Positions 1 to 64,000 of a stretch of 64,000 bases of DNA are shown here, piece by piece. Numbering within the stretch: position 1 is the first letter of the stretch; the number at the start of each line of letters is the position of its first letter. The notes below the pieces were generated by a model. That model was not told the DNA's origin, searched no databases, and was given only the letters and a program-made list of their open reading frames with translations. The stretch comes from Roseivirga sp. (GTDB lineage Bacteria > Bacteroidota > Bacteroidia > Cytophagales > Cyclobacteriaceae). Location of the stretch: positions 1 to 64,000 of the forward strand of contig JAAWWF010000004.1 in assembly GCA_021404565.1 (NCBI GenBank), given 5' to 3'. A program made the translations under genes and the position numbers.

Positions 1-21
1 ACCAATAACCAATAACCAAAA

Positions 22-2454
22 ATGCGAGTACTAAAATTCGGAGGCACATCAGTAGGAAGCGTAGAAGCCATAAAACAGACAGGCGAGATTATTCGCAGCA
101 CGGCCAACGAAGATCAGATTGTGGTGGTGGTATCTGCCGTAGGAGGTGTTACCAATCAGCTGATAGCCCTTGCCGACCAGGCGGCTCGAAGAGACAGAGC
201 TTATGAGGAATCACTGACTAAGCTCAAGGTACTGCATGCCGAAATATATGCTGAGTTGACAGGGACAGAAGATGAGGGCTTTATCGACAAGCTTTTCACC
301 CAGCTGGCAGAGATGTGCAAGGGCATTTTTCTGTTAAAGGAATTAACGGCACGCACCTCTGATTATATCCAGAGTTGTGGGGAACGACTCTCTTCGCACA
401 TCATCTTTCATTACCTGAAAGGGCAGGGAGTTGAGATTCAGCTTTACGATTCGCGCGACTACCTGATCACGGATAAAAACTTTGGTCATGCCAATCTGCT
501 TTGGCCTGTAAGCCGTGAGCGATTGACTACCATTAAAAAGACTATGTCGAAGGTGAGTTTGTTCCCTGGATTTGTGGCTTCTACAGAAGACAGAGAAACT
601 TCGACCTTAGGCCGGGGAGGCTCTGATTTTACGGCTTCACTGCTGGCAAATATGCTGGGTGCCGATGGTCTGGAAATCTGGACCGATGTGAACGGATTGA
701 TGACCGCAGACCCCCGTTTGGTCAAACAAGCCCATTTATTGGAGCATGTGTCATATGAAGAAGCACTGGAACTGTCCCATTTTGGAGCAAAGGTGCTATA
801 TCCTCCAAGCATTCAACCCGCCCTTGATAGTGGTATTCCTATCTGGGTAAAAAACACATTTGATCCTCATGGTCCCAGCACCAAAGTGACCAAAGAATGG
901 GATCAGGAAAAGCATCTGATCAGAGGCATTTCCAGCATCAAAGAAATAGCATTGCTCACATTATCGGGCAATGGCATGGTAGGTATTCCCAGCTTCTCTT
1001 TCAGGCTTTTTAAGGCCTTGTCTGAATCCAGGGTTAATGTAATTCTCATTACCCAGGCCTCCTCTGAACATTCCATCTGCGTAGGCATAGCGAGTGCTGA
1101 TGCGGGCATGGCCGCTGAGGCGGTAAGTCGCGAATTTGAAACAGAGCTGGAGCTTAGAAAGCTTGATCCGGTAGCTGTAGAGAATGACTTGTGTATTCTG
1201 GCCCTTGTGGGTTCTAACATGCGAGACCAGGTAGGCGTTAGCGGGCGTATGTTTAATACTTTGGGTACTAATGGTATCAGTGTGAAGGCTATTGCTCAGG
1301 GCTCTTCGGAGCGTAATATTTCAGCGGTAATCCATCAGTCAGATTTGAAAAAAGCGTTGAATACACTTCACGAGAGTTTCTTTTTGTCTGATGTAAAGAA
1401 AATCAACCTCTTTGTAGTGGGAGTGGGGAATGTTGGCAGGGCATTTTTAAGCCAGGTGCAAAAGCAACAGCGTATGCTTATCAAAGAGTTTAGTCTTGAC
1501 ATTCAGGTGGTGGGTATCGCCAATTCGCGCAAGGCTCACTTCGATGAACAGGGTATGGACTTAAATCACTGGCAGGATTCCCTGGCGAATGGCCAGGATG
1601 GTAACATTGAGGGATTTGTGGACCAAATGAAGTCCATGAACCTGAGGAATAGTGTTTTTATTGACATTACAGCCGCTAAGAGTATTTCCGAGGTGTATCA
1701 ACAATTGCTGGAGTCCAGCATATCTGTGATTACCCCGAACAAAATTGCCGCTACCCGGGAAATGTCTAAATACCTGGCGCTCAAATGGGCTACCAGGAAA
1801 TATGGCAGTCAGTTTTTGTTTGAAACCAATGTAGCAGCTGGTTTGCCAGTGATATCTACGCTAAATGATCTTTTCAAATCCGGAGATAAGGTACATGCTA
1901 TAGAAGCAGTTCTGAGTGGAACCCTCAATTACCTGTTTAATAACTATGATGGGAAAAAGCCATTTTCAACCATAGTGAAAGATGCTAAGACGCTGGGACT
2001 CACAGAGCCAGATCCGAGACTGGATTTATCGGGTGAGGATGTAATGCGTAAGCTGTTGATTCTGATCCGGGAAAGCGGCAGAAAGTTCGAGATGGAGCAA
2101 ATAAAGCTAATCCCCTTTCTGCCTGAAGCTTGTGAGCAGGCTGACGATCTGGAAGAATTTTACAATCTGTTGGATGAGCATGAGGGCCATTTCAAAGGAA
2201 TTTATGAGGATGCCAGGGCCGAAGGTGCACAGCTAAGGGTGGTAGCCAGTTTTAAGAATGGAGAAGCGAAAGTAGGTTTGCAGAAGGTGCAGAAAAGCCA
2301 TCCTTTCTACTACCTTGAGGGCAAAGACAACATTGTGCTCTTTCATACAGACAGGTATAGCGAGCAGCCTCTGGTAGTAAAAGGGGCCGGTGCCGGTGCA
2401 GAAGTCACCGCTTCTGGTATTTTTGCTGATGTGCTGCGGTTGGTTAATCGTTAG
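22..2454 (+). CDS. thrA: Bifunctional aspartokinase / homoserine dehydrogenase
   Basis: This cytoplasmic enzyme catalyses the first step (aspartate to aspartyl phosphate) and the third step (aspartate semialdehyde to homoserine) of the threonine/methionine branch. The N-terminal kinase opens with KFGGTSVG at residues 5-12. ACT-type regulatory segments occupy roughly residues 300-455. The homoserine dehydrogenase half begins near residue 463 with a Rossmann fold containing GVGNVG. The length of 810 residues matches E. coli-type ThrA fusions. The ATG lies 21 bases from the window edge, after a short accaataacc repeat, so the promoter is not visible. It is the first gene of thrA-thrB-thrC. Feedback inhibition by threonine is usual for the family but cannot be read from the sequence. 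Confidence 0.97.
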   Translation: MRVLKFGGTSVGSVEAIKQTGEIIRSTANEDQIVVVVSAVGGVTNQLIALADQAARRDRAYEESLTKLKVLHAEIYAELTGTEDEGFIDKLFTQLAEMCKGIFLLKELTARTSDYIQSCGERLSSHIIFHYLKGQGVEIQLYDSRDYLITDKNFGHANLLWPVSRERLTTIKKTMSKVSLFPGFVASTEDRETSTLGRGGSDFTASLLANMLGADGLEIWTDVNGLMTADPRLVKQAHLLEHVSYEEALELSHFGAKVLYPPSIQPALDSGIPIWVKNTFDPHGPSTKVTKEWDQEKHLIRGISSIKEIALLTLSGNGMVGIPSFSFRLFKALSESRVNVILITQASSEHSICVGIASADAGMAAEAVSREFETELELRKLDPVAVENDLCILALVGSNMRDQVGVSGRMFNTLGTNGISVKAIAQGSSERNISAVIHQSDLKKALNTLHESFFLSDVKKINLFVVGVGNVGRAFLSQVQKQQRMLIKEFSLDIQVVGIANSRKAHFDEQGMDLNHWQDSLANGQDGNIEGFVDQMKSMNLRNSVFIDITAAKSISEVYQQLLESSISVITPNKIAATREMSKYLALKWATRKYGSQFLFETNVAAGLPVISTLNDLFKSGDKVHAIEAVLSGTLNYLFNNYDGKKPFSTIVKDAKTLGLTEPDPRLDLSGEDVMRKLLILIRESGRKFEMEQIKLIPFLPEACEQADDLEEFYNLLDEHEGHFKGIYEDARAEGAQLRVVASFKNGEAKVGLQKVQKSHPFYYLEGKDNIVLFHTDRYSEQPLVVKGAGAGAEVTASGIFADVLRLVNR

Positions 2455-2791
2455 TTTTGTATTGATGGCAGGGGGATTAGTTAATAGTTATCAGTTAAAG
2501 GGTTTTTAGAGTTGTTGGGTTTTTTGAAGTAGGAAGACCACTTTCGCCTTAGGCTTCGGTGTCCGAGGTAGGAGGATCAACTTCGTCAAGGCTTAGTTGA
2601 TTGAAGTAAGAGGTAAGAGGACTCCGAATCGCTTAGCAACAAAGGTCAGACGGATTAGAAAAGAGGTTTTAGTCACAGTAAGAAACAGAGTTTTTGTACC
2701 GGATTTGACCCTAATAACCAATTTACGATTCAACTAATAACCAGATTGAGGCACTACAAATGATTGAAATACTAAAGCTGAATAAAGAGAC
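2455..2791. other. thrA-thrB intergenic region without a gene
   Basis: These 337 bases hold no convincing coding frame. They contain purine-rich low-complexity sequence (repeated gaagtaagaggtaagagg-like stretches near 2600-2630) and taataacca motifs near 2710-2745 that echo the accaataacc repeat upstream of thrA. No clear terminator hairpin was found, so thrB may be transcribed from thrA or from its own promoter here. Confidence 0.5.
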
Positions 2792-3715
2792 ATGAATCGT
2801 TCCGTAACAGTCCACGCCCCAGCGTCAGTAAGCAACGTAGGTCCGGGCTTCGATATCCTGGGATTTGCCCTGGATGGGATGGGCGATAAGATCACCCTTT
2901 CTACCCGGGAAGATGAGCAGTATGTGATTGAAGCGGTTGGTGCTGAGCTACCCATGAATCCTGAAAAAAATGTGGCTACGGTAGGACTGAGGTCTCTGTG
3001 CAATCATTTGGGTTATAAAGGTGGCTTTGATATCAAAATTGAAAAGAATTTTACCCCCGGAAGTGGGCTGGGGTCCTCAGCTTCCAGTGCAGCGGGAGCA
3101 GTCTTTGCAGCCAATGAGCTTTTGCTTGCTGGGTTGACCAAGGATGAGTTGGTACCCTTTGCCCTGGATGGGGAAGTGGTAGCATCTAAAAACCGGCATG
3201 CCGATAATATCGCTCCTTGTATGCTAGGCGGCTTTGTGGCTGTAAAAGGCTGTGATCCTTTTGATGCTTTTTCTGTTGATTACCCGAATGACTTAAAGGT
3301 GTTGATTGTATTCCCTGATGTGCCTATTAAAACGGCCGAAGCCCGGGAAATACTGCCCAAATCCATCGGTATGGCAACAGGGATCAGCCAGTCAGCAAAT
3401 ATGGCGGGCTTGATAACAGGGCTGATGCGCAGTGATTATGAATTAATTCGCAATTCACTTCATGATGAATTTGCTCAGCCTTATCGCAAGCAGCTGATAC
3501 CACATTATGATGAGGTCAGTGACCTGGCTTATGCGCATGAGGCTGTCGGCTTTAATATTTCGGGCAGCGGACCGGCCATGTTTGGCCTTTTCAAGGCGCA
3601 GGCCGAAACGAAAGCACTAAAGACAGCTATTGAAAAGATTTATAACCAGGCAGATATCGGTATCCAGTTTCATGAGTCGGGGATTAATCATCGGGGAGTC
3701 GAGCACCTGCGTTAA
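2792..3715 (+). CDS. thrB: Homoserine kinase
   Basis: This GHMP-family kinase phosphorylates homoserine to O-phosphohomoserine, the substrate of ThrC. The substrate-binding start of the family is seen at residues 9-20 (APASVSNVGPGF). The glycine/serine-rich ATP loop PGSGLGSSASS lies at about residues 89-99, and a C-terminal SGSGPAMFGL motif follows. The length of 307 residues is normal. It lies between thrA and thrC on the same strand but with unusually long gaps (337 and 255 bases), so tight co-translation is unlikely. Confidence 0.97.
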   Translation: MNRSVTVHAPASVSNVGPGFDILGFALDGMGDKITLSTREDEQYVIEAVGAELPMNPEKNVATVGLRSLCNHLGYKGGFDIKIEKNFTPGSGLGSSASSAAGAVFAANELLLAGLTKDELVPFALDGEVVASKNRHADNIAPCMLGGFVAVKGCDPFDAFSVDYPNDLKVLIVFPDVPIKTAEAREILPKSIGMATGISQSANMAGLITGLMRSDYELIRNSLHDEFAQPYRKQLIPHYDEVSDLAYAHEAVGFNISGSGPAMFGLFKAQAETKALKTAIEKIYNQADIGIQFHESGINHRGVEHLR

Positions 3716-3801
3716 AACTTCGGAGCTCAAGAAAATCTTGAATGTTGAATGATGAATTTTGAATCGTAGGACCCATAGAAATTCAATAACCGAACTGATC
3801 T

Positions 3802-3875
3802 GTCATTCTGAACTTGATTCAGAATCTGAGGTTGGAAGACTATTTTGTCAGACCCTGAAATGAATTCAGGGTGAC
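3802..3875. repeat. Dispersed double-hairpin intergenic repeat (copy 1)
   Basis: The sequence carries two small palindromes: TTCTGAA-CTTGA-TTCAGAA at the left and CCCTGAA-ATGAA-TTCAGGG at the right. They are bounded by gtcat and atgac-like ends that are inverted relative to each other. A related, more decayed element lies at 26341-26429 in this window. Repeats of this general form are common in Bacteroidota intergenic regions (recalled, not searched). It lies in the thrB-thrC gap. Confidence 0.6.
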
Positions 3876-3970
3876 TTTAGAAATATTAACCTGACTGCTT
3901 TTGGCCTTGAATTGTGATCTCAGAGCGATGACTTTTCATCCGTCACTAAACATTAAAAATTTATCATTTC

Positions 3971-5251
3971 ATGAAATACTACAGCACAAACAGAAAGTCA
4001 CCATCGGTTGGTTTTAAAGAGGCGGTGATCAACAGTTTGCCACCAGATAACGGACTGTATTTTCCGGAATCGATACCGGTCTTGAGTCCAGAAGTACTTA
4101 ATAATTTTCGCTCGATGGCTCTGCCGGAAATTGGCTTTGAAATGATGAAGGCCTTCGCTTCAGATATCCCTGAGGCTGATTTAAGGTCTATTTTGGAGGA
4201 TGTGCTCTCTTTCGATATTCCACTGGTTCAGGTGGAAGAAGATATTTACTCCCTGGAACTATATCACGGGCCTACTTATGCTTTCAAAGATGTGGGTGCC
4301 AGATTTCTCGCACGTTGCCTGGGATATTTCTCGCAGGATCAGGACGAGGAAGTGACAATTCTGGTGGCCACTTCCGGTGATACGGGTGGAGCAGTAGCCA
4401 ACGGCTTTTATGGAGTGGAAGGTGTAAAGGTGGTGATCTTGTATCCATCCGGTAAGGTGAGTGACCTGCAGGAAAAGCAGTTGACCACTTTGGGAGGCAA
4501 TATCTCCGCGCTCGAAGTAGATGGAGACTTTGACGATTGCCAGGCACTGGTAAAGCAGGCTTTTCTTGATAAAGAGTTGAATGAGAAGCTAAGCCTGACC
4601 TCAGCTAATTCAATCAATATTGCTCGCTGGATGCCACAGTCCATCTATTATGCCTGGATGCTGAAACAGCTGGAATCTGAAGATTTGCTGATAGCGGTAC
4701 CGAGTGGTAATTACGGTAATATCACTGCGGCTATGTTTGCGAAGCGACTGGGCTTTCCGGTAGGTAGTTTTCTGGCTTGCTCTAATGCGAACGATGTGGT
4801 GCCTCGCTACCTGGAAACAGCCGCTTACTCTCCTAAAGCTACCGTGGCTACTTATGCCAATGCCATGGATGTGAGTATGCCCAGTAACTTTCCTCGTATG
4901 CAGGAGCTTTATGACAGTTCTTACGAAGCTATTACAGCTGATGTAAGCGGTTTTACCCTCTCCGATGATCAGATACTCCAGACCATTTCCGATTGCAGGC
5001 GAGAAAGCAAATATCTGCTTGATCCGCATGGTGCTATCGGCTATGCAGCTCTTAAGCAACATTGCCAACCCGGACAAAGGGGGGTATTTCTGGAAACAGC
5101 TCACCCTATCAAGTTTGCACCTACCATGGCCAAAGCACTGGGGCAGGAATTGCATATGCCTGATTTTGCTGCTGGCTTAATGTCGAGGGAAAAGGTATCT
5201 CAGAAAATAGGGAAGGGGTATGGAGAATTAAAGGAGTGGTTGATGGAGTAA
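3971..5251 (+). CDS. thrC: Threonine synthase
   Basis: This PLP-dependent lyase converts O-phosphohomoserine to threonine, the last step of the pathway. The PLP lysine is K106 within HGPTYAFKDVGARF, and the glycine-rich phosphate-binding segment ATSGDTGGA follows. At 426 residues it is full length. It is the last gene of the threonine cluster. Downstream (8577-9058) lies a damaged second copy of its last ~160 codons, and a third copy of only the stop-codon region is at 8513-8538. The intact gene ends in GELKEWLME, whereas the damaged copy ends in EEFRDFLSR, so the two are different alleles. Confidence 0.97.
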   Translation: MKYYSTNRKSPSVGFKEAVINSLPPDNGLYFPESIPVLSPEVLNNFRSMALPEIGFEMMKAFASDIPEADLRSILEDVLSFDIPLVQVEEDIYSLELYHGPTYAFKDVGARFLARCLGYFSQDQDEEVTILVATSGDTGGAVANGFYGVEGVKVVILYPSGKVSDLQEKQLTTLGGNISALEVDGDFDDCQALVKQAFLDKELNEKLSLTSANSINIARWMPQSIYYAWMLKQLESEDLLIAVPSGNYGNITAAMFAKRLGFPVGSFLACSNANDVVPRYLETAAYSPKATVATYANAMDVSMPSNFPRMQELYDSSYEAITADVSGFTLSDDQILQTISDCRRESKYLLDPHGAIGYAALKQHCQPGQRGVFLETAHPIKFAPTMAKALGQELHMPDFAAGLMSREKVSQKIGKGYGELKEWLME

Positions 5252-5283
5252 ACCTTTGCTCGTCCTAAAATTAATGAACACAT

Positions 5284-6087
5284 TTATTCATCGAGGTATT
5301 TAGATTCTTCTAACAATTGGTCAAAAGTAAATGGTAAATTCTTATAAGTTTCTTTTAAGAAGGTATTTATCGTATGCTTGATTAGATGAAGGTAGTCCCC
5401 TGACTTAATTAGTTCTAACAGGCGGTCTTTTTTCTCTTCAAAATAGTTAAGCTTTGTCAGGGCTTCTTCAGAGTATGGACCGTTAGCATCACATTCTACT
5501 AAATATAAATCATAGGCGATTTTGAGACCACTTAAGTGATTCTCGTTTAGGTTACGGTATATGAGTCGTCTTCTCGCTGGCCTATTTTTGCCATTGATAT
5601 TTGTATGCTGAATTGTGAATTGGAGCTTGATCTTTAACTCTTTAGGAGCTAAAGAGTCACAGAGGTATCTACCATCAGTGGAGTGAAAAAAAAGATTGGA
5701 CATTTCATTAGCTGAACAGGGATTTAACAGAGGGTATTTACTCCTTTTCATGGAATTGCACGAATGACATGACCACACATAGTTGTCCCAGTCGAAGATA
5801 AAGTCTCCTTCAACATCTTTTGAGATAGGGAAGTGATGATCGACTTCTGCATCGTGCCCCGTGTCACTGTGAATACCACAGTATCCACAGTTTTTTAGAA
5901 AAAGTTTTTTTAAAGGTAATCTGATCCCCTCATTTAGCCAGGCTGCTACCGGTTTTTTAGGCAGAGGTTTTTCCTTGCTGAGTCTAGCTTGATTATATAA
6001 TTTCCAATCAGGGCGATGTTCAATATTTAATTTAGCCAGGAGAGCAATCGGGGATTCTGGAAAAGAATCTTTATTTATAAAGTGCAT
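5284..6087 (-). CDS. HNH endonuclease, PtuB-like (Septu-type defence effector)
   Basis: This is the probable nuclease effector of a two-gene anti-phage system. A zinc-finger HNH fold is clear: C67-x2-C70, D83-H84-H85, W100-D-N102, then C107-x2-C110-N111-x2-K114. This pattern is typical of PtuB/TIGR02646-type HNH proteins. The length of 267 residues fits PtuB, and the C-terminal half is helical and unassigned. It is the second gene of a minus-strand pair, with its ATG sharing a base with the stop of the ATPase gene at 6087, so the two are co-translated. It is convergent with thrC. Base composition is visibly AT-rich compared with thrC, suggesting horizontal transfer. Family assignment is by motif only. 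Confidence 0.8.
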   Translation of the reverse strand: MHFINKDSFPESPIALLAKLNIEHRPDWKLYNQARLSKEKPLPKKPVAAWLNEGIRLPLKKLFLKNCGYCGIHSDTGHDAEVDHHFPISKDVEGDFIFDWDNYVWSCHSCNSMKRSKYPLLNPCSANEMSNLFFHSTDGRYLCDSLAPKELKIKLQFTIQHTNINGKNRPARRRLIYRNLNENHLSGLKIAYDLYLVECDANGPYSEEALTKLNYFEEKKDRLLELIKSGDYLHLIKHTINTFLKETYKNLPFTFDQLLEESKYLDE

Positions 6088-8315
6088 TATTGTATTTTGT
6101 TTTTATACTCTTCAATTAGTTTATCCAATTCTTTTTCTTTTTGTTTAAGCTCTAGTTCATACTTTTTTAAGTCATCAGTTAATATTTCATTTTCAATTAA
6201 TCTTTCAATTGTCTCTAACAGCTGACTTGATTTGGCTCTGTCCTCCGTATGTTTCTTTAGTTCTTTTTGAAGCTCCTCCTTTGTTATAGTAGGAATATAC
6301 TCTGGCGTGTTGAAGATGAGTCTTAGAATATCCCTGTAGTTCGTAGTCCACGTATCGAACTCAATTTCATTAACATTTATTTCCTCTTTATCTCTTGATA
6401 TTTCTAATATCTGATCTCTATCCAGTCCTGCTACCATTAATGGAGAATGAGTGGTGCAAATGACCTGTGTTGTTGGAAATTTATCTCGGAGAATCTTTAA
6501 TAAGCGTGATTGCCAAATTGGATGTATAGAACTATCGATTTCGTCAATAATTAGAATGGATTTTTCTGATGAACTTGACTTTGGACTAGAAAGAGGAAAA
6601 GATTCAACCCTTCTTTGAATAAAGTATCCAATCCAGCCAATAACAATCTTGAAGCCTTGACTTAACAGTTTTAACGGTACCCCACTTGGCGAATCCTGAG
6701 AAGAAACTATAAGAATTGGGGGGGTGAATTGTTGTACAGTAATGAATGAAAGAGGACTCCCAGTAAGTTCCGAAATTATTTGGAAAGCATATTGAATTAT
6801 TGAAAATTCTCTCGTGTTTTTATGATTTTTCGAATTTTTTGCATCTCCGAAAAGGTTGGCTATCCAGTTGATAAACGAATCGAGTCTTTGGTCGTCAGAA
6901 TCATATAACAATGGAGTTAAATCATCAATATGTGGTTTAGTGTATTTATTTTGATCCATACTTGTCGTATTTCTTCCTCGTAATTGGGGAAATCCGACTA
7001 TTAGAGACTTTAGGTTAAATTCTCCAGATTTCAACTCGAAATCACCAGATGTTGTAAAGTCAATGATTCTGCCTTGATCCTTGCTTGTCAGTGTAACAGA
7101 GTTTTGATAATCAATTCCATCCAAGGAATATTGTAGTTTTATTTGACCCTTAGAGGCATAGCTAGTTTGACCGTTTTTGTCTATCGAATTTATTTTTAAG
7201 AGGCCCTTAAGGCTTATATCCGATTTATTATCAAAGTGATCTGTGCCTAAAATGGATAGTGCTAAAGCTCTAAGTATGGAGCTCTTGCCTTGACCATTTT
7301 CTCCTACAATACATGTCAATTCCTCGTTGAAATTTATGTTAGCATTTGAGAAATGACCAATATTTGTGAGCTTCAAAGATTTAAGTAATAGAGTTGGTTT
7401 ATGTTCTCTAAAGATGTTCAGAATGAGTGTTTCGAACTCTTCATGTGAAGAAAATGTAATTAGTTCTTCCTCATAATCTTTTTCGAGGCTGTCGCGTAAT
7501 TTTTCTATCTCCGCCCCGCGGTTGAGGTTTATATCTTGAAGGCCTAAAATTATGTCTTTCTGGAAGAGGGTTTTAAATGGGACGTTCAGTTTCTCACAAC
7601 GTTGGATAACTTGGAAAATCAAATCTTCGTTATCGTGGACGTCAAAACCGACTATTATGATAACGAAGGGAGAGTGCCTATCAATTTGATCGATCGAAGA
7701 CACCGAAGTGAATTTGACATTGGACTCTTGGAGAACGCCATGAAATATTGATTCAAATCTACTCTTTATTGAAACTATACTTGCGTTGATAAAAACAAGT
7801 ACATTCTTAAGGTTGATTCGTGACTTTTCTTCCTCAACTTCTACTTCAAGTAGTCTTGCTTTCTTTTCTTCATAACTGACATCAATGATTTCAGAGTCTA
7901 AGTACTTTACAAAGGATTTTAAGATGACCTTTAACTCGTTATTCAGGTTGTCTAGTCCGTGAATAAAGAACTTCAAATTGTCTGGAGGGACGGTTATTAG
8001 GGAAATCTTATTATTACTATCGAGTAAACTTAAGGCATTATTTTTAAAACCAATCGCTACATAAACGTGATGGTCTACTCTGTAATCGTTATAAGATGGT
8101 GTTGTATTTAGGAAGTGTTTAACCTTGGTTCTACCAGCAAAACTATTCGTACTACTTGCTCTTAAAAGAATTTTTTTATCACTCTCGAGATGTCCAAGAA
8201 ACAATGAACTTGTGGCAGTAGAATTCTTTTTATATTCTGTGATAAATCTCTCTGAGAAATTTAAATCTATGTAGGTTTGTAGATTTTTTAGAATATCTGA
8301 ATGAGTGAATAGCAT
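6087..8315 (-). CDS. AAA/ABC-type ATPase with extra N-terminal domains, PtuA-like
   Basis: This is the probable sensor/ATPase partner of the HNH nuclease. The C-terminal half is an SMC/ABC-like AAA15/AAA21 ATPase. Walker A GENGQGKS is at residues 338-345, signature LSQG at 551-554, Walker B ILIIDE at 587-592, H-loop TTHSP at 621-625, and a charged coiled coil at about 675-742. Known PtuA proteins are around 500 residues; this one has 742. The extra ~300 residues comprise an unassigned alpha/beta domain (1-145) and a Rossmann-like region (170-305) with strands NVLVFIN, SPFVIIIVGF and EELITF. That region superficially resembles TIR or DUF4062 folds, which is inference. Sampled AT content is very high (15 G+C in the 60 bases 6121-6180). 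Confidence 0.75.
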   Translation of the reverse strand: MLFTHSDILKNLQTYIDLNFSERFITEYKKNSTATSSLFLGHLESDKKILLRASSTNSFAGRTKVKHFLNTTPSYNDYRVDHHVYVAIGFKNNALSLLDSNNKISLITVPPDNLKFFIHGLDNLNNELKVILKSFVKYLDSEIIDVSYEEKKARLLEVEVEEEKSRINLKNVLVFINASIVSIKSRFESIFHGVLQESNVKFTSVSSIDQIDRHSPFVIIIVGFDVHDNEDLIFQVIQRCEKLNVPFKTLFQKDIILGLQDINLNRGAEIEKLRDSLEKDYEEELITFSSHEEFETLILNIFREHKPTLLLKSLKLTNIGHFSNANINFNEELTCIVGENGQGKSSILRALALSILGTDHFDNKSDISLKGLLKINSIDKNGQTSYASKGQIKLQYSLDGIDYQNSVTLTSKDQGRIIDFTTSGDFELKSGEFNLKSLIVGFPQLRGRNTTSMDQNKYTKPHIDDLTPLLYDSDDQRLDSFINWIANLFGDAKNSKNHKNTREFSIIQYAFQIISELTGSPLSFITVQQFTPPILIVSSQDSPSGVPLKLLSQGFKIVIGWIGYFIQRRVESFPLSSPKSSSSEKSILIIDEIDSSIHPIWQSRLLKILRDKFPTTQVICTTHSPLMVAGLDRDQILEISRDKEEINVNEIEFDTWTTNYRDILRLIFNTPEYIPTITKEELQKELKKHTEDRAKSSQLLETIERLIENEILTDDLKKYELELKQKEKELDKLIEEYKNKIQ

Positions 8316-8512
8316 TTTTTTAATCTATGTTAATTTTCATTAAAATAAAAATTAAATATTGACAGATTAGATTGCTGGAAAAGACTTGTTTCAAGCCCGA
8401 ACTGAGTACTAATAGTTTTGAATCTTGCTTGTGTTCATTACCAATTTATGTCAATTAGAAACAGAAAGTTCTGCACATCAAACTTGAATCCACGATGGCC
8501 AATACCCGGGGG

Positions 8513-8538
8513 AGTTTATGGACTTTCTGGTTCGTTAG
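8513..8538 (+). pseudogene. Fragment of the 3' tip of a thrC copy (tail A)
   Basis: The bases gggagtttatggactttctg and the following gttcgttag match the last codons of the thrC remnant at 9034-9058 (ggagtttcgggactttctga gtcgttag). They are followed, as in that copy, by a palindrome starting gcatc. The match begins abruptly after unrelated sequence. It is therefore a third, very short thrC tail in the window. Confidence 0.65.
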
Positions 8539-8540
8539 CG

Positions 8541-8565
8541 GCATCTGCGTTGTAAACGCAGATGC
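8541..8565. repeat. Perfect REP-like palindrome after thrC tail A
   Basis: This is an 11-bp perfect inverted repeat, gcatctgcgtt / aacgcagatgc, around a 3-base loop (gta). It stands three bases after a thrC-type stop codon. A related palindrome stands two bases after the stop codon of the longer thrC remnant (9061-9085). There is no T-run, so it is better described as a REP-like element than a canonical terminator. Confidence 0.65.
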
Positions 8566-8576
8566 GGGAAGACCTT

Positions 8577-9058
8577 TCTGGCCTGCTCTAATGCTAATGA
8601 TGTGGTGCCACGTTACACGGAAACAGGAGCTTATGAGCCCAAGGCCCCAGTAGCTACATACGCCAATGCCATGGATGTCAGTATGCCCAGTAACTTTCCG
8701 CGGATGCAGGAGCTTTATAATCACTCTTATGAAGCGATTACAGCCGAATGTAAGCGGTTTTACCCTCTCTGATGATCAGATACTCCAGACCATTGCCGAT
8801 TGCAGGCGAGAAAGCAAATATCTGCTTGATCCGCATGGTGCTATTGGCTATGCAACTCTCAAACAACATTGCCAACCTGGACAACGGGGAGTATTTCTGG
8901 AAACAGCTCACCCGATCAAGTTTGCACCTACCATGGTCAAAGCACTGGGGCAGGAATTGCATATGCCTGATTTTGCTGCTGGCTTAATGTCGAGGGAAAA
9001 GGTATCTGAGAAGATTGGGAAGGGGTATGAGGAGTTTCGGGACTTTCTGAGTCGTTAG
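8577..9058 (+). pseudogene. Truncated, frameshifted second copy of the thrC 3' end
   Basis: This is homologous to bases ~4778-5251 of the intact thrC and covers about the last 160 codons. An extra A near 8748 (gccgaatgtaagc against gctgatgtaagc) shifts the frame, so no full product is possible and the PLP-lysine half is absent. By hand alignment, about 32 of 165 bases differ before the insertion, mostly at third codon positions. Only about 14 of ~280 differ after it, up to the divergent tail. The copy is thus mosaic. It ends with its own stop and a pair of palindromes. A 130-codon frame starting at 8666 is partly out of frame and is not taken as a gene. Confidence 0.88.
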
Positions 9059-9060
9059 CC

Positions 9061-9109
9061 GCATCCGTGTTTGCATCGCGGACGCTTGAATTCCACATTT
9101 GCAATGTGG
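9061..9109. repeat. Two adjacent REP-like palindromes downstream of the thrC remnant
   Basis: The first is gcatccgtg...cgcggacgc (9061-9085), with 8 of 9 positions pairing if one G-U is allowed. The second is a perfect ccacatt-tgc-aatgtgg (9093-9109). A ttgaatt spacer separates them. Both share a ttgcaa/ttgca-like loop centre with the element at 8541-8565. The paired arrangement resembles REPINs mobilised by RAYT transposases; no RAYT gene is in the window. Confidence 0.55.
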
Positions 9110-9118
9110 GTATTTGCA

Positions 9119-9178
9119 TCTACTCCCTGAACCTCTCAATCACTTTGGGTATCTCAGCAAACAGGGTGGCTCGAAGCC
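9119..9178 (-). pseudogene. Possible C-terminal scrap of an unidentified gene
   Basis: Read on the minus strand, a frame gives LRATLFAEIPKVIERFRE followed by a stop at 9119. It has coding-like composition but is closed by an upstream in-frame stop about 22 codons before. It overlaps nothing and begins where the immunity gene ends. It may be a read-past remnant of the immunity locus or of another gene; no family was recognised. Confidence 0.25.
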
Positions 9179-9180
9179 TG

Positions 9181-9381
9181 TTATAGCCTTATAGGCTTGT
9201 AGCTAAGAGCCTTTTCCACTATCTCTTCCGGAGTCAAATCATCATAGAAAATGAGGTCGGTAACCTCCGGGTGAGGGACATTGCTGACAAGCTTGTCGAT
9301 AAGCAGATCAATCTCCTGTTCCGTCTTATTTTCCATTGAGATTATTTGTTGGACCAATTCTACTAATTCTTCTTTGCTCAT
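9181..9381 (-). CDS. Orphan colicin/pyocin-type immunity protein
   Basis: This small cytoplasmic protein of 66 residues resembles the colicin E / pyocin S immunity family (Pfam PF01320). Those proteins bind and neutralise a cognate HNH-type DNase bacteriocin. The diagnostic feature is the acidic helix region and the segment HPEVTDLIFYDDLTPEEIV, which matches the family's HPxxtDLIfyp-spEeIv pattern. The family is usually 80-90 residues; this copy is short at the C-terminus. No bacteriocin gene is adjacent, so it may protect against toxins of relatives or be a leftover of an incomplete cassette. It ends four bases from the ankyrin/PD40 gene on the same strand. Confidence 0.72.
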   Translation of the reverse strand: MSKEELVELVQQIISMENKTEQEIDLLIDKLVSNVPHPEVTDLIFYDDLTPEEIVEKALSYKPIRL

Positions 9382-9384
9382 TTC

Positions 9385-10770
9385 TTAGTTTCTAAACTCT
9401 TCAATTACCCTGGCATCCACCCAGTAAATATCCTGGTTGCTGGTATAGAAGAGGTACTTGCCATCTGCTGTCACAAAAGGACAAAGTTCATGCCCCGTGG
9501 TGTTGATTTTATCGCTCATATTCACGGCTGTGGTCCAGCTACCATCCGGCTTTTTAAAGCTGATATATAAATCTCCCCGGCCAAGGCCCTCTTCTTTGAT
9601 ACCACAGAAAATGATATAGGACTCATCGGGACTCACGAATACATCGGCCTCATAGTCTGCAGTATTGACTGGTACACCCAGTGAAACCGGCTTTTGAAAT
9701 ACACCATTGACAAATTTTGAAGAGTAGATATCAAGATCAGACCGCCTTCGCTCTGCCGGGGCATTTACGCTGGAAGAGAAATACATGGTGCCCTCATTGG
9801 TAAAAGAGATATAAAATTCGCTGGCTTCTGAGTTGATATTAGACCCGGCATTGATCGGCTCTGACCAGCCATCCTCGGTTTTTTCTACATACCAGATGTC
9901 ATGATACTCCTGTCTCTCCGTTCCATTTATCGGTCTTCTGGATATAAAGTACAGTCGTTGCTCATCAGGTGAGAGGAAGGGGTCATTGTAACTATAGCGT
10001 TCGTGAGACAGAATGATCTCAGGTTGGCTCCATTGGTTGTTAACCAGCCTGGAATACCGGATTTCGTTTTTGCCATTGACATCTACCGCATAGTAAAACT
10101 CCGTGGCAGCAGCATTAAAAACCGAACCAAACTCAGATTCTTCAGTAGAGATAAAATTGGGTGCAAAAAGCTGTCGTATCATACCCGGAGTTTTCTGCCC
10201 CATATAAGCCCCTATAGGTTGAATGATCCGTACCAGATTTTTGTCAGCTCCTTGCGTAATGAGCCAGTCAGCAATTTCCTTTGTTCCCGTTCGGGTGGCT
10301 ATTTCAAGCGGAGTGCTCCCCCGGTCATTCCTGATGTCTATAGCCACACCGTTTTCTGTCAGTTTTTTAACAAAGGGGAGGTTTTTTCTGAGAATGGCAG
10401 TCTCCAGCATAGCTGCTCCGTATTGTCCCGTCCAACCCTGATTACCTGGTAAAGCAATGAGCCTTTCGAAGAGGAGGGGGCGATTGTATCGAACGGTCAT
10501 ATGTAGCGGTGTCACTCCATCTCCATCCTCCAGACCTGTCTCTATGTCCTTATCGATTAAAAAGTTGACCACTTCGGGGCGATTGCATGCTACGGCCCAG
10601 TGAAGTAGGGACCTGCCGCGATTGTCTATGGTGTCCAGCGCATTACCAGATAAGAGGCTATCCAGTCTGACCAGGTTACCCCCACAGGCAGTTCTGAAAA
10701 TGTTTTGTGCCCTGGCATTGAAGGAGATAACAGCCAGTAAGAATAGAATAAGGAATCTGAACTTTTTCAT
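9385..10770 (-). CDS. Exported ankyrin-repeat / PD40 beta-propeller protein
   Basis: Residues 1-22 form a signal peptide ending ARAQ. Ankyrin repeats follow at about residues 35-185 (for example GRSLLHWAVACNRPEVVNFL and RGSTPLEIATRTGTKEIADW). WD40-like PD40/TolB propeller repeats occupy residues ~200-455 (LSPDEQRLYFIS, VSPDESYIIFCG, VTADGKYLFYTS). Ankyrins mediate protein contacts, while PD40 proteins of Bacteroidota are periplasmic or outer-membrane associated. The enzymatic role, if any, is unknown. Its ATG overlaps the TGA of the upstream SRPBCC gene (ATGA, 10767-10770), implying translational coupling. Confidence 0.85.
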   Translation of the reverse strand: MKKFRFLILFLLAVISFNARAQNIFRTACGGNLVRLDSLLSGNALDTIDNRGRSLLHWAVACNRPEVVNFLIDKDIETGLEDGDGVTPLHMTVRYNRPLLFERLIALPGNQGWTGQYGAAMLETAILRKNLPFVKKLTENGVAIDIRNDRGSTPLEIATRTGTKEIADWLITQGADKNLVRIIQPIGAYMGQKTPGMIRQLFAPNFISTEESEFGSVFNAAATEFYYAVDVNGKNEIRYSRLVNNQWSQPEIILSHERYSYNDPFLSPDEQRLYFISRRPINGTERQEYHDIWYVEKTEDGWSEPINAGSNINSEASEFYISFTNEGTMYFSSSVNAPAERRRSDLDIYSSKFVNGVFQKPVSLGVPVNTADYEADVFVSPDESYIIFCGIKEEGLGRGDLYISFKKPDGSWTTAVNMSDKINTTGHELCPFVTADGKYLFYTSNQDIYWVDARVIEEFRN

Positions 10771-11240
10771 TTTTTGGCCATCAGTTCCTTTGGAAAAGCA
10801 TCTTCAGTGAGGTTCAATCTTATTTTATGTTCCAGCCAGGCTTTCAATCCGGCCAGTACGAAAGTAAATCCTTTGGTTGAATCTTTGAGCTGGCTGGTAA
10901 GCTCGTCTCCACCTGTACGGAAGTCATAATTTGTAATTGTCAGAAAGGTGAGGCCTTTGTTCACTGAAAGGAATTCCCATTTTACGGTTGATCGATGATC
11001 TCCTTCACCCCATTCAATGATGATTATTTGATTTTCGACTATTTCAAGCACAACCACCGGAATGGTCAGGTTATACATTTGCCACTTCCACTCTAGTGTT
11101 CTTCCTGTTCTTAGTTTCCCAGTACTGTGTGTAAACCAAAACTTAGTGGTGATGTCGGGGTCAATAAATGCCTCAAAGACCTCCTTGACAGGTTTCCTGA
11201 TGCCCAGGGCAGTTTTGGACAGATTTACGGTTTCATTCAT
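10767..11240 (-). CDS. SRPBCC / AHSA1 domain protein
   Basis: This 157-residue START-like protein of the Activator of Hsp90 ATPase homologue type has the typical opening (residues ~15-45, VKEVFEAFIDPDITTKFWF). A central WEFLSV...LTITNY region and a C-terminal amphipathic helix (KGFTFVLAGLKAWLEH) follow. These proteins bind hydrophobic ligands; the ligand here is unknown. It is cytoplasmic with no signal peptide. It overlaps the following ankyrin/PD40 gene by four bases. Confidence 0.85.
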   Translation of the reverse strand: MNETVNLSKTALGIRKPVKEVFEAFIDPDITTKFWFTHSTGKLRTGRTLEWKWQMYNLTIPVVVLEIVENQIIIIEWGEGDHRSTVKWEFLSVNKGLTFLTITNYDFRTGGDELTSQLKDSTKGFTFVLAGLKAWLEHKIRLNLTEDAFPKELMAKK

Positions 11241-11317
11241 TTGATAGTTCCTTTACAAACACTGAAGAGAACTCTTTTTCTCTTTGGAAGTTGCCCAATA
11301 ACGAGGCAAAATCCAAT

Positions 11318-11391
11318 CTACTTCACTTTCTTATCCTGCCTGGCTACCGATTTTATGAACCTACCAATTTTGGGATATTCAAACTCATTTG
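11318..11391 (-). pseudogene. C-terminal remnant of a second HNH gene copy
   Basis: The minus-strand frame reads EFEYPKIGRFIKSVARQDKK-VK-stop, aligning with LLDHPEVAKFVKWAARQDKR-VK-stop at the end of the HNH gene 11971-12264. About half of the residues are identical, including the ARQDK block and the stop position. No start or zinc motif remains. It lies on the far side of the unrelated gene 11404-11913. Confidence 0.7.
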
Positions 11392-11403
11392 CTGTATTCC
11401 GTT

Positions 11404-11913
11404 TTACATCTTTATCATGACGCCATTTAGTTCTTTCTTAGGTATCCAGACACTCTTGGAAAACCTATTGGGAATATCGCTGATTCTTCCTCGGTTATCT
11501 TTGTAGTATGTCTCCATGTATAATCTGACTAAAAGAGAATCTGATTTGATCATTTCAATAACTGAATGATACACTCTAAGAACGCGATTATGGCTGTAGT
11601 TGAGACATTCCAGATACTGTTCATCATAAAAGCCCCAGTCGACATGAATCTCTCTTTTTTCTACTAGTTCAATTTCTTTGTTATCCAACATTATTGTTGC
11701 CGTATCCTCTTTTCCAACAAAATTAATTAGAAAGTCTGGCACCCTTGAAGTAGTGTCTGAGGCCGCTCTGAAGTCCAGTTTTATGTCTTTACCGATATCC
11801 GTTGGTTTGATAGAGTCAATGGGGATATAACCAATATCCCAACCGCCCTGAGCTAAACTAGAGAAGGGTATTAACAGTGTTGTATAGAATAGCAGTCTGC
11901 CAAAATATTTCAT
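11404..11913 (-). CDS. Secreted hypothetical protein
   Basis: I do not recognise this 169-residue protein. Residues 1-21 form a signal peptide (MKYFGRLLFYTTLLIPFSSLA), so it is probably periplasmic. The mature part is mixed charge with an acidic stretch (DWGFYDEQYLECLNYSHN) and no metal or catalytic motif that I can identify. It lies between an intact HNH gene and a remnant of an HNH 3' end, suggesting it was acquired as cargo. Confidence 0.6.
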   Translation of the reverse strand: MKYFGRLLFYTTLLIPFSSLAQGGWDIGYIPIDSIKPTDIGKDIKLDFRAASDTTSRVPDFLINFVGKEDTATIMLDNKEIELVEKREIHVDWGFYDEQYLECLNYSHNRVLRVYHSVIEMIKSDSLLVRLYMETYYKDNRGRISDIPNRFSKSVWIPKKELNGVMIKM

Positions 11914-11970
11914 GTCTTCGATTTAACGCATTATAGACGTTTGTGATATAAAATATATCTGAATTTGAAT

Positions 11971-12264
11971 CTACTTCACCCTCTTATCCTGTCTGGCAGC
12001 CCACTTTACAAACTTAGCCACCTCGGGGTGGTCCAGCAGTGCTTCTCTGGAATGATAAAACCGCCCCAGGTCCGTATGGTCAATATGCTTATGGATGGTC
12101 TTGTGACAATCACTGCAGAGTAATAATCCCCTGGTCTGCATTTCTTCTTTGCTGAACTGCTTAAGTAAAATGGACTTCTTATGTACCTTCTTGGGAATCA
12201 GGTGATGAAAGTTGAGGGGGCGTTCTCTTTCACATAAGGCGCAGGCATTTTGCTGTTCACTCAC
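11971..12264 (-). CDS. Small HNH endonuclease family protein
   Basis: This 97-residue protein resembles YisB-type HNH proteins. C7-x2-C10 occurs in NACALCERE, the HH pair in NFHHLIPKK at residues ~19-27, and a second zinc pair C52-x2-C55 with the nuclease-like histidine in LLLCSDCHKTIHKH. It probably binds zinc and DNA; whether it cuts specifically is unknown. It has no signal peptide. A remnant of a related 3' end is at 11318-11391. Confidence 0.8.
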   Translation of the reverse strand: MSEQQNACALCERERPLNFHHLIPKKVHKKSILLKQFSKEEMQTRGLLLCSDCHKTIHKHIDHTDLGRFYHSREALLDHPEVAKFVKWAARQDKRVK

Positions 12265-12359
12265 CCGATAAATGTAACGGTTGAAACCAACAGAGGCAAT
12301 CCAACCAGTTGCCGCTTGAAAATGATGTCAATAACATGCACTTGTTTAACTTTAGGTCT

Positions 12360-12626
12360 ATGAACATATATGCGTTAAACGGGCATAAGGTGAGACTAAT
12401 TCGTACCGATATGGGCTACGAGTACCAAAAAGAACGCGCTGAAAAATACCTGAAGCTTAGGGGAGTTTATACAGTGGACTATACGGAAGTTCATTCAGGA
12501 TCAACAGAGGTTTACCTGGAAGAGGTACCGGATCTGGCCTTCAATTCTACTTGTTTTGAAGACATAAAACCTCAATCACCAGAAGACGACAGTCGTCACG
12601 AGGATTACGATCGCTGGAATGCCTAG
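12360..12626 (+). CDS. Conserved hypothetical protein
   Basis: This small soluble protein has 88 residues if it starts at MNIYALNGHKVRLI. An upstream ATG at 12309 would add 17 poorly coding residues, so the internal start is preferred. The sequence has TDMGYEYQKERAEKYLKLRG, then a YTVDYTEVHSGSTEVYLEEVP strand region and a FNSTCFED segment. This matches a conserved Bacteroidota hypothetical family known to me only as unannotated. It is divergent from the HNH gene. Confidence 0.65.
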   Translation: MNIYALNGHKVRLIRTDMGYEYQKERAEKYLKLRGVYTVDYTEVHSGSTEVYLEEVPDLAFNSTCFEDIKPQSPEDDSRHEDYDRWNA

Positions 12627-12697
12627 CACATTTCAGTTAGTCTAAAAGGGAATTAATCGTTGCTCAAATCGCTTATTGAGTTAGAACTTTCAAAAAC

Positions 12698-13192
12698 ATG
12701 AGCTACACACCCGAAGACGGCTTTCCATATTACCTGGATTTAGTTAAGGATATCGACTGTCAATCACTGTTTACTTCTACCTCTACGTTCGATTTGCTAA
12801 GTTCCCTGACAGAGGAGCAGGGGAGTTATCGTTATGCTGCAGACAAATGGAGCATCAAGCAAGTGGTGGGACATATTACTGACCATGAGAGGATAAAGAT
12901 TCCCAGGGCATTTTTTACCAGCAGGGGACAGTCTATTGAGCTATGGGGTTACGACCAAAACAGCCTTGTTGCTAATAGTCGGTTTAACGAGCTGACCTTG
13001 AAAGAACTGGTTACGGACTATATGAATGTACGGAAGGCATCTGCCAGTTTTGTCGGTTCATTATCCGATAGTCAATTGCGAATAAGGGGACAGGCCCGCC
13101 AGTATGAGGTGAGTCTCGAAGACTTTCTCAGGTCCATTATTGGTCATGAAACACATCATATCAATATCATAAAGGAAAGGTACCTGTCCTGA
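12698..13192 (+). CDS. DinB family protein (DinB_2)
   Basis: This 164-residue four-helix-bundle protein belongs to the DinB/YfiT type and is probably a metal-dependent thiol-transferase-like enzyme. Candidate metal ligands are H59 or H63 in VVGHITDHERIK and the C-terminal cluster H150, H153 and H154 in GHETHHINIIKERYL. The DKWSIKQVVGH block is characteristic of the family. The substrate is unknown; it may act in detoxification. Confidence 0.87.
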   Translation: MSYTPEDGFPYYLDLVKDIDCQSLFTSTSTFDLLSSLTEEQGSYRYAADKWSIKQVVGHITDHERIKIPRAFFTSRGQSIELWGYDQNSLVANSRFNELTLKELVTDYMNVRKASASFVGSLSDSQLRIRGQARQYEVSLEDFLRSIIGHETHHINIIKERYLS

Positions 13193-13256
13193 GCTTGGAA
13201 AGCTGTAATAACCTTTATCAGCCTTAAAACCCTAATCTGATCTGTCTTTTTCAACC

Positions 13257-13940
13257 TCAGGCAGTAGCAAAGTTATCCCGTTCATAGGTAATGGCTTGCT
13301 TATATATGGCCAGAGCTTTGTCTTCGTCTATGGGGTTAGCCCGTTGATATGCATTTATAAAATTGCCCATCGCAAATGCACCGGAGGGGTCCTGATTGCC
13401 GGTGATCCAATCGGAATAAAGATTCCCTTCTTTAGCAGGGGCCAACTGTTGTCCGAGCCAGATCCACAGGTATTCGCAAGGCAACATCACGACCAGGGCG
13501 TAAATAGCTTCTTCATTTGCACATATGTTTGACTCAAAATCGGAGTAGGCCTTACAAACGGCTGTAGGGACTATACTATCACCATTTTTTACCCGCCAGG
13601 TATCAGGAAAGGTATTGTTATACGATTCATAGCTATCATGTTTGTGCTGGAGGAAAGCTTTAAGCACCGGATTTGTGGCCTTGTCGACCGCAGTTTGATA
13701 GTCTGCAGCCCCGTTAAAGCAATAATAAGCATCACTTACATTGAAAGCTCCATAGGTTTGCGGATGCAAGGTACCGGTGCCTATGCCCTGTACAAATTTG
13801 GTAGCGAGAGCTCCTTGAGCAATGTCTTCACAGGTATGCCACATCTTCCAGAACAGGGAGTTTTCAGGAGGCGGAGCCGTTGAAAGGTTGTGCAAATTGA
13901 TGGTTTCTTGCGGAAGCTGGATGGCTCTGTTGTTTTTCAT
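13257..13940 (-). CDS. TenA / thiaminase II-like protein
   Basis: This 227-residue all-helical protein has the haem-oxygenase-like fold of the TenA/PqqC group. The family pattern is seen in LFWKMWHTCEDIAQGALATK (residues ~29-48), YLWIWLGQQLAP and a C-terminal AITYERDNF. TenA proteins hydrolyse aminopyrimidines in thiamine salvage. The canonical catalytic cysteine was not placed with confidence, so the exact reaction is uncertain. No thiamine genes are adjacent. Confidence 0.7.
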   Translation of the reverse strand: MKNNRAIQLPQETINLHNLSTAPPPENSLFWKMWHTCEDIAQGALATKFVQGIGTGTLHPQTYGAFNVSDAYYCFNGAADYQTAVDKATNPVLKAFLQHKHDSYESYNNTFPDTWRVKNGDSIVPTAVCKAYSDFESNICANEEAIYALVVMLPCEYLWIWLGQQLAPAKEGNLYSDWITGNQDPSGAFAMGNFINAYQRANPIDEDKALAIYKQAITYERDNFATA

Positions 13941-14261
13941 TGAATTAATAGTGTTTTGTTAGCTTCTGAAGTTCATCAATACAGGGCATTATTCCCAATT
14001 ACAGCAGCAGATCTTTCCCATGCTGTTATCTTTGTTTTCAAGGTTAAAACAAGGTTGTTTTGAGGAGAAGAAAGGTAATAATGAGTCTGTTTTTATCGGC
14101 TGATTAAATCGCCTGCATCAGAGCCTCAGCCATTGTCATAAGGGCACTTTCAGGTGCGAAACAAAATGCTTCATGACCGTGAATCACATTGTTATGTGAT
14201 ATGTTCCATTAATCTCTGTCGGTGCTTGTGTTCTTTGAGGTTTTTATCATTTATTGATGTC
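13941..14261. other. Intergenic region with a possible gene scrap
   Basis: These 321 bases lie between the divergently oriented TenA-like and lipoprotein genes. No RNA gene or strong palindrome is seen. A minus-strand frame at 14104-14205 gives HEAFCFAPESALMTMAEAL and MQAI before a TAA and looks protein-coding, but it is closed by an upstream stop after about 33 codons. It could be the C-terminal remnant of a lost gene. Family unknown. Confidence 0.35.
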
Positions 14262-14870
14262 ATGAAAAAGGTTTATCTGATTTTTACCGTTGCTGTATTT
14301 GCCTTTGCGAGCTGCTCTACTGTCGATGAAGAGGCTGAAATGCGCAGCAAGGTAGAGAACTACTTTGCTGCCTGGAACAAGCAGGAATTTACCAGCGAAG
14401 CATTCAGAGGCTTTACCAGAGATACCACTTATACATGGTATTCTCCTGAGAAGGAAGGAGAGGGCATTCGATCTGTTTTTAACCCCAATTCCGGCTGGAA
14501 GCAGTGGGATGTTGCCTGGAATGGAGCTTAAACCTATCAGATTGAATCCATCGACATTGATGCAAACAAGATTACCGGCAGATTTAATGAGACGACAGAT
14601 TTTCTCAAGGAGATTGGCATGCCAGAGGGTTTTTCAGGGAACCTTACCTTTTGGTATGATGATGAACTGAAGGTGATTGAAAAGGTCTATGATTTTGATT
14701 CAGAGAATCGTAGCATGCACGACATGGTTAAGCCTATGGTAGAGTGGGCGAAAACCAACGAGGCTACGCTGGAAGGGATTACCAAAGTCTACCTGGCAAA
14801 TGGCTTTAAGCCCAGTACCGAAAATGCTGTGATCTGGAAGGAGATTTTGGAGGCGTACCGTAATCGCTGA
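14262..14870 (+). pseudogene. Lipoprotein with NTF2/SnoaL-like domain, interrupted by one in-frame stop
   Basis: The frame starts with a lipoprotein signal (MKKVYLIFTVAVFAFASCS, lipobox FASC). A nuclear-transport-factor-2-like domain follows (KVENYFAAWNKQEF at ~29-42). A TAA at codon 90 (14529-14531) interrupts it, yet the same frame continues as TYQIESIDIDANKITGRF to a stop at 14870. The total length of 203 codons is plausible. Two separate genes are unlikely because the downstream half has no good start and completes the domain. A sequencing error cannot be excluded. Confidence 0.7.
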
Positions 14871-14887
14871 TCATAGTAATAGGCTTT

Positions 14888-15376
14888 TTAACTGGCCTTT
14901 TTGGCTGTTAATAGCACATCCGTCCAGCAGGTTTTGGGCCTGTTGGCTGGGTAACCGTTTTCAGAGCGAAATGCCTTCCGCTCTTTGGTAAAGTCCCACC
15001 AGGTTTTGCTCGTATCTCCGGTGTTGGCGTAATGGACGATGAGTCGAAACTGGTCTTCAACACAAGAGTCTATCCAATACCCTTTTTTCAGTTCATAATC
15101 ATCCGTCAGTTTTGCCCCATCTTTACCTTTCAGCTCATTGATAGAATAATAGCCCAAAAACACCAGGTCTTCTGCAAATTTAATCCCGATGGAAGGGATG
15201 GTCTGGAACAGGGCAAGTGCATAAAGTTCTTTTGCCCGCTCTGTTGTAACGCCCAATAGCACTTCCAGTTCATCCGCAGCATAGTCGAGCACCTGTGCGA
15301 TTTTGACCTTATTCTTTCTCAGGCTGGCTTTCTCCTGATCACTCAGGGGTAGTTTTATGTTGCTCCTGGTCTTCAT
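14888..15376 (-). CDS. Cdd1-type helix-hairpin-helix protein
   Basis: This 162-residue protein matches the pathogenicity-locus Cdd1 family. A HhH-like stretch lies at residues ~55-80 (ALFQTIPSIGIKFAEDLVFLG), followed by the conserved CVEDQFRLIVHYA and WWDFTKERKAFR blocks. HhH domains contact DNA backbones; the biological role is unknown. It shares strand and a 13-base gap with the upstream Crp-type regulator, so they may be co-transcribed. Confidence 0.82.
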   Translation of the reverse strand: MKTRSNIKLPLSDQEKASLRKNKVKIAQVLDYAADELEVLLGVTTERAKELYALALFQTIPSIGIKFAEDLVFLGYYSINELKGKDGAKLTDDYELKKGYWIDSCVEDQFRLIVHYANTGDTSKTWWDFTKERKAFRSENGYPANRPKTCWTDVLLTAKKAS

Positions 15377-15389
15377 CTACTTAAAGAAA

Positions 15390-15980
15390 TTAACGCCCGA
15401 CCATCTTTCTACGAAGTATGCTGAAAAACTCGGGGGTCATTCCCAAATAACTGGCTACATGCTTTTGGGCCACCCGCTGTAAAATATGCGGGTACTTTTC
15501 CAGGTATTGGAGGTAGCGCTCTTCGGCAGTCATAGAGATATTCTGGATAATACGATCATTTTGCGCAATCAATGCGTTTTGAAAACTGAGCCTGAATCGT
15601 TTCTCCATTTTAGGTACTTTTTCCAGCAATTTATTCCAGTTGGCCAGACTTATCTGGAGTACCTGAGTGTCTTCCAGGGCCTGGATGTAATATGAGGCAG
15701 GTGTTTCATTGATGAAGCTTTTAAGGTCGCCACACCACCAGTTTTCGATATTGAGTGAGAGGGTATGTTCCGTACCTGACATGTCTATCATATATACCCT
15801 CAGACAGCCTTTGAGTATATAAAACTCATGCCTGGAGATAATCCCTTTTTGAAGCAATAGTGACTTTCGAGGGTAGAATTTGGCTTCGTGGCATTCCAGA
15901 ATGGTCTCTTCTTCAGTCGGGTCTATTGCTATGAATTCTTTTAGATGATCGAGAAGGGGAGCTTTAGAAATTTCCGCCAT
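15390..15980 (-). CDS. Crp/Fnr-family transcriptional regulator
   Basis: This 196-residue regulator has an N-terminal cyclic-nucleotide-binding-type jelly roll (residues ~20-125, with YPRKSLLLQKGIISRHEFYI) and a C-terminal winged helix (HVASYLGMTPEFFSILRRKM, residues ~173-192). Many Bacteroidota members of this type lack cAMP-binding residues, and the ligand is unknown. Its ATG directly follows the stop of the TlpA-like gene on the same strand (15980/15981), so they form an operon. Confidence 0.9.
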   Translation of the reverse strand: MAEISKAPLLDHLKEFIAIDPTEEETILECHEAKFYPRKSLLLQKGIISRHEFYILKGCLRVYMIDMSGTEHTLSLNIENWWCGDLKSFINETPASYYIQALEDTQVLQISLANWNKLLEKVPKMEKRFRLSFQNALIAQNDRIIQNISMTAEERYLQYLEKYPHILQRVAQKHVASYLGMTPEFFSILRRKMVGR

Positions 15981-17384
15981 CTATTTTATTAATTGTTCCA
16001 TCACTTGTGCCAATTGAGAGGCTCCCAGTCTCTTACTTTTGATGATTTTATCCTTATCAAGTATGAAAAGCAAAGGCGTGGACCGCACGTGATAAGGGCC
16101 GTGTTCGAGGTTCCGGTCAGACCCATTGCTGGCTTGTATCCAATCAGTCAGTTCATTTTCGTCTGCATAGTCAAAACAGCCTTGTAATTCATCAGCTTCT
16201 TTGGTGCATACGGCCAGCATTTTTACTCCCTTGTCCTTAAACTCGTTGTAGAACTTTGCCAGGTCAGACGTGCTCTTTCTACAGTGGTCACAGTCATAGC
16301 GCCAGAAGTAGAGTATGGTATACTCTGCCTCTACATCATGTAAATTAAACGTTTCACCGTCCCGGTCCTTAAGTTGAATATTGGGCGCAGTTTTTCCAAT
16401 CAGTAATGGCTTAAGTCTGGCGGCATTGTCCAGTATTTTTTCGAGCTGATCAGATTCGACCCAGGGAGCCCTGCCGTTGGTATAGTAAGTCTCTGCCATG
16501 TGCACATATACAGCATCCATGCCTACAATCTTTGATCTGGCATATTCATTGAGAAACTGAACAACAAAGAAGTGATAATTCTCTTCAGAGGACTTCATTT
16601 GAGATAACACCTGATCGATGGCCAGGTTGATCGTATCAGGATGTTGAACCTGCAGTTTCTTAATAAAGTAATCTACCTTGCTGACGAGTAAGGATGTGCG
16701 TAAAAGCCGACTATCTGCCAGGTCTATATTGTCAAAAAAATGCTTCTGTGCATAACGCCACAGCTTAGTTTGTTTTTCTTCTTCCGGGCCTTCAAAATCA
16801 GGGTAATCGATATTCAGGGAAGCTTTTACTATGGCAGCTGTCAAGGACTTAGGGTTATCAGAAATTAGATTTTGCTGATAATTGCTGACTTTCTCATTCA
16901 GTGCGTTTAAGCGCTTCTCCTGTTTTGAATCACTCCTTTTGCTGTCACTCGATCCTGAGTCTTCTCCTTTGATTTTTTCTGCCTCTTTTCGTCTTTTAGC
17001 TAAATACTGCAGGTAGTCAAAGAAGAGCTGGTTTTCACCGGAAGAGTTCGTCAGTTTCACTGTTTCCAGCATATTTTCCTGATCAAGCGTGAGCCCGAAG
17101 CGTTGCTCATCCTCATCTATCAGAAAATCGAAGGTCGTGTTATCGGGAGCCAGTACAAGCATGTAATTGCCGGGTTCCAGGGCTGTCTCACCCCGGAAGA
17201 CAAAAGCATTATCCGCTTGTCTGTAAACTGTATCCTTAACGTATTGTCTGCTACCGTAATGATATGCGAGATAGAGTACATCCTCTTCGTAGCCGTTCAG
17301 ATTGACTGTGATTTCATGTCCGCTTTGGGAAAAGCCTGGCAGACAAAGGCTGAGCAATAAAAAAAGCGAAAAGAAAGATCGCAT
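15981..17384 (-). CDS. TlpA-family thiol:disulfide oxidoreductase with DUF4369-like N-terminus
   Basis: This is an exported thioredoxin-like protein of 467 residues. A signal peptide (MRSFFSLFLLLSLCLPGFSQ) is followed by a beta-rich DUF4369-like region to ~120 and a charged helical linker. The AhpC/TSA-thioredoxin domain from ~330 has active site C365-D-H-C368 in YFWRYDCDHCRKS. Such proteins reduce disulfides in the periplasm and in Bacteroidota often occur near stress regulators. It is followed without a gap by a Crp-type regulator. Confidence 0.9.
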   Translation of the reverse strand: MRSFFSLFLLLSLCLPGFSQSGHEITVNLNGYEEDVLYLAYHYGSRQYVKDTVYRQADNAFVFRGETALEPGNYMLVLAPDNTTFDFLIDEDEQRFGLTLDQENMLETVKLTNSSGENQLFFDYLQYLAKRRKEAEKIKGEDSGSSDSKRSDSKQEKRLNALNEKVSNYQQNLISDNPKSLTAAIVKASLNIDYPDFEGPEEEKQTKLWRYAQKHFFDNIDLADSRLLRTSLLVSKVDYFIKKLQVQHPDTINLAIDQVLSQMKSSEENYHFFVVQFLNEYARSKIVGMDAVYVHMAETYYTNGRAPWVESDQLEKILDNAARLKPLLIGKTAPNIQLKDRDGETFNLHDVEAEYTILYFWRYDCDHCRKSTSDLAKFYNEFKDKGVKMLAVCTKEADELQGCFDYADENELTDWIQASNGSDRNLEHGPYHVRSTPLLFILDKDKIIKSKRLGASQLAQVMEQLIK

Positions 17385-17457
17385 AGGTCCACAGTTGGTG
17401 AGATTACCAATTTAAGTAATAATCTGTATACGGGGGAGTAGGGCAATTGCCGTAATT

Positions 17458-17871
17458 TCAGGCAAATCCCAGCTGTTTCATGACGGTGGTTCTGTCAAAT
17501 ACCTGGGTATGCCCGCTAATCAGACCATCGGTAAAATGATAGATGGTAAAACCTGTGGTATTGATAGCTCTTTTGGTCGGTGGAAAACCGGCAATCATAC
17601 CCAGATTGGTACCGGTGAGAATCCAGCTGATAGCTACATGGCTTTCTTCCTCAATGGCCGATGTGATTTCAAAATGCATATCCGGAAATGAATCGAAAGA
17701 GAACCTCAGGCGCTTGATAAACTCATTATGATCGATTGTCTTTCCTTCCCAGGGATCAGTCGTATCCAGATGAATAGTGTAGTGCTTATGAACGTATTTT
17801 TCAACTTTATCAAAACGCTGTTCATTCCAAACGGCCGTCATAAACTCACGAAGAAATTGCTCCTTATTCAT
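17458..17871 (-). CDS. SnoaL-like / ester cyclase family protein
   Basis: This 137-residue NTF2-fold protein starts at MNKEQFLREFMTAVWNEQRF. An ATG nine codons upstream would add an atypical MCPEKRKSE tail. Conserved SnoaL features are the HYTIHLD region, FPDMHFEITSAIEEESHVAISW and a C-terminal GFTIYHFTDGLISGHTQVFD. It is probably a small-molecule isomerase/hydrolase-like protein of unknown substrate. It has no signal peptide. Confidence 0.82.
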   Translation of the reverse strand: MNKEQFLREFMTAVWNEQRFDKVEKYVHKHYTIHLDTTDPWEGKTIDHNEFIKRLRFSFDSFPDMHFEITSAIEEESHVAISWILTGTNLGMIAGFPPTKRAINTTGFTIYHFTDGLISGHTQVFDRTTVMKQLGFA

Positions 17872-17993
17872 TTCTGATTTCCTTTTTTCAGGGCACAAAG
17901 AAACCAGAATGCTTTGATATGTAATCGCTTTATTTGGAAAACCGGGTAATACCGTAGGTTATCTCCATGATTCCAGGGTGAGGGGATAGTAAC

Positions 17994-18023
17994 ATTCGCC
18001 CTCCCGGTATGGTGAGGGCGAAT
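17994..18023. terminator. Perfect hairpin downstream of the 258-residue gene
   Basis: attcgccctc (17994-18003) and gagggcgaat (18014-18023) form a perfect 10-bp stem around a 10-base loop, about 20 bases past the minus-strand stop at 18044. No long T-run follows on either strand, so factor-independent termination is plausible but unproven. Confidence 0.45.
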
Positions 18024-18043
18024 AAAACAGATGTAATTGAGCC

Positions 18044-18820
18044 TTACAAAGAGCCAGGAGCTCCCTGAATTTCCCTGAGCAGTGCATCGCGAGATTTACC
18101 ACTAGGCCTGTCTTTTCTAAGAATGATCATTCCTACTGTATAAGCACCGGCATTGTCACCGAACTTGTCGTCAAAAGCAAGTACATGGATGGTACCGGCC
18201 ATTTCCGCCACACCAGACATTCGGCCTCCATCTACATTGCATGGGTAAAAGATGTTCTTTTCGTTAGCCTTTTTCGGATAGTACTTGGTTTTTCTTCCCT
18301 TGTTTTTAGTATCACCAGTCAGGTGGTAATCATTGGTGGCATAGGTAGCACCTTTGGCCTTGGGCATGCATACGATGAGCCCACCTTCGTTTTTGGCATA
18401 ATCACCGGTGCCTGGGTCGCGACCATAGGCATCTCGTCTTGAATGCTTGATTTTACTGTCACCTACTACATCTCCTACTTTTTCCAGGGTACTGTTCCAT
18501 ACTTTGGTAAAGGGCAGGGCAGCCCCATCTGTGGCATATACCAGGGCTTTGGTAGCCAGTGCATTGGCAATGCCTACCACGGCCTTGACTTTCTTCATAT
18601 CCGTCATACGAAACGAAGCAATCCCGGAGGCATCGTAAATGATTATCTCATCTCCTGGCAACACATTGTCGATGATGATGCCGGTATCGTCATTGGCTGT
18701 AATAGAGGCGAAGAGTTTAAATGCTTCGACCTGTCCGATATGGACCCCATTGGAGTCATTCATTTCAAGAGGTAGGGTTAGACTTGGAACGACTAAGCCT
18801 GTTGTACTGTCTGAACTCAT
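18044..18820 (-). CDS. Hypothetical protein of unknown family
   Basis: I do not recognise this 258-residue protein. It has no signal peptide or membrane segment. The first half has alternating strands and glycines (NVLPGDEIIIYDASGIASFR, then KAVVGIANALATKALVYATDGAAL). A basic central segment (SKIKHSRRDAYGRDPGTG) is followed by a Lys/Tyr-rich stretch and GAYTVGMIILRKDRPSGKSRD at the end. The frame is long, with good codon bias and a hairpin after it, so the gene is probably real. Confidence 0.65.
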   Translation of the reverse strand: MSSDSTTGLVVPSLTLPLEMNDSNGVHIGQVEAFKLFASITANDDTGIIIDNVLPGDEIIIYDASGIASFRMTDMKKVKAVVGIANALATKALVYATDGAALPFTKVWNSTLEKVGDVVGDSKIKHSRRDAYGRDPGTGDYAKNEGGLIVCMPKAKGATYATNDYHLTGDTKNKGRKTKYYPKKANEKNIFYPCNVDGGRMSGVAEMAGTIHVLAFDDKFGDNAGAYTVGMIILRKDRPSGKSRDALLREIQGAPGSL

Positions 18821-19007
18821 AATAATTCTGTTTTTAAAATGGATAAATATGATTTGGTAAGGGTTAATACTATGGGCCGGAAAAGGGTTACCCAGGGAAA
18901 TGATTTTTTTCCCCAGAATCAGACATGTGGAGTATACAGAAGCAGGGGTATCTGTCTTGCTTTTAAGGAGTTGACAGCTTTGTTGTAAGAGAGGGTTTGT
19001 TGAGTGA

Positions 19008-19202
19008 CTACTCCTTTTTGGTCCTGGAAACTTTGAAATCCAGTCCGCACTCGAAGCAGTGATACTGTTTTTTTTTGAAAATGGGTAATGGAAGCCCTAT
19101 CAGCAGTAGCAGGTAAGCGACTATGCTTGCAGGTTTTCGGCTTTTAGCCACATTATCCGAAGCACAATCAGGACATTCTACAATGGACTCAGCTTTACTC
19201 AC
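19008..19202 (-). CDS. Small zinc-ribbon membrane protein
   Basis: This 64-residue protein has an N-terminal CPDC (residues ~10-13), one hydrophobic segment (SIVAYLLLLIGLPLPIF, ~27-43) and a C-terminal CFEC pair. The cysteines would form a split zinc ribbon on either side of a short membrane hairpin. It begins within the last eight bases of the upstream DUF2007-TPR gene, implying coupled translation and a shared function, which is unknown. Confidence 0.75.
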   Translation of the reverse strand: MSKAESIVECPDCASDNVAKSRKPASIVAYLLLLIGLPLPIFKKKQYHCFECGLDFKVSRTKKE

Positions 19203-20124
19203 GGCTATTGTTTTGAGTTCTCATAGCAGCCACTTTGGCCCGGAGTTTTTGGTAAGCTTCGTCCCCGATAATCAGAGGTTTCTGGCTTTGGAGCTTATCC
19301 AAATATACCGTGTAATGCTTTGCGGCATTCACGAGATCTTCATTTCTTTCATAGGCATCGGCAAGGTCATAGTTGTATTTCCAATTGAGTTCACTGGCCC
19401 TGATAAGATGGACGATAGCGCTGTTTAAATCCTTCAACTGAATTTTACAGACAGCTATGTTTGCAAGACCGCGTGCATGTTCATGCTCTCCGTACTCCAT
19501 GGAGAGTTCGAATTGTTTTATGGCATCTTCCATTAAGCCAAGCTCATAATAGGCCATTCCCAGGTTTTCTGTAAGCACGGGGTTTTTGGGGTACTCTTTA
19601 GATACTTCTTTGATATATGCTACGGCCAGGGTAGGGTTGGCGGTTACCAGGCTATCGGCCCTAGGGATATAGACCCAATCCAGTTTTTGCTGTGCCTGTC
19701 TTCTCTCATATTCTTTTCGCGAGGCCAATTGTTCTTCGGTAGGTGGAGGCACAAGGGCCACCCCAATTACAGTTGCCAGTATCAAGGTTAGCCCTACAAT
19801 AGAAATCGCTCTTAACGAGGTCGGCCACCTGCTGATCAGTGGAATTCTATCCGTCTGTCTTTCAAACCAGGATTTAGCCGTTTCTGTGGTTGCTGGCGTC
19901 TCCTTTAAAAGGCCTGCTTCGAGTAAAATGGGTCTTGCCCGTTCCAGGTCAGCTTCTCTGATTTGAAGCTTAACACCTCCAAGCGCATTTGAGAGAAAGT
20001 TATCTACCTGAATGGTCAGCTCATCCTTCAGCATTACCTCTATACCCAAAGACTCCAGTTTGCTCCGGATAATATAGGCGTTATGCGGCAGGTCAAAAAC
20101 AGCTACAGTAACAAATGGATTCAT
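19195..20124 (-). CDS. DUF2007 domain protein with TPR repeats
   Basis: The N-terminus (residues 1-75, VAVFDLPHNAYIIRSKLESL...) is a DUF2007 domain, annotated in databases as a putative signal-transducing protein. One membrane helix follows (SIVGLTLILATVIGVALV, ~107-124). TPR-like repeats (ENLGMAYYELGLMEDAIKQF, ANIAVCKIQLKDLNSAIVHL) then run to about residue 290. It probably scaffolds protein complexes at the membrane. It overlaps the zinc-ribbon gene by eight bases. Confidence 0.82.
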   Translation of the reverse strand: MNPFVTVAVFDLPHNAYIIRSKLESLGIEVMLKDELTIQVDNFLSNALGGVKLQIREADLERARPILLEAGLLKETPATTETAKSWFERQTDRIPLISRWPTSLRAISIVGLTLILATVIGVALVPPPTEEQLASRKEYERRQAQQKLDWVYIPRADSLVTANPTLAVAYIKEVSKEYPKNPVLTENLGMAYYELGLMEDAIKQFELSMEYGEHEHARGLANIAVCKIQLKDLNSAIVHLIRASELNWKYNYDLADAYERNEDLVNAAKHYTVYLDKLQSQKPLIIGDEAYQKLRAKVAAMRTQNNSRE

Positions 20125-20256
20125 TCAATAACGACTTCTGGGCTCTTTAACACTTGACAAAAGCATGTTAAAAAGTATGAGAATATAAGAAGAATTTTGA
20201 AGCCTTAGATTGGTTCTTACTAATTACTGAAGGTTTACAGGTAATGTTACTCAAAA

Positions 20257-20694
20257 TTAAACCACCCACCAAAGCAACAGAATTAGGGTGCAAGCCACGC
20301 CAAGAAGTGGATAAAGGTGCTTCTTCTTAATCTTTAATTTAAGCACCATGGCTTTAGGGCCATTCTTTAAGTTCAATTGATAACCACGTTTTCTCAAAGT
20401 CTGAATGACGGGAGGTGTTTCGAAGTTCTTGCTTAGGGTTTTCCGCAGGTCGGCTATGGCACGGGTAAGTGACTCTTCATTGACTATGGTTTCCTGCCAG
20501 ATTTGAGAGATCAGGTGCTCACGCGATACAATATCACCCTCCTGAAGTGCCAACAGATAGAGCAGTCGCGACAAACGAGGTTCCAATACCAGAGATTTAC
20601 CCAGAGGGCCGGATACAATGCCCAGTTCAGCCGAGATGGTCCATTGCCCCACCTTAATTTCTTCGTGGTGTGACTGACGATTCTCCTTATTCAT
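20257..20694 (-). CDS. Membrane-anchored winged-helix regulator (ToxR/CadC-like)
   Basis: This 145-residue protein carries an OmpR/PhoB-type winged helix (Trans_reg_C) at residues ~12-108. It includes LEPRLSRLLYLLALQEGDIVSREHL in two segments, the recognition helix region ESLTRAIADLRKTLS and the wing QTLRKRGYQLN. A basic linker and a terminal membrane helix (YPLLGVACTLILLLWWVV) follow. Unlike ToxR or CadC it has almost no residues beyond the membrane helix, so it has no visible periplasmic sensor. It is divergent from the aspartyl protease gene at 20815, a possible target. Confidence 0.82.
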   Translation of the reverse strand: MNKENRQSHHEEIKVGQWTISAELGIVSGPLGKSLVLEPRLSRLLYLLALQEGDIVSREHLISQIWQETIVNEESLTRAIADLRKTLSKNFETPPVIQTLRKRGYQLNLKNGPKAMVLKLKIKKKHLYPLLGVACTLILLLWWVV

Positions 20695-20814
20695 ATCAAT
20701 TGGATGAAAATTTCATATTGTTTTCAGGTTTCTGAGCACCCTCTGGCCGATTCTTGTACCATCTAATTAGCCTTTTAAAAGGCATAGTCACAACTCAGAT
20801 AACACTAATTAACA

Positions 20815-21936
20815 ATGAATAAGATTTCGTTAACACTCGTATTATGTCACTTCTTCTTTTTGAGCACAGCCCGGCAAAAGCAGGTCATCCCGCTCGATCT
20901 TTCGACCAACAGGCCCATCGTTGAAGTAAAAATTAATGGACAGGGACCCTATACATTTATCTTCGACACCGGCTCTTCTACCAATGTCATTGACAATCAG
21001 CTTGCTGAGACATTGGGCTTAAAAGTAGTGGGAGAGGACCCGCTCAGGTCTCAGGGGAGCAGCACACTGGTATCCAAACGATATGAAGCTTCTGATATCT
21101 CTATTACAGGAGCCGGTTTTTCAAAAAAAGGAACTTTGAATGGGATTGCCCTGCGCAGTATGTTACCGGTGGATGGCATTATCGGAGGCCCCTTTGCCTC
21201 AGACTATCTGGTAACACTGGATTATCCGGGGTCGAGGCTGGTTTTGGAGAAAGCAGAACTGAATAAAAATGATGCGGGGGTCACAGAATTTCTTCAGAAA
21301 CCCCGGGTGATTAACCTTCACATCGCTGTCAATGGTTTGGCCGTAGAAACTCATTTGGATACGGGCAACCCCGGAGGTTTTTCCCTGCCCTATGCACTCA
21401 AAGATCAATTGACTTATAAGGAAGAGCCCGTAGAGGATGGAGAAATAAGAACTCCTGTAGCCACCTATAAGAAATGGCGGGCACAACTGGCAGGTGAGAT
21501 CAAAGTAGGTGAGGTAATCTATAAAGACCCTAAGATAAACCTGATTGAGGGCTTTGAGCAGGCCAATATTGGTTATGGCGTGATCATGGATTTGCAGACG
21601 ATTATAGACCGTAAAAACCACCTGATTGCCTTTAAAAAGCCGGATTCTGATGCGTCAGGCAGTATGGGAGATGAAATAACAGATTACTCGGGGACTTACG
21701 GAGACAAGCTGCGAAGCATATTTAAGGAAAACGGAGATTTGTACATACAAAGAGGCAGTTCTCCAAAGCTCAAAATGGCTTTGCTCGAAGAAGATCTGTA
21801 TCAGATCACATTTCCACAACCTGTAAGAAACGAGTTGCCCAAAGTACGATTTGAGAGAAACGAACAAGGGAAGGTGAGGGGAATGACTTTTGTTTACAAA
21901 GATGGAAGAGAGGAGTTTACTAAGAAAGACAACTAA
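20815..21936 (+). CDS. Exported aspartyl protease family protein
   Basis: A signal-like N-terminus (LTLVLCHFFFLSTARQ) is followed by two aspartyl-protease half-sites in one chain: FIFDTGSS with D51 and HLDTGNPGG with D182. This two-lobed retropepsin-like arrangement resembles bacterial PF13650/PF13975 proteins. A C-terminal segment of ~90 residues (from ~285) is a lipocalin/DUF-like beta domain (YSGTYGDKLRSIF, MTFVYKDGREEF). The total is 373 residues. It is probably periplasmic; substrates are unknown. A paralogue with PDZ is at 56232. Confidence 0.83.
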   Translation: MNKISLTLVLCHFFFLSTARQKQVIPLDLSTNRPIVEVKINGQGPYTFIFDTGSSTNVIDNQLAETLGLKVVGEDPLRSQGSSTLVSKRYEASDISITGAGFSKKGTLNGIALRSMLPVDGIIGGPFASDYLVTLDYPGSRLVLEKAELNKNDAGVTEFLQKPRVINLHIAVNGLAVETHLDTGNPGGFSLPYALKDQLTYKEEPVEDGEIRTPVATYKKWRAQLAGEIKVGEVIYKDPKINLIEGFEQANIGYGVIMDLQTIIDRKNHLIAFKKPDSDASGSMGDEITDYSGTYGDKLRSIFKENGDLYIQRGSSPKLKMALLEEDLYQITFPQPVRNELPKVRFERNEQGKVRGMTFVYKDGREEFTKKDN

Positions 21937-21954
21937 GGGTTGATGTGAGAAAGA

Positions 21955-22003
21955 ATGGGAAGGGCTCCAAAGACTGACAAGAAAGTCCCGGAGCCAATCC
22001 CAT
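21955..22003. terminator. Bidirectional stem-loop between convergent genes
   Basis: atggga / tcccat outer arms and ggctcc / ggagcc inner arms form one interrupted stem of ~49 bases between the stops at 21936 (+) and 22009 (-). A further gact / agtc pair lies in the loop. The position between convergent genes supports termination from both sides. T-runs are weak. Confidence 0.5.
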
Positions 22004-22008
22004 TTACA

Positions 22009-23949
22009 CTAATTTGCCATTGGATCCATAGATCTGACTGCCTCACGGAGCTGTTCGTTACTCAGCTTGTCCAGCTGTGGTAAGGTAGGACGCGATTTGT
22101 CAAACCCCCGGATTTTATTTTTGTGCTGGTTCATCCAGCCGACCAGTCCTTTTACAAGTTTGAGATTTGCGTCTCCGTGAGAGGTGCCATCTCCCATATT
22201 AGGCCCTATGATGGTCCCCAGAAAGAGCAGGGGCCTGGCGGAAAAGTAGATTTCAGACAGCTTGGCGGTGAATTCCAGTTCTTTTGAGCTATTGGAATAG
22301 TTCCGCTTCATATCAATAGAATGCCTACCCTCATGCGCGTATATCTTGGCATCCAGGGCCATCTCTTCCATCAGGTTGATGAATCCAACACGGAGGTCTG
22401 GCCCCCCGAGTCCGGTAGCCTTCAATGAATCGAGAAGAGCTGTGCTCTGATAATACACCAGCCTTAGCTTGAGCGATGGTAGAAATGCATAGGGGTTTTC
22501 TTCTGCCATGGTGTCTTCCAGACTGGTAAACCGATCGATATCGTCAAGGATCTTTTTAGACTCAACCGGGTCTGTGAGCATTTGCCAGATTCTGGTCATT
22601 TCTCCGCCCAGCCCGGCCCTTATTTGCAGAAAAGATCCATCATTGGTGGCCCAACCACCTACCTGACTGTTTCCATCAGAAAACCAGGCCACGTACCCGT
22701 TGGAAATCATATGATCAACGACCTTATACCTGAATTCAGCACTTTGCCCGAATTGACTGATGGTTCTGCGGTCATCCAGTATCACATGTCCCATATGCAG
22801 GCCGTAGTGATTGCTGGTAGTCATAAACTTGGTTAATGTTTTGAATCTTTCTCTCTGTGTGCTGGTGAAAAGGCCGGTCGAAAAAGTGGGACGTTCGCCA
22901 TTCCAGCTTAGTTGTAGCCAAAGCTGCTCAGAGGCCTGATTGTATTGTCGGGTAAAGCTTTGAGCCTCTCCATTGCCCTCTGTCGCCTTCTGGTAAAATT
23001 GCCGGGTGATGTCTTTTACCTGATTAAGAAAGCCTTCATAGACGACAATATCATTGATTTGAACATCTTCATGGGGCTCTGTTCCAAACTCCTTATTCTT
23101 CAACAGGACAGCCGCATGATAAAAGCCTGATTCAGCCAGGCCCTTAACAATGGTGACAGCATACTCCTTGTCGCTGGTACCATTTCCGTAGTTTTCCAGT
23201 GCTGTTTTAAATTTACCTGGCTCGGTGAGCAACGTGGGATGAATTTCGTCAATGGCCTTATGATGAAAAAAGAGCATCCATGCCTTAAAGGCCTCTGTTC
23301 CCTTTTTGAGGAGAAGCGAATAGGAGAGGTAGAGTCTGGCCGCCTCGCCATCCCTGGAGTTTTCACGCACAATCTCACTTAGAATATTGTAGGCACTGTT
23401 TGTCAAGGGTGTTTTTGCGACAAACTGTGATGGTTTGTCCAGAAGACTTTTGCGTGATTTTTCCAGTACGCGGCTGCAAAAAGCCAATTGGCTATTATAT
23501 TTCTCTGTTTCCGAAGCAGCGGTTCCCATAGCTTTTTCAGCCATGACAATCGCCTTGTCCACTTTTCCCTCTTCCTCCAGTATCCGACTTCTCAGAACAA
23601 GGGCTGTACTGCGTTCATGGTCGGTTTTTTCCAGCTCTCTTAGTATATCGTAGGCCCTGGCATTTTTACCATAGAGGATCCAGTTCATTTTTGCGAGATA
23701 CTGACCAGAAAGGGTACGATCGGCCAGTGACTGTTGCTTGTCCTCCCAGATCCGCTCAAAAATTGAGTAAGCCTTAGCATGTTCTCTCCGCTCAAAGGCC
23801 TGCCTGGCATCTTTGATTGAGCTGCTTTTTGAGGTGGCCACAGCCTGACCACATGAAGAAAGTGAGAGAATAAGTAAGTATATAAATGAGAGGCTGGCTA
23901 AGCTGCTCTTGTTGACCTTTGCTGAATTCATGTTGCCGGGTTTTGCCAT
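22009..23949 (-). CDS. Lipoprotein with helical repeats and a C-terminal HExxH motif
   Basis: This is a 646-residue protein that I do not assign to a named family. The start may be the first ATG or MNSAKV seven codons later. A lipobox LSSC follows a hydrophobic segment (SFIYLLILSLSSC, ~21-33), so it is a lipoprotein. Residues ~40-330 are TPR-like helices (AFERREHAKAYSIFERIWED, DILRELEKTDHERSTALVLR). Near the C-terminus, AHEGRHSIDM contains H539-E-G-R-H543, a zincin-type zinc site. It is followed by KELEFTAKLSEIYF, which could supply the third ligand. A metalloprotease function is inference. Confidence 0.65.
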   Translation of the reverse strand: MAKPGNMNSAKVNKSSLASLSFIYLLILSLSSCGQAVATSKSSSIKDARQAFERREHAKAYSIFERIWEDKQQSLADRTLSGQYLAKMNWILYGKNARAYDILRELEKTDHERSTALVLRSRILEEEGKVDKAIVMAEKAMGTAASETEKYNSQLAFCSRVLEKSRKSLLDKPSQFVAKTPLTNSAYNILSEIVRENSRDGEAARLYLSYSLLLKKGTEAFKAWMLFFHHKAIDEIHPTLLTEPGKFKTALENYGNGTSDKEYAVTIVKGLAESGFYHAAVLLKNKEFGTEPHEDVQINDIVVYEGFLNQVKDITRQFYQKATEGNGEAQSFTRQYNQASEQLWLQLSWNGERPTFSTGLFTSTQRERFKTLTKFMTTSNHYGLHMGHVILDDRRTISQFGQSAEFRYKVVDHMISNGYVAWFSDGNSQVGGWATNDGSFLQIRAGLGGEMTRIWQMLTDPVESKKILDDIDRFTSLEDTMAEENPYAFLPSLKLRLVYYQSTALLDSLKATGLGGPDLRVGFINLMEEMALDAKIYAHEGRHSIDMKRNYSNSSKELEFTAKLSEIYFSARPLLFLGTIIGPNMGDGTSHGDANLKLVKGLVGWMNQHKNKIRGFDKSRPTLPQLDKLSNEQLREAVRSMDPMAN

Positions 23950-24049
23950 AATTACGGTTTACAACCGGAAACAAGACAAATTCGGAGCTTAGGAAATTGT
24001 TTAAATTTTGTGATGGAAAGCCAAGGACGTTGAAATCAGGCTGTTTCGG

Positions 24050-24889
24050 CTATTTGTCGGTCTTTGCAAAGATCTTCTCAAAGGCGCTGTATACAGCCAG
24101 GTGCAGGGCATCTCCGTGATCGCGTTTCTCAAAAAACTCAAAGTACAAATCGGTATTTGCCTTATTGTCAGCCTTTAGTTTCTCGTAGAGTGCCTTGGCA
24201 GTGCGTTCCATTACGGCTCCTTCTTTGCCTACTGCTATAAATACGGATTTCTGCGAGGGATAGGAGACAGGTGTAGCTTTCAAAAGCGATTGATTATCCC
24301 ACCACAGACTCGGGCTTACGATAATGTAATTGTCAAAAAGCTGAGGGCGCTTGAAGAGAATTTCGGTCGCGAGAAGTCCGCCAAGAGATTGGCCTATCAG
24401 TGTTTTGGTGGCGGTGACTCTGTATTGTTTTTCTACCAGAGGCTGAAGCTCTTTGTCAATAAAATCGATAAAGTCTGCCGACTTACCGGTTGTTGGAAAG
24501 TCTTTCTTATCCTTTTTATTGAGCGTAGGGTAGGTGAAATCTCTTCTGCGATCTACATTCACAATGCCTACCACAATAGATTCAGGAATCATTTCGATCC
24601 ACGAAAAGGAACCAAATTGCACCAGGCCGGCAATATGAATGAAATCTTCCTCTGTAGATCCGTCCAGTAAGTAGATGACAGGGTATGGTTGAGTTGTATT
24701 TTCAGCATAACTCTGGGGCAAATAGATATTCAATTGCCTGTTTTCTCCCAGAACTTCAGAGCTAAACTCTATGGTTTCGCCAATGTTGAAGGGCTTTCTG
24801 CTTTGAACAGGTATGTCTTTTTGAGCCCATAGCGGCTGACTCAGCACAATGAACAGCAAGGTCAGAATGTGTACTGATCTCTTCCTCAT
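24050..24889 (-). CDS. Exported alpha/beta-hydrolase of the esterase D / Fes-like family
   Basis: This 279-residue protein has a signal peptide (ILTLLFIVLSQPLWAQ). The PF00756-type fold is shown by YPVIYLLDGSTEEDFIHI and the nucleophile elbow GQSLGG (residues ~166-171). A late histidine in KRDHGDALH completes a likely Ser-Asp-His triad. Relatives hydrolyse siderophore or acyl esters; the substrate here is unknown. Its ATG overlaps the TGA of the helicase gene by four bases (24886-24889). Confidence 0.87.
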   Translation of the reverse strand: MRKRSVHILTLLFIVLSQPLWAQKDIPVQSRKPFNIGETIEFSSEVLGENRQLNIYLPQSYAENTTQPYPVIYLLDGSTEEDFIHIAGLVQFGSFSWIEMIPESIVVGIVNVDRRRDFTYPTLNKKDKKDFPTTGKSADFIDFIDKELQPLVEKQYRVTATKTLIGQSLGGLLATEILFKRPQLFDNYIIVSPSLWWDNQSLLKATPVSYPSQKSVFIAVGKEGAVMERTAKALYEKLKADNKANTDLYFEFFEKRDHGDALHLAVYSAFEKIFAKTDK

Positions 24890-26241
24890 TTTCTTCTTTT
24901 CCCTCCCTTGGTACGGGGTTTCTTGTACTTTTTGGCCATCTCTCTACGATAAGAACCTCCCTGGTTTTCCTTCTGATTCTTTTCCTTTTTCTCGTGAAAC
25001 GCTGGTCCGGGAGTATATGTTTTTGAAACCTTGTGAGCACTGTTGATTTCCTTGTCTTTAGGTCTTTCTTCAGGAATCAGGGTATTGGATATCTCTACCT
25101 GAGAAGGAAAATCCTTGAGCGGGATTTTGTAATCCATCAAAGCCTCAATGGCCTCTTTTTCTTCAGATTCCTTAGGGCTGAAGAAAAGGATGGATGTTCC
25201 CTGCTGTTCCGCTCGCCCCGTTCTGCCTATACGGTGCATGTAGTTTTCAGGGTAAGAGGGCACGTCAAAGTTAATTACGTGACTCACCTGGTCGAAGTCG
25301 AGCCCGCGACCAATCACATCCGTGGCGAGAAGGATGCGATGTCGGCCATCATCAAAGTCTTCAATGGCCCTGATTCTGAAGTTCTGACTTTTGTTGGAGT
25401 GGATAATGGCAAGTTCTGATCCGTGCCTCGGAAGCAGGGTTTCGTGAAGGCGATCAGCGATTTTTTTGCTGGCCACAAATACCAGAACCTTTTTATATAC
25501 CTGCTTATCAGATAATAGAAAGCTGAGCAGATTGGCCTTGGTATGGAAGTTTTGAGCGGGATAAGCCAGTTGAGTAATGCTGTCCAGCCGGGTTCCACTG
25601 AGCGCGATTGAGATTTTGGCTGCATTGGTGAAATAGTCAGTGATCAATTCGTCTACTTCCTCGGTCATGGTAGCAGAGAACATGATGTTTTGCCTGCGCT
25701 CCGGCAATAATTCAAATATGTTCTGAAGCTGAAAGCGAAAGCCCTGATCCAGCATTACATCGACCTCATCTATCACCAGCTTATTGATTGATTTGAGCTG
25801 AAGCAGGCGGTTGAGGGCCAGGTCGTAAAGTCTGCCCGGAGTAGCCACCAGTATATCCACGCCCTGGGCAACCTCCTGGCCCTGGGTGTTAATATTGGTA
25901 CCTCCATAAACGCCCAAAATACGCACCGACATGTACTCTGTAAGCAATTGAGCCTGTTCTACCACCTGCAGCACCAGTTCACGAGTAGGTACCAGAATCA
26001 GTATTCTGGGGTTTACCTGCTTTGAGAACTTCAAATCTCTTAAGAGTGGTAGCAGGTAGGCGAAAGTCTTTCCCGTACCTGTCTGGGCAATACCCACCAG
26101 GTCTTTACCCGATAGCACTACCGGAAAGGCTTCAGACTGAATAGGGGTAGGCGTATCGAAGGAAAGATCAGCCAGGGCATTGTTCAGCTGCTTCGATAAG
26201 TTCAGGTCTTCAAAACGGGTCATGGTAACAGATTTCGACAA
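24886..26241 (-). CDS. DEAD-box RNA helicase
   Basis: This 451-residue ATP-dependent RNA helicase has all the main motifs: Q motif with PTPIQ, motif I AQTGTGKT (52-59), PTREL, motif II DEVD (158-161, V replacing A), SAT, and HRIGRTGR. The tail after ~375 is lysine-rich and disordered (SYRREMAKKYKKPRTKGGKR), typical of RNA-binding tails of RhlE-like helicases. The likely role is ribosome assembly or cold adaptation. It is co-translated with the downstream esterase. Confidence 0.93.
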   Translation of the reverse strand: MSKSVTMTRFEDLNLSKQLNNALADLSFDTPTPIQSEAFPVVLSGKDLVGIAQTGTGKTFAYLLPLLRDLKFSKQVNPRILILVPTRELVLQVVEQAQLLTEYMSVRILGVYGGTNINTQGQEVAQGVDILVATPGRLYDLALNRLLQLKSINKLVIDEVDVMLDQGFRFQLQNIFELLPERRQNIMFSATMTEEVDELITDYFTNAAKISIALSGTRLDSITQLAYPAQNFHTKANLLSFLLSDKQVYKKVLVFVASKKIADRLHETLLPRHGSELAIIHSNKSQNFRIRAIEDFDDGRHRILLATDVIGRGLDFDQVSHVINFDVPSYPENYMHRIGRTGRAEQQGTSILFFSPKESEEKEAIEALMDYKIPLKDFPSQVEISNTLIPEERPKDKEINSAHKVSKTYTPGPAFHEKKEKNQKENQGGSYRREMAKKYKKPRTKGGKRRK

Positions 26242-26312
26242 AGGTAATCGATCTGTATTTATGAAGGCTTACCTAATCTGGATTCTTATAAAGGGCTTCG
26301 GGTTATCAGAAG

Positions 26313-26458
26313 AAGAGCTTGTCTCAATAGTAAATTTTCCGTCATGCTAAACTCGCCTGCCTGCTTCAAGCAGGTTTCAGTATCTCTAAATATCTGGTAT
26401 TTGAGATTCTGAAATAAATTCAGAATGACTGGTTTTATAGCTTTTGAGACAAACTCTT
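26313..26458. repeat. MITE-like element with terminal inverted repeats, containing repeat copy 2
   Basis: aagagcttgtctcaatag (26313-26330) and the reverse complement of 26441-26458 (aagagtttgtctcaaaag) match at 16 of 18 positions, bounding 146 bases without coding capacity. Inside (26341-26429) lies a decayed version of the double-hairpin repeat seen at 3802-3875, including ATTCTGAA-ATAAA-TTCAGAAT. It may also act as terminator sequence for the neighbouring transcripts. Confidence 0.55.
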
Positions 26459-26467
26459 TATTAAGTG

Positions 26468-27157
26468 TTACGATTCTTTCTCGGGCGACATCATTTTATA
26501 AACGACTCCGGCCAGAATAGCTCCTACGATGGGCGCTACCCAAAACAGCCATAATTGACCCAGGGCCCAATCGCCAGCAAAAACAGCCTGACTTGTACTA
26601 CGTGCGGGGTTCACGGAGGTATTGGTCACTGGGATACTAATGAGGTGAATCAGTGTCAGTCCCAGTCCAATGGCGAGTCCGGCAAAGCCCTTTGGCGCTT
26701 TAGAGTGCGTGGCGCCCAGGATGATGATCAAAAACATAAAGGTCATAACCACCTCTGTCACCAGGGCAGACATCATGTTGTAACCGTCTGGGGAGTGCTC
26801 GCCATAGCCATTTGCAGCAAAGCTACCAATGTCAAATCCGGGCTTACCGCTTACAATGATGTAGAGAATGGCAGCTCCGGCAACTCCACCCAGCACTTGT
26901 GCGAGAATGTAGGTGAGTAGTTCTTTTTTATCGAAGCGACCACCTGCCCAAAGTCCGATAGAAACGGCAGGGTTGAGATGACAGCCTGAGACATGCCCAA
27001 TCGCATAGGCCATGGTAACTACGGTAAGCCCGAAAGCAATGGCAACGCCTACAAATCCGATACCCAATTCAGGGTAGCCTGCTGCCAGTACAGCGCTACC
27101 GCAGCCGCCCAGCACAAGCCATAAGGTGCCGACAAATTCAGCAACTAGTTTTTTCAT
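26468..27157 (-). CDS. aqpZ: Aquaporin Z-type water channel
   Basis: This 229-residue six-helix major intrinsic protein has the two half-membrane NPA signatures: N62-P-A in HLNPAVSIG and N183-P-A-R186 in [12 protein letters not shown]. The R186 after the second NPA is the selectivity-filter arginine. The short loops and the N-terminus [21 protein letters not shown] match AqpZ rather than glycerol channels. It is located in the inner membrane. Confidence 0.94.
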
Positions 27158-27276
27158 AAGTTTTTAATTAAGGTTGAAAAAATGAGCAGAAACGAATCCC
27201 TGCATTCCTCAATATAACTAAAACTTGCTGATTCAGAGTGGTTTAACTCAGGTGGTTGTTGACTTAAGCAGTTGAC

Positions 27277-29949
27277 TTATTCATTTTTGAGATGCCTGAT
27301 GGGATTGATTCGGGCGGCTTTGAATGATTGATAGCCTACAGTACACCAGGTTACTATAAGGATAAGCCCACCGGCTAAAATAAAGGTCAGGGGGCTGAGG
27401 ACTATGCGGTAGGCGAAGTCGTTGAGCCAGTTTTCCATGGCATACCAGCCGACTGGAAATGCCAGCAGAAACGCCAGTAGCACCATAGCCGAAAAGTTTT
27501 TAAAGAGCAATTTCAGAATCGTACTCACGCTGGCACCCACCACTTTTCTAATACCAATTTCTTTAGCCCTCAGACTGACGGTATAGGCGGAAAGGGCAAA
27601 CAGGCCGATGATCGAAATAAATATGCTGAGACCGGAGAAGATAGAAAATACCTGACTGGTGTGGCGCTCGGTTTTATAACGGTTGTCCAAAACCTGATCG
27701 AGGAACCTGAAGTTGAATGGCAGATCGGGCAATAGTGTTTGCCACTTTTCCTCTATAGCTTGAGCACCCGCCCTGGTCATTCCTGTATTGAGCCTTGCCG
27801 CAATCACCCACATGCGTTCTGCGTAAAGCTCATTGCTGAGCATGACCAGAGGCCCGATTTCATCATGTAGTGATTGATAATGAAAGTCTTTTACAATTCC
27901 TTTTATGGTATAATAGGTCTTGATGGTAGCACCTTTCTCCTGGTTTACCATGGCTACTTTTTTGCCAATAGGATCATCGAGGCCCAGCCTCTTCAGAGCT
28001 GTTTCATTAAGCAGGATCATACTGGAATCTGTAGTGCTCTGCGAAAAGAGGGCGCCATCAATGAGTTCAAGTCCCATCACCTCCGCAAAGCCATCACCGA
28101 GTACGACACTTGCCATGTTAAGTTCCTGGTCTGAACCTTCGGTTTCATAATCTTCCATCTGGGTACCTCTGAACCCCTGGAGCCACATGGTGCCGGCTGC
28201 TGCCTTTACCTGCGGTAGATTTTTGATCTCGTTGAGAAAGGGCTTTGCGAAATTCCCTTTTCGGTCGAAGGTCCCTTCAATCACCATCAACTGCTCCTTA
28301 TCGAAGCCAAGGTCTTTACTGGCCAGGAAATCTACTTGCTTTTGAATGACCAGTGTGCAGGTGATCAGTATTATGGCGATCCAGAATTGAAAGACGACCA
28401 GACCATTTCTCAGCCACTTGCCCTTGTTTTGAGTGGAGAAATTGCCTTTGAGCACTGCGATCGGTTTAAAGGATGAGAGCGCGAAGGCGGGGTAAATCCC
28501 GGCAAGAAGTCCCACCAGAATTCCGGCTACTATTAAACCGGTAATTGAGATGATGTCGGGATTCAGTATAAGCTGTTTGTTTGTGAGCTCATTGAAATAG
28601 GATAGGGCCAGTAATACTAAGCCCAAAGCGATAAAAAGACTGATAAAACTAAGTATGAGTGACTCTGTCAAAAATTGAGCAACCAGCTGCGTGCGATGGG
28701 AACCCATAACCTTGCGTACACCTACTTCAAGGGCCCGTTCGGTGGAACGAGCTGTTGCGAGATTGATGAAATTGACACAAGCGATGCAGAAAATAAGCAC
28801 GGCAATGGCAAGCATGATCCTTACCGTAACGATGCTTCCTCCCGCTTTCATACCTCCGAAATCAGCCGAATCCAGGTGTATGGAAGTAAGTGGTTTGAGC
28901 TTATAGGTAAATCCGTTACCGGCTGCCTGATAAGCCTCCCATGAAAGCTGGTTGATGCGTTCAATTTCGGCCGACATGTGGGTTTTCACCATCTCAGGAA
29001 ATTTTGCTTCCAGTTGAGCCGCTTTGGCTTGAGGGTGAAGTCGTAAATAAAGGTGTGTGTATTTTAAAGTGAAATTCTCCTGATTGAACCAGGTCACAGA
29101 GCTGGATGACACCAGATAGCTGAATTTGAGGTGTGAATTCTCAGGAGGGTCTTCGCAAATACCAGTCACCACAGATTTTTTTTCTGCAGCAGATATAAAT
29201 TGTCCCAGAGGGTTTGTCTCACCGAATAAACGCCTGGCAGTGCTCTCTGTTAAAACTATAGAATTGGGTTCTTTTAGGGCATTTTTAGGGTCACCGGCCA
29301 GCATGCGCAAACCAAAGACGGATAGAAACTGATTGTCAGCTATCAAAGCGTTGTCTTCCAGAAAATTCAGCCTCTGGCCCTGTTCATTATTCACCCAAAC
29401 CTGCTGGCCACCATAGGGGCCGGAAAAGGCTGTGGCATCGGCCACGTCCGGAAAGTCCTGCGGAATCGTACGAGCAAAGCTGTAGGGCACATAACGCCTC
29501 GTAGTCGTTCCTTCCGGAGTTTTACGCTCCTCCACAAGCTTAAAAATCTGATCGGCATTGGGAATGGACTTATCGTAAGAAAACTCGTCCTGAACATAGA
29601 GGAGTACCAACAAGGTGCTGGCAATACCCAGAGATAAACCCAGGGAATTCACTATGCTGTACTCTTTTCGTTTGATCAGCGTGCGAATGGCTGATTTCAG
29701 GTTACTCTTCCATAAGCCGGTTGAGCTGAGCCCGCTTATAGGGGAGAAGGATCTGAGGATACCCGGACGGAAGAGCTGAAGCAGGTCATTAAAGAGTAGC
29801 CATTTCGCCTTTGCAATGCCTTTTGCTTCCTTGTTTTCTTCAAAGGACTCGATGAGGTCACCTTCGATATCAGCATGGTATTCGGGTTTGCAAAACCACT
29901 TCAACAGCCTCAAAGCAAAGAGGGGAGGTCTTTTCTTATCTCTGTTCAC
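27277..29949 (-). CDS. FtsX/MacB-type ABC transporter permease (PadR-linked)
   Basis: This 890-residue permease has two FtsX halves and two MacB-PCD periplasmic domains. A cytoplasmic prefix (1-70) is followed by TM1 after IRTLIKRKEYSIVNSLGLSLG and a first FtsX core at ~375-500 (RSTERALEVGVRKVMGSHRTQ). The repeat core lies near 760-885 (LRAKEIGIRKVVGASVSTIL). The start codon is GTG at 29949, directly abutting the stop of the padR-like gene at 29950. No ATPase gene is adjacent. Such permeases probably use an ATPase encoded elsewhere and move lipids, peptides or drugs; the substrate is unknown. Confidence 0.9.
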   Translation of the reverse strand: MNRDKKRPPLFALRLLKWFCKPEYHADIEGDLIESFEENKEAKGIAKAKWLLFNDLLQLFRPGILRSFSPISGLSSTGLWKSNLKSAIRTLIKRKEYSIVNSLGLSLGIASTLLVLLYVQDEFSYDKSIPNADQIFKLVEERKTPEGTTTRRYVPYSFARTIPQDFPDVADATAFSGPYGGQQVWVNNEQGQRLNFLEDNALIADNQFLSVFGLRMLAGDPKNALKEPNSIVLTESTARRLFGETNPLGQFISAAEKKSVVTGICEDPPENSHLKFSYLVSSSSVTWFNQENFTLKYTHLYLRLHPQAKAAQLEAKFPEMVKTHMSAEIERINQLSWEAYQAAGNGFTYKLKPLTSIHLDSADFGGMKAGGSIVTVRIMLAIAVLIFCIACVNFINLATARSTERALEVGVRKVMGSHRTQLVAQFLTESLILSFISLFIALGLVLLALSYFNELTNKQLILNPDIISITGLIVAGILVGLLAGIYPAFALSSFKPIAVLKGNFSTQNKGKWLRNGLVVFQFWIAIILITCTLVIQKQVDFLASKDLGFDKEQLMVIEGTFDRKGNFAKPFLNEIKNLPQVKAAAGTMWLQGFRGTQMEDYETEGSDQELNMASVVLGDGFAEVMGLELIDGALFSQSTTDSSMILLNETALKRLGLDDPIGKKVAMVNQEKGATIKTYYTIKGIVKDFHYQSLHDEIGPLVMLSNELYAERMWVIAARLNTGMTRAGAQAIEEKWQTLLPDLPFNFRFLDQVLDNRYKTERHTSQVFSIFSGLSIFISIIGLFALSAYTVSLRAKEIGIRKVVGASVSTILKLLFKNFSAMVLLAFLLAFPVGWYAMENWLNDFAYRIVLSPLTFILAGGLILIVTWCTVGYQSFKAARINPIRHLKNE

Positions 29950-30282
29950 TTAATCGAGGTTTAGTACAAGGTTGGGCAGTGCTTCCCAGAGTGAATTGCG
30001 CGTTTCACGGGTATGGGCAATGGTCTTTTTACCATAAGGAGTTATGGTGAAATAGAGCTTTGGCCTGCCTCCGCGTTTTTCAGTCTTTTCTCCATGATTG
30101 GATTTTAGATAGCCCTTTTCTTCCATCCTGCGTAAGGTGATTTGCAGGGCTCCAACGCTTACGGTACGCCCCAGTCTTTCTTCAATCTCTTTACGAATGG
30201 TAACACCATAAGCATTGCCATGTAGTATACCCACGGTGAGCAATACTACTTCTTCAAATTCACCAATCTGAAATTTCCCCAT
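29950..30282 (-). CDS. PadR-family transcriptional regulator
   Basis: This 110-residue winged-helix repressor starts at MGKFQIGEFEEVVLLTVGIL. A longer frame from 30309 would translate the operator palindrome and is rejected. Features are GNAYGVTIRKEIEERLGRTVSVGALQ (two helices, HTH) and the wing LKSNHGEKTEKRGGRPKLYF. PadR proteins usually repress an adjacent gene until a ligand binds. It probably controls itself and the abutting permease through the palindrome at 30299. Confidence 0.9.
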   Translation of the reverse strand: MGKFQIGEFEEVVLLTVGILHGNAYGVTIRKEIEERLGRTVSVGALQITLRRMEEKGYLKSNHGEKTEKRGGRPKLYFTITPYGKKTIAHTRETRNSLWEALPNLVLNLD

Positions 30283-30298
30283 AGTTAATACTAAAATG

Positions 30299-30341
30299 TA
30301 GTATTGCAATACTAGTGAATAGTGGTAATTAAAACAATATT
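30299..30341 (-). promoter_or_regulatory. PadR operator palindrome overlapping a Bacteroidota-type promoter
   Basis: TAGTATTGCAATACTA (30299-30314) is a perfect 16-bp palindrome 16 bases upstream of the padR ATG. On the minus strand the preceding TTG stands 20 bases before TAGTATTG, a near match to the Bacteroidota -33 TTG / -7 TAnnTTTG promoter. The operator thus covers the -7 box, which would allow direct autorepression. Binding is inferred. Confidence 0.6.
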
Positions 30342-30396
30342 GTAGTGTTTGTTTTGTTGAAGGGATACTAAAGAGTAGGAGCCAGACCCAGAATGC

Positions 30397-32511
30397 CTAT
30401 TTTCTGGAGGCAAACTGTTTTTGTAGCTTTTCCATCAGCTGAATTTCAGGAAGAAACTGCCAGTCAAAAGACAGGGCCTGATTGGCCAGGTGCACATGAT
30501 GGTCCTGATCCAGTTTATATCCATCTGGTTTTTCAAGAATCCGGGTTTTAGCATATACCTTTTCTAAATTTGCTTTCACAGACCGGAATTTAGCAGGTAT
30601 CAATTGAAGGTTCTTGAGGGCTTCTTCCTCGCTCATTACCTCCGAGGGCAGGTCATACTGCTCCATGGCAATAAGTGTGTTGTAGGAAAACCTGATCAAC
30701 TCATTGACCTGTTCATATACTTCCAGACTATAGCTGTTTCTTTCGGTCTTCTGTTTCATTTCAGTGATTTGATCAGCAATGGAGTCACAGGTTGCCAGCA
30801 TTTCTTTAGCCAGAATAAGTTTCTCTGCATATTTCGATGCCCAGGTGCCTTTGTTATTCGGGTCAGGAACATCGATTAATGCCTTTGTCATTTTTCTAAC
30901 ATTGTTCCTGCTGACGCCTTTTTCCAGCAATACATTTTTCCATTGGCCGACAGGAGTTTCCAGCTTATCAATAAAGGCATAATCATCTCCTGACAAGACA
31001 TGACCAAAAGCCCTCTGTCTGTGAGCTTGCTTAAATTCCACTGCGCTTCGCTTTTCACCTGCCCAGCTATATTCTGCGAAAGCCATGATCCCTCTCATAT
31101 ACAACTCAAAATGGGGAGAATCATCATCCCAGAGCGTGAGAAGCAAACCATTAAGCCCCTTGTCGATGGAGGAGAGGGCGAAGGACTTTATGTTTTCGAT
31201 GTTACTTTGATTTTGGGGCATCAATACCCACCTGGTTTGCCCTGCGGTGGCACCCATCACCTGAAAACCGTTGGATGTAAACCAATCCATTGCCTTAAGA
31301 TTGCCGTATGTTCCGGGTTGCTGATAATTCCAGCGCATGTAAATGCAGTTTTTAGGAAAATGATCCAGAAATTCCACCAGGTTAGGCTCATTCTCTTCCC
31401 ATATTTTGTCCACCTCTTCTTTTGACATGTTGGGGTCAAACATCGGACGATAAACTCCCGCATGCTTTAGAGGCATATCATCCCAGAAGATCGGAATTCG
31501 ACCATGTTCTTCGGCAAACTGAGTTACTTTGTTCAGCCAGATCAGGTTCAGTTCCAGGGCAGATTTACCACTCCCGCGGCCAGTTGTGTGTACTTCATCC
31601 CCGCCTACATGAAGGTATTTACCATGAGGTGTTGCTTCCATGGCATCCCGGTAGAGGTCAAACTGAACTTCGTAGGTTTTCGGGTCCAGTGGATTAAATG
31701 CCCAGTCGCTTTCAGGGTTATCTCTCAAGTGCTTATAATTGTCATGTTTGAGAATAAAAGACGCATGACCCAAACCCTGCACCAGTGGACTTATTTCAAT
31801 GTTCCGGGCTTTTGCATAGTCGCTCAGCTTTTTCCATTCGTCAATGCTAAGTGCATCATCTGCTCCAATTTCAGGTTGACGTACATACTTTATTTTGTCC
31901 TCGACTTCGGCAATTATCGCATTCACCTTGTACTTGGCCAGTCGGTCCATTAAGCGATAATAGTAGTCGGTTTTCTCTCTGTGGTGTTTAATATCCAGGT
32001 GAACTGACCTGTAGGCTAGTTGAGGAAAGTCTTCGATGTGGCATAGAGGTAGATTCACCTGCTGATCTTTCGCATCTTCCATCAACTGCTCCAGACTCAT
32101 AAAGCCGTAAAGCAGACCAGCCTTGTCTTTTCCTACAATGTTGATTTTATGTTTTTCAATGTCAAGTGTGTAGCCTTCCGGTTTGATATCCAATGTTTCA
32201 TCAATCCTGAATTCGATCTGGGCTTCACGGGAAGAGGAGAGAATCAGTCCATTCAGTAAGCCGTTTAATGGTGGTAAATCGGAACCATCGGTTGAGGAGA
32301 AGTTTTTTATATCTCCATAACCCATGTCGCTTGCCCCTGAGGAGCTAAACGTATCTGGTTGGGGTAATAGTCGAAAAGCAACTTCCTCTTCATGAGGAGA
32401 TTGGCAGGTGAAAAGTAGCAGCAGGCAGACCGTAGAAAGAAGAATGGAAACTGACCCAATGGAGCTTGACTTTGTAGTTACCCGGGAGATCCATTGTGTA
32501 TCCTTATTCAT
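30397..32511 (-). CDS. Glycoside hydrolase family 20 beta-N-acetylhexosaminidase (lipoprotein)
   Basis: This 704-residue enzyme starts at MNKDTQWISRV; an in-frame ATG 13 codons upstream lies inside the end of the preceding gene's reading frame. The lipobox is LFTC in LLLLFTCQS. A GH20b-like domain precedes the TIM barrel with the catalytic pair D305-E306 in HVGGDEVHTTG. The enzyme should release terminal GlcNAc/GalNAc from glycans outside the inner membrane. The start lies five bases after the stop of a broken small gene on the same strand, so it was likely transcribed with it. Confidence 0.9.
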   Translation of the reverse strand: MNKDTQWISRVTTKSSSIGSVSILLSTVCLLLLFTCQSPHEEEVAFRLLPQPDTFSSSGASDMGYGDIKNFSSTDGSDLPPLNGLLNGLILSSSREAQIEFRIDETLDIKPEGYTLDIEKHKINIVGKDKAGLLYGFMSLEQLMEDAKDQQVNLPLCHIEDFPQLAYRSVHLDIKHHREKTDYYYRLMDRLAKYKVNAIIAEVEDKIKYVRQPEIGADDALSIDEWKKLSDYAKARNIEISPLVQGLGHASFILKHDNYKHLRDNPESDWAFNPLDPKTYEVQFDLYRDAMEATPHGKYLHVGGDEVHTTGRGSGKSALELNLIWLNKVTQFAEEHGRIPIFWDDMPLKHAGVYRPMFDPNMSKEEVDKIWEENEPNLVEFLDHFPKNCIYMRWNYQQPGTYGNLKAMDWFTSNGFQVMGATAGQTRWVLMPQNQSNIENIKSFALSSIDKGLNGLLLTLWDDDSPHFELYMRGIMAFAEYSWAGEKRSAVEFKQAHRQRAFGHVLSGDDYAFIDKLETPVGQWKNVLLEKGVSRNNVRKMTKALIDVPDPNNKGTWASKYAEKLILAKEMLATCDSIADQITEMKQKTERNSYSLEVYEQVNELIRFSYNTLIAMEQYDLPSEVMSEEEALKNLQLIPAKFRSVKANLEKVYAKTRILEKPDGYKLDQDHHVHLANQALSFDWQFLPEIQLMEKLQKQFASRK

Positions 32512-32515
32512 GCTC

Positions 32516-32899
32516 TTAAATATTTGGAGGTTTCCTGAATTGATTCTCAATTTCAGTAAACTTCTGTTTATCTGTTGACACTACATTGACCAGTTCAAAT
32601 TGGTGGTTATCTAAAACATCAAAATCAACCATAGAGAGGTATTCTTCTGCTATTGCCTTGTCGACTTTGATTTTACCTCCGCCAGCCCAATGCCGATCCT
32701 GACCGTTTTTCTTTATCCCGGAAATTCAGTATCCTTCGCCTGTTTCCAGGCCATGAAAATTCTCATTAAAATCTCCATGCTTATTTCTTTTAAATGCGTG
32801 ACCATTGAAGTAGACAGTTTTTCCGGATTTCGAATATTCCACCGCTCCAATCCATGCTTCACCGCGATCGCTTTGATCTGTCTTGTGCTCGATATACAT
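32516..32899 (-). pseudogene. Small conserved protein gene broken by TGA at a tryptophan position
   Basis: The frame MYIEHKTDQSDRGEAWIGAV continues through GKTVYFNGHAFKRNKHG to GLETGEGY, then TGA (32726-32728, codon 58), then ISGIKKNGQDRHWAGGGKIK to a TAA at 32516. Relatives known to me have Y-W-I-S-G here, so TGG has become TGA. The frame is otherwise intact (127 codons). It lies between the racemase-family gene and the GH20 gene. An in-frame ATG at 32938 could extend it by 13 codons. Confidence 0.68.
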
Positions 32900-32943
32900 G
32901 ATTTTCTTGTCCATAAGGGCCAGGTGCCAATTTATCAATGAAT

Positions 32944-33642
32944 TTAATCCTCAGTCATTCTCTTCACAATGCTTTGCACATGAATTTGGGTAGTATCGAA
33001 GACCTGGAGATTTGGGAAATCCTCTTGCTTGAGAATGAGCGGTAGCTCGGTGCCGCCCAGTATCAGTCCCTGAATATTGTCTGATTCAATTTGACCCTGC
33101 GCTATGGAAACGAGTCGCTTTTTCGTCTCCGGATTGATGTCATCAAACACCAGTTCGTTCATGTACTTATCATGGATATAGGCTTGCTGATTTTTGCCTG
33201 GAGCGATTATTTCAAGTCCATGAAGGCCTGCTTTTTTCTGATAAAAACCCTTACTCATGGTAGATTGGGTGCCAAATAAGCTTACTCTTTTCAAACCCTT
33301 GCCAGCCACATACTTACAGGTTTCTTTGACTATACTGATCAAAGGAATGTTTACTTTTTTTGCCAGCTCATCAAATACGATATGAGGGGTGTTGGAGGCG
33401 AGAACGGCCAAATTTGCACCAGCCTTTTCCAGCACTTGAACCCTGGCCTGTAAAAAAGCTACCAGGCCATCCAGATCCTCCTGAAACACATAATTCAGCA
33501 TTTTGGTCATGTTAATGCTGTGTAAGGTGATTTCAGGATAGTCTTTGGTATTCAATTTTTCCTGGTACTGGCTGATGATAGAGCGATAGTACTGAATGGT
33601 AGATTCAGGGCCTATACCCGCGATTATTCCCAACTTTTTCAT
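32944..33642 (-). CDS. Aspartate/glutamate racemase family protein
   Basis: This 232-residue protein has the two-domain racemase fold and the opening KKLGIIAGIGPESTIQYYRS. The two catalytic-cysteine positions of classical members are altered: S83 in LASNTPH and G197 in LILGGTELPL, whereas active enzymes have CNT and GCT. A recognised-looking subfamily with the GGTELPL motif exists, but its chemistry is uncertain to me. It is cytoplasmic and is followed on the same strand by the broken small gene. Confidence 0.8.
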   Translation of the reverse strand: MKKLGIIAGIGPESTIQYYRSIISQYQEKLNTKDYPEITLHSINMTKMLNYVFQEDLDGLVAFLQARVQVLEKAGANLAVLASNTPHIVFDELAKKVNIPLISIVKETCKYVAGKGLKRVSLFGTQSTMSKGFYQKKAGLHGLEIIAPGKNQQAYIHDKYMNELVFDDINPETKKRLVSIAQGQIESDNIQGLILGGTELPLILKQEDFPNLQVFDTTQIHVQSIVKRMTED

Positions 33643-33722
33643 GATGGTTAAAGGTAATCAAAGGTACTAGTCTATTTCAAGGCTTTTGACGGCTGGTGAA
33701 AATTCTCCGCAAGAGACAAAAA

Positions 33723-34439
33723 TCACCGCGAGCTGATCACTCTCTTACTTTCAACCGTAATTTCCGAACCCTCAGCCAGCATTACCGAAAGAGGCTTTTC
33801 CTTACTAAGGAAATCAAAGGCTTCTCCATAAACGGCCCCGAAATCGACATCGACATCAAAGCTCCTGACCTCATAGGCTTGCCACCTTGGGTGGGTGACT
33901 TCGTATTCATTACTTCGACTGCCATTGACCTGGGCATATCCCCAGTAGTGTTCGGTAATAAATTCCGTCTCGCTTCCCGCGGCTATGTCTTTGCATTCCG
34001 TAGAAGCGTTGACAGAAAAAGAATGCCATTTTGAGCTTTTCTTCCACTGATAGCTCACTTCCAGGGCTGACTCCTTTTCTAACCAGACGTGCTTCATCGG
34101 CATGGTTTCATAATTTTCACCATATACCGTATTCGCGACAAAGGTAAGAGCTGGTTTAGGCACAATCTCTTTGATAAAAACAACTCCCCGTTTCCATTCT
34201 CCGGCTTCCTTTCTCTTTACATAAAATCGCAGATTTACTTCCTCAAAGTTGATGTGGAAAGGTATTTTCATACCCAGCATGCGCGTATTCAGAAACATAA
34301 AACCTACCAGGCTCACATAAGCGTGATCATTCCACAGATCAAGTTCGGTACCGTAGGGCAGGTAGGGTTTAAGAATATCCGGATCAATGCTATAGTTGAC
34401 CAGGGCTAACTTTCGCCATTCTGCTTTTAGAAAACTCAT
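33723..34439 (-). CDS. YqjF family protein (DUF2071)
   Basis: This 238-residue cytoplasmic protein has the characteristic opening FLKAEWRKLALVNYSIDPDI and LKPYLPYGTELDLW, then YVSLVGFMFLNTRMLG and FEEVNLRFYVKRK. These match the DUF2071/COG3361 family, whose fold resembles acetoacetate decarboxylase. The function is unknown. It is divergent from the GPP34 gene. Confidence 0.87.
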   Translation of the reverse strand: MSFLKAEWRKLALVNYSIDPDILKPYLPYGTELDLWNDHAYVSLVGFMFLNTRMLGMKIPFHINFEEVNLRFYVKRKEAGEWKRGVVFIKEIVPKPALTFVANTVYGENYETMPMKHVWLEKESALEVSYQWKKSSKWHSFSVNASTECKDIAAGSETEFITEHYWGYAQVNGSRSNEYEVTHPRWQAYEVRSFDVDVDFGAVYGEAFDFLSKEKPLSVMLAEGSEITVESKRVISSR

Positions 34440-34572
34440 AGACTGTGATCTTTAATGCACATCGTGAACCCAGGACGATTATAATTCAATTGAACCAGAA
34501 CTAAAAAAGTACGACCTTTGGTCAGTCGGATCAGGTGTCACTTCAAGGCCTGTTTCGGTTAAAGAATCGGTC

Positions 34573-35256
34573 ATGGAATTAAACTTAGTTGAAGAGTTCT
34601 TACTTATCGCCCTGGATGACGATAAGGGAGCTTTTGTCATTGATTCTACTCATTTGCATTATGGCTTTGCTGGTGCGGTGTTGTTGGAGCTGGCAGTACG
34701 CGATAAAATCGATATTGACGGAGACTACCTCCACTTAAAAAGCAGCTCGCAGGAGCCTGAGGTAGCGTTGAATATGGCCATTGGCCTTATTATGTCCGGC
34801 ACCAAGACCAAGAAAGTAAAAGACTGGCTGGACACTTTGGCGAAAAAAGCCGGAGAAATGAAGGAGGCTACCCTTCAAAGACTTATCGAAAGGGGAGTGC
34901 TGAGGAAAGAAGAGCATAAAATTCTCTGGATCATTCCTAACAACAAATACCCAACCAGCAACAGCAACCCTGAGAACAAGGTACGTGAGAGACTGAACAA
35001 TGTAATACTCAATGGAGCCCAGTCAGAACCACGCGATGTCATGTTGCTTAGCTTGATTGACGTTTCCGATCTTACCAAAGAGGCCTTCAGAGACCAGTCA
35101 GATTATAAAGAAGTAAAGCGAAAGATCAAGGAGGTTACCGAGGATATCAAAATCAGCCAGGCGATCAACAAAAGTATTCGTGAGATTCAAACCGCCATTA
35201 TGATCTCCATCGCCACTACCATGGTGGTCACCACGGTTATTACGAGTAACAATTAA
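34573..35256 (+). CDS. GPP34 (Golgi phosphoprotein 3-like) family protein
   Basis: This 227-residue protein matches the GPP34 family (Pfam PF05719). LVEEFLLIALDDDKGAF opens the domain, GFAGAVLLELAVRDKIDID follows, then LIERGVLRKEEHKILWI and the RERLNNVILNG block. In eukaryotes the family binds PI4P and glycosyltransferases at the Golgi; bacterial roles are largely undefined. The C-terminal hydrophobic stretch IQTAIMISIATTMVVTTVIT could touch the membrane. Confidence 0.85.
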   Translation: MELNLVEEFLLIALDDDKGAFVIDSTHLHYGFAGAVLLELAVRDKIDIDGDYLHLKSSSQEPEVALNMAIGLIMSGTKTKKVKDWLDTLAKKAGEMKEATLQRLIERGVLRKEEHKILWIIPNNKYPTSNSNPENKVRERLNNVILNGAQSEPRDVMLLSLIDVSDLTKEAFRDQSDYKEVKRKIKEVTEDIKISQAINKSIREIQTAIMISIATTMVVTTVITSNN

Positions 35257-35259
35257 AGT

Positions 35260-35616
35260 TTACCGACTTCTTTTAAGCCTCTCATAAAGTGCTTGCGCCT
35301 CCTCTTCCAGGCTAGGTACAATTTCCTGAAGAGTGTTGATTAGATCGGCACTCATGTGTTGTACTGTGAGCACGTAAATATCATCATCAAATAGGTCACA
35401 TACGAGAAAGTGCTTTGCGGCTGGGTATACCTTGAAACGGCTTGAAATATTGTCGTTGACTTTCAATAGTCTGGGATATTCTTTCAGTAGCTCCAGACAT
35501 TCCTCTATATGACTAAGGTACTGGTTAGCAACATTTTCACCCCATTTTTCAAATGAAAACGTGTAAATATGGTCAAGGTCTTCAAGTGCCCGGTAAGTGA
35601 GCCTTATTTTAGTCAC
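35260..35616 (-). CDS. ParE/RelE-superfamily toxin
   Basis: This 118-residue toxin has the opening KIRLTYRALEDLDHIYTFSFE and a C-terminal DDDIYVLTVQHMSADLI strand-helix. It poisons gyrase if ParE-like or translation if RelE-like; the ParD partner favours ParE. It starts within the antitoxin stop (ATGA overlap, 35613-35616), as expected for a toxin-antitoxin operon. The C-terminal ~20 residues (EEEAQALYERLKRSR) extend past the usual ParE length of ~95-100. Confidence 0.88.
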   Translation of the reverse strand: MTKIRLTYRALEDLDHIYTFSFEKWGENVANQYLSHIEECLELLKEYPRLLKVNDNISSRFKVYPAAKHFLVCDLFDDDIYVLTVQHMSADLINTLQEIVPSLEEEAQALYERLKRSR

Positions 35617-35879
35617 TTTTTAAGCTCCTTATATCGTTTCAGATCAGATTTTAAATCACCGGAGAATTCCAGACTTCTACCTTCTGCTGCATCCTGGTAG
35701 CCCTCAATTATGTTTGCTCTCAATGCGTGCGCCTCCTGACTTCGTTTTTCACGCCTGATCAAATCCCTGACAAACTCACTTGGGGTACTATAGAGTGTAC
35801 CACTTCCCGAGCTTTCGGTTACGAATTTTTTGAGCTCGTCAGTCAAAGGAAGGTTCAGTGAGTTGGATAGTTTAGCCAT
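35613..35879 (-). CDS. ParD-family antitoxin
   Basis: This 88-residue protein has an N-terminal ribbon-helix-helix DNA-binding domain (SNSLNLPLTDELKKFVTESS, then YSTPSEFVRDLIRREKR at residues ~31-47). A charged C-terminal tail wraps the toxin. It neutralises the downstream ParE and autoregulates the operon. It overlaps the toxin gene by four bases. Confidence 0.9.
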   Translation of the reverse strand: MAKLSNSLNLPLTDELKKFVTESSGSGTLYSTPSEFVRDLIRREKRSQEAHALRANIIEGYQDAAEGRSLEFSGDLKSDLKRYKELKK

Positions 35880-35928
35880 AGGGAGATATTTCCTCTAATC
35901 TAATCAGTTATTCAATATTTGTCAATAT

Positions 35929-36027
35929 ATGAATACAAGTGATTTGTTTTACCTCCATCATGGCACCCTTAAGAATGATTACTATGAAGTGCGAAATTCA
36001 GAATGGCCAATTGATGTGAATTTGTAA
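35929..36027 (+). other. Short coding-like frame in the gap upstream of parD
   Basis: A 33-codon frame reads MNTSDLFYLHHGTLKNDYYE followed by VRNSEWPIDVNL and a stop. The composition looks protein-like. It could be a very small gene or the C-terminal remnant of one; in-frame codons extend ten upstream to 35899 before a stop. Family unknown. Confidence 0.25.
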
Positions 36028-36053
36028 ACGAAGGAACATCCAGGTTAAAAGGA

Positions 36054-37598
36054 CTATTTCAACCCTTTAAACTTCTCGCGAACAATGCTTTGAACCGGCT
36101 TGTTTTCGATCTTGCTTTTAAGCCAGGAGAGGATGTCGAGGTAGAGGAAGGGCCTTCGTTCAAAGAGATCATCATTGAGAGGAGCCAGCCGGTCGTGAAG
36201 ATCCTGAAACTCCTTTTTGAGTTCATCCGGCTTGATTTTTCCCGATTTTCGCAGAAACTGAAAGATTTCCTTTTGTACTGCCTGCTGATCGTTCATTTTA
36301 CCGATGAACTGGAAAGTTGATTTAATCTGGTACTCCAGCTGAAAATCCTGACCTTCCTCAAAATGGGCGATGAGGTTAAGAATCCGGGCAAAGCAGTGAA
36401 TGTCTTCCCTGAGATTCACATCTTTGAAATAGACGATCTGATTGAGGTAGAAAATGGCCCTGCGATAGTTCGCATTGCCAAAATAAAGAGAGGCAATTTT
36501 GTAGTAAAACATCAGCACCCTTTCAGGGTCTATTTTTCCTTCGTACTGCTTCAGTTTATCCAGAATTTCAGGAATCAATTCAACGCCAGTGTCAAAGCTT
36601 CCCTCCATAAAATGCTTGTTCACTTTGGAGATGTAGAGAAACTTGAAGACCAGTATTTCTGTATTAAGATCTCTGACAATATTCTTGTTCCGGGCCAGAG
36701 TTTCTACCTCTTCAATGGCCTCGCAAAGTCGGCTGTAATACTGTAATTGAAAGAGGGCTCCTAAAAGGTTCTGATAGCCCTTAATAAACTGTACGGACTG
36801 TTTTTCAGCCATTTCAGGGTTTGCCTTAAACAGATTTACCCAGGCCTGGGCATGTTTAAAAGTGTTCGGAAAATTCTGAACTATTTTGTTGTACCATACA
36901 TGACACTGATGGTAGTACAGTTGCTCGTAGAAGCTAAGATTTTCCAGCTTTACCTCAGGCAGGTTTTTCCTGAAATATTCACTTACCTCATTAAAGTCAG
37001 CTTCATCACGGGCATAGCCCTTTTTCAGAAACAGGCTGTAGAGGTTGAGGGTCAGATTAGAAAGCTGATGAGAGGAGGTGATGATCTTAGCGGTTTCATC
37101 GACCTCACGCGTCAGCGCCTCTGCCCGGTTTTCAATACTTCGGGTGATGTATTGTGACTCAATAAGCTTCTCAAACTCCATTACTTCCAGGCTGATTGTG
37201 AAGTGCTTGTTTTCTATTGCCACGTGCTTTGTGCGGTCGAGTAATTTGAGTGCCTGCTTATAAAATCCCTTGTTGTAAAGCACCTTGGCGTGGTCGAGGT
37301 TTTCACGCAATTGAATGTCCAGATTCTGTCCGATATGGTAGTGCCGCAGACTCGATAAAATCTGCTTATAGAGGTTAGCTTTTTGATTCGAAAACTGAAT
37401 TTTTTTTATGCTCGGGACCTTCTTCAGAATGGCCTGATCATCATAACGCTTCATCGATTCCATAGCATCGAAGAGCTTGATGAATTTCACATCCTCCGTA
37501 TTGCCACTTCGGTTCACAAAGAGTCTGAAGTGACGCTTTTCCGTTTTGGTAAGCGACTTTATCAGGTCAAAAAGGGGATCTCTTTTCTGGTTTGCCAT
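36054..37598 (-). CDS. Large helical protein of Bacteroidota, unknown function
   Basis: This 514-residue cytoplasmic protein has no signal peptide or membrane segment. It is almost entirely helical with TPR-like spacing (LDHAKVLYNKGFYKQALKLL at ~105-124, KIASLYFGNANYRRAIFYLN at ~370-389). The N-terminus DLIKSLTKTEKRHFRLFVNR is a conserved block I associate with unannotated Bacteroidota proteins. It is likely a scaffold; the partner is unknown. It is divergent from leuA. Confidence 0.7.
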   Translation of the reverse strand: MANQKRDPLFDLIKSLTKTEKRHFRLFVNRSGNTEDVKFIKLFDAMESMKRYDDQAILKKVPSIKKIQFSNQKANLYKQILSSLRHYHIGQNLDIQLRENLDHAKVLYNKGFYKQALKLLDRTKHVAIENKHFTISLEVMEFEKLIESQYITRSIENRAEALTREVDETAKIITSSHQLSNLTLNLYSLFLKKGYARDEADFNEVSEYFRKNLPEVKLENLSFYEQLYYHQCHVWYNKIVQNFPNTFKHAQAWVNLFKANPEMAEKQSVQFIKGYQNLLGALFQLQYYSRLCEAIEEVETLARNKNIVRDLNTEILVFKFLYISKVNKHFMEGSFDTGVELIPEILDKLKQYEGKIDPERVLMFYYKIASLYFGNANYRRAIFYLNQIVYFKDVNLREDIHCFARILNLIAHFEEGQDFQLEYQIKSTFQFIGKMNDQQAVQKEIFQFLRKSGKIKPDELKKEFQDLHDRLAPLNDDLFERRPFLYLDILSWLKSKIENKPVQSIVREKFKGLK

Positions 37599-37770
37599 TG
37601 TATTTGGTGTACTATTAAACGTCTGGTAATCAGTTTTTTATAGTAAAAGTAACTTCAAATTGAAATAGTAGAAGTCAAGCCTTCTCGTATGGTCGGGCAG
37701 AGAAAGCATTTTATATTCATTTGATTAAGAGAAAAGAGACTAGAGTAATCGAATAGAGACCAAATAAACG

Positions 37771-38934
37771 ATGGATCGACAAAAAATACAAATCTTTGAC
37801 ACGACACTCCGGGATGGAGAGCAGGTGCCGGGTTGTAAGCTGAACACCAAAGAAAAAGTGGATGTAGCCAAGCGACTGGAAGCCCTGGGAGTGGATGTTA
37901 TTGAGGCTGGCTTTCCTATTTCAAGCCCCGGTGACTTTGAGTCAGTTGCGGCAATTGCCGCTGTAGTAAAAGAAGCTACAGTTTGTGGACTGAGCCGTGC
38001 TGTTGAGAAAGACATAATCACTGCTGCTGATTCCCTGACGGGGGCTAAAAGGCCAAGAATTCATACGGGAATCGGTACTTCTGAGTCCCATATCAAATAC
38101 AAGCTTCAGACTACTCCGGAAAAGATAGTGGAGAGGGCTGTAGCAGCTGTAAAGCTGGCTAAAAGCTTTGTGGAAGATGTTGAATTTTACGCTGAAGATG
38201 CCGGTCGTACAGACAATGCTTTTCTGGCTTATGTGTGTGAGCAGGCTGTAAAGGCAGGGGCAACCGTGCTGAATATCCCTGATACCACAGGTTACTGTTT
38301 GCCAGAGGAGTATGGTGCGAAAATCAAGTACCTGAAAGAAAATGTAAAAGGTGTGCACAATGTTGCCCTTTCTACCCACTGTCACAATGATCTGGGTATG
38401 GCAACTGCCAACTCAATTGCCGGGGTAGTCAATGGTGCTACCCAAATTGAGTGTACCATTAACGGTATAGGAGAGCGAGCTGGCAATACGGCTTTGGAAG
38501 AGGTAGTGATGGTGCTCAGACAGCATCCCGATCTGCTTAAATACACTGGTGTTGACACAAAGCAACTAAATGACCTTTCAAGGTATGTATCCGATACCAT
38601 GAGAGTACCGGTACAGCCTAATAAGGCCATTGTAGGTGCTAATGCTTTTGCACATTCCTCGGGGATTCACCAGGACGGTGTCATCAAGAAGAGAGAAACT
38701 TATGAAATAATCGACCCTAAAGATGTAGGTGTCGACCATTCGTCCATAGTATTGACTGCGAGAAGTGGCCGCGCGGCCTTAGCTTACCGCATGAAAAATA
38801 TTGGACATGAATTGACAAGAGACGAACTTGACGTTTTCTACGCAGGCTTTCTGAAAGTAGCGGATGAAAAGAAGGAGGTAAAAGACGAAGATCTTCACCA
38901 GTTAGTCGAGTCAACCGTAAAAGTGGCAGTTTGA
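37771..38934 (+). CDS. leuA: 2-isopropylmalate synthase, short form
   Basis: This enzyme condenses acetyl-CoA with 2-oxoisovalerate, the first step of leucine synthesis. HMGL-like TIM-barrel motifs are present: [13 protein letters not shown] (9-21) and the metal-binding HCHND near 203. At 387 residues it ends shortly after the barrel and accessory domain and has no room for the LeuA dimer (allosteric) domain of ~500-residue enzymes. Feedback inhibition by leucine of the classical kind is therefore unlikely. Context with leuCDB argues against homocitrate or citramalate synthase. It is the first gene of leuACDB; the next gene starts one base after its stop. Confidence 0.92.
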
Positions 38935-38935
38935 G

Positions 38936-40330
38936 ATGGCAAAGACCTTATTTGACAAAGTCTGGGATGCCCATGTGGTAAAACAGCTCGAGGGCAACAT
39001 AGATGTTCTGTATATCGACAGGCATCTGATTCACGAAGTAACCAGCCCTCAGGCCTTTGCTGAGCTGGAAAATCGGAATCTACCGCTCTTTAGAAAAGAT
39101 CAGATGGTGGCAACACCAGATCATAATGTACCTACCGAAAATCAGCATCTGCCTATTAAAGATGCGCTTTCAAAACATCAGGTAGATACGCTGATAGAAA
39201 ATTGTGAGAAGTTCAATGTAGAACTTTATGGCTTGGGGCACCCTTTTCAGGGAATTGTGCACGTAATAGGACCTGAACTGGGTGTCACCCTACCCGGCCG
39301 TACCATGGTATGTGGTGACAGTCATACCTCTACGCATGGAGCCTTTGGAGCCATTGCTTTTGGTATTGGCACCAGCCAGGTGGCTCAGGTCATGGCAAGC
39401 CAGTGTTTGCTGCAGACAAGGCCAAAAACCATGCGCATTACGGTAAATGGTGAATTGCCAACGGGTGTACTGGCCAAAGACATTATCCTTTACATCATCG
39501 CTCAGCTCACCGCAGCAGGCGGTACAGGTTACTTTGTGGAATATGCCGGCTCAGCCATTGAGTCTCTCTCTATGGAGGCCCGTATGACCATCTGCAATAT
39601 GAGTATTGAGATGGGCGCAAGAGGAGGGATGATAGCTCCGGATCAGACAACTTTCGACTATATCGAAGGACGCGAGTTTGCTCCACAAGGTGAAGAATTT
39701 GAGAAGGCAGTAGCCTATTGGAAGACTCTGAAGACCGATGAAGGTGCTTCATTCGATAAGGAATATACTTACGAGGCTGCTGATATCGCACCCATGATTA
39801 CCTACGGTACCAATCCCGGAATGGGCATTAAGATTTCCGGCAATGTACCCGATAAACTGGGAGAGGGTAGCCAGGACAGTTTTCGTAAGTCGCTGGATTA
39901 TATGGGCTTCAATCCCGGAGAATCTTTGCTGGGCAAAGAAGTCAACTGGGTTTTTATCGGTAGCTGTACCAATTCAAGAATCGAAGACCTGCGCATAGTT
40001 GCTGACTATGTAAAAGGTAAGAGAAAGGCTGATGGTGTCAATGCCATGATAGTACCTGGTTCGAAACAGGTGGAGAAGCAAGCCATTGCAGAAGGTCTGG
40101 ATAAAGTATTAACCGAGGCTGGGTTTGTATTGAGAGAACCCGGCTGTTCGGCTTGTTTGGGGATGAATGAAGACAAAGTTCCCGCAGGTGAATACTGCGT
40201 TTCCACCTCGAACAGAAATTTTGAGGGACGACAAGGTCCGGGAGCAAGAACTCTGTTGGCCAGCCCACTGGTGGCAGCCATTACGGCTGTGGAAGGAAAG
40301 ATTGTAGACATTAGCAAACACCTGAATTAA
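38936..40330 (+). CDS. leuC: 3-isopropylmalate dehydratase large subunit
   Basis: This 464-residue aconitase-family subunit holds a [4Fe-4S] cluster. Cluster cysteines are visible in [13 protein letters not shown] and in CSACLGMN. The N-terminus has [14 protein letters not shown] and the [14 protein letters not shown] motif. With LeuD it isomerises 2- to 3-isopropylmalate in the cytoplasm. It is separated by one base from leuA and leuD, so all are on one transcript. Confidence 0.97.
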
Positions 40331-40331
40331 G

Positions 40332-40919
40332 ATGGAGAAATTTAGCAGAATAGTATCGACTGCAGTGCCATTGCCCAATGAGGATGTGGATACTGATCAG
40401 ATCATACCGGCCAGATTCTTAAAGGCCACCTCCAGGGAAGGGTTTGGTGATAACCTTTTCAGAGATTGGAGATATAATAATGACAATACAGCCAAGGCGG
40501 ACTTTGTATTGAACAATCCGACCTATTCAGGACAGGTGTTGGTAGCTGGCAGAAATTTCGGATGCGGGTCATCCAGAGAGCATGCTGCCTGGGCCTTATT
40601 CGATTATGGCTTCAGGGTAGTGGTGTCCAGCTTCTTTGCTGATATTTTTAAAGGAAACGCTCTTGGAAATGGCTTGCTTCCGGTTCAAGTGTCAGATGAA
40701 TATCTGGCAGCACTGATTGCAGCTGTCAAAGCCGATCCTGAGACAGAAGTAACAGTAGAATTGCAAGCACAAACCATTAGTTTCAATGGGAACGAAGCTT
40801 CTTTTGAAGTAAATGCCTATAAAAAGGAATGTATGCTCAATGGCTACGATGACATTGATTATCTGGTAAGTATAAAAGACGAAATAGAGGCCTTTGAAGC
40901 CTCAGCAATAACAATATAA
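40332..40919 (+). CDS. leuD: 3-isopropylmalate dehydratase small subunit
   Basis: This 195-residue swivelling subunit carries the substrate-binding motif [17 protein letters not shown] (~77-93) and the N-terminal [16 protein letters not shown]. It partners LeuC. Its TAA shares one base with the ATG of leuB (TAATG at 40917-40921), a translational-coupling arrangement. Confidence 0.97.
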
Positions 40920-42031
40920 TGGGAGTGAAGAAGAAAATTGGAATGTTACCCGGTGACGGAATTGGTCCCGAGGTAGTAGCAGAAGGTAGAAAGGTACTGG
41001 AGGCAATTGCAGAACGCTTTGGGCACAGTTTTGAGTTTTCCTACGGTGATGTGGGAGCGGTGGCTATTGACAATACAGGTACTCCGCTACCGGATGAAAC
41101 CCTGGCCGTTTGCGAGCAGTCAGATGCCTTTCTGTTTGGAGCCATTGGCGATCCCAAATACGACAATGACCCTTCAGCCAAGGTACGACCTGAGCAAGGT
41201 TTACTGAAGCTGAGAAAGAGCCTCGGGTTATTTGCTAATATCAGACCTGTCACCGCCTATGACAGTCTTTTACACATGTCACCCCTGAAGGTAGACCGTG
41301 TGAAAGGAGCTGACTTTGTGGTATACAGAGAACTGACAGGAGGAATCTACTTCGGTGAAAAAGGCAGGACAGAAGATGGTGCATATGACCATTGTACCTA
41401 CTCCAATTATGAAATCGACAGGATTGCTCATCTGGCCTTTAAATCTGCCGAGAACAGAAATAAGAAGGTAACACTCATCGACAAGGCCAATGTGCTGGAA
41501 ACTTCCCGACTGTGGAGAGAACGTGTAACGGCCATTGCAAAGGATTACCCAGAAGTAACGCTGGAAGCCATGTTTGTGGATAACGCTGCCATGCAGATGA
41601 TCCAGAACCCCAAGCAGTTTGATGTGATTCTGACAGAAAATATGTTTGGTGACATTATATCTGATGAGGCCAGTGTAATAGGAGGCTCTTTGGGGCTACT
41701 ACCTTCGGCTTCCATTGGCGACAAAACAGGGATGTTCGAACCAATTCATGGTTCTTACCCTCAAGCTGCAGGGAAAAATATTGCGAATCCCTTAGCTACC
41801 ATTCTTTCAGTGGCCATGCTGCTGGATCATATTGGTTTAATAGATGAAGCAATCGAAGTGAGACAGGCAGTAAATGCTTCTCTTAGAAATGGCCTGGTAA
41901 CAGAAGACCTGGCTAAAAATCAGGGATACGGCACAGATAGGGTAGGAGACTTTATTGTGAACTGTATCCTGGATGGAGAAGAGTCTGGTTCTCAGAGTAA
42001 TATAGAAGCAGGTTTGAGTACAATCATTTAA
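40919..42031 (+). CDS. leuB: 3-isopropylmalate dehydrogenase
   Basis: This 370-residue NAD-dependent decarboxylating dehydrogenase makes 4-methyl-2-oxopentanoate. Motifs are LPGDGIGPEVVAEG near the start, YRELTGGIYFG (phosphorylated-loop and substrate region), TLIDKANVLETSRLW and NMFGDIISDEAS, followed by EPIHGSYPQAAGKNIANP. The length is normal. It is the last gene of leuACDB and is followed by a strong terminator at 42069. Confidence 0.97.
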   Translation: MGVKKKIGMLPGDGIGPEVVAEGRKVLEAIAERFGHSFEFSYGDVGAVAIDNTGTPLPDETLAVCEQSDAFLFGAIGDPKYDNDPSAKVRPEQGLLKLRKSLGLFANIRPVTAYDSLLHMSPLKVDRVKGADFVVYRELTGGIYFGEKGRTEDGAYDHCTYSNYEIDRIAHLAFKSAENRNKKVTLIDKANVLETSRLWRERVTAIAKDYPEVTLEAMFVDNAAMQMIQNPKQFDVILTENMFGDIISDEASVIGGSLGLLPSASIGDKTGMFEPIHGSYPQAAGKNIANPLATILSVAMLLDHIGLIDEAIEVRQAVNASLRNGLVTEDLAKNQGYGTDRVGDFIVNCILDGEESGSQSNIEAGLSTII

Positions 42032-42068
42032 TACCAGTTCATATTTATTTCGTTTAGATAGTTTGTTG

Positions 42069-42100
42069 AATTCCCGGCCATTGGTCGGGAATTTTTTTTT
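42069..42100 (+). terminator. Rho-independent terminator of the leuACDB operon
   Basis: aattcccg and cgggaatt form a perfect stem, extended by GCC/GGT pairing around an att loop, directly followed by a run of nine T. It lies 38 bases after the leuB stop. Confidence 0.88.
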
Positions 42101-42172
42101 GGCCAAAAGATTAAACTCTTTATTTATTTTGGTTTTAGGAAACATATTGTAAACCCTTACCGTCTAAGCATT

Positions 42173-44821
42173 ATGAGCAAGCCTGTTAATCCCCCGCCAC
42201 GATGGCCTTTTTGGTTGCTTGAGCGTTTGTGCTCCCCCTATCAATTGGAAATATTGTACGGTGATGTATGTGAGGTCTTTTACAGACGGGTAGCTAAATC
42301 TGGCAGGTTCTGGGCTGTTATACTTTTTTACCGCGATGCTTTCAGCCTGATCCGTCCCTATGCTCTAAAAAAATCAGAACCCTATTCCTCAAGCTCAAAC
42401 CCCTTTACCATGCTCCATCTCTACTTCAGAACAGGTTACAGATCCCTGATTAAAAACAAACTCAGTTCATTTATCAATCTGGTGGGATTGGTGGCAGGCA
42501 TGACAGCCGTCCTGCTCATTGCACAGTATGCCGTGCATGAATTGAACTATGACAAATTTCATGAGCGGTCGGAAGGTATTTACCGCCTCACTTTTAACCG
42601 AACTATTGAGAATGAGAAGGTTTTTGATGCCGCTACTACTTTTTTGCCCATGGGGCCCGAGCTGCTTGACAAGTTTCCTGAGGTTGAAAATCAGGTAAGG
42701 TTTTATTACCCATTTACCCATGGCCAGATTAAAATTGGCGAAGCGCTCTTTAACCAGGAAAAACCCACTTTTGCAGACCCTGGCTACTTCGAGGTCTTTT
42801 CGAATCAGCTCATATCAGGAGACCCAGGTAGCGCCCTGAGCTCTCCCAATAGCATCATTTTATCGGAAGAACTCGCACGCACTTACTTTGGGAATAGTGA
42901 TCCGGTTGGTCAGGTAATGGAATTCTCATTTGAAGATGGTGCGGCCCGACTTCAGGTGTCAGGAGTATTGGAAAACCCCAGGGCAGACTCCCATCTCAGG
43001 CTGCATATGCTCATTTCTATGAGTACGCTCGATCAATGGCCTACTTTCAAACAAAGCGAGTGGTTTTTGCCTTTTTATCACACCTACCTGCTGATCAATA
43101 ATCAGGCTGACCTGTCTGATTTTGAGACAAGGGCTTCGGATTTATTAAAATCAAACAGGGCGAACGTGATGGAAAAAGGGGTAGATGAGGGAGTTGAGCT
43201 ACAGGCCCTGGAAGATATACATCTGGACTCTGACCTGGAGTTTGAACTCTTTGAGAACGGAAACCGTGCCGCGGTAAACCTCCTGGTGGGTGTGGCAGCC
43301 ATGATCTTGTTAATCGCCTACCTTAATTATGTAAACCTTGCCACCGCCCGATCTGTCAAGCGAGCGAAGGAGGTAGGGGTGAGAAAAGTGATGGGCTCTG
43401 GAAAAGTACAGCTGATTTATCAGTTCTTATCAGAGTCCCTGCTCTTAAGCTACCTCGCGCTGGGGGTGTCTTTGCTGCTGCTGTTTGCATTGGTTCCTTA
43501 CTTTTCTGACCTGGTCAACAAGGAATTTTCAATCACAACTCAGAAGGGTTTCTGGTTGGGCGTATTGAGTGCGACTACGCTGGGAGCCGTGATTTCAGGA
43601 ATTTATCCAGCCTTTGTGTTGTCTTCCTTCAACCCTGTTTCCATTCTTAAAGGCAATCTGGCAGGTACTGGCCGTGGGAGTAGGCTGAGAAAGGTGTTGG
43701 TCACATTCCAATTCATGATTTCTGTGGGGTTGATTGGAGGCACTATGTTGCTTTTGGACCAGACTGGCTTTCTGATGAATAAGAACCTGGGCTTTGCGGC
43801 AGATCAGGTGATGGTAGTCAATGCCCCCAGAAACATGGCAAGCAGTAACTACCTGACAACGGTGAGTTCATTCTCCTCAGCACTGGAAGACCTGCCTGGT
43901 GTTAATTCATTTACCCATAGCGGAAGTATTCCGGGTAAAACACTGGCCTCAGGCACTTTTAAGAAAAAGGGAGATGTGGCCAATGAGCCAGTGTCCGTAC
44001 AACTCAATACTACCGATATAGGCTATTTTGAGACCTATGAACTTGACTTTGTAGCTGGCCGAGCATTTAGCAAAGAGATACTAACGGATAGAGCTGGTCT
44101 GATTCTGAACGAAGCAGCGTTGAAAGCGCTGAGATTTGAAAATGCTGAAGAAGCACTCACCGGTAAGGTAGAAGCCTTTGGCAATTCCAGGGAATTCAAT
44201 GTGCTGGGTGTAGTCAGAGACTACCATCATTCCTCTCTTAAGGAGTCGTACGAGCCCATCATTTTTGCCTACATGCCGAACAGGACGATCTATTTCAGTT
44301 TTAACCTTGATACTGATAATCTCCTGACGACCATTGGTTCCATAGAAACCTTGATGGGTACATGGTTTCCTGACAGCCCCTTTGACTATACTTTTCTCGA
44401 TCAGGCTTTTGACGCAGAGTTTAAATCGGAGCTGGTGTATGCCAGCGTATTTAAGTCATTTGCTGTGCTTTCGATATTGCTGGGAAGTCTGGGACTATTC
44501 GGTTTAGTTTCGTTTTTGGCCAGTCAGAAGCTAAAGGAAATAAGTATCAGAAAAGTGCTGGGAGCCGGGGGAGGTGACATTTTAAAGATGCTCTCGGGCT
44601 CCTTCTTAATGCCGCTTGCCATCGGCTGCATTTTGGCATGGAGCACCTTGTATTATGGTGGAGGACAATGGTTGCAAAGCTATCCGTTTCATATTGATTT
44701 GGGCCTGAAATTTTTCGCTATACCAGCAGTCATTGTGTTAGCCCTTGGCGCGATAACGGTGGGATATCAGGCCTATCGGGCCACCGCCAATGAACCGACA
44801 AAAGCATTAAGAAGCGAATAA
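42173..44821 (+). CDS. FtsX/MacB-type ABC transporter permease, second copy
   Basis: This is an 882-residue paralogue of the permease at 27277. The same architecture is seen: a cytoplasmic prefix (1-80, YQLEILYGDVCEVFYRRVAK), then TM1 after LIKNKLSSFINLVGLVAGM, MacB-like periplasmic domain, FtsX core (RSVKRAKEVGVRKVMGSGKV), second periplasmic domain and C-terminal FtsX (QKLKEISIRKVLGAGGGDIL). No ATPase is adjacent. A PadR gene follows seven bases downstream, the reverse gene order of the first pair. The substrate is unknown. Confidence 0.9.
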   Translation: MSKPVNPPPRWPFWLLERLCSPYQLEILYGDVCEVFYRRVAKSGRFWAVILFYRDAFSLIRPYALKKSEPYSSSSNPFTMLHLYFRTGYRSLIKNKLSSFINLVGLVAGMTAVLLIAQYAVHELNYDKFHERSEGIYRLTFNRTIENEKVFDAATTFLPMGPELLDKFPEVENQVRFYYPFTHGQIKIGEALFNQEKPTFADPGYFEVFSNQLISGDPGSALSSPNSIILSEELARTYFGNSDPVGQVMEFSFEDGAARLQVSGVLENPRADSHLRLHMLISMSTLDQWPTFKQSEWFLPFYHTYLLINNQADLSDFETRASDLLKSNRANVMEKGVDEGVELQALEDIHLDSDLEFELFENGNRAAVNLLVGVAAMILLIAYLNYVNLATARSVKRAKEVGVRKVMGSGKVQLIYQFLSESLLLSYLALGVSLLLLFALVPYFSDLVNKEFSITTQKGFWLGVLSATTLGAVISGIYPAFVLSSFNPVSILKGNLAGTGRGSRLRKVLVTFQFMISVGLIGGTMLLLDQTGFLMNKNLGFAADQVMVVNAPRNMASSNYLTTVSSFSSALEDLPGVNSFTHSGSIPGKTLASGTFKKKGDVANEPVSVQLNTTDIGYFETYELDFVAGRAFSKEILTDRAGLILNEAALKALRFENAEEALTGKVEAFGNSREFNVLGVVRDYHHSSLKESYEPIIFAYMPNRTIYFSFNLDTDNLLTTIGSIETLMGTWFPDSPFDYTFLDQAFDAEFKSELVYASVFKSFAVLSILLGSLGLFGLVSFLASQKLKEISIRKVLGAGGGDILKMLSGSFLMPLAIGCILAWSTLYYGGGQWLQSYPFHIDLGLKFFAIPAVIVLALGAITVGYQAYRATANEPTKALRSE

Positions 44822-44828
44822 AAAGACT

Positions 44829-45164
44829 ATGAGAAACTGGGATCTTGGAGCATTCGAAGAAGTAGTTTTAATGGCGATCGGCATCCTTGGTCAAAATGCC
44901 TACGGTGTTACCATTAAGGAAGAACTGGAAAAGCACACCCGCAAAAGACCAAGCGTAGGAGCTTTGCACTCCGCCCTATACCGTTTGGAAAATAAGGGGT
45001 ATGTCACATCTATGGAATCAGGTGCTACGGCAGAAAGAGGAGGCAGGAGAAAACGTTTTTACAGCATGACAGCCAGTGGCAAAGAAGTCCTGCTCAAAAC
45101 GCATGAGTTCCGTACCAATATGCTTGATCTTATCCCCGGTCTTAACAACGGGGACCCTTCCTGA
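44829..45164 (+). CDS. PadR-family transcriptional regulator, second copy
   Basis: This 111-residue winged-helix repressor has the opening WDLGAFEEVVLMAIGILGQN and the HTH region YGVTIKEELEKHTRKRPSVG. The wing contains AERGGRRKRFYSMT. It is paralogous to the PadR at 29950. It lies downstream of the permease, so autoregulation of the permease would need a site upstream of 42173, where I see no obvious palindrome. Confidence 0.9.
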   Translation: MRNWDLGAFEEVVLMAIGILGQNAYGVTIKEELEKHTRKRPSVGALHSALYRLENKGYVTSMESGATAERGGRRKRFYSMTASGKEVLLKTHEFRTNMLDLIPGLNNGDPS

Positions 45165-45178
45165 TTTAAATAAAGAAC

Positions 45179-45832
45179 ATGGAAAAGAACATTGTCCTTA
45201 TTCATAGCGCTGTTGCCGTTTTCATGGTGCTTTACCTGATAATACGCCTGCTTATTTCTCTTTTCATGCTTAGGGACCGCGAGAGACAATTGAAGTTCAG
45301 ACAACGGTTTAAAAAAGCAGATTGGATTTTTGCTGCCTTAGTGCTGCTGTCGGGTCTGTATCCTCTGTCGATTCCGGATCAGTTTGAGCTTTATCACCTT
45401 GTGAAACTATTGGTGCTCATACTTTTTATCTGGCTAAGCCGGTACGTAAAAAGTCTCAATTTTGCCTTGGTCACTTTGATCAGCACTGTGCTCGTTTTGT
45501 ATGCAGGATATGCCTCGTTTACTGATCAGCCCGTTTTTCCCAAAAAGCAAGTCACTTTTGAGCAGGCAAACCCTGATGACGCCTCTCTATCAGCCCTGGA
45601 AAAAGGGCAATTGATTTTCACCACCCATTGTACAGCATGTCATGGAACGAATGGTAAACTGGGGCGTTTTGGAGCGGCTGACCTCACTCTGTCCAAACTG
45701 TCTCTGGAACAAAAAATTGATATAATCAGCAATGGAAGCCCGCTTACCGTGATGCGCTCATTTACCAATGATCTCTCACAAGAAGAAATTCGTCAGGTGG
45801 CTGCATTCGTCCATGGGCTTGCTGAAGAATAG
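45179..45832 (+). CDS. Membrane protein fused to a cytochrome c domain
   Basis: This 217-residue protein has four predicted membrane helices in residues 1-115 (HSAVAVFMVLYLIIRLLISL, WIFAALVLLSGLYPL, LVKLLVLILFIWLS, ALVTLISTVLVLYAGYA). The first part resembles SirB-like membrane proteins. A periplasmic class I cytochrome c follows with C151-T-A-C154-H155 and a likely axial methionine in PLTVMRSF (~190). It is probably an electron carrier tethered to the inner membrane; the partner is unknown. It starts 14 bases after the padR stop. Confidence 0.82.
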   Translation: MEKNIVLIHSAVAVFMVLYLIIRLLISLFMLRDRERQLKFRQRFKKADWIFAALVLLSGLYPLSIPDQFELYHLVKLLVLILFIWLSRYVKSLNFALVTLISTVLVLYAGYASFTDQPVFPKKQVTFEQANPDDASLSALEKGQLIFTTHCTACHGTNGKLGRFGAADLTLSKLSLEQKIDIISNGSPLTVMRSFTNDLSQEEIRQVAAFVHGLAEE

Positions 45833-46162
45833 TTGTTTTTTGGGAAGCCTTGTCTACTCAAATGGAGGCTGGTCCACGGCTTGTCCCGTACTATAGTCCA
45901 CGTTTTGTCCTTTTCGTACATCAAATCTGAACCTCATTTTCGTCAAATTTACTATCAGGAACTTTGCTCTTAACGGAGCAGAACATTATGTAGTCCGGAG
46001 AAGCCGGGTTGCGACCAGGGTGTCATGTTTACATACTATTAGCCAATAAATTCGACACTCGGTGTTTAGGTGAGTGTGCCCGACAGAGAACCTGTCGGGC
46101 ACCCAAGTTTTAGACCAAACCTATTGTGACTGACTGCGTTATCTTTTCCATATCATTGCCCT
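45833..46162. other. Intergenic region with one strong hairpin
   Basis: These 330 bases hold no convincing gene. The main structure is a perfect 11-bp stem, gtgcccgacag / ctgtcgggcac around agaac (46076-46102). It may terminate the upstream cytochrome transcript or act in a leader of the HIT gene. It lacks a proper T-run (ccaagtttt follows). Confidence 0.5.
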
Positions 46163-46642
46163 ATGAAAAAGATACTTGTTAGCCTCCTGTTCTCTATGAT
46201 CATTGTGCCTGTCCTGGGCCAATCAAAAGCTTATACCGAAAAGAAGAATGCGAAGCTGGCTGTCAAGTCACCTTTCGAGAAGATATGGGATGGTGAACTC
46301 CCAGCCGAGGTAGTTTATAAAGATGATCAGATTATTGCCTTTGTGCCTTTGCGCAGACAGACTCCCGTTCACTATCTGATAGTACCTAAAAAACGCATCA
46401 CCACCATCAATGAAATGACGGACGATGATGCGCAGGTAGTTGGCAAAATGTTTATCGTGGCAAGAGATCTCGCCAAAAAATACGGAATTGCGGAAACCGG
46501 TTACCGCCTTGCTATCAATACAAATGAAAATTCAGGACAGTCTGTATTTCACTTGCACCTGCATTTGCTGGGCGGTATGAAAACGGGCCCCATGGTTGAT
46601 CAGACCTATACCGACCCGAACCCCAGAAAGGGGAAAGACTAG
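46163..46642 (+). CDS. Exported HIT-family protein
   Basis: This 159-residue HIT-family hydrolase has the catalytic triad motif HLHLHLLGG (~132-140). Unusually it begins with a clear signal peptide, MKKILVSLLFSMIIVPVLGQ, so it is predicted to be exported, whereas most HIT nucleotide hydrolases are cytoplasmic. The domain starts at SPFEKIWDGELPAEVVY. Substrates could be extracellular nucleotides; this is inference. Confidence 0.85.
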   Translation: MKKILVSLLFSMIIVPVLGQSKAYTEKKNAKLAVKSPFEKIWDGELPAEVVYKDDQIIAFVPLRRQTPVHYLIVPKKRITTINEMTDDDAQVVGKMFIVARDLAKKYGIAETGYRLAINTNENSGQSVFHLHLHLLGGMKTGPMVDQTYTDPNPRKGKD

Positions 46643-46646
46643 CACC

Positions 46647-47150
46647 TTAGAAAACCAATGGGGTTCCTTTTGCCCAATCTTTCTCATCTATCCGAACACC
46701 GTTAACCGATCCGGTATCCCAGTCCTGGGCTATTTTCCATTGACCATTCTCTTTCCTGAGCACTACATGAAACCTGGCGTAGTATGTTCTCTCTTCTTCT
46801 CCAGGCCGGCTGTTAACGATTTTGTAATAGCCTACTTCATATCCGGTATTGCCTGAATAGACTCTTTGCTCGAACCAAAAATGGATCATGCGTTTGTCTT
46901 TTCTTTCTATGCTTCTGGCAAAGGATTGAGCTGTACGATCTTTATAGGCTTGGCCTACAGTGAGGCCGCTGCCACTTGCCCGGAGTACATCATCAGTATG
47001 CAGATTGTTGAAAGCTTTGGCATCAAATCTCGACCAGCTTTCTACAAAAGATTTCCAAAGCGTTTCGTTTACCTCCTTCTCTATGGCTTGCTGGGCAAGG
47101 CCAAGGTTAGTAATCAACAAGAGTAATAAAATAGATAGGTTGAGTTTCTT
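46647..47150 (-). CDS. Exported SnoaL/NTF2-like protein (DUF4440 type)
   Basis: This 167-residue protein starts at MKKLNLSILLLLLITNLGLA, a signal peptide; the longer frame with MRLLEIKKL is rejected. The NTF2-like fold is indicated by FVESWSRFDAKAFNNLHTDD, YARFHVVLRKENGQWKIAQD and the terminal WDTGSV. These proteins sequester small ligands or act as hydrolases; function unknown. It is convergent with the HIT gene (four-base gap). Confidence 0.78.
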   Translation of the reverse strand, partial: KKLNLSILLLLLITNLGLAQQAIEKEVNETLWKSFVESWSRFDAKAFNNLHTDDVLRASGSGLTVGQAYKDRTAQSFARSIERKDKRMIHFWFEQRVYSGNTGYEVGYYKIVNSRPGEEERTYYARFHVVLRKENGQWKIAQDWDTGSVNGVRIDEKDWAKGTPLVF

Positions 47151-47222
47151 CATGAGTTTTTTGATTTCAAGAAGTCTCAAACAAACGATCCATGCTCACC
47201 AAATCATAATATGATGATAAGT

Positions 47223-48272
47223 TTAGGACAGGGCCTGTTTTCTGAAAACTGATGGAGTAATTCCTACCGCTTTTTTGAAAACAGTGTTGAAACGGGAGAG
47301 GCTATTGAACCCACTTTCATAAGCAATGGTGGCCACTTTTTCTAACCGTTTTTCAGGATCAGAGAGTAGCTTCTTCGCCAGATCAATTCTGTGACTGTTA
47401 ATAAAGTCAGTAAAGCTTTGGTGGTAGGTAGAGTTGATTACCTGCGAAAGTGCATTGGTCGAAACCCCAAGGTCAGCTGCGAGTTTTGAGAGTGATAATT
47501 CAGGGTCCAGAAAACACTGATCCACCTTTACTTTAAGCTCCAGTTTTTCTCTGAGTAAACTCACTTTTTCCTGCGTTACTGAAGATCCGGGATATTTGGA
47601 CTGAAAGTAAGTTGTAAACCGGTTTTCCTGGAGCATGATGGCACTGACGGCATAAAGCCCAATAGCATAAAGCACCGCTCCCCCTATATAGCCGGAATAC
47701 TTAAACAGGGCAGGAGAGTATACCAATAGCAGGATTCCCGTAATAATAAGGAAATCCCTCAACCACCTGCTGTCGGTTTTTGGAGAGCCTTTTGCCTGCT
47801 TTTTGAGATGATTTCTATAAATCCATACAGCCTGTAGGTAGTAAAAGAGAATGGATATGTAAGAGGCATGTAGGGCAAAATCGCGCCAAAAGGGCCAGGA
47901 CTGAAAGGGGCATGTAACCAGTAGTAAAAAATAGGGAGTAAAATGCCAGAGGTATTTCTTTGAGAAAGCAAATCTTGGCTGAGTTTTGGATAGGAAATAG
48001 AGCACCATTAGAGGGCCGATAGCAAACTGATGGGTAAGCCCGATGTTAACGAGCAACCGCCATACTGCCAGGCTCATTTGCAAATCAGGATCGAGTTCTC
48101 TGATATGAACAACAATGTTTTTAGCAATCCTGATGGAGGTAACTAAGAGCAGCAGGGAGAAAATCCGATTGGAAATACCATTTTTCTTCCGGAACCAAAG
48201 AACAATGGAGAAAAGAATGCCCTGGAAGGAGCCAAAAGCAGCAAAGAGTGTCAGCCAATCCAGTCGGAACAA
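47223..48272 (-). CDS. AraC-family regulator with N-terminal membrane domain
   Basis: The first ~215 residues are hydrophobic with about seven membrane helices (FGSFQGILFSIVLWF, IFSLLLLVTSIRIAKNIVVH, FLIITGILLLVYSPALF, AVLYAIGLYAVSAIML). The C-terminal ~110 residues are an AraC-type double HTH (LSKLAADLGVSTNALSQVIN, then KVATIAYESGFNSLSRFNTV). It is a one-component membrane regulator of a type frequent in Bacteroidota. The signal is unknown, and neighbouring genes give no clear target. Confidence 0.88.
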   Translation of the reverse strand: MFRLDWLTLFAAFGSFQGILFSIVLWFRKKNGISNRIFSLLLLVTSIRIAKNIVVHIRELDPDLQMSLAVWRLLVNIGLTHQFAIGPLMVLYFLSKTQPRFAFSKKYLWHFTPYFLLLVTCPFQSWPFWRDFALHASYISILFYYLQAVWIYRNHLKKQAKGSPKTDSRWLRDFLIITGILLLVYSPALFKYSGYIGGAVLYAIGLYAVSAIMLQENRFTTYFQSKYPGSSVTQEKVSLLREKLELKVKVDQCFLDPELSLSKLAADLGVSTNALSQVINSTYHQSFTDFINSHRIDLAKKLLSDPEKRLEKVATIAYESGFNSLSRFNTVFKKAVGITPSVFRKQALS

Positions 48273-48479
48273 AGCAATGTCTTTTTATACCTCTGCAAGT
48301 CCGTAAAAATTGACCTGATTGTCAACTTTAATTGTGCCCATATTATGAAACGGAGAGTTTTGAACGGTTAAAAATGACCTCCTAAGTGACTTTAGGGCAT
48401 TGTAAATACAATTGATAAGAAGTGTAAATCTATGTTAAGGGATTAGTCGCTGCCTTAGGCGTCCTCTATATTTATCACC

Positions 48480-49931
48480 ATGAACTCAAAAACGAAATAT
48501 CTATCAATCATAACAGCCGTCTCTTTGCTGTGTATGCTCAGCTTACAGCTGTATTTTCTTTATTCCACATATGAAGGAGAGAAACAGGAATTCACAAAGG
48601 ATATCAATACCTCTCTTCAACTAGCCTTACCTGGAGTACAGGAGCACAGACTGGATGAAGTGCACAGGCTCCATGTTCGGGATATTACAGACACCACTCT
48701 GCTAAAGGTTGAGTGGAAGACGGATGATCCTACCAAAACGGCCTTTCAAGTAAAAGATCCCAAGACAGAAGATGTTGTTCTTAGCTATTCTTATGAGCGA
48801 GATGAAAAATCAGACACGATCAGAGATATAAGAGACAAGATATTTGATCTGTTTATGGGAATGGAACGAAAACAACGAGTCTATTTTGGACTCACCAAAG
48901 AGGTAGACAGGCGCAGAAAACTCTATTTTGATACCGTAAGACTTGATTTAGAAATGCTCAGAGACACACTTGATCATAAGTTTCAGGCCCTGAGTATACC
49001 CACAGATTACAGGTTTGAGCTTTTAGATTCAATGACAACAACAGAAGATTTGGGCGCAGTGCTGCACACAAAACGCCTAAAGGCCTATGACAGGTCGATG
49101 GAAGACCTGATTGTGGTTTTTGATCGTCCGACAACTCATGTCCTGGCCAGAATGAACGTGGTACTCGTAGCCTCTGTCACCGTAATTTTACTCATTGCAA
49201 TTGCCTTTATTGCACTGTTCAGAACCATTGGTCGTCAACGCAGGCTCTCCGGTCTCAAAGATGATTTTATTGATAGTATGACACACGAGCTGCTGACGCC
49301 TATCGCCACATTGAAGATATCACTGGAAACCCTGGAGAATAAAGATGTACGGGAAAGTGAAGAGAAAACTTCCAGGTACCTGAATATCTCTAAAATGGAA
49401 CTATCCAGGGTTTCGGATATAGTACATAATGTGCTGTACAGTTCATTACTGGAACAACAAGAAGCAAAACTCAAAGTAGAGCGTATTAATGTCAATGAAG
49501 TGCTTGATGATCTGGTCAATTATCACAGCGACATCAACAAGGGTGTAGACATTCAATACCAAAGCCTCGAAGACCCATGGGTAAGCTCAGACAGGCAGCA
49601 TTTAACCAATGTGCTCCATAACCTGATTGACAATGGCATTAAGTATGCCAATGGCAAGGCCGATATCACCATAATTCCTACGCGCCACGAAAGTGAGTTA
49701 AGTATTGTGGTAAACGACAATGGTTGTGGAATACCTGAAAGTGAGCAGTCCAGGGTTTTCGAGAAGTTTTACCGGTCAAAGGATGTTCAGGACATCAAAG
49801 GGTTGGGAGTTGGATTGTATTACGTAAAGACGATCCTGACACGTTTAAAAGGAAGCGTTGAGCTTTTGCATTCTTCACCAAAGGGTTCTTCCTTTAAGGT
49901 ATCACTCAATACAGCAGGGGGCAGTGAGTAA
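48480..49931 (+). CDS. Sensor histidine kinase
   Basis: This 483-residue kinase has a periplasmic sensor (~30-215) bounded by two membrane helices (IITAVSLLCMLSLQLYFLY and VVLVASVTVILLIAIAFIAL). The HisKA dimerisation helix carries H269 in DSMTHELLTPIATL. The HATPase domain has NLIDNGIKYANG (N box), VNDNGCGIP (G1) and KGLGVGLYYVKTI (G2). It phosphorylates the response regulator encoded next, overlapping by eight bases. The sensed signal is unknown. Confidence 0.93.
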   Translation: MNSKTKYLSIITAVSLLCMLSLQLYFLYSTYEGEKQEFTKDINTSLQLALPGVQEHRLDEVHRLHVRDITDTTLLKVEWKTDDPTKTAFQVKDPKTEDVVLSYSYERDEKSDTIRDIRDKIFDLFMGMERKQRVYFGLTKEVDRRRKLYFDTVRLDLEMLRDTLDHKFQALSIPTDYRFELLDSMTTTEDLGAVLHTKRLKAYDRSMEDLIVVFDRPTTHVLARMNVVLVASVTVILLIAIAFIALFRTIGRQRRLSGLKDDFIDSMTHELLTPIATLKISLETLENKDVRESEEKTSRYLNISKMELSRVSDIVHNVLYSSLLEQQEAKLKVERINVNEVLDDLVNYHSDINKGVDIQYQSLEDPWVSSDRQHLTNVLHNLIDNGIKYANGKADITIIPTRHESELSIVVNDNGCGIPESEQSRVFEKFYRSKDVQDIKGLGVGLYYVKTILTRLKGSVELLHSSPKGSSFKVSLNTAGGSE

Positions 49932-50622
49932 TAAGAAAATCCTTTTAGTAGAAGATGAATTGTCGCTGGCCATGGTGGTGAGCGACAATTTACAATCTGC
50001 AGGCTATCGCGTAACGCATGCCCGCAATGGGGAGGAGGGGCTCAGGACCTTCTTCGTTATGCAACCAGATCTTGTCATTCTGGACGTAATGATGCCCAAG
50101 GCAGATGGCTATTCCGTAGCGCAGTCGATCAGAGAAACTGACAAGCGTACCCCGATACTTTTTCTCACCGCCAAGGTGCAGACCAAAGACGTAATCAAAG
50201 GTTTTGAGTCCGGAGGAAATGATTACATCCGCAAGCCATTCAGCATAGAAGAGCTGTTGATTCGAATCAAAGTAATGCTGAATGAAAACAGACTCCTGGA
50301 GAAAGCGAAACCAAAGGTAGAAGACACTTTTCAACTGGGTGATTACGAGTTTGACAGCCGCAAATTTGAACTTTTCTTCTCAGGTATCGGGAAAAAACTC
50401 ACCTACAGAGAGTCAGATTTATTGAAGCTGTTTTGCCAGAATCAGGACGAAACACTCAACAAAAAGACGCTCCTGCTCAAGGTCTGGCAAGATGATTCCT
50501 TTATCAATTCTCGTAGCCTGGATGTATTTGTATCGCGACTGCGCAAATATTTAAAGCAGGACCCCAGGGTTCAGATCATTAATATCAGGGGAGTCGGTTA
50601 TAAGTTGATGATCCATTCCTGA
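49924..50622 (+). CDS. OmpR/PhoB-family response regulator
   Basis: The real start is GTG at 49924 (VSNKKILLVEDE), eight bases inside the kinase gene, with an AGGGGG ribosome site seven bases upstream. A longer ATG frame from 49858 is a shadow of the kinase. It has 232 residues: receiver domain (D54 phosphoacceptor in LVILDVMMPK) and a C-terminal winged helix (YRESDLLKLFCQNQDETLNK, SLDVFVSRLRKYL). It is the partner of the upstream histidine kinase. Confidence 0.93.
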   Translation: MSNKKILLVEDELSLAMVVSDNLQSAGYRVTHARNGEEGLRTFFVMQPDLVILDVMMPKADGYSVAQSIRETDKRTPILFLTAKVQTKDVIKGFESGGNDYIRKPFSIEELLIRIKVMLNENRLLEKAKPKVEDTFQLGDYEFDSRKFELFFSGIGKKLTYRESDLLKLFCQNQDETLNKKTLLLKVWQDDSFINSRSLDVFVSRLRKYLKQDPRVQIINIRGVGYKLMIHS

Positions 50623-50735
50623 TCAATCGCAAAAAAGAAACAGCTCCTGTTACGGCAAATTGTCAAGTCTTCTTATTTTTGACCGTTAGAAGTATGAAGG
50701 CCGGTTAACAGGCCTTCGAAAACGGAACTGAATAT

Positions 50736-51464
50736 ATGGGAAGAGCATTTGAATTTCGTAAGGGTAGAAAAATGAAGCGCTGGGGCATGATGTCCCGTAT
50801 TTTTCCAAAGCTGGGTAAAGCCATCACCATGGCTGCCAAAGATGGAGGAATTGACCCCGATATGAATGCTGCGCTGCGTACGGCTATTCAGAATGCTAAG
50901 GCGCAGAACATGCCTAAGGATAACATCGATGCAGCTATCAAGCGGGCTATCAGCAAGGATGTGGATGCCTTTATCGAGATAAACTATGAAGGTAAAGGAC
51001 CCCACGGTGTGCTGGTTTTTGTAGAATGTGCTACTGACAATCAAAACAGAACGGTCGCCAATGTAAAGTCCTATTTCAATAAGGCAGGAGGCAGCCTGGT
51101 ACCGACAGGATCACTGGAGTTTATGTTCAGCCGCAAGGCCGTATTTGAGTTTCTGAAAACAGAAGGTATGGACCTTGAAGAGATGGAGTTTGAACTGATT
51201 GATGCCGGTCTGGAAGAGATTGAGGAAGATTTCAACGAAGAGGAAGAAACCACCACCATTTATGTCACAGGCGACTACAAAGCCTTTGGTGGCTTGCAAT
51301 CGGCCCTGGAGGGAATGAGTATTGATGTGAAAAATGCCAGCCTGAAGCGATATCCAACCACACCGGTAGAATTTACCGAAGAGCAAATCGAGGAAATGGA
51401 TAAGATGCTTGATAAGCTCGATGAGGACGAAGATGTACAGGCCGTATATACTAATATCGCCTGA
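50736..51464 (+). CDS. yebC: YebC/PmpR family translation/transcription factor
   Basis: This 242-residue protein has the hallmark opening [20 protein letters not shown] and the [15 protein letters not shown] block. [20 protein letters not shown] follows, then [21 protein letters not shown] and a C-terminal [19 protein letters not shown]. It is conserved in nearly all bacteria and binds DNA and, by recent reports, helps translate difficult motifs. It stands alone here. Confidence 0.95.
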
Positions 51465-51559
51465 GAAATAACCTGGTAGACTCATAAGTCTTCTATGCGA
51501 AAGACATGATTTTTGAGAAATAGATGGTAGATTGAGACTATCAACTAAACTCAGAATTC

Positions 51560-54328
51560 ATGTCTTTTTTAATGCCAGCCAACCTCAATTTCAGAGGCCT
51601 TTTTTCTGGATGCTTATTTGCCATTCTTTCCACAGGCCTTCTTGCTCAAAGTAGTACACCCGGAACCTTAAAAGTAGAAGATTACGGAAAGTGGGAAAGC
51701 CTTGGCTTCAGCCGTGGGTTTTCTCCTGATGGGAATTGGTTTGTGTATGACATCCGCAGAAACAATGATAAGAACGAATACCGACTACATAACCTGAGAG
51801 CAGGCACGATCAAAGTGCTTACTGAGGGTCAGAGAGCCAGTTTTTCGTCCGATAGTCGCTGGTTAGGCTACTTTATCGCACCCAGCGCGGCAGAGCGAAA
51901 AAAGAGTAAGAAGCCACTCAGAAACAAGTTCAGGTTGATGGATTTGAATGGGGGAGACAGTCTTACCATCAAAGATGTTAGCAGTTTTTCCTTCAGCGAT
52001 AAGGCTGACTTCCTGGCCATGAAGCGTTATCCCGCGAAGGGAAAGAAAAGCAGAGGGGGGGATTTAGTCATAAGAAACCTGGCAACCGGAGTAGAGGTGA
52101 ATTTTGGTAATGTAGCGCAGTTTTCCTGGCAGGAAGAAGGCAGTCTGCTGGCTATGGTGATAGATGCTGATGGCAAGGCCGGTAATGGTATTCAGCTCTT
52201 TAACTCCACAACCGGAACAATTCGCGTCCTGGATAACAAAGAAGCTGTTTATACTGGTTTAAACTGGAGGGATGATAGTGATGATCTCTCTGTCTTCAGG
52301 TCCTTTAAAGATGAAGGCTATGAAGATAGTACGCAGCATATCCTTGCCTGGAAAGGGCTGGCAGGCAAAAAAGTGGAGACCTTTGTATTTGATCAAACTG
52401 CTATGACGGGATTCTCTGACGATCACAGAGTTGTTAACAACCGATCACTGACCTGGTCGGACAAGGGAGAGTCTATCTTCTTTAACATTACCGCCTGGAA
52501 CAAAATACCTGAGCCGGACACTACCAAAACCGACAAGAGTGAGGCACAGGATTTAACAGATGAAGCACCTGATTTGCAAATATGGCACAGCAAAGATGTA
52601 CAGGTAATACCGGAGCAAGAGCGGAAAGCACGTGGAAAACGGGAAGATCAGTACACAGCGGTATGGCATCTTGCAGACAACAGTTATGTGCAGCTTACGA
52701 ATGATCTGGTAGAGAGGGTTAACCTACAAACTGACTTAAACAAGCTGATCGGTTATGATGCTTCTCCCTATGAGCAGGATGCTATGTTTGGTAGAGGGAA
52801 TAATGATATATACATCATTGACCTTAAAACCGGTAATCAAACCAAAGTACTTTCCAAGCTTAACTTCGCCTATAATCTCAGCCCAAATGGACGATATCTG
52901 CCATATATTAAAGGAGGAGAGCTCTTTGTAAGGGACCTGAATACAAATGCCGATAAGCAGCTGTCAAACGAGAACGCTTCCTTCGTGAATCGGGATGATG
53001 ATCACCCTTCGCCAGAGAAGTTTCCATACAGGTTTATTTCCTGGGAGCAGTCGGGTAAATCCTTCTTTATACATTCTAAATATGATGTTTGGCAGTTCTG
53101 GGCCGATGGATCCAGGTCCAGGAAAATTACCGATGGCAAGGCAACAGGAACTCTTCACCGCATTGTTTATGTGGATTTTGAGAATCGTGGTAAACCAATA
53201 GATGAGAAGGCCGCTATGTATGTCAGCCTGTTCGGTGAGAAATCAAAGAAATCAGGATATGGGTCGGTAGTTCCTGGTAAGCCATTGAAAACTCATGTCT
53301 GGCAAGACGCCAGAGTAGGGCGCCTTACCAAAGCGAAAGAAGCGGATCAGTATGCCTTTGTTTCGGAAACCTTTAGCGACTCTCCGGATTACTTCACCGT
53401 TTCTGGTGACTTCTCAGATGTTAAACAAGTTTCAGAAACCAACCCCTTCCAGAAGGATTACCTCTGGGGAAAATCGGAGCTTGTTACCTATAAAAACCAC
53501 AATGGCAAGGAATTGCAGGGGGTACTTTACTATCCGGCCAACTATGAGGCTGGTAAAAAGTATCCGATGATTACCTATATCTATGAGCTTTTGTCTAATG
53601 GCTTGCATGGCTATGGCATGCCCTCACAACGCAATTACTATAGCAATGGAGTGTTCACGCAGGAGGGATATTTCGTGCTCAGACCTGATATTCTGTTCGA
53701 TGCGGGTGACCCGGGTATCTCATCGGTACGCACCATGGAAGCGGCAGTGAAGAAGGTAGTGGATATGGGGCTGGTGGATGAGAAGAAGGTAGGCCTCATT
53801 GGGCATTCCTGGGGTGGTTATCAGGCGGGTTATGCCGTAACTCAAACTGATATTTTTGCTGCCAGTGTTGCCGGTGCCGGCCTGACCAATCTGACCAGCA
53901 TGTATGGCATGATTGCCTGGGCCTTTGGGGGAGCCCCTGAAAGCGCCCACTTTGAGGTGAGCCAGGAACGTATGGAGGTGCCTCCCTATGAAGATGTAGA
54001 GCGGTATATCAGAAACTCCTCTGTATTCAATGTTCATAAGCTCAATACACCGCTGCTTTTTGAAGTAGGAGACAACGATCAGAATGTAGACTGGCGACAG
54101 GGTATAGAGTATTATAATGCAGCCAGAAGAGCAGGGAAACAGTTTGTGCTTTTGGTTTATGCTAAAGAGGGACACGGCCTCCGACAGGATAAAAACCGAT
54201 CTGACTATCAGATGCGCATCCTTAAATGGTTTGGCCATTACCTCAAAGGAGATGAGGCACCTGCCTGGATCAATCAGGGAGTTTCTTACGAGGAGCAGAT
54301 GAAGACATTGAAAGACTGGAAGAAATAA
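51560..54328 (+). CDS. Exported S9 family prolyl oligopeptidase
   Basis: This 922-residue protein begins with a signal peptide (LFSGCLFAILSTGLLAQ). A long N-terminal beta-propeller region (TolB/PD40 repeats such as LSPNGRYLPYIKGGE) precedes the alpha/beta-hydrolase domain from ~670. The nucleophile is S750 in GHSWGGYQ, with the Asp in VGDNDQNVDW and His in EGHGLRQ. It is much longer than DPP4-type enzymes because of inserted low-complexity segments. It probably degrades peptides in the periplasm or outside. Confidence 0.9.
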   Translation: MSFLMPANLNFRGLFSGCLFAILSTGLLAQSSTPGTLKVEDYGKWESLGFSRGFSPDGNWFVYDIRRNNDKNEYRLHNLRAGTIKVLTEGQRASFSSDSRWLGYFIAPSAAERKKSKKPLRNKFRLMDLNGGDSLTIKDVSSFSFSDKADFLAMKRYPAKGKKSRGGDLVIRNLATGVEVNFGNVAQFSWQEEGSLLAMVIDADGKAGNGIQLFNSTTGTIRVLDNKEAVYTGLNWRDDSDDLSVFRSFKDEGYEDSTQHILAWKGLAGKKVETFVFDQTAMTGFSDDHRVVNNRSLTWSDKGESIFFNITAWNKIPEPDTTKTDKSEAQDLTDEAPDLQIWHSKDVQVIPEQERKARGKREDQYTAVWHLADNSYVQLTNDLVERVNLQTDLNKLIGYDASPYEQDAMFGRGNNDIYIIDLKTGNQTKVLSKLNFAYNLSPNGRYLPYIKGGELFVRDLNTNADKQLSNENASFVNRDDDHPSPEKFPYRFISWEQSGKSFFIHSKYDVWQFWADGSRSRKITDGKATGTLHRIVYVDFENRGKPIDEKAAMYVSLFGEKSKKSGYGSVVPGKPLKTHVWQDARVGRLTKAKEADQYAFVSETFSDSPDYFTVSGDFSDVKQVSETNPFQKDYLWGKSELVTYKNHNGKELQGVLYYPANYEAGKKYPMITYIYELLSNGLHGYGMPSQRNYYSNGVFTQEGYFVLRPDILFDAGDPGISSVRTMEAAVKKVVDMGLVDEKKVGLIGHSWGGYQAGYAVTQTDIFAASVAGAGLTNLTSMYGMIAWAFGGAPESAHFEVSQERMEVPPYEDVERYIRNSSVFNVHKLNTPLLFEVGDNDQNVDWRQGIEYYNAARRAGKQFVLLVYAKEGHGLRQDKNRSDYQMRILKWFGHYLKGDEAPAWINQGVSYEEQMKTLKDWKK

Positions 54329-54386
54329 GCAAGAACTGTCTTCGAGGAAGCATTTCACCTGAGGACAGGCTTTAGGTTATTATGAA

Positions 54387-55826
54387 TCAATCCAGATAGG
54401 AGAGGAGCTCTTTGCTGACAAAATCAGGCAAGGTCTCAATGGCCGCCTTTGCGGCTCGTTTCTGTTCTGTTCGATTCTCTTCGCTTTGTTGGAAGTAGTT
54501 TAGTATCAGGTAGGTCATACACATACGATTATATAAATCGAGCTCCTTGTCTTCAATAGCTTCCAGAATTGAATTCACATAAGCTACAGGGTTTTGGGAT
54601 TCGACTATCGCCCTGGCAGTTCTCCTGTTGCTACCCTGATAGTGGTTTTCAGCCGGATGGTCAGTATGAAGGGTTGCTCCAAACAGAAGATCTCTTACCC
54701 CAATACCCAGACTCTCCAGTTCCTTTATGTAGGTAGACCTGCTTTCCCAAGCGTAACTTCCGTCAGACGCACGGCTAAAGTTGTCATTCATTAAGTCAAG
54801 GTGCGAACGCAGAAATATGCTCCAATCCGTAGTCTCTGCGGATAATCTGGCTATTTCCAGGGCATGAAGCCTTGGACGGTCATCCATACTACAGGTGCCA
54901 ACCACTATACGTGATCGTTTCAGTGCTAGCGCTCTTTCCTTCGAAAGATACTTCTCGGTGAGATACTCGAAATAGTCAGTAGAACCGCCATCTTGAAGAG
55001 ATTTCTCAGTGGTTTCCAAAAGCCGTTTCCTCAAATCTTGATCTGTTTCGAGTGACAAGTCGATATGATCAACAGCTTTTTTGTTGAAATCACTTACTGC
55101 ACTGTAATAGTCATCCAGGTTTTCAAAGTCAGCTTTCTTTGGTCCTTCACCCTTCAGGCGAAACTTGCGAATAAACTCAAGAGCGGCTGAATTTGGGTCC
55201 CAGTTGTACTGACTTTTGATCGCCTCGTCACTGTAAGTTTGGGTAGTTGTATCGATCATACAATCAGCATATCCAATCATGAGTGCATACTTTTGAGGAA
55301 GCCTTTGACTTTTAGCATCCTCGGTCAGATAGAAGGCTGTTAACTTGTCTTTGCTTAAGTCATATACCCATTGTCCTTTCGAAAGATCAATAAATCGGCC
55401 TCGATTTGTTGTGAACTGTTTGGCGTAGTGGCCACTTGGTGTTAGTGCCCGGTATTTGTCTTTTAATTCACCATCATTCTTATATCGAGTGAGTATCACG
55501 TAAAGATTTCTGGTCGTCTTAGCATTGGGGAATGAGCCAGCAATATCGCTGAAAGTAGCTCCCTTCTTGATTAACTCTAGTGCTTTTTCAGAATCTGTCT
55601 TAAGAGACAGAGTATGTATTATTGCCTGTGGCTGGCTCATATAAGTGGGCTCACTTTCACAACGTTGAAATTTAAGATTTAGAGAGTCGACTATAAATTG
55701 AAGCTTATTCATCGTAATCGCATCATAGACTAATCCATTTTGCTGCAATTTGAACTCCTGGGTGTGTAGACTGGTGTTCAATATGATAAGGAACAATATT
55801 GATAAGAAATGACGGTTGGTTTTCAT
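54387..55826 (-). CDS. Secreted hypothetical protein
   Basis: I do not recognise this 479-residue protein. Residues 1-22 are a signal peptide (HFLSILFLIILNTSLHTQ). The mature sequence is largely helical and charged with two cysteines in CSMDDRP and ADCMIDT. The C-terminal ~150 residues look repeat-like and helical (NSILEAIEDKELDLYNRMCM). No catalytic motif is evident. It is convergent with the S9 peptidase. Confidence 0.62.
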   Translation of the reverse strand: MKTNRHFLSILFLIILNTSLHTQEFKLQQNGLVYDAITMNKLQFIVDSLNLKFQRCESEPTYMSQPQAIIHTLSLKTDSEKALELIKKGATFSDIAGSFPNAKTTRNLYVILTRYKNDGELKDKYRALTPSGHYAKQFTTNRGRFIDLSKGQWVYDLSKDKLTAFYLTEDAKSQRLPQKYALMIGYADCMIDTTTQTYSDEAIKSQYNWDPNSAALEFIRKFRLKGEGPKKADFENLDDYYSAVSDFNKKAVDHIDLSLETDQDLRKRLLETTEKSLQDGGSTDYFEYLTEKYLSKERALALKRSRIVVGTCSMDDRPRLHALEIARLSAETTDWSIFLRSHLDLMNDNFSRASDGSYAWESRSTYIKELESLGIGVRDLLFGATLHTDHPAENHYQGSNRRTARAIVESQNPVAYVNSILEAIEDKELDLYNRMCMTYLILNYFQQSEENRTEQKRAAKAAIETLPDFVSKELLSYLD

Positions 55827-56231
55827 AGCTGCAATTGATGGGGTATTAATAACGTATAATCAATAATTTTATTCAAACTAGTTAATTAGTTATGGAGCTA
55901 AGATTAATATTTTTTGAAATTTTGACAAGGAGTTAGAACAGGGGGAAAGAGGTCAAGAGTCGTAACGATTCGCATATCATCTAACAATTGTTCCGATCCG
56001 AGTCGGCAACATTCTGTGGGCTTTGCGGATAATACGTCCTGAAGAATCCAATAAAATAACCCGAAATCAGCGTTTCGATTTGATGCTACAGGCCAGGACT
56101 AATATTGACTTGTGTGATCAGTTAACTACCTTATCTCTTTATTTAGCCTGAAATAGTGATGATTGACCATGGAATAAAAGGGACTCAGCAAAACAAGTTT
56201 GCACAATACGAGTCTATGAAGTAGATAGCAT
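55827..56231. other. Intergenic region with a possible gene scrap
   Basis: These 405 bases separate two divergent genes and begin AT-rich. On the minus strand 55977-56066 reads FRVILLDSSGRIIRKAHRML before PTRIGTIVR and a stop. It looks like the last strands of a beta-rich protein such as a secretion-sorting domain, but is too short to assign. No RNA gene or palindrome was found. Confidence 0.35.
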
Positions 56232-57428
56232 ATGATGAAATCCATTTCTTTGATCTTCCTGATTATCTCTACCTTTTGGTTCGCTGGAGACAGTCCTGTT
56301 TCTAAAGCAAAACCTTTTGTAAGGACAATTGACATCCGCATTGAGCAAAACCTTATGTTCACAGATGTGACGATTGATGGTGAGGTATACAACTTCTTGA
56401 TTGATACAGGCGCACCTTTTGTGCTCTCTCCCAAACTTGCCAAAAAGTTGGATTTCAGAACATCTCAGACCATGACTATGGGGTCGAGCAATGCAAAAAA
56501 GGGAAAGGCCCGTGTTGGTACAATGAAAAGAGACGTGGAGGTAGGAGGACTAAAGTTCAGCAATTTCAAAGCTACGGTGCTGGATTATAATTCAAATACC
56601 CAGGTGATTCGCTGTTTGGCCTTTGATGGTATCATTGGTGCCAATTTTATGAGCGGAGCGATCTGGCAGATTGATTATGATCGCAAGAAAATCACCATAA
56701 CCAATTCCCTTAAGCGGCTTTCGGGTATTGACTCGTCATGGAGTGTGAAAATGGAAACCAGGGGCTTTAACAAGAGCCCCTATATTCCTGTGAAGGTCAA
56801 CAGAGGTGAGGCTGGTCGTGTACTTTTTGATACCGGTTTTGCGGGCTTTTTTGATTTAACCTATAACAGTTATAACAAGGCCCTAAAGGCCGATAAGCTG
56901 GATGACAGAATCCGGATATTGGAGGGCAGAGGAACCATGAGTGAAGGGGCTTTTGGAGCACTGGATACCACAGGTTATTTCATGCAGGTTCCTCAGATCA
57001 TCATAGGCAGAGAAAAAGTGCAAAAACCTGAATTTAGAATGGCACATACCCGAAAAGCCAAGGTAGGAGCGGAGTATTTAAAGGGCAGGCTCGTTACGCT
57101 TGACTTTCCACGCAAGAGGTTCTATGTATCGGAAAAAGAAGAGAAATATTCTCCGATAAACAAGAAGAGCTTCCTGTTCGCGGCCACTCTGGATGATGGC
57201 ACTATGAAAGTATCTTCCGTTTATGGAAAACTACAGCAAAGTCAGGACTTGAAAATAGGAGATGAACTCCTGGCAATCAACGGACAACTACTCAGTGAAA
57301 TAGGAGAATGTGATGCCCTGATCTTTGTAAGGGAGCAACTTGCTCTTGACAAATCGCTTGAGATCAGTGCGAAAAGAGGAAGTCGTGAATTTAATTTATT
57401 AATTCATAAGTCGCTTATATTCAATTGA
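56232..57428 (+). CDS. Exported aspartyl protease with C-terminal PDZ domain
   Basis: This 398-residue protein has a signal-like N-terminus (KSISLIFLIISTFWFAGD). Two aspartyl-protease half-sites, D58 in FLIDTGAP and D200 in LFDTGFAG, occur in one chain as in the paralogue at 20815. A PDZ domain follows at ~305-390 (LKIGDELLAINGQLLSEIGE). PDZ may recruit C-terminal peptides to the protease. The substrate is unknown. Confidence 0.85.
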   Translation: MMKSISLIFLIISTFWFAGDSPVSKAKPFVRTIDIRIEQNLMFTDVTIDGEVYNFLIDTGAPFVLSPKLAKKLDFRTSQTMTMGSSNAKKGKARVGTMKRDVEVGGLKFSNFKATVLDYNSNTQVIRCLAFDGIIGANFMSGAIWQIDYDRKKITITNSLKRLSGIDSSWSVKMETRGFNKSPYIPVKVNRGEAGRVLFDTGFAGFFDLTYNSYNKALKADKLDDRIRILEGRGTMSEGAFGALDTTGYFMQVPQIIIGREKVQKPEFRMAHTRKAKVGAEYLKGRLVTLDFPRKRFYVSEKEEKYSPINKKSFLFAATLDDGTMKVSSVYGKLQQSQDLKIGDELLAINGQLLSEIGECDALIFVREQLALDKSLEISAKRGSREFNLLIHKSLIFN

Positions 57429-57535
57429 TTATTGAGTGCTTCTCCAGGTTTTTTGACCTTGTGGCTTTAGGCTGATCCGATTTTTGGCACACTTTTGGGA
57501 ATAGTACAGTCAACAACAACCAAAAGGAGGTCATC

Positions 57536-57946
57536 ATGAAAAAAGCTTTACTCGGAATATCTTTCCTCATATTAATATCGAGTTGTGATTACACAATCAT
57601 CGAGGAAATTTACGATCCAAGGGATCAGTTTACCGGTCGGTTTGATACCGAAGAATACAGTGAAACACTGGACACATATACTTACTTTGATGTAAACATC
57701 TTTAAGGATGCCGACCCATATAGTAATGTGATCTATATCAGAAATTTCTATGGTGCCAACATAGAAGTGTACGCTGAGGTAAGCGGAAATAAACTGGTAA
57801 TGCCAAGACAGAGAGTCGGCTATTACCTCATAGAAGGAATTGGTAGCATAGACTATGGAGAAATAGTGATGAGCTACACGGTAGAAGATACAGATCCAAG
57901 GAGTCGTTTTGTAGATTACTGCAGCTCGGTTGCTTTAAGAAGATAA
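57536..57946 (+). CDS. Small lipoprotein, unknown family
   Basis: This 136-residue protein begins MKKALLGISFLILISSC, with lipobox ISSC at residues 14-17. The mature part is rich in Tyr and acidic residues (EEIYDPRDQFTGRFDTEEYS) and predicted beta-rich. It is preceded by an unusually strong ribosome site for Bacteroidota, AAAGGAGG seven bases before the ATG. A terminator follows at 57970. Confidence 0.75.
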   Translation: MKKALLGISFLILISSCDYTIIEEIYDPRDQFTGRFDTEEYSETLDTYTYFDVNIFKDADPYSNVIYIRNFYGANIEVYAEVSGNKLVMPRQRVGYYLIEGIGSIDYGEIVMSYTVEDTDPRSRFVDYCSSVALRR

Positions 57947-57969
57947 ATTGTTGTTTTGAGTTTTGAGTT

Positions 57970-58006
57970 GAGGGGCCAGCTGGAGAGCGGGCCCCTCTTT
58001 GTTTTT
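57970..58006 (+). terminator. Rho-independent terminator after the lipoprotein gene
   Basis: gaggggcc (57970-57977) and ggcccctc (57990-57997) form a perfect 8-bp stem, followed by tttgttttt. Confidence 0.82.
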
Positions 58007-58011
58007 AGCAG

Positions 58012-58128
58012 TCAGGATTTTCCCAGCTCTTGTCCGAAACGAATCATATTGCCATCGATGTCCAGAATAATAAACTACCCCATGCCCCGGGCTGGTCGGC
58101 AAGCTTGCTATTCGGGTGGATATACGTG
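58012..58128 (-). pseudogene. C-terminal remnant of a glyoxalase/VOC-family gene
   Basis: Minus-strand translation gives YIHPNSKLADQP, then GAWG, then after a frame break FIILDIDGNMIRFGQELGKS and a stop. This is the typical end of glyoxalase/bleomycin-resistance (VOC) proteins, where D-P/I-D-G-N and F-G-Q are conserved. Bases appear missing between W-G and F-I-I. The 5' two-thirds of the gene is absent, replaced by the thioesterase gene end. Confidence 0.65.
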
Positions 58129-58131
58129 ATT

Positions 58132-58536
58132 TCAGGAGAAGGCTTCGATAATCTCTTCAGCTACCCTCAGCGGTCTGTGTGTTTTACCATCCAGAAAACA
58201 CCACCAGGTGCTGGCCTGGCAAAGTAACTTCTCAGTGTCTCCATGAAAGATTCTTACCAGTCTCTGGCTTTTGGGGCCTGAATTATCATTTACATGCGTT
58301 CTGATTACCACCTTGTCACCCAGCAGGGCTGGTTTCTTGTATTCGATAAAATGGTTAATCACCACCCATGCATATTGATCGAGCCACTCAGGAGCAGCCA
58401 CCTTGCGCCAGTGAGCTTCGGCCACATCCTGTACCCACTGCAGGTATCGCACATTGTTGACGTGATTCATCGCATCCAGGTCATCTTTACCCACAGTCAG
58501 GGTCATTTCGAATACTTGAGGATTGTCTTGTGGCAT
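58132..58536 (-). CDS. Acyl-CoA thioesterase, hotdog fold (4HBT)
   Basis: This 134-residue hotdog-fold protein carries the YbgC/FadM-like block KDDLDAMNHVNNVRYLQWVQ, where D and N sit at the thioester site. The EYKKPALLGDKVVIRTHV strand follows. It probably hydrolyses acyl-CoA or hydroxybenzoyl-CoA thioesters. It is divergent from the haloalkane dehalogenase. Confidence 0.87.
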   Translation of the reverse strand: MPQDNPQVFEMTLTVGKDDLDAMNHVNNVRYLQWVQDVAEAHWRKVAAPEWLDQYAWVVINHFIEYKKPALLGDKVVIRTHVNDNSGPKSQRLVRIFHGDTEKLLCQASTWWCFLDGKTHRPLRVAEEIIEAFS

Positions 58537-58591
58537 AGTTCAGGAAAGATAGGGATTTGTTAGATTTATAGAGATACCAAAAAACCAGACG

Positions 58592-59494
58592 ATGGCTATT
58601 CCTTTTGTGAGAACCCCCGATGAACGTTTCAATAACCTTCCTGACTATCCCTTTGCTCCACATTATCTGGATGTCGAAGGTCTGAGAATGCACTATGTAG
58701 ATGAAGCAGGAAGTACAGGAGAGACGGTGCTAATGCTTCATGGTGAGCCTTCCTGGTCTTATCTGTACAGGACAATGATTCCGGGTATCAATGCGGCAGG
58801 TCACCGTTGTGTCGCCCCTGATCTGATCGGTTTTGGCAAGTCAGATAAACCAACCGACAGAAATGACTATTCTTATCAGACGCATTTGAATTGGCTTTCG
58901 GATTTCATTGAACAACTGGATCTGACAAACGTCACCCTCTTTTGTCAGGACTGGGGTGGCTTGTTGGGACTCAAATTACTTACGGATATGCCTGAGCGCT
59001 TTGTGAGGGTAGTAGCTGCCAACACTTTTCTGCCTACAGGAGATACTCCTGCCAATGATTCGTTCAATGAGTGGAAGCAGTTTAGTCAGCACAGCCCTAA
59101 GTTCAATATAGGTAAGGTGATAGACATGGCTACTGTGGCGCCTGTGTCTGAGGAGGTAATGGCTGCTTACAATGCACCATTTCCCGATGAGTCCTATAAA
59201 GCCGGTGCTAGGCAGTTTCCTTCACTGGTGCCAGTAACCCCGGATGATCCGGCAGCACAGCCCAACCGTGAAGCCTGGGGTATTTTACAGCAATTTGATA
59301 AGCCATTTCTTACAGCCTTCAGTGATAAGGACCCGATTATGTCGGGGCTTGACGGGATTTTCCAAAGCATGATACCCGGTGCCAAAGATCAAGCCCATAC
59401 TACCATAGTCAATGCAGGACATTTCCTTCAGGAAGAAAAAGGAGAGGAGCTGGCCCTCGTAGTGAATGAATTCATTACCGCGAACCCGGTTTAA
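58592..59494 (+). CDS. Haloalkane dehalogenase-like alpha/beta hydrolase
   Basis: This 300-residue protein matches haloalkane dehalogenases (DhlA/DhmA type). The nucleophile is D120 in LFCQDWGG with W121 as halide-stabilising residue. HGEPSW (50-55) forms the oxyanion loop, with PDLIGFGKSDKP following and a late histidine in NAGHFLQEEKGEEL. It may hydrolyse halogenated alkanes or related esters. Cytoplasmic. Confidence 0.88.
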   Translation: MAIPFVRTPDERFNNLPDYPFAPHYLDVEGLRMHYVDEAGSTGETVLMLHGEPSWSYLYRTMIPGINAAGHRCVAPDLIGFGKSDKPTDRNDYSYQTHLNWLSDFIEQLDLTNVTLFCQDWGGLLGLKLLTDMPERFVRVVAANTFLPTGDTPANDSFNEWKQFSQHSPKFNIGKVIDMATVAPVSEEVMAAYNAPFPDESYKAGARQFPSLVPVTPDDPAAQPNREAWGILQQFDKPFLTAFSDKDPIMSGLDGIFQSMIPGAKDQAHTTIVNAGHFLQEEKGEELALVVNEFITANPV

Positions 59495-59496
59495 GG

Positions 59497-60840
59497 TTAT
59501 TCCTTGATAAACTTATGACTGCCACCTCCTTGTTTAAGCTCAAAGGTTGTATAATCTACCTTTTTACCATCCTTCGCAAAGATCATAACAATGCCTGCCG
59601 GGTCGAAACGAAATTCGGAGTTTGAGTAGGGGGTGAGTACAAAGGCTCCCTGGCCGGTGGCCTGTGCAGTGAGTTGGCCATTGCTCAACTTGACAGTAAT
59701 TTTCAACGGGAAGCCCTGAGAAGCAAAGACACCTTCATATTTGAGCATCTCTTTTTCAGAGAGCTCTATGCTCTTTTTGTCAAAATCAGGAATATCGAAA
59801 GGCATGCCGAAATAAATGCTAAGTACCCCGATCATAATATCGTTCATTTTGTAATTCATGCCGTTCGAAGTGACAGCGATAGCCAGTCCATCGGACCCAA
59901 AATAGCCCGAATTGCTGACAAAGCCATCAATACCACCAGAGTGTCCATAGGCTGATTTACCATTAAATGGAAACTGGAACAAACCACGACCGTAGCCCTG
60001 ATTGATTTCCTTCATTTTGGCCAGAGATTCTGTAGAGATCAGTTTATCGGTAAAAAGAGCAGTAAGAAACCTGCCAATCTCAGTTGGAGTAGAGATAATC
60101 GCCCCTGCTGCATGGGGAATACTCATATCGGTAACGGTTGCGGTAGACCACCCTCCCATATTGTGCTTGTAAGAACGTGCCTGATTCTGAACAATATCGA
60201 TAGAACCTCCATAAGCTGTTCTTTGAAGCTTCAGCTTTCCGACTATGCGTTTTTGAAGCTGACTGGAGTAGCTGTCTTTTGTAATATCTTCAATGATAAA
60301 ACCAAGTAATACAAAGGCGCTGTTTGAATAATCTGCTCGACTGCCTGGTTCAAAATCACTTCCCATACCTTCAATGAGGCTTACCATTTCAGCTTTGCTT
60401 TTTGGCTCGGTCATGTACTGCAGGTACTCGGGATCGTTCGTGAAGTTGTGTATGCCGCTCCTGTGGCTGAGCAGCATAGAGATATCAATCTTGTCCGCAT
60501 TCTTTACCTTCGGGTAGTAAGTTGAAAGCCTGGTGTCCAGACTAAGCTTACCCTCATCAATCAGCTGAAAGATTATCGTAGAGGTAAAAACCTTGGTGAT
60601 CGACCCTATGCGATACTGGGTGTCTTTATCTGCTTTCTGCTCGCCTTCGGTAGCCGCATAGCCTATGGCCTTTTGGTAAACAGGCGCTCCATCTTTTAAC
60701 AAGGCCAGGCTGAGCATGGCTTTATCATGACTTTCAAGGTTTTCGAGATATGCATCCAACTTGGCTTTGTCAAAGCTTTGTGCTGAAAGCGAAAAGACCG
60801 ATACAGAGAGGATTATGCTGAAGAGCTTTTTCATGACCAA
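59497..60840 (-). CDS. Exported serine hydrolase, class C beta-lactamase family
   Basis: This 447-residue protein has a signal peptide (KKLFSIILSVSVFSLSAQ). The active-site S80-I-T-K83 occurs in RIGSITKVF and the Tyr-Asn pair in DYSNSAF. An HSGGIDGF motif serves as the KTG counterpart. A C-terminal beta domain (~350-447) follows. Such proteins are usually peptidases or esterases acting on cell-wall or other peptides rather than resistance enzymes. Confidence 0.88.
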   Translation of the reverse strand: MVMKKLFSIILSVSVFSLSAQSFDKAKLDAYLENLESHDKAMLSLALLKDGAPVYQKAIGYAATEGEQKADKDTQYRIGSITKVFTSTIIFQLIDEGKLSLDTRLSTYYPKVKNADKIDISMLLSHRSGIHNFTNDPEYLQYMTEPKSKAEMVSLIEGMGSDFEPGSRADYSNSAFVLLGFIIEDITKDSYSSQLQKRIVGKLKLQRTAYGGSIDIVQNQARSYKHNMGGWSTATVTDMSIPHAAGAIISTPTEIGRFLTALFTDKLISTESLAKMKEINQGYGRGLFQFPFNGKSAYGHSGGIDGFVSNSGYFGSDGLAIAVTSNGMNYKMNDIMIGVLSIYFGMPFDIPDFDKKSIELSEKEMLKYEGVFASQGFPLKITVKLSNGQLTAQATGQGAFVLTPYSNSEFRFDPAGIVMIFAKDGKKVDYTTFELKQGGGSHKFIKE

Positions 60841-60902
60841 TGGGGATTGAGTTTATACTTCAATTTAGCAAAGGGATAGGAGAGTGCCTGTCTAAAATGA
60901 TA

Positions 60903-60934
60903 AAAGGCTTCACTCAGTTCTGAATGAAGCCTTT
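60903..60934 (-). terminator. Terminator hairpin after the gamma-glutamyltransferase gene
   Basis: aaaggcttca (60903-60912) and tgaagccttt (60925-60934) form a perfect 10-bp stem around a 12-base loop. It lies 26 bases beyond the stop of the minus-strand gene at 60960, and on the minus strand it runs into tatcatttta. Confidence 0.7.
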
Positions 60935-60959
60935 ATTGTTTGAAAATTTTTGATTGGTT

Positions 60960-62666
60960 CTAGAAACCGCTGGCGGTATCATCACCCCTTGGGTCGGCTC
61001 CGCCTTCCAGTCTGCCATCAGGCATTACCAAAATAGCATCTACACGGCCTATACCCCCTCTGGATGTGAATTTATGGCCCATTGCCTCCAGGTTAGCGAT
61101 AAGTGTGCTATCTGCTCCGGCCTTTTCAAAGGCAACAATATCCGGCAACCACTGGTGATGAAATCTTGGTGCGGATACTGCTTCCTGCATTCCCATCTCA
61201 AAGTCAATCACATTAATAATGGTCTGGAAAACCGAAGTGATAATGGTAGAGCCACCAGGAGTACCCACTACCATAAACAGCTTTCCGTCTTTGGCTACTA
61301 TCGAAGGAGTCATAGAACTGAGCATACGCTTGCCTGGTTGAATAGAGTTGGCTTCACCGCCCACCAGGCCGTACATGTTAGGTGTACCCGGTTTCACACT
61401 AAAGTCATCCATTTCGTTGTTCAGGAGAAAGCCAGCCTTGGCTACAAATACTTTTGAGCCCATGCCACCATTGAGGGTAGTGGTAACAGATACGGCATTT
61501 CCATCTCCATCTACTACTGATAGGTGAGTCGTTTCTTCACTCTCACCGGGAGCAGGAGCACCAGCACTTACATCAGCACTCAGACTCGCTTTATTAGGAT
61601 CAAAATCGGTCATACGATCTGCCTGATAGCTCTTTTTTAACATGCCATCTCTGGGAACATCGTAAAAATCAGGATCGCCCAGGTGAGCCGCTCTATCGGC
61701 ATATGCTCTGCGTTCTGCCTCTACAATCAGGTGAACGGCTTGCTCGCTATGAAAACCCCAGCTGTTCAGGTCGTGAGGCTCTACAGATTGTAAGAGCTGA
61801 GCCAGGGCAATGCCACCGCTGGACGGAGGAGGCATGGAAGTAACTTCATAGCCACGATAATTGGTTTGCACAGGTTTGCGCCATACAGCTTCATATTTCT
61901 CCAGATCCTCCAGAGAAATCAGTCCGCCACCACGCTTCATTTCTTCAACAATCAGTTTCGCAGTTTCCCCTTTATAGAATCCGTCACGGCCGTTGTCACG
62001 GATACGCTCCAGAGTTCGGGCCTGATCAGAGTTCCTCACTGTATCGCCTTCTTGCCATTTAGTGTCTTCAGGAGCCAGAAAGAAGTCAGGAGCTACCGTA
62101 TTGTATTTGATAAAGTTGGTGCGGTTACCATTGAGCTTACCGGCTTCTTTTACCGTAAGCCTCCAGCCATTGGCCGCAATATCTATAGCAGGTTGCACCA
62201 GATCGGCCCAGGCCAGCTTGCCAAATTTCTTGTGAGCGGCCTCAAAACCTGCTACGGAGCCGGGTACGCCTGCAGCAAGGTGTCCACGGGTGCTGAGGCC
62301 TCTTATCGCATTGCCATCCTCGTCCAGGTACATATCTCTGCCCCCGGCCATTGGCGCCTTCTCTCTGTAGTCCAGGGTAGCCACTTCTCCATCGGCCATA
62401 CGAGCGACCATAAAGCCACCACCGCCAATGTTACCTGCACCGGGATATACTACCGCCAGAGCGAACTGAACAGCGATGGCTGCATCTACCGCATTGCCTC
62501 CCTTTTGGAGAATTTGTTTACCTACCTCTGAGGCCAGGGGATGGGCAGATACCACCATGGCCTGTTCGGTTACGAGACCTCTTTCTATGACCCTTGCCGG
62601 TTGCTTGGGGGTGCTTTGACAGGCGACAAGCCCAAGGACAAGCAATGCACTGATTAATCTTTTCAT
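60960..62666 (-). CDS. ggt: Gamma-glutamyltransferase (lipoprotein form)
   Basis: This 568-residue proenzyme should self-cleave before the catalytic T379 in [15 protein letters not shown], giving large and small subunits. It hydrolyses or transfers gamma-glutamyl groups of glutathione. The N-terminus has lipobox LVAC in [10 protein letters not shown], so it is probably anchored rather than soluble periplasmic. GGGGF-like glycines ([11 protein letters not shown]) and [13 protein letters not shown] match the family. It lies downstream of an S9 peptidase on the same strand, 32 bases apart. Confidence 0.93.
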
Positions 62667-62698
62667 CTTCTTAGTTTAAGGTTGGTGTGGTCAGCAGC

Positions 62699-64000
62699 TT
62701 ATTGCTTTCCGATTGTATTTTCAAATAACTTCAGGATGCGTTTATACTCATCGGTCCAGCTCGAAGGAGTTGTGAAGCCATGCCGTTCCATTGGATAAAC
62801 CGCCATCTCCCAGTTGTCTTTGCCCAATTCAATCAGGCGCTGCGACAGTCTAACCACATCCTGGAAATGTACATTATCGTCTATCATGCCATGGGCTATC
62901 AGTAAATTTCCCTGCAGGCCTTCAGCAAAATAAATGGGTGAGCTTTGTTTGTAAGCTTTAGGGTCTTCTACCGGAGTATTCAGAATATTTGAGGTATACC
63001 CGTGGTTATAGTGCGCCCAATCAGTGACTGACCTTAAGGCAGCACCGGCAGCGATCACATCAGGGTGTTTAAACATAGCAAACAGGGTGATAAATCCACC
63101 ATAGGAGCCTCCGTACATACCAATGCGTTTAGGGTCAATATTATGACTCTCTACCAGGTATTTGGCTCCATCAATGTTATCAGAAAGATCCTTGCCTCCC
63201 ATATGACGATAGATTCCTGTTCTCCAGTCGCGGCCATAACCTGCACTCGCACGATAGTCGATATCCAGTACAGTATAGCCTTTGGCCATCAGCAGGTTAT
63301 TGAACATATATTCTCTGAAGTAGCTGCTCCACCAGCTGTGTACATTTTGCAGGTATCCTGCTCCATGCACAAAGATGACAGCCGCTCCGTTTGGTTTTTC
63401 TGGCTTATAAAATCTGGCATGTACATTGGCACCATCTTCGGCTTTGAAAGTGACTAATTCCGGCTCGTGCCAATCGTATCTTTTAAATTCAGTCTTAGTA
63501 CTGGTAGTCAACTGTTTTGCGACTGCTCCGGCTTTATTGGCCTGTACATAAAGTTCCCATGGCTTGTTAGAGTAGGAGTAGCGGATGGCCAGGTTTTTCT
63601 CATCCGGAGAAAGCGTAACCTCATTGTTTCCGTCCATGGTGGTAAGCTGAGTAGTTTTACCACCTTTAGCTGACATGGAATAGAAATGCCTGATTCCCGG
63701 ATGCTTCATATTGGCCGTGAAGTACCACTTTTTACCGTCTTTAGAGAGTGAAGGACTATATACCTCGTACTTTCCTTTGGTCAGTTGCTTCGTAACTCCA
63801 TTGCTGAGGTTGTGGGTGTAAAGGTGCGAATAGCCTGTTTTTTCAGACTGGTAGTAAATGGTTTTTCCATCAGGCATAAAACCCATGGTGCCAGAAAAGT
63901 ACTCTTGCCCAATCCCCGGTCCGGCTATCCAGGCCTCATCTCTTTGTCTGTCAATGGGTATGAGGTCTCCTGATTCAGGTAAAAGCCTCATGATCCAGCG
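62699..64000 (-). CDS. S9 family peptidase (5' end beyond the window)
   Basis: At least 433 codons are visible; the frame is open to the window edge, and the ATG at 63991 is internal. TolB/PD40-like propeller repeats ([34 protein letters not shown]) precede the alpha/beta-hydrolase domain from ~190. The nucleophile lies in GGSYGGF, with [11 protein letters not shown] (Asp region) and ERHGF (His). The protein was probably secreted and co-transcribed with ggt, as both act on peptides. Confidence 0.88.

Follow-up and report, generated by a model that had tools for sequence, protein, structure and literature searches.

A divergent Septu-type ATPase-HNH gene pair with an uncatalogued N-terminal region beside a partial thrC copy in Roseivirga sp.

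Septu type I systems consist of an ATPase, PtuA, and an HNH protein, PtuB. In a characterised Septu, as far as the accessible part of the report goes, both the Walker and the HNH residues are required for protection and tRNA-Tyr is cut (PMC13096335); another E. coli Septu is reported, in the section available of a further source, to cut DNA (PMC11555353). That section also describes retron Eco7, in which a toxic PtuAB is neutralised by the reverse transcriptase (RT) plus msDNA (PMC11555353). A PtuA-like ATPase has further been described, within the available text, in the PtuXYZ candidate defence operon (PMC11980606). Retrons, then, restrain PtuAB through RT and msDNA, and plain Septu has no such part; a PtuA with a large N-terminal module of its own would offer a natural test of whether sensing can occur in cis. 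Here we describe such a protein in a 64,000-nucleotide stretch of Roseivirga sp. (the window). We think it reasonably likely that the locus is an anti-phage pair of a divergent Septu (PtuAB) type, acquired horizontally, in which residues 1-310 of the ATPase are regulatory and which entered at the 3' end of thrC.

The cassette comprises two minus-strand genes, placed where the preliminary description had put them, with both reading frames unbroken. The ATPase gene (6087..8315; 742 residues, within an open frame of 745; PtuA-like from residue ~309) comes first, followed by the HNH gene (5284..6087; 267 residues; PtuB-like, with C67xxC70, DHH at 83-85, N102, and C107xxC110), and the ATPase stop (TAA) and HNH start (ATG) overlap by one base, the shared A of ...ATAATGC.... 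The pair was rightly described as AT-rich: its genes have GC contents of 0.343 and 0.372, against 0.461-0.485 in thrA, thrB, thrC, and the gene at 9385-10770 (0.422 in the neighbor at 10767-11240). A scan for sigma-70 promoters found 12, with 11.9 expected. Among open reading frames of at least 80 residues, 5252-8510 holds just the ATPase and the HNH protein, apart from part of one frame overlying the thrC pieces, with no integrase or transposase in the insert. No defense island was seen around the cassette, the neighbors reading by eye, as all neighbor genes are named unless a family match is given, as non-defense genes. Near the cassette, at 11971-12264 on the minus strand, lies a 97-residue HNH-like protein; it is kept at 78% in the closest relative, and so looks inherited rather than part of the cassette.

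The proposed identity of the two products, a Septu-type HNH nuclease and a PtuA-like ATPase, was confirmed with the PADLOC models, which match the ATPase as PtuA at 7.1e-41 and the HNH protein as PtuB at 8.2e-15. The latter also matches PF01844 over residues 67-116 (7.7e-06; 26.4 bits, cut-off 21.4), and gave no useful match among solved-structure sequences. In Pfam, the ATPase is recognized as AAA_21 from residue 333 (5e-20) and as AAA_15 from 311, and it carries a Walker A (GENGQGKSS, 338-346), LSQGF at 551, a Walker B (D591/E592), and TTHSP at 621-625; G338, N340, G343, K344, D591, E592, and H623 are among the residues invariant in an alignment of 17 sequences (its own and 16 of 20 homologous reading frames). 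The AlphaFold2 model computed from this alignment has core blocks with pLDDT up to 89, residues 1-310 staying mostly below 50. With this model, the best 50 of 505 Foldseek matches at E 0.001 are all Septu or type I-A retron chains, and by sequence the closest solved chains are PtuA (best 5.3e-20). The NCBIfam equivalogs of retron Ec78 fall far under their cut-offs (PtuA 119 of 500 bits, PtuB 24.7 of 150). No reverse transcriptase was found by eye among reading frames of at least 80 residues in 1-14000, and Rfam, read up to E 1 over 3700-9500, yielded no retron family. Since no retron part was found, the pair files, by sequence and modeled fold, under Septu type I as a divergent member. The ATPase is matched at 1e-10 in 17 of 395 class genomes, its own included; a search of genome contigs added two weak loci, reaching residues 310-631 and 551-631 only, and plasmids gave nine partial matches to the core. 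The whole ATPase matched nothing in phages.

The unusual size of the ATPase, put at ~740 rather than ~500 residues in the preliminary description, also stands: at 742 residues it carries a stretch, residues 1-310 (7386..8315, minus strand), for which the searches gave nothing convincing. No match was obtained in Pfam (residues 160-310 gave below-cut-off noise only), in PADLOC, all PtuA models included, among PDB sequences, or in viral contigs; NCBIfam gave nothing above chance, plasmids only E = 4, and the matches in PHROGs were weak and partial, the best at 0.0069 across 39 residues. In three overlapping genome samples (395 genomes for the phylum, 390 for the order, and 196 for the family, one genome per species), the sole good match is the protein itself; matches being missing from these samples, the part is rare, fast-changing, or both. 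Five weak genome matches, two at E ≤0.001 and three at E ≤0.01, were judged chance: four contain stops, and the fifth, in genome G828, aligns at 24% with residues 40-117 and belongs to a protein that by eye resembles a CRISPR Cmr1 subunit. Adjoining this Cmr1-like protein is a frame of 258 residues, apparently for a further HNH protein. By these sequence comparisons, the 310-residue front part is unlike any catalogued one.

An N-terminally extended PtuA is not in itself new, being already catalogued. The listed PADLOC PtuA models span 289 to 773 positions; the three longest (726, 733, and 773) carry an HNH region at the front, as HNH proteins of the same genome match there, and a fusion of this HNH-PtuA kind was rejected for our protein, residues 1-310 matching none of the three. 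Among models not fronted by HNH is PDLC00287 (584 positions). On contig C81 of the genome under study, two additional Septu pairs stand in tandem (a 569-residue ATPase with a 316-residue HNH protein, and a 377-residue ATPase with a 293-residue HNH protein; region 147001-166500), and PDLC00287 covers the 569-residue ATPase almost completely, its positions 1-558 aligning with residues 1-550, front included. Kinship of that front with residues 1-165 of our protein was also rejected: a three-member profile of it scored 1.4 bits, and 481 of 1,965 listed shuffles scored higher. Among 394 other genomes of the class, two carry the front of the 569-residue protein, joined to another PtuA (49%) and to a KAP-like-looking NTPase with a membrane stretch (37%); it therefore resembles a mobile module, one that Pfam does not name. 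The tandem pairs lie amid type I restriction genes (in coordinates of that region, hsdR-like 4973-7936, hsdS-like 14315-15526, and hsdM-like 15539-16996). At the edge of this island, by an apparent methyltransferase gene start, the last 92 nt of a gene for a 731-residue helicase-like protein (92%) and 70 nt downstream of it (91%) recur 2.4-2.6 kb on (2109-2452 and 4715-4882), a second case, besides thrC, of gene-end remnants beside defense genes.

What, then, might residues 1-310 do? From their position and from the retron precedent, they are probably, though less certainly than the pair's identity, a regulatory or trigger-sensing module. They might instead be a degenerate or structural appendage, such as an oligomer contact or a solubility domain, on an ordinary Septu that has no special sensor. 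The rarity and unmatched sequence of the front part would suit this, as would the fact that a PtuA without such a front is the rule: all 18 class-genome matches outside the genome under study fall in frames of 318-494 residues, too short for a front part as long as this one. Against it, the reading frame runs unbroken through all 310 residues with no sign of decay, and the other long front part of the same genome is kept at 49% in a second genome. We see an appendage as possible but somewhat unlikely.

The preliminary description had suggested a more specific role, in which a Rossmann-like region at 170-305, being of TIR or DUF4062 type, would couple cleavage of the Septu kind with a module linked to NAD or nucleotides. 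The general fold is in part upheld, since strands and helices alternate in order from residue 171 to 304 in the model of residues 168-309, which suggests a flavodoxin-like fold; yet that model reaches a pLDDT of just 39.6. Foldseek recovered the PtuA core from residue ~309; for the N-terminal model, the comparison advised at the outset, nothing reached E 0.001. These results do not establish an assignment to TIR or DUF4062. Among the listed VIA-align matches of the low-confidence N-terminal model, TIR domains tie with an unrelated arginine decarboxylase, and response regulators reach up to 7.9. DUF4062 (PF13271) was rejected as a candidate: against a profile built from 29 of 30 fetched DUF4062 loci (one, under 100 residues, was dropped), residues 160-310 score -0.2 bits, exceeded by 957 of 1,967 listed shuffles (2,000 were made; best 8.7). 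Pfam matches neither TIR nor DUF4062 to residues 1-310. A hand alignment, a weak guide, puts I233 or V236 at the place expected for the TIR catalytic Glu, with E230 about a helix turn away. On balance, we consider a domain of either type unlikely.

Turning to how the cassette, read as an acquired Septu pair, may have arrived, its flanks are informative. On one side lies an intact, convergent thrC (threonine synthase; 3971..5251, plus strand, 426 residues), and on the other a partial thrC copy of 484 bp (8575..9058, plus strand), which begins near residue 266, extends to the stop, and has a one-base frameshift. The name thrC comes from reading the sequence, from two weak Pfam matches on the fragment (one below cut-off), and from relatives; thrA and thrB were named by reading. 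This duplication, to which the preliminary description made no reference, is the sole direct repeat of at least 70 nt found in the 64 kb. The copy is 81% identical to thrC over 172 nt, 94% over 289 nt, and 41% over the last 22 nt; a short second piece resembling the thrC end (8511..8570, plus strand) contains a perfect 11-bp hairpin and is 75% identical to 9031-9090. In its first stretch, the copy is nearly as distant from thrC (81%) as is the thrC of the closest relative (78%), so at least one of the two thrC ends probably came from another lineage; the end of the intact gene, EWLME, resembles the EWLMK of that relative. Of 12 relatives, the latter alone shares genes beyond thrC within the stretches fetched, and it has ~9 kb of other genes in place of the cassette gap, so no empty site is seen; nor was a donor of the cassette seen. 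The idea that the site is a hotspot was not borne out: in seven genus relatives, up to 7 kb 3' of thrC contains no defense gene by eye, and six have leucine-synthesis genes there. A decaying relic, functionless today, that came with the thrC debris is very improbable: the cassette does adjoin the frameshifted thrC fragment and no close homolog was found in genus relatives, yet both frames are unbroken, the motifs are complete, and stop and start are coupled.

The position of the cassette between thrC and its 3' copy indicates that the pair was probably inserted by recombination at thrC. Recombination with thrC as its anchor and an illegitimate join at the far end would fit, as would a long target duplication. 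Homology-facilitated illegitimate recombination has been proposed, in the available part of the source, for T6SS modules, where, as here, there is a homologous anchor on one side, a new module, and a displaced old 3' piece downstream (PMC5361080); here, unlike there, the anchor is a threonine-synthesis gene and the donor is not seen. Insertion with long target duplication is reported, again in the text available, around restriction-modification genes, likewise defense-type genes flanked by a long direct target repeat (PMC3031569). The present repeats differ in being 81-94% alike, in the extra thrC-end debris on one of them, and in the lack of an empty site. The thrC remnants show a possible route by which such a cassette might arrive without a visible integrase or transposase.

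What the data establish is the genes, their motifs, the core family, and the flanks; the defense role, the target, and the switch are inferred, and we take the pair to share the core action of characterised PtuAB. An ATP-binding ATPase oligomer would hold the HNH subunit, as in characterised PtuAB; upon infection, this subunit would cut nucleic acid, either phage DNA or host tRNA, so that phage growth would stop at a cost to the cell. Less certainly, residues 1-310 would most likely act as a built-in switch, a cis counterpart of the retron RT and msDNA. The cassette would have entered by recombination at the thrC 3' end, in an order of events and from a donor that we can only reconstruct, so that thrC stayed intact on one side and a decaying copy of its 3' end was left on the other. 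More speculatively, residues 1-310 could be a new infection sensor, half of it a TIR-like Rossmannoid, that stands in for the retron part as the switch of a PtuAB nuclease, and such cassettes could spread, free of integrases, through recombination at the conserved 3' end of a biosynthetic gene; we hold this to be distinctly unlikely.

Among described systems, the locus resembles PtuXYZ in having a PtuA-like ATPase in a candidate defense operon and departs from it in its partners, which there, in the part of the report available, are a DUF262 protein and a PIN/BECR toxin, and in the placing of the ATPase domain, N-terminal in that system (PMC11980606). With type I-A retrons (Septu type II; RT, PtuA, and PtuB), it shares the effector pair and the top fold matches, whereas here neither RT nor retron RNA was found and the equivalog scores lie far below cut-off. 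PDLC00287 is likewise a PtuA with a non-HNH front, which another ATPase of the same genome fits; its front, however, is of ~190 residues and lacks detectable kinship to residues 1-165. Closest is Septu type I, with its ATPase and HNH protein in the same order and a match in both PADLOC models and fold, to which the present ATPase adds ~310 N-terminal residues that lie outside every PADLOC PtuA model.
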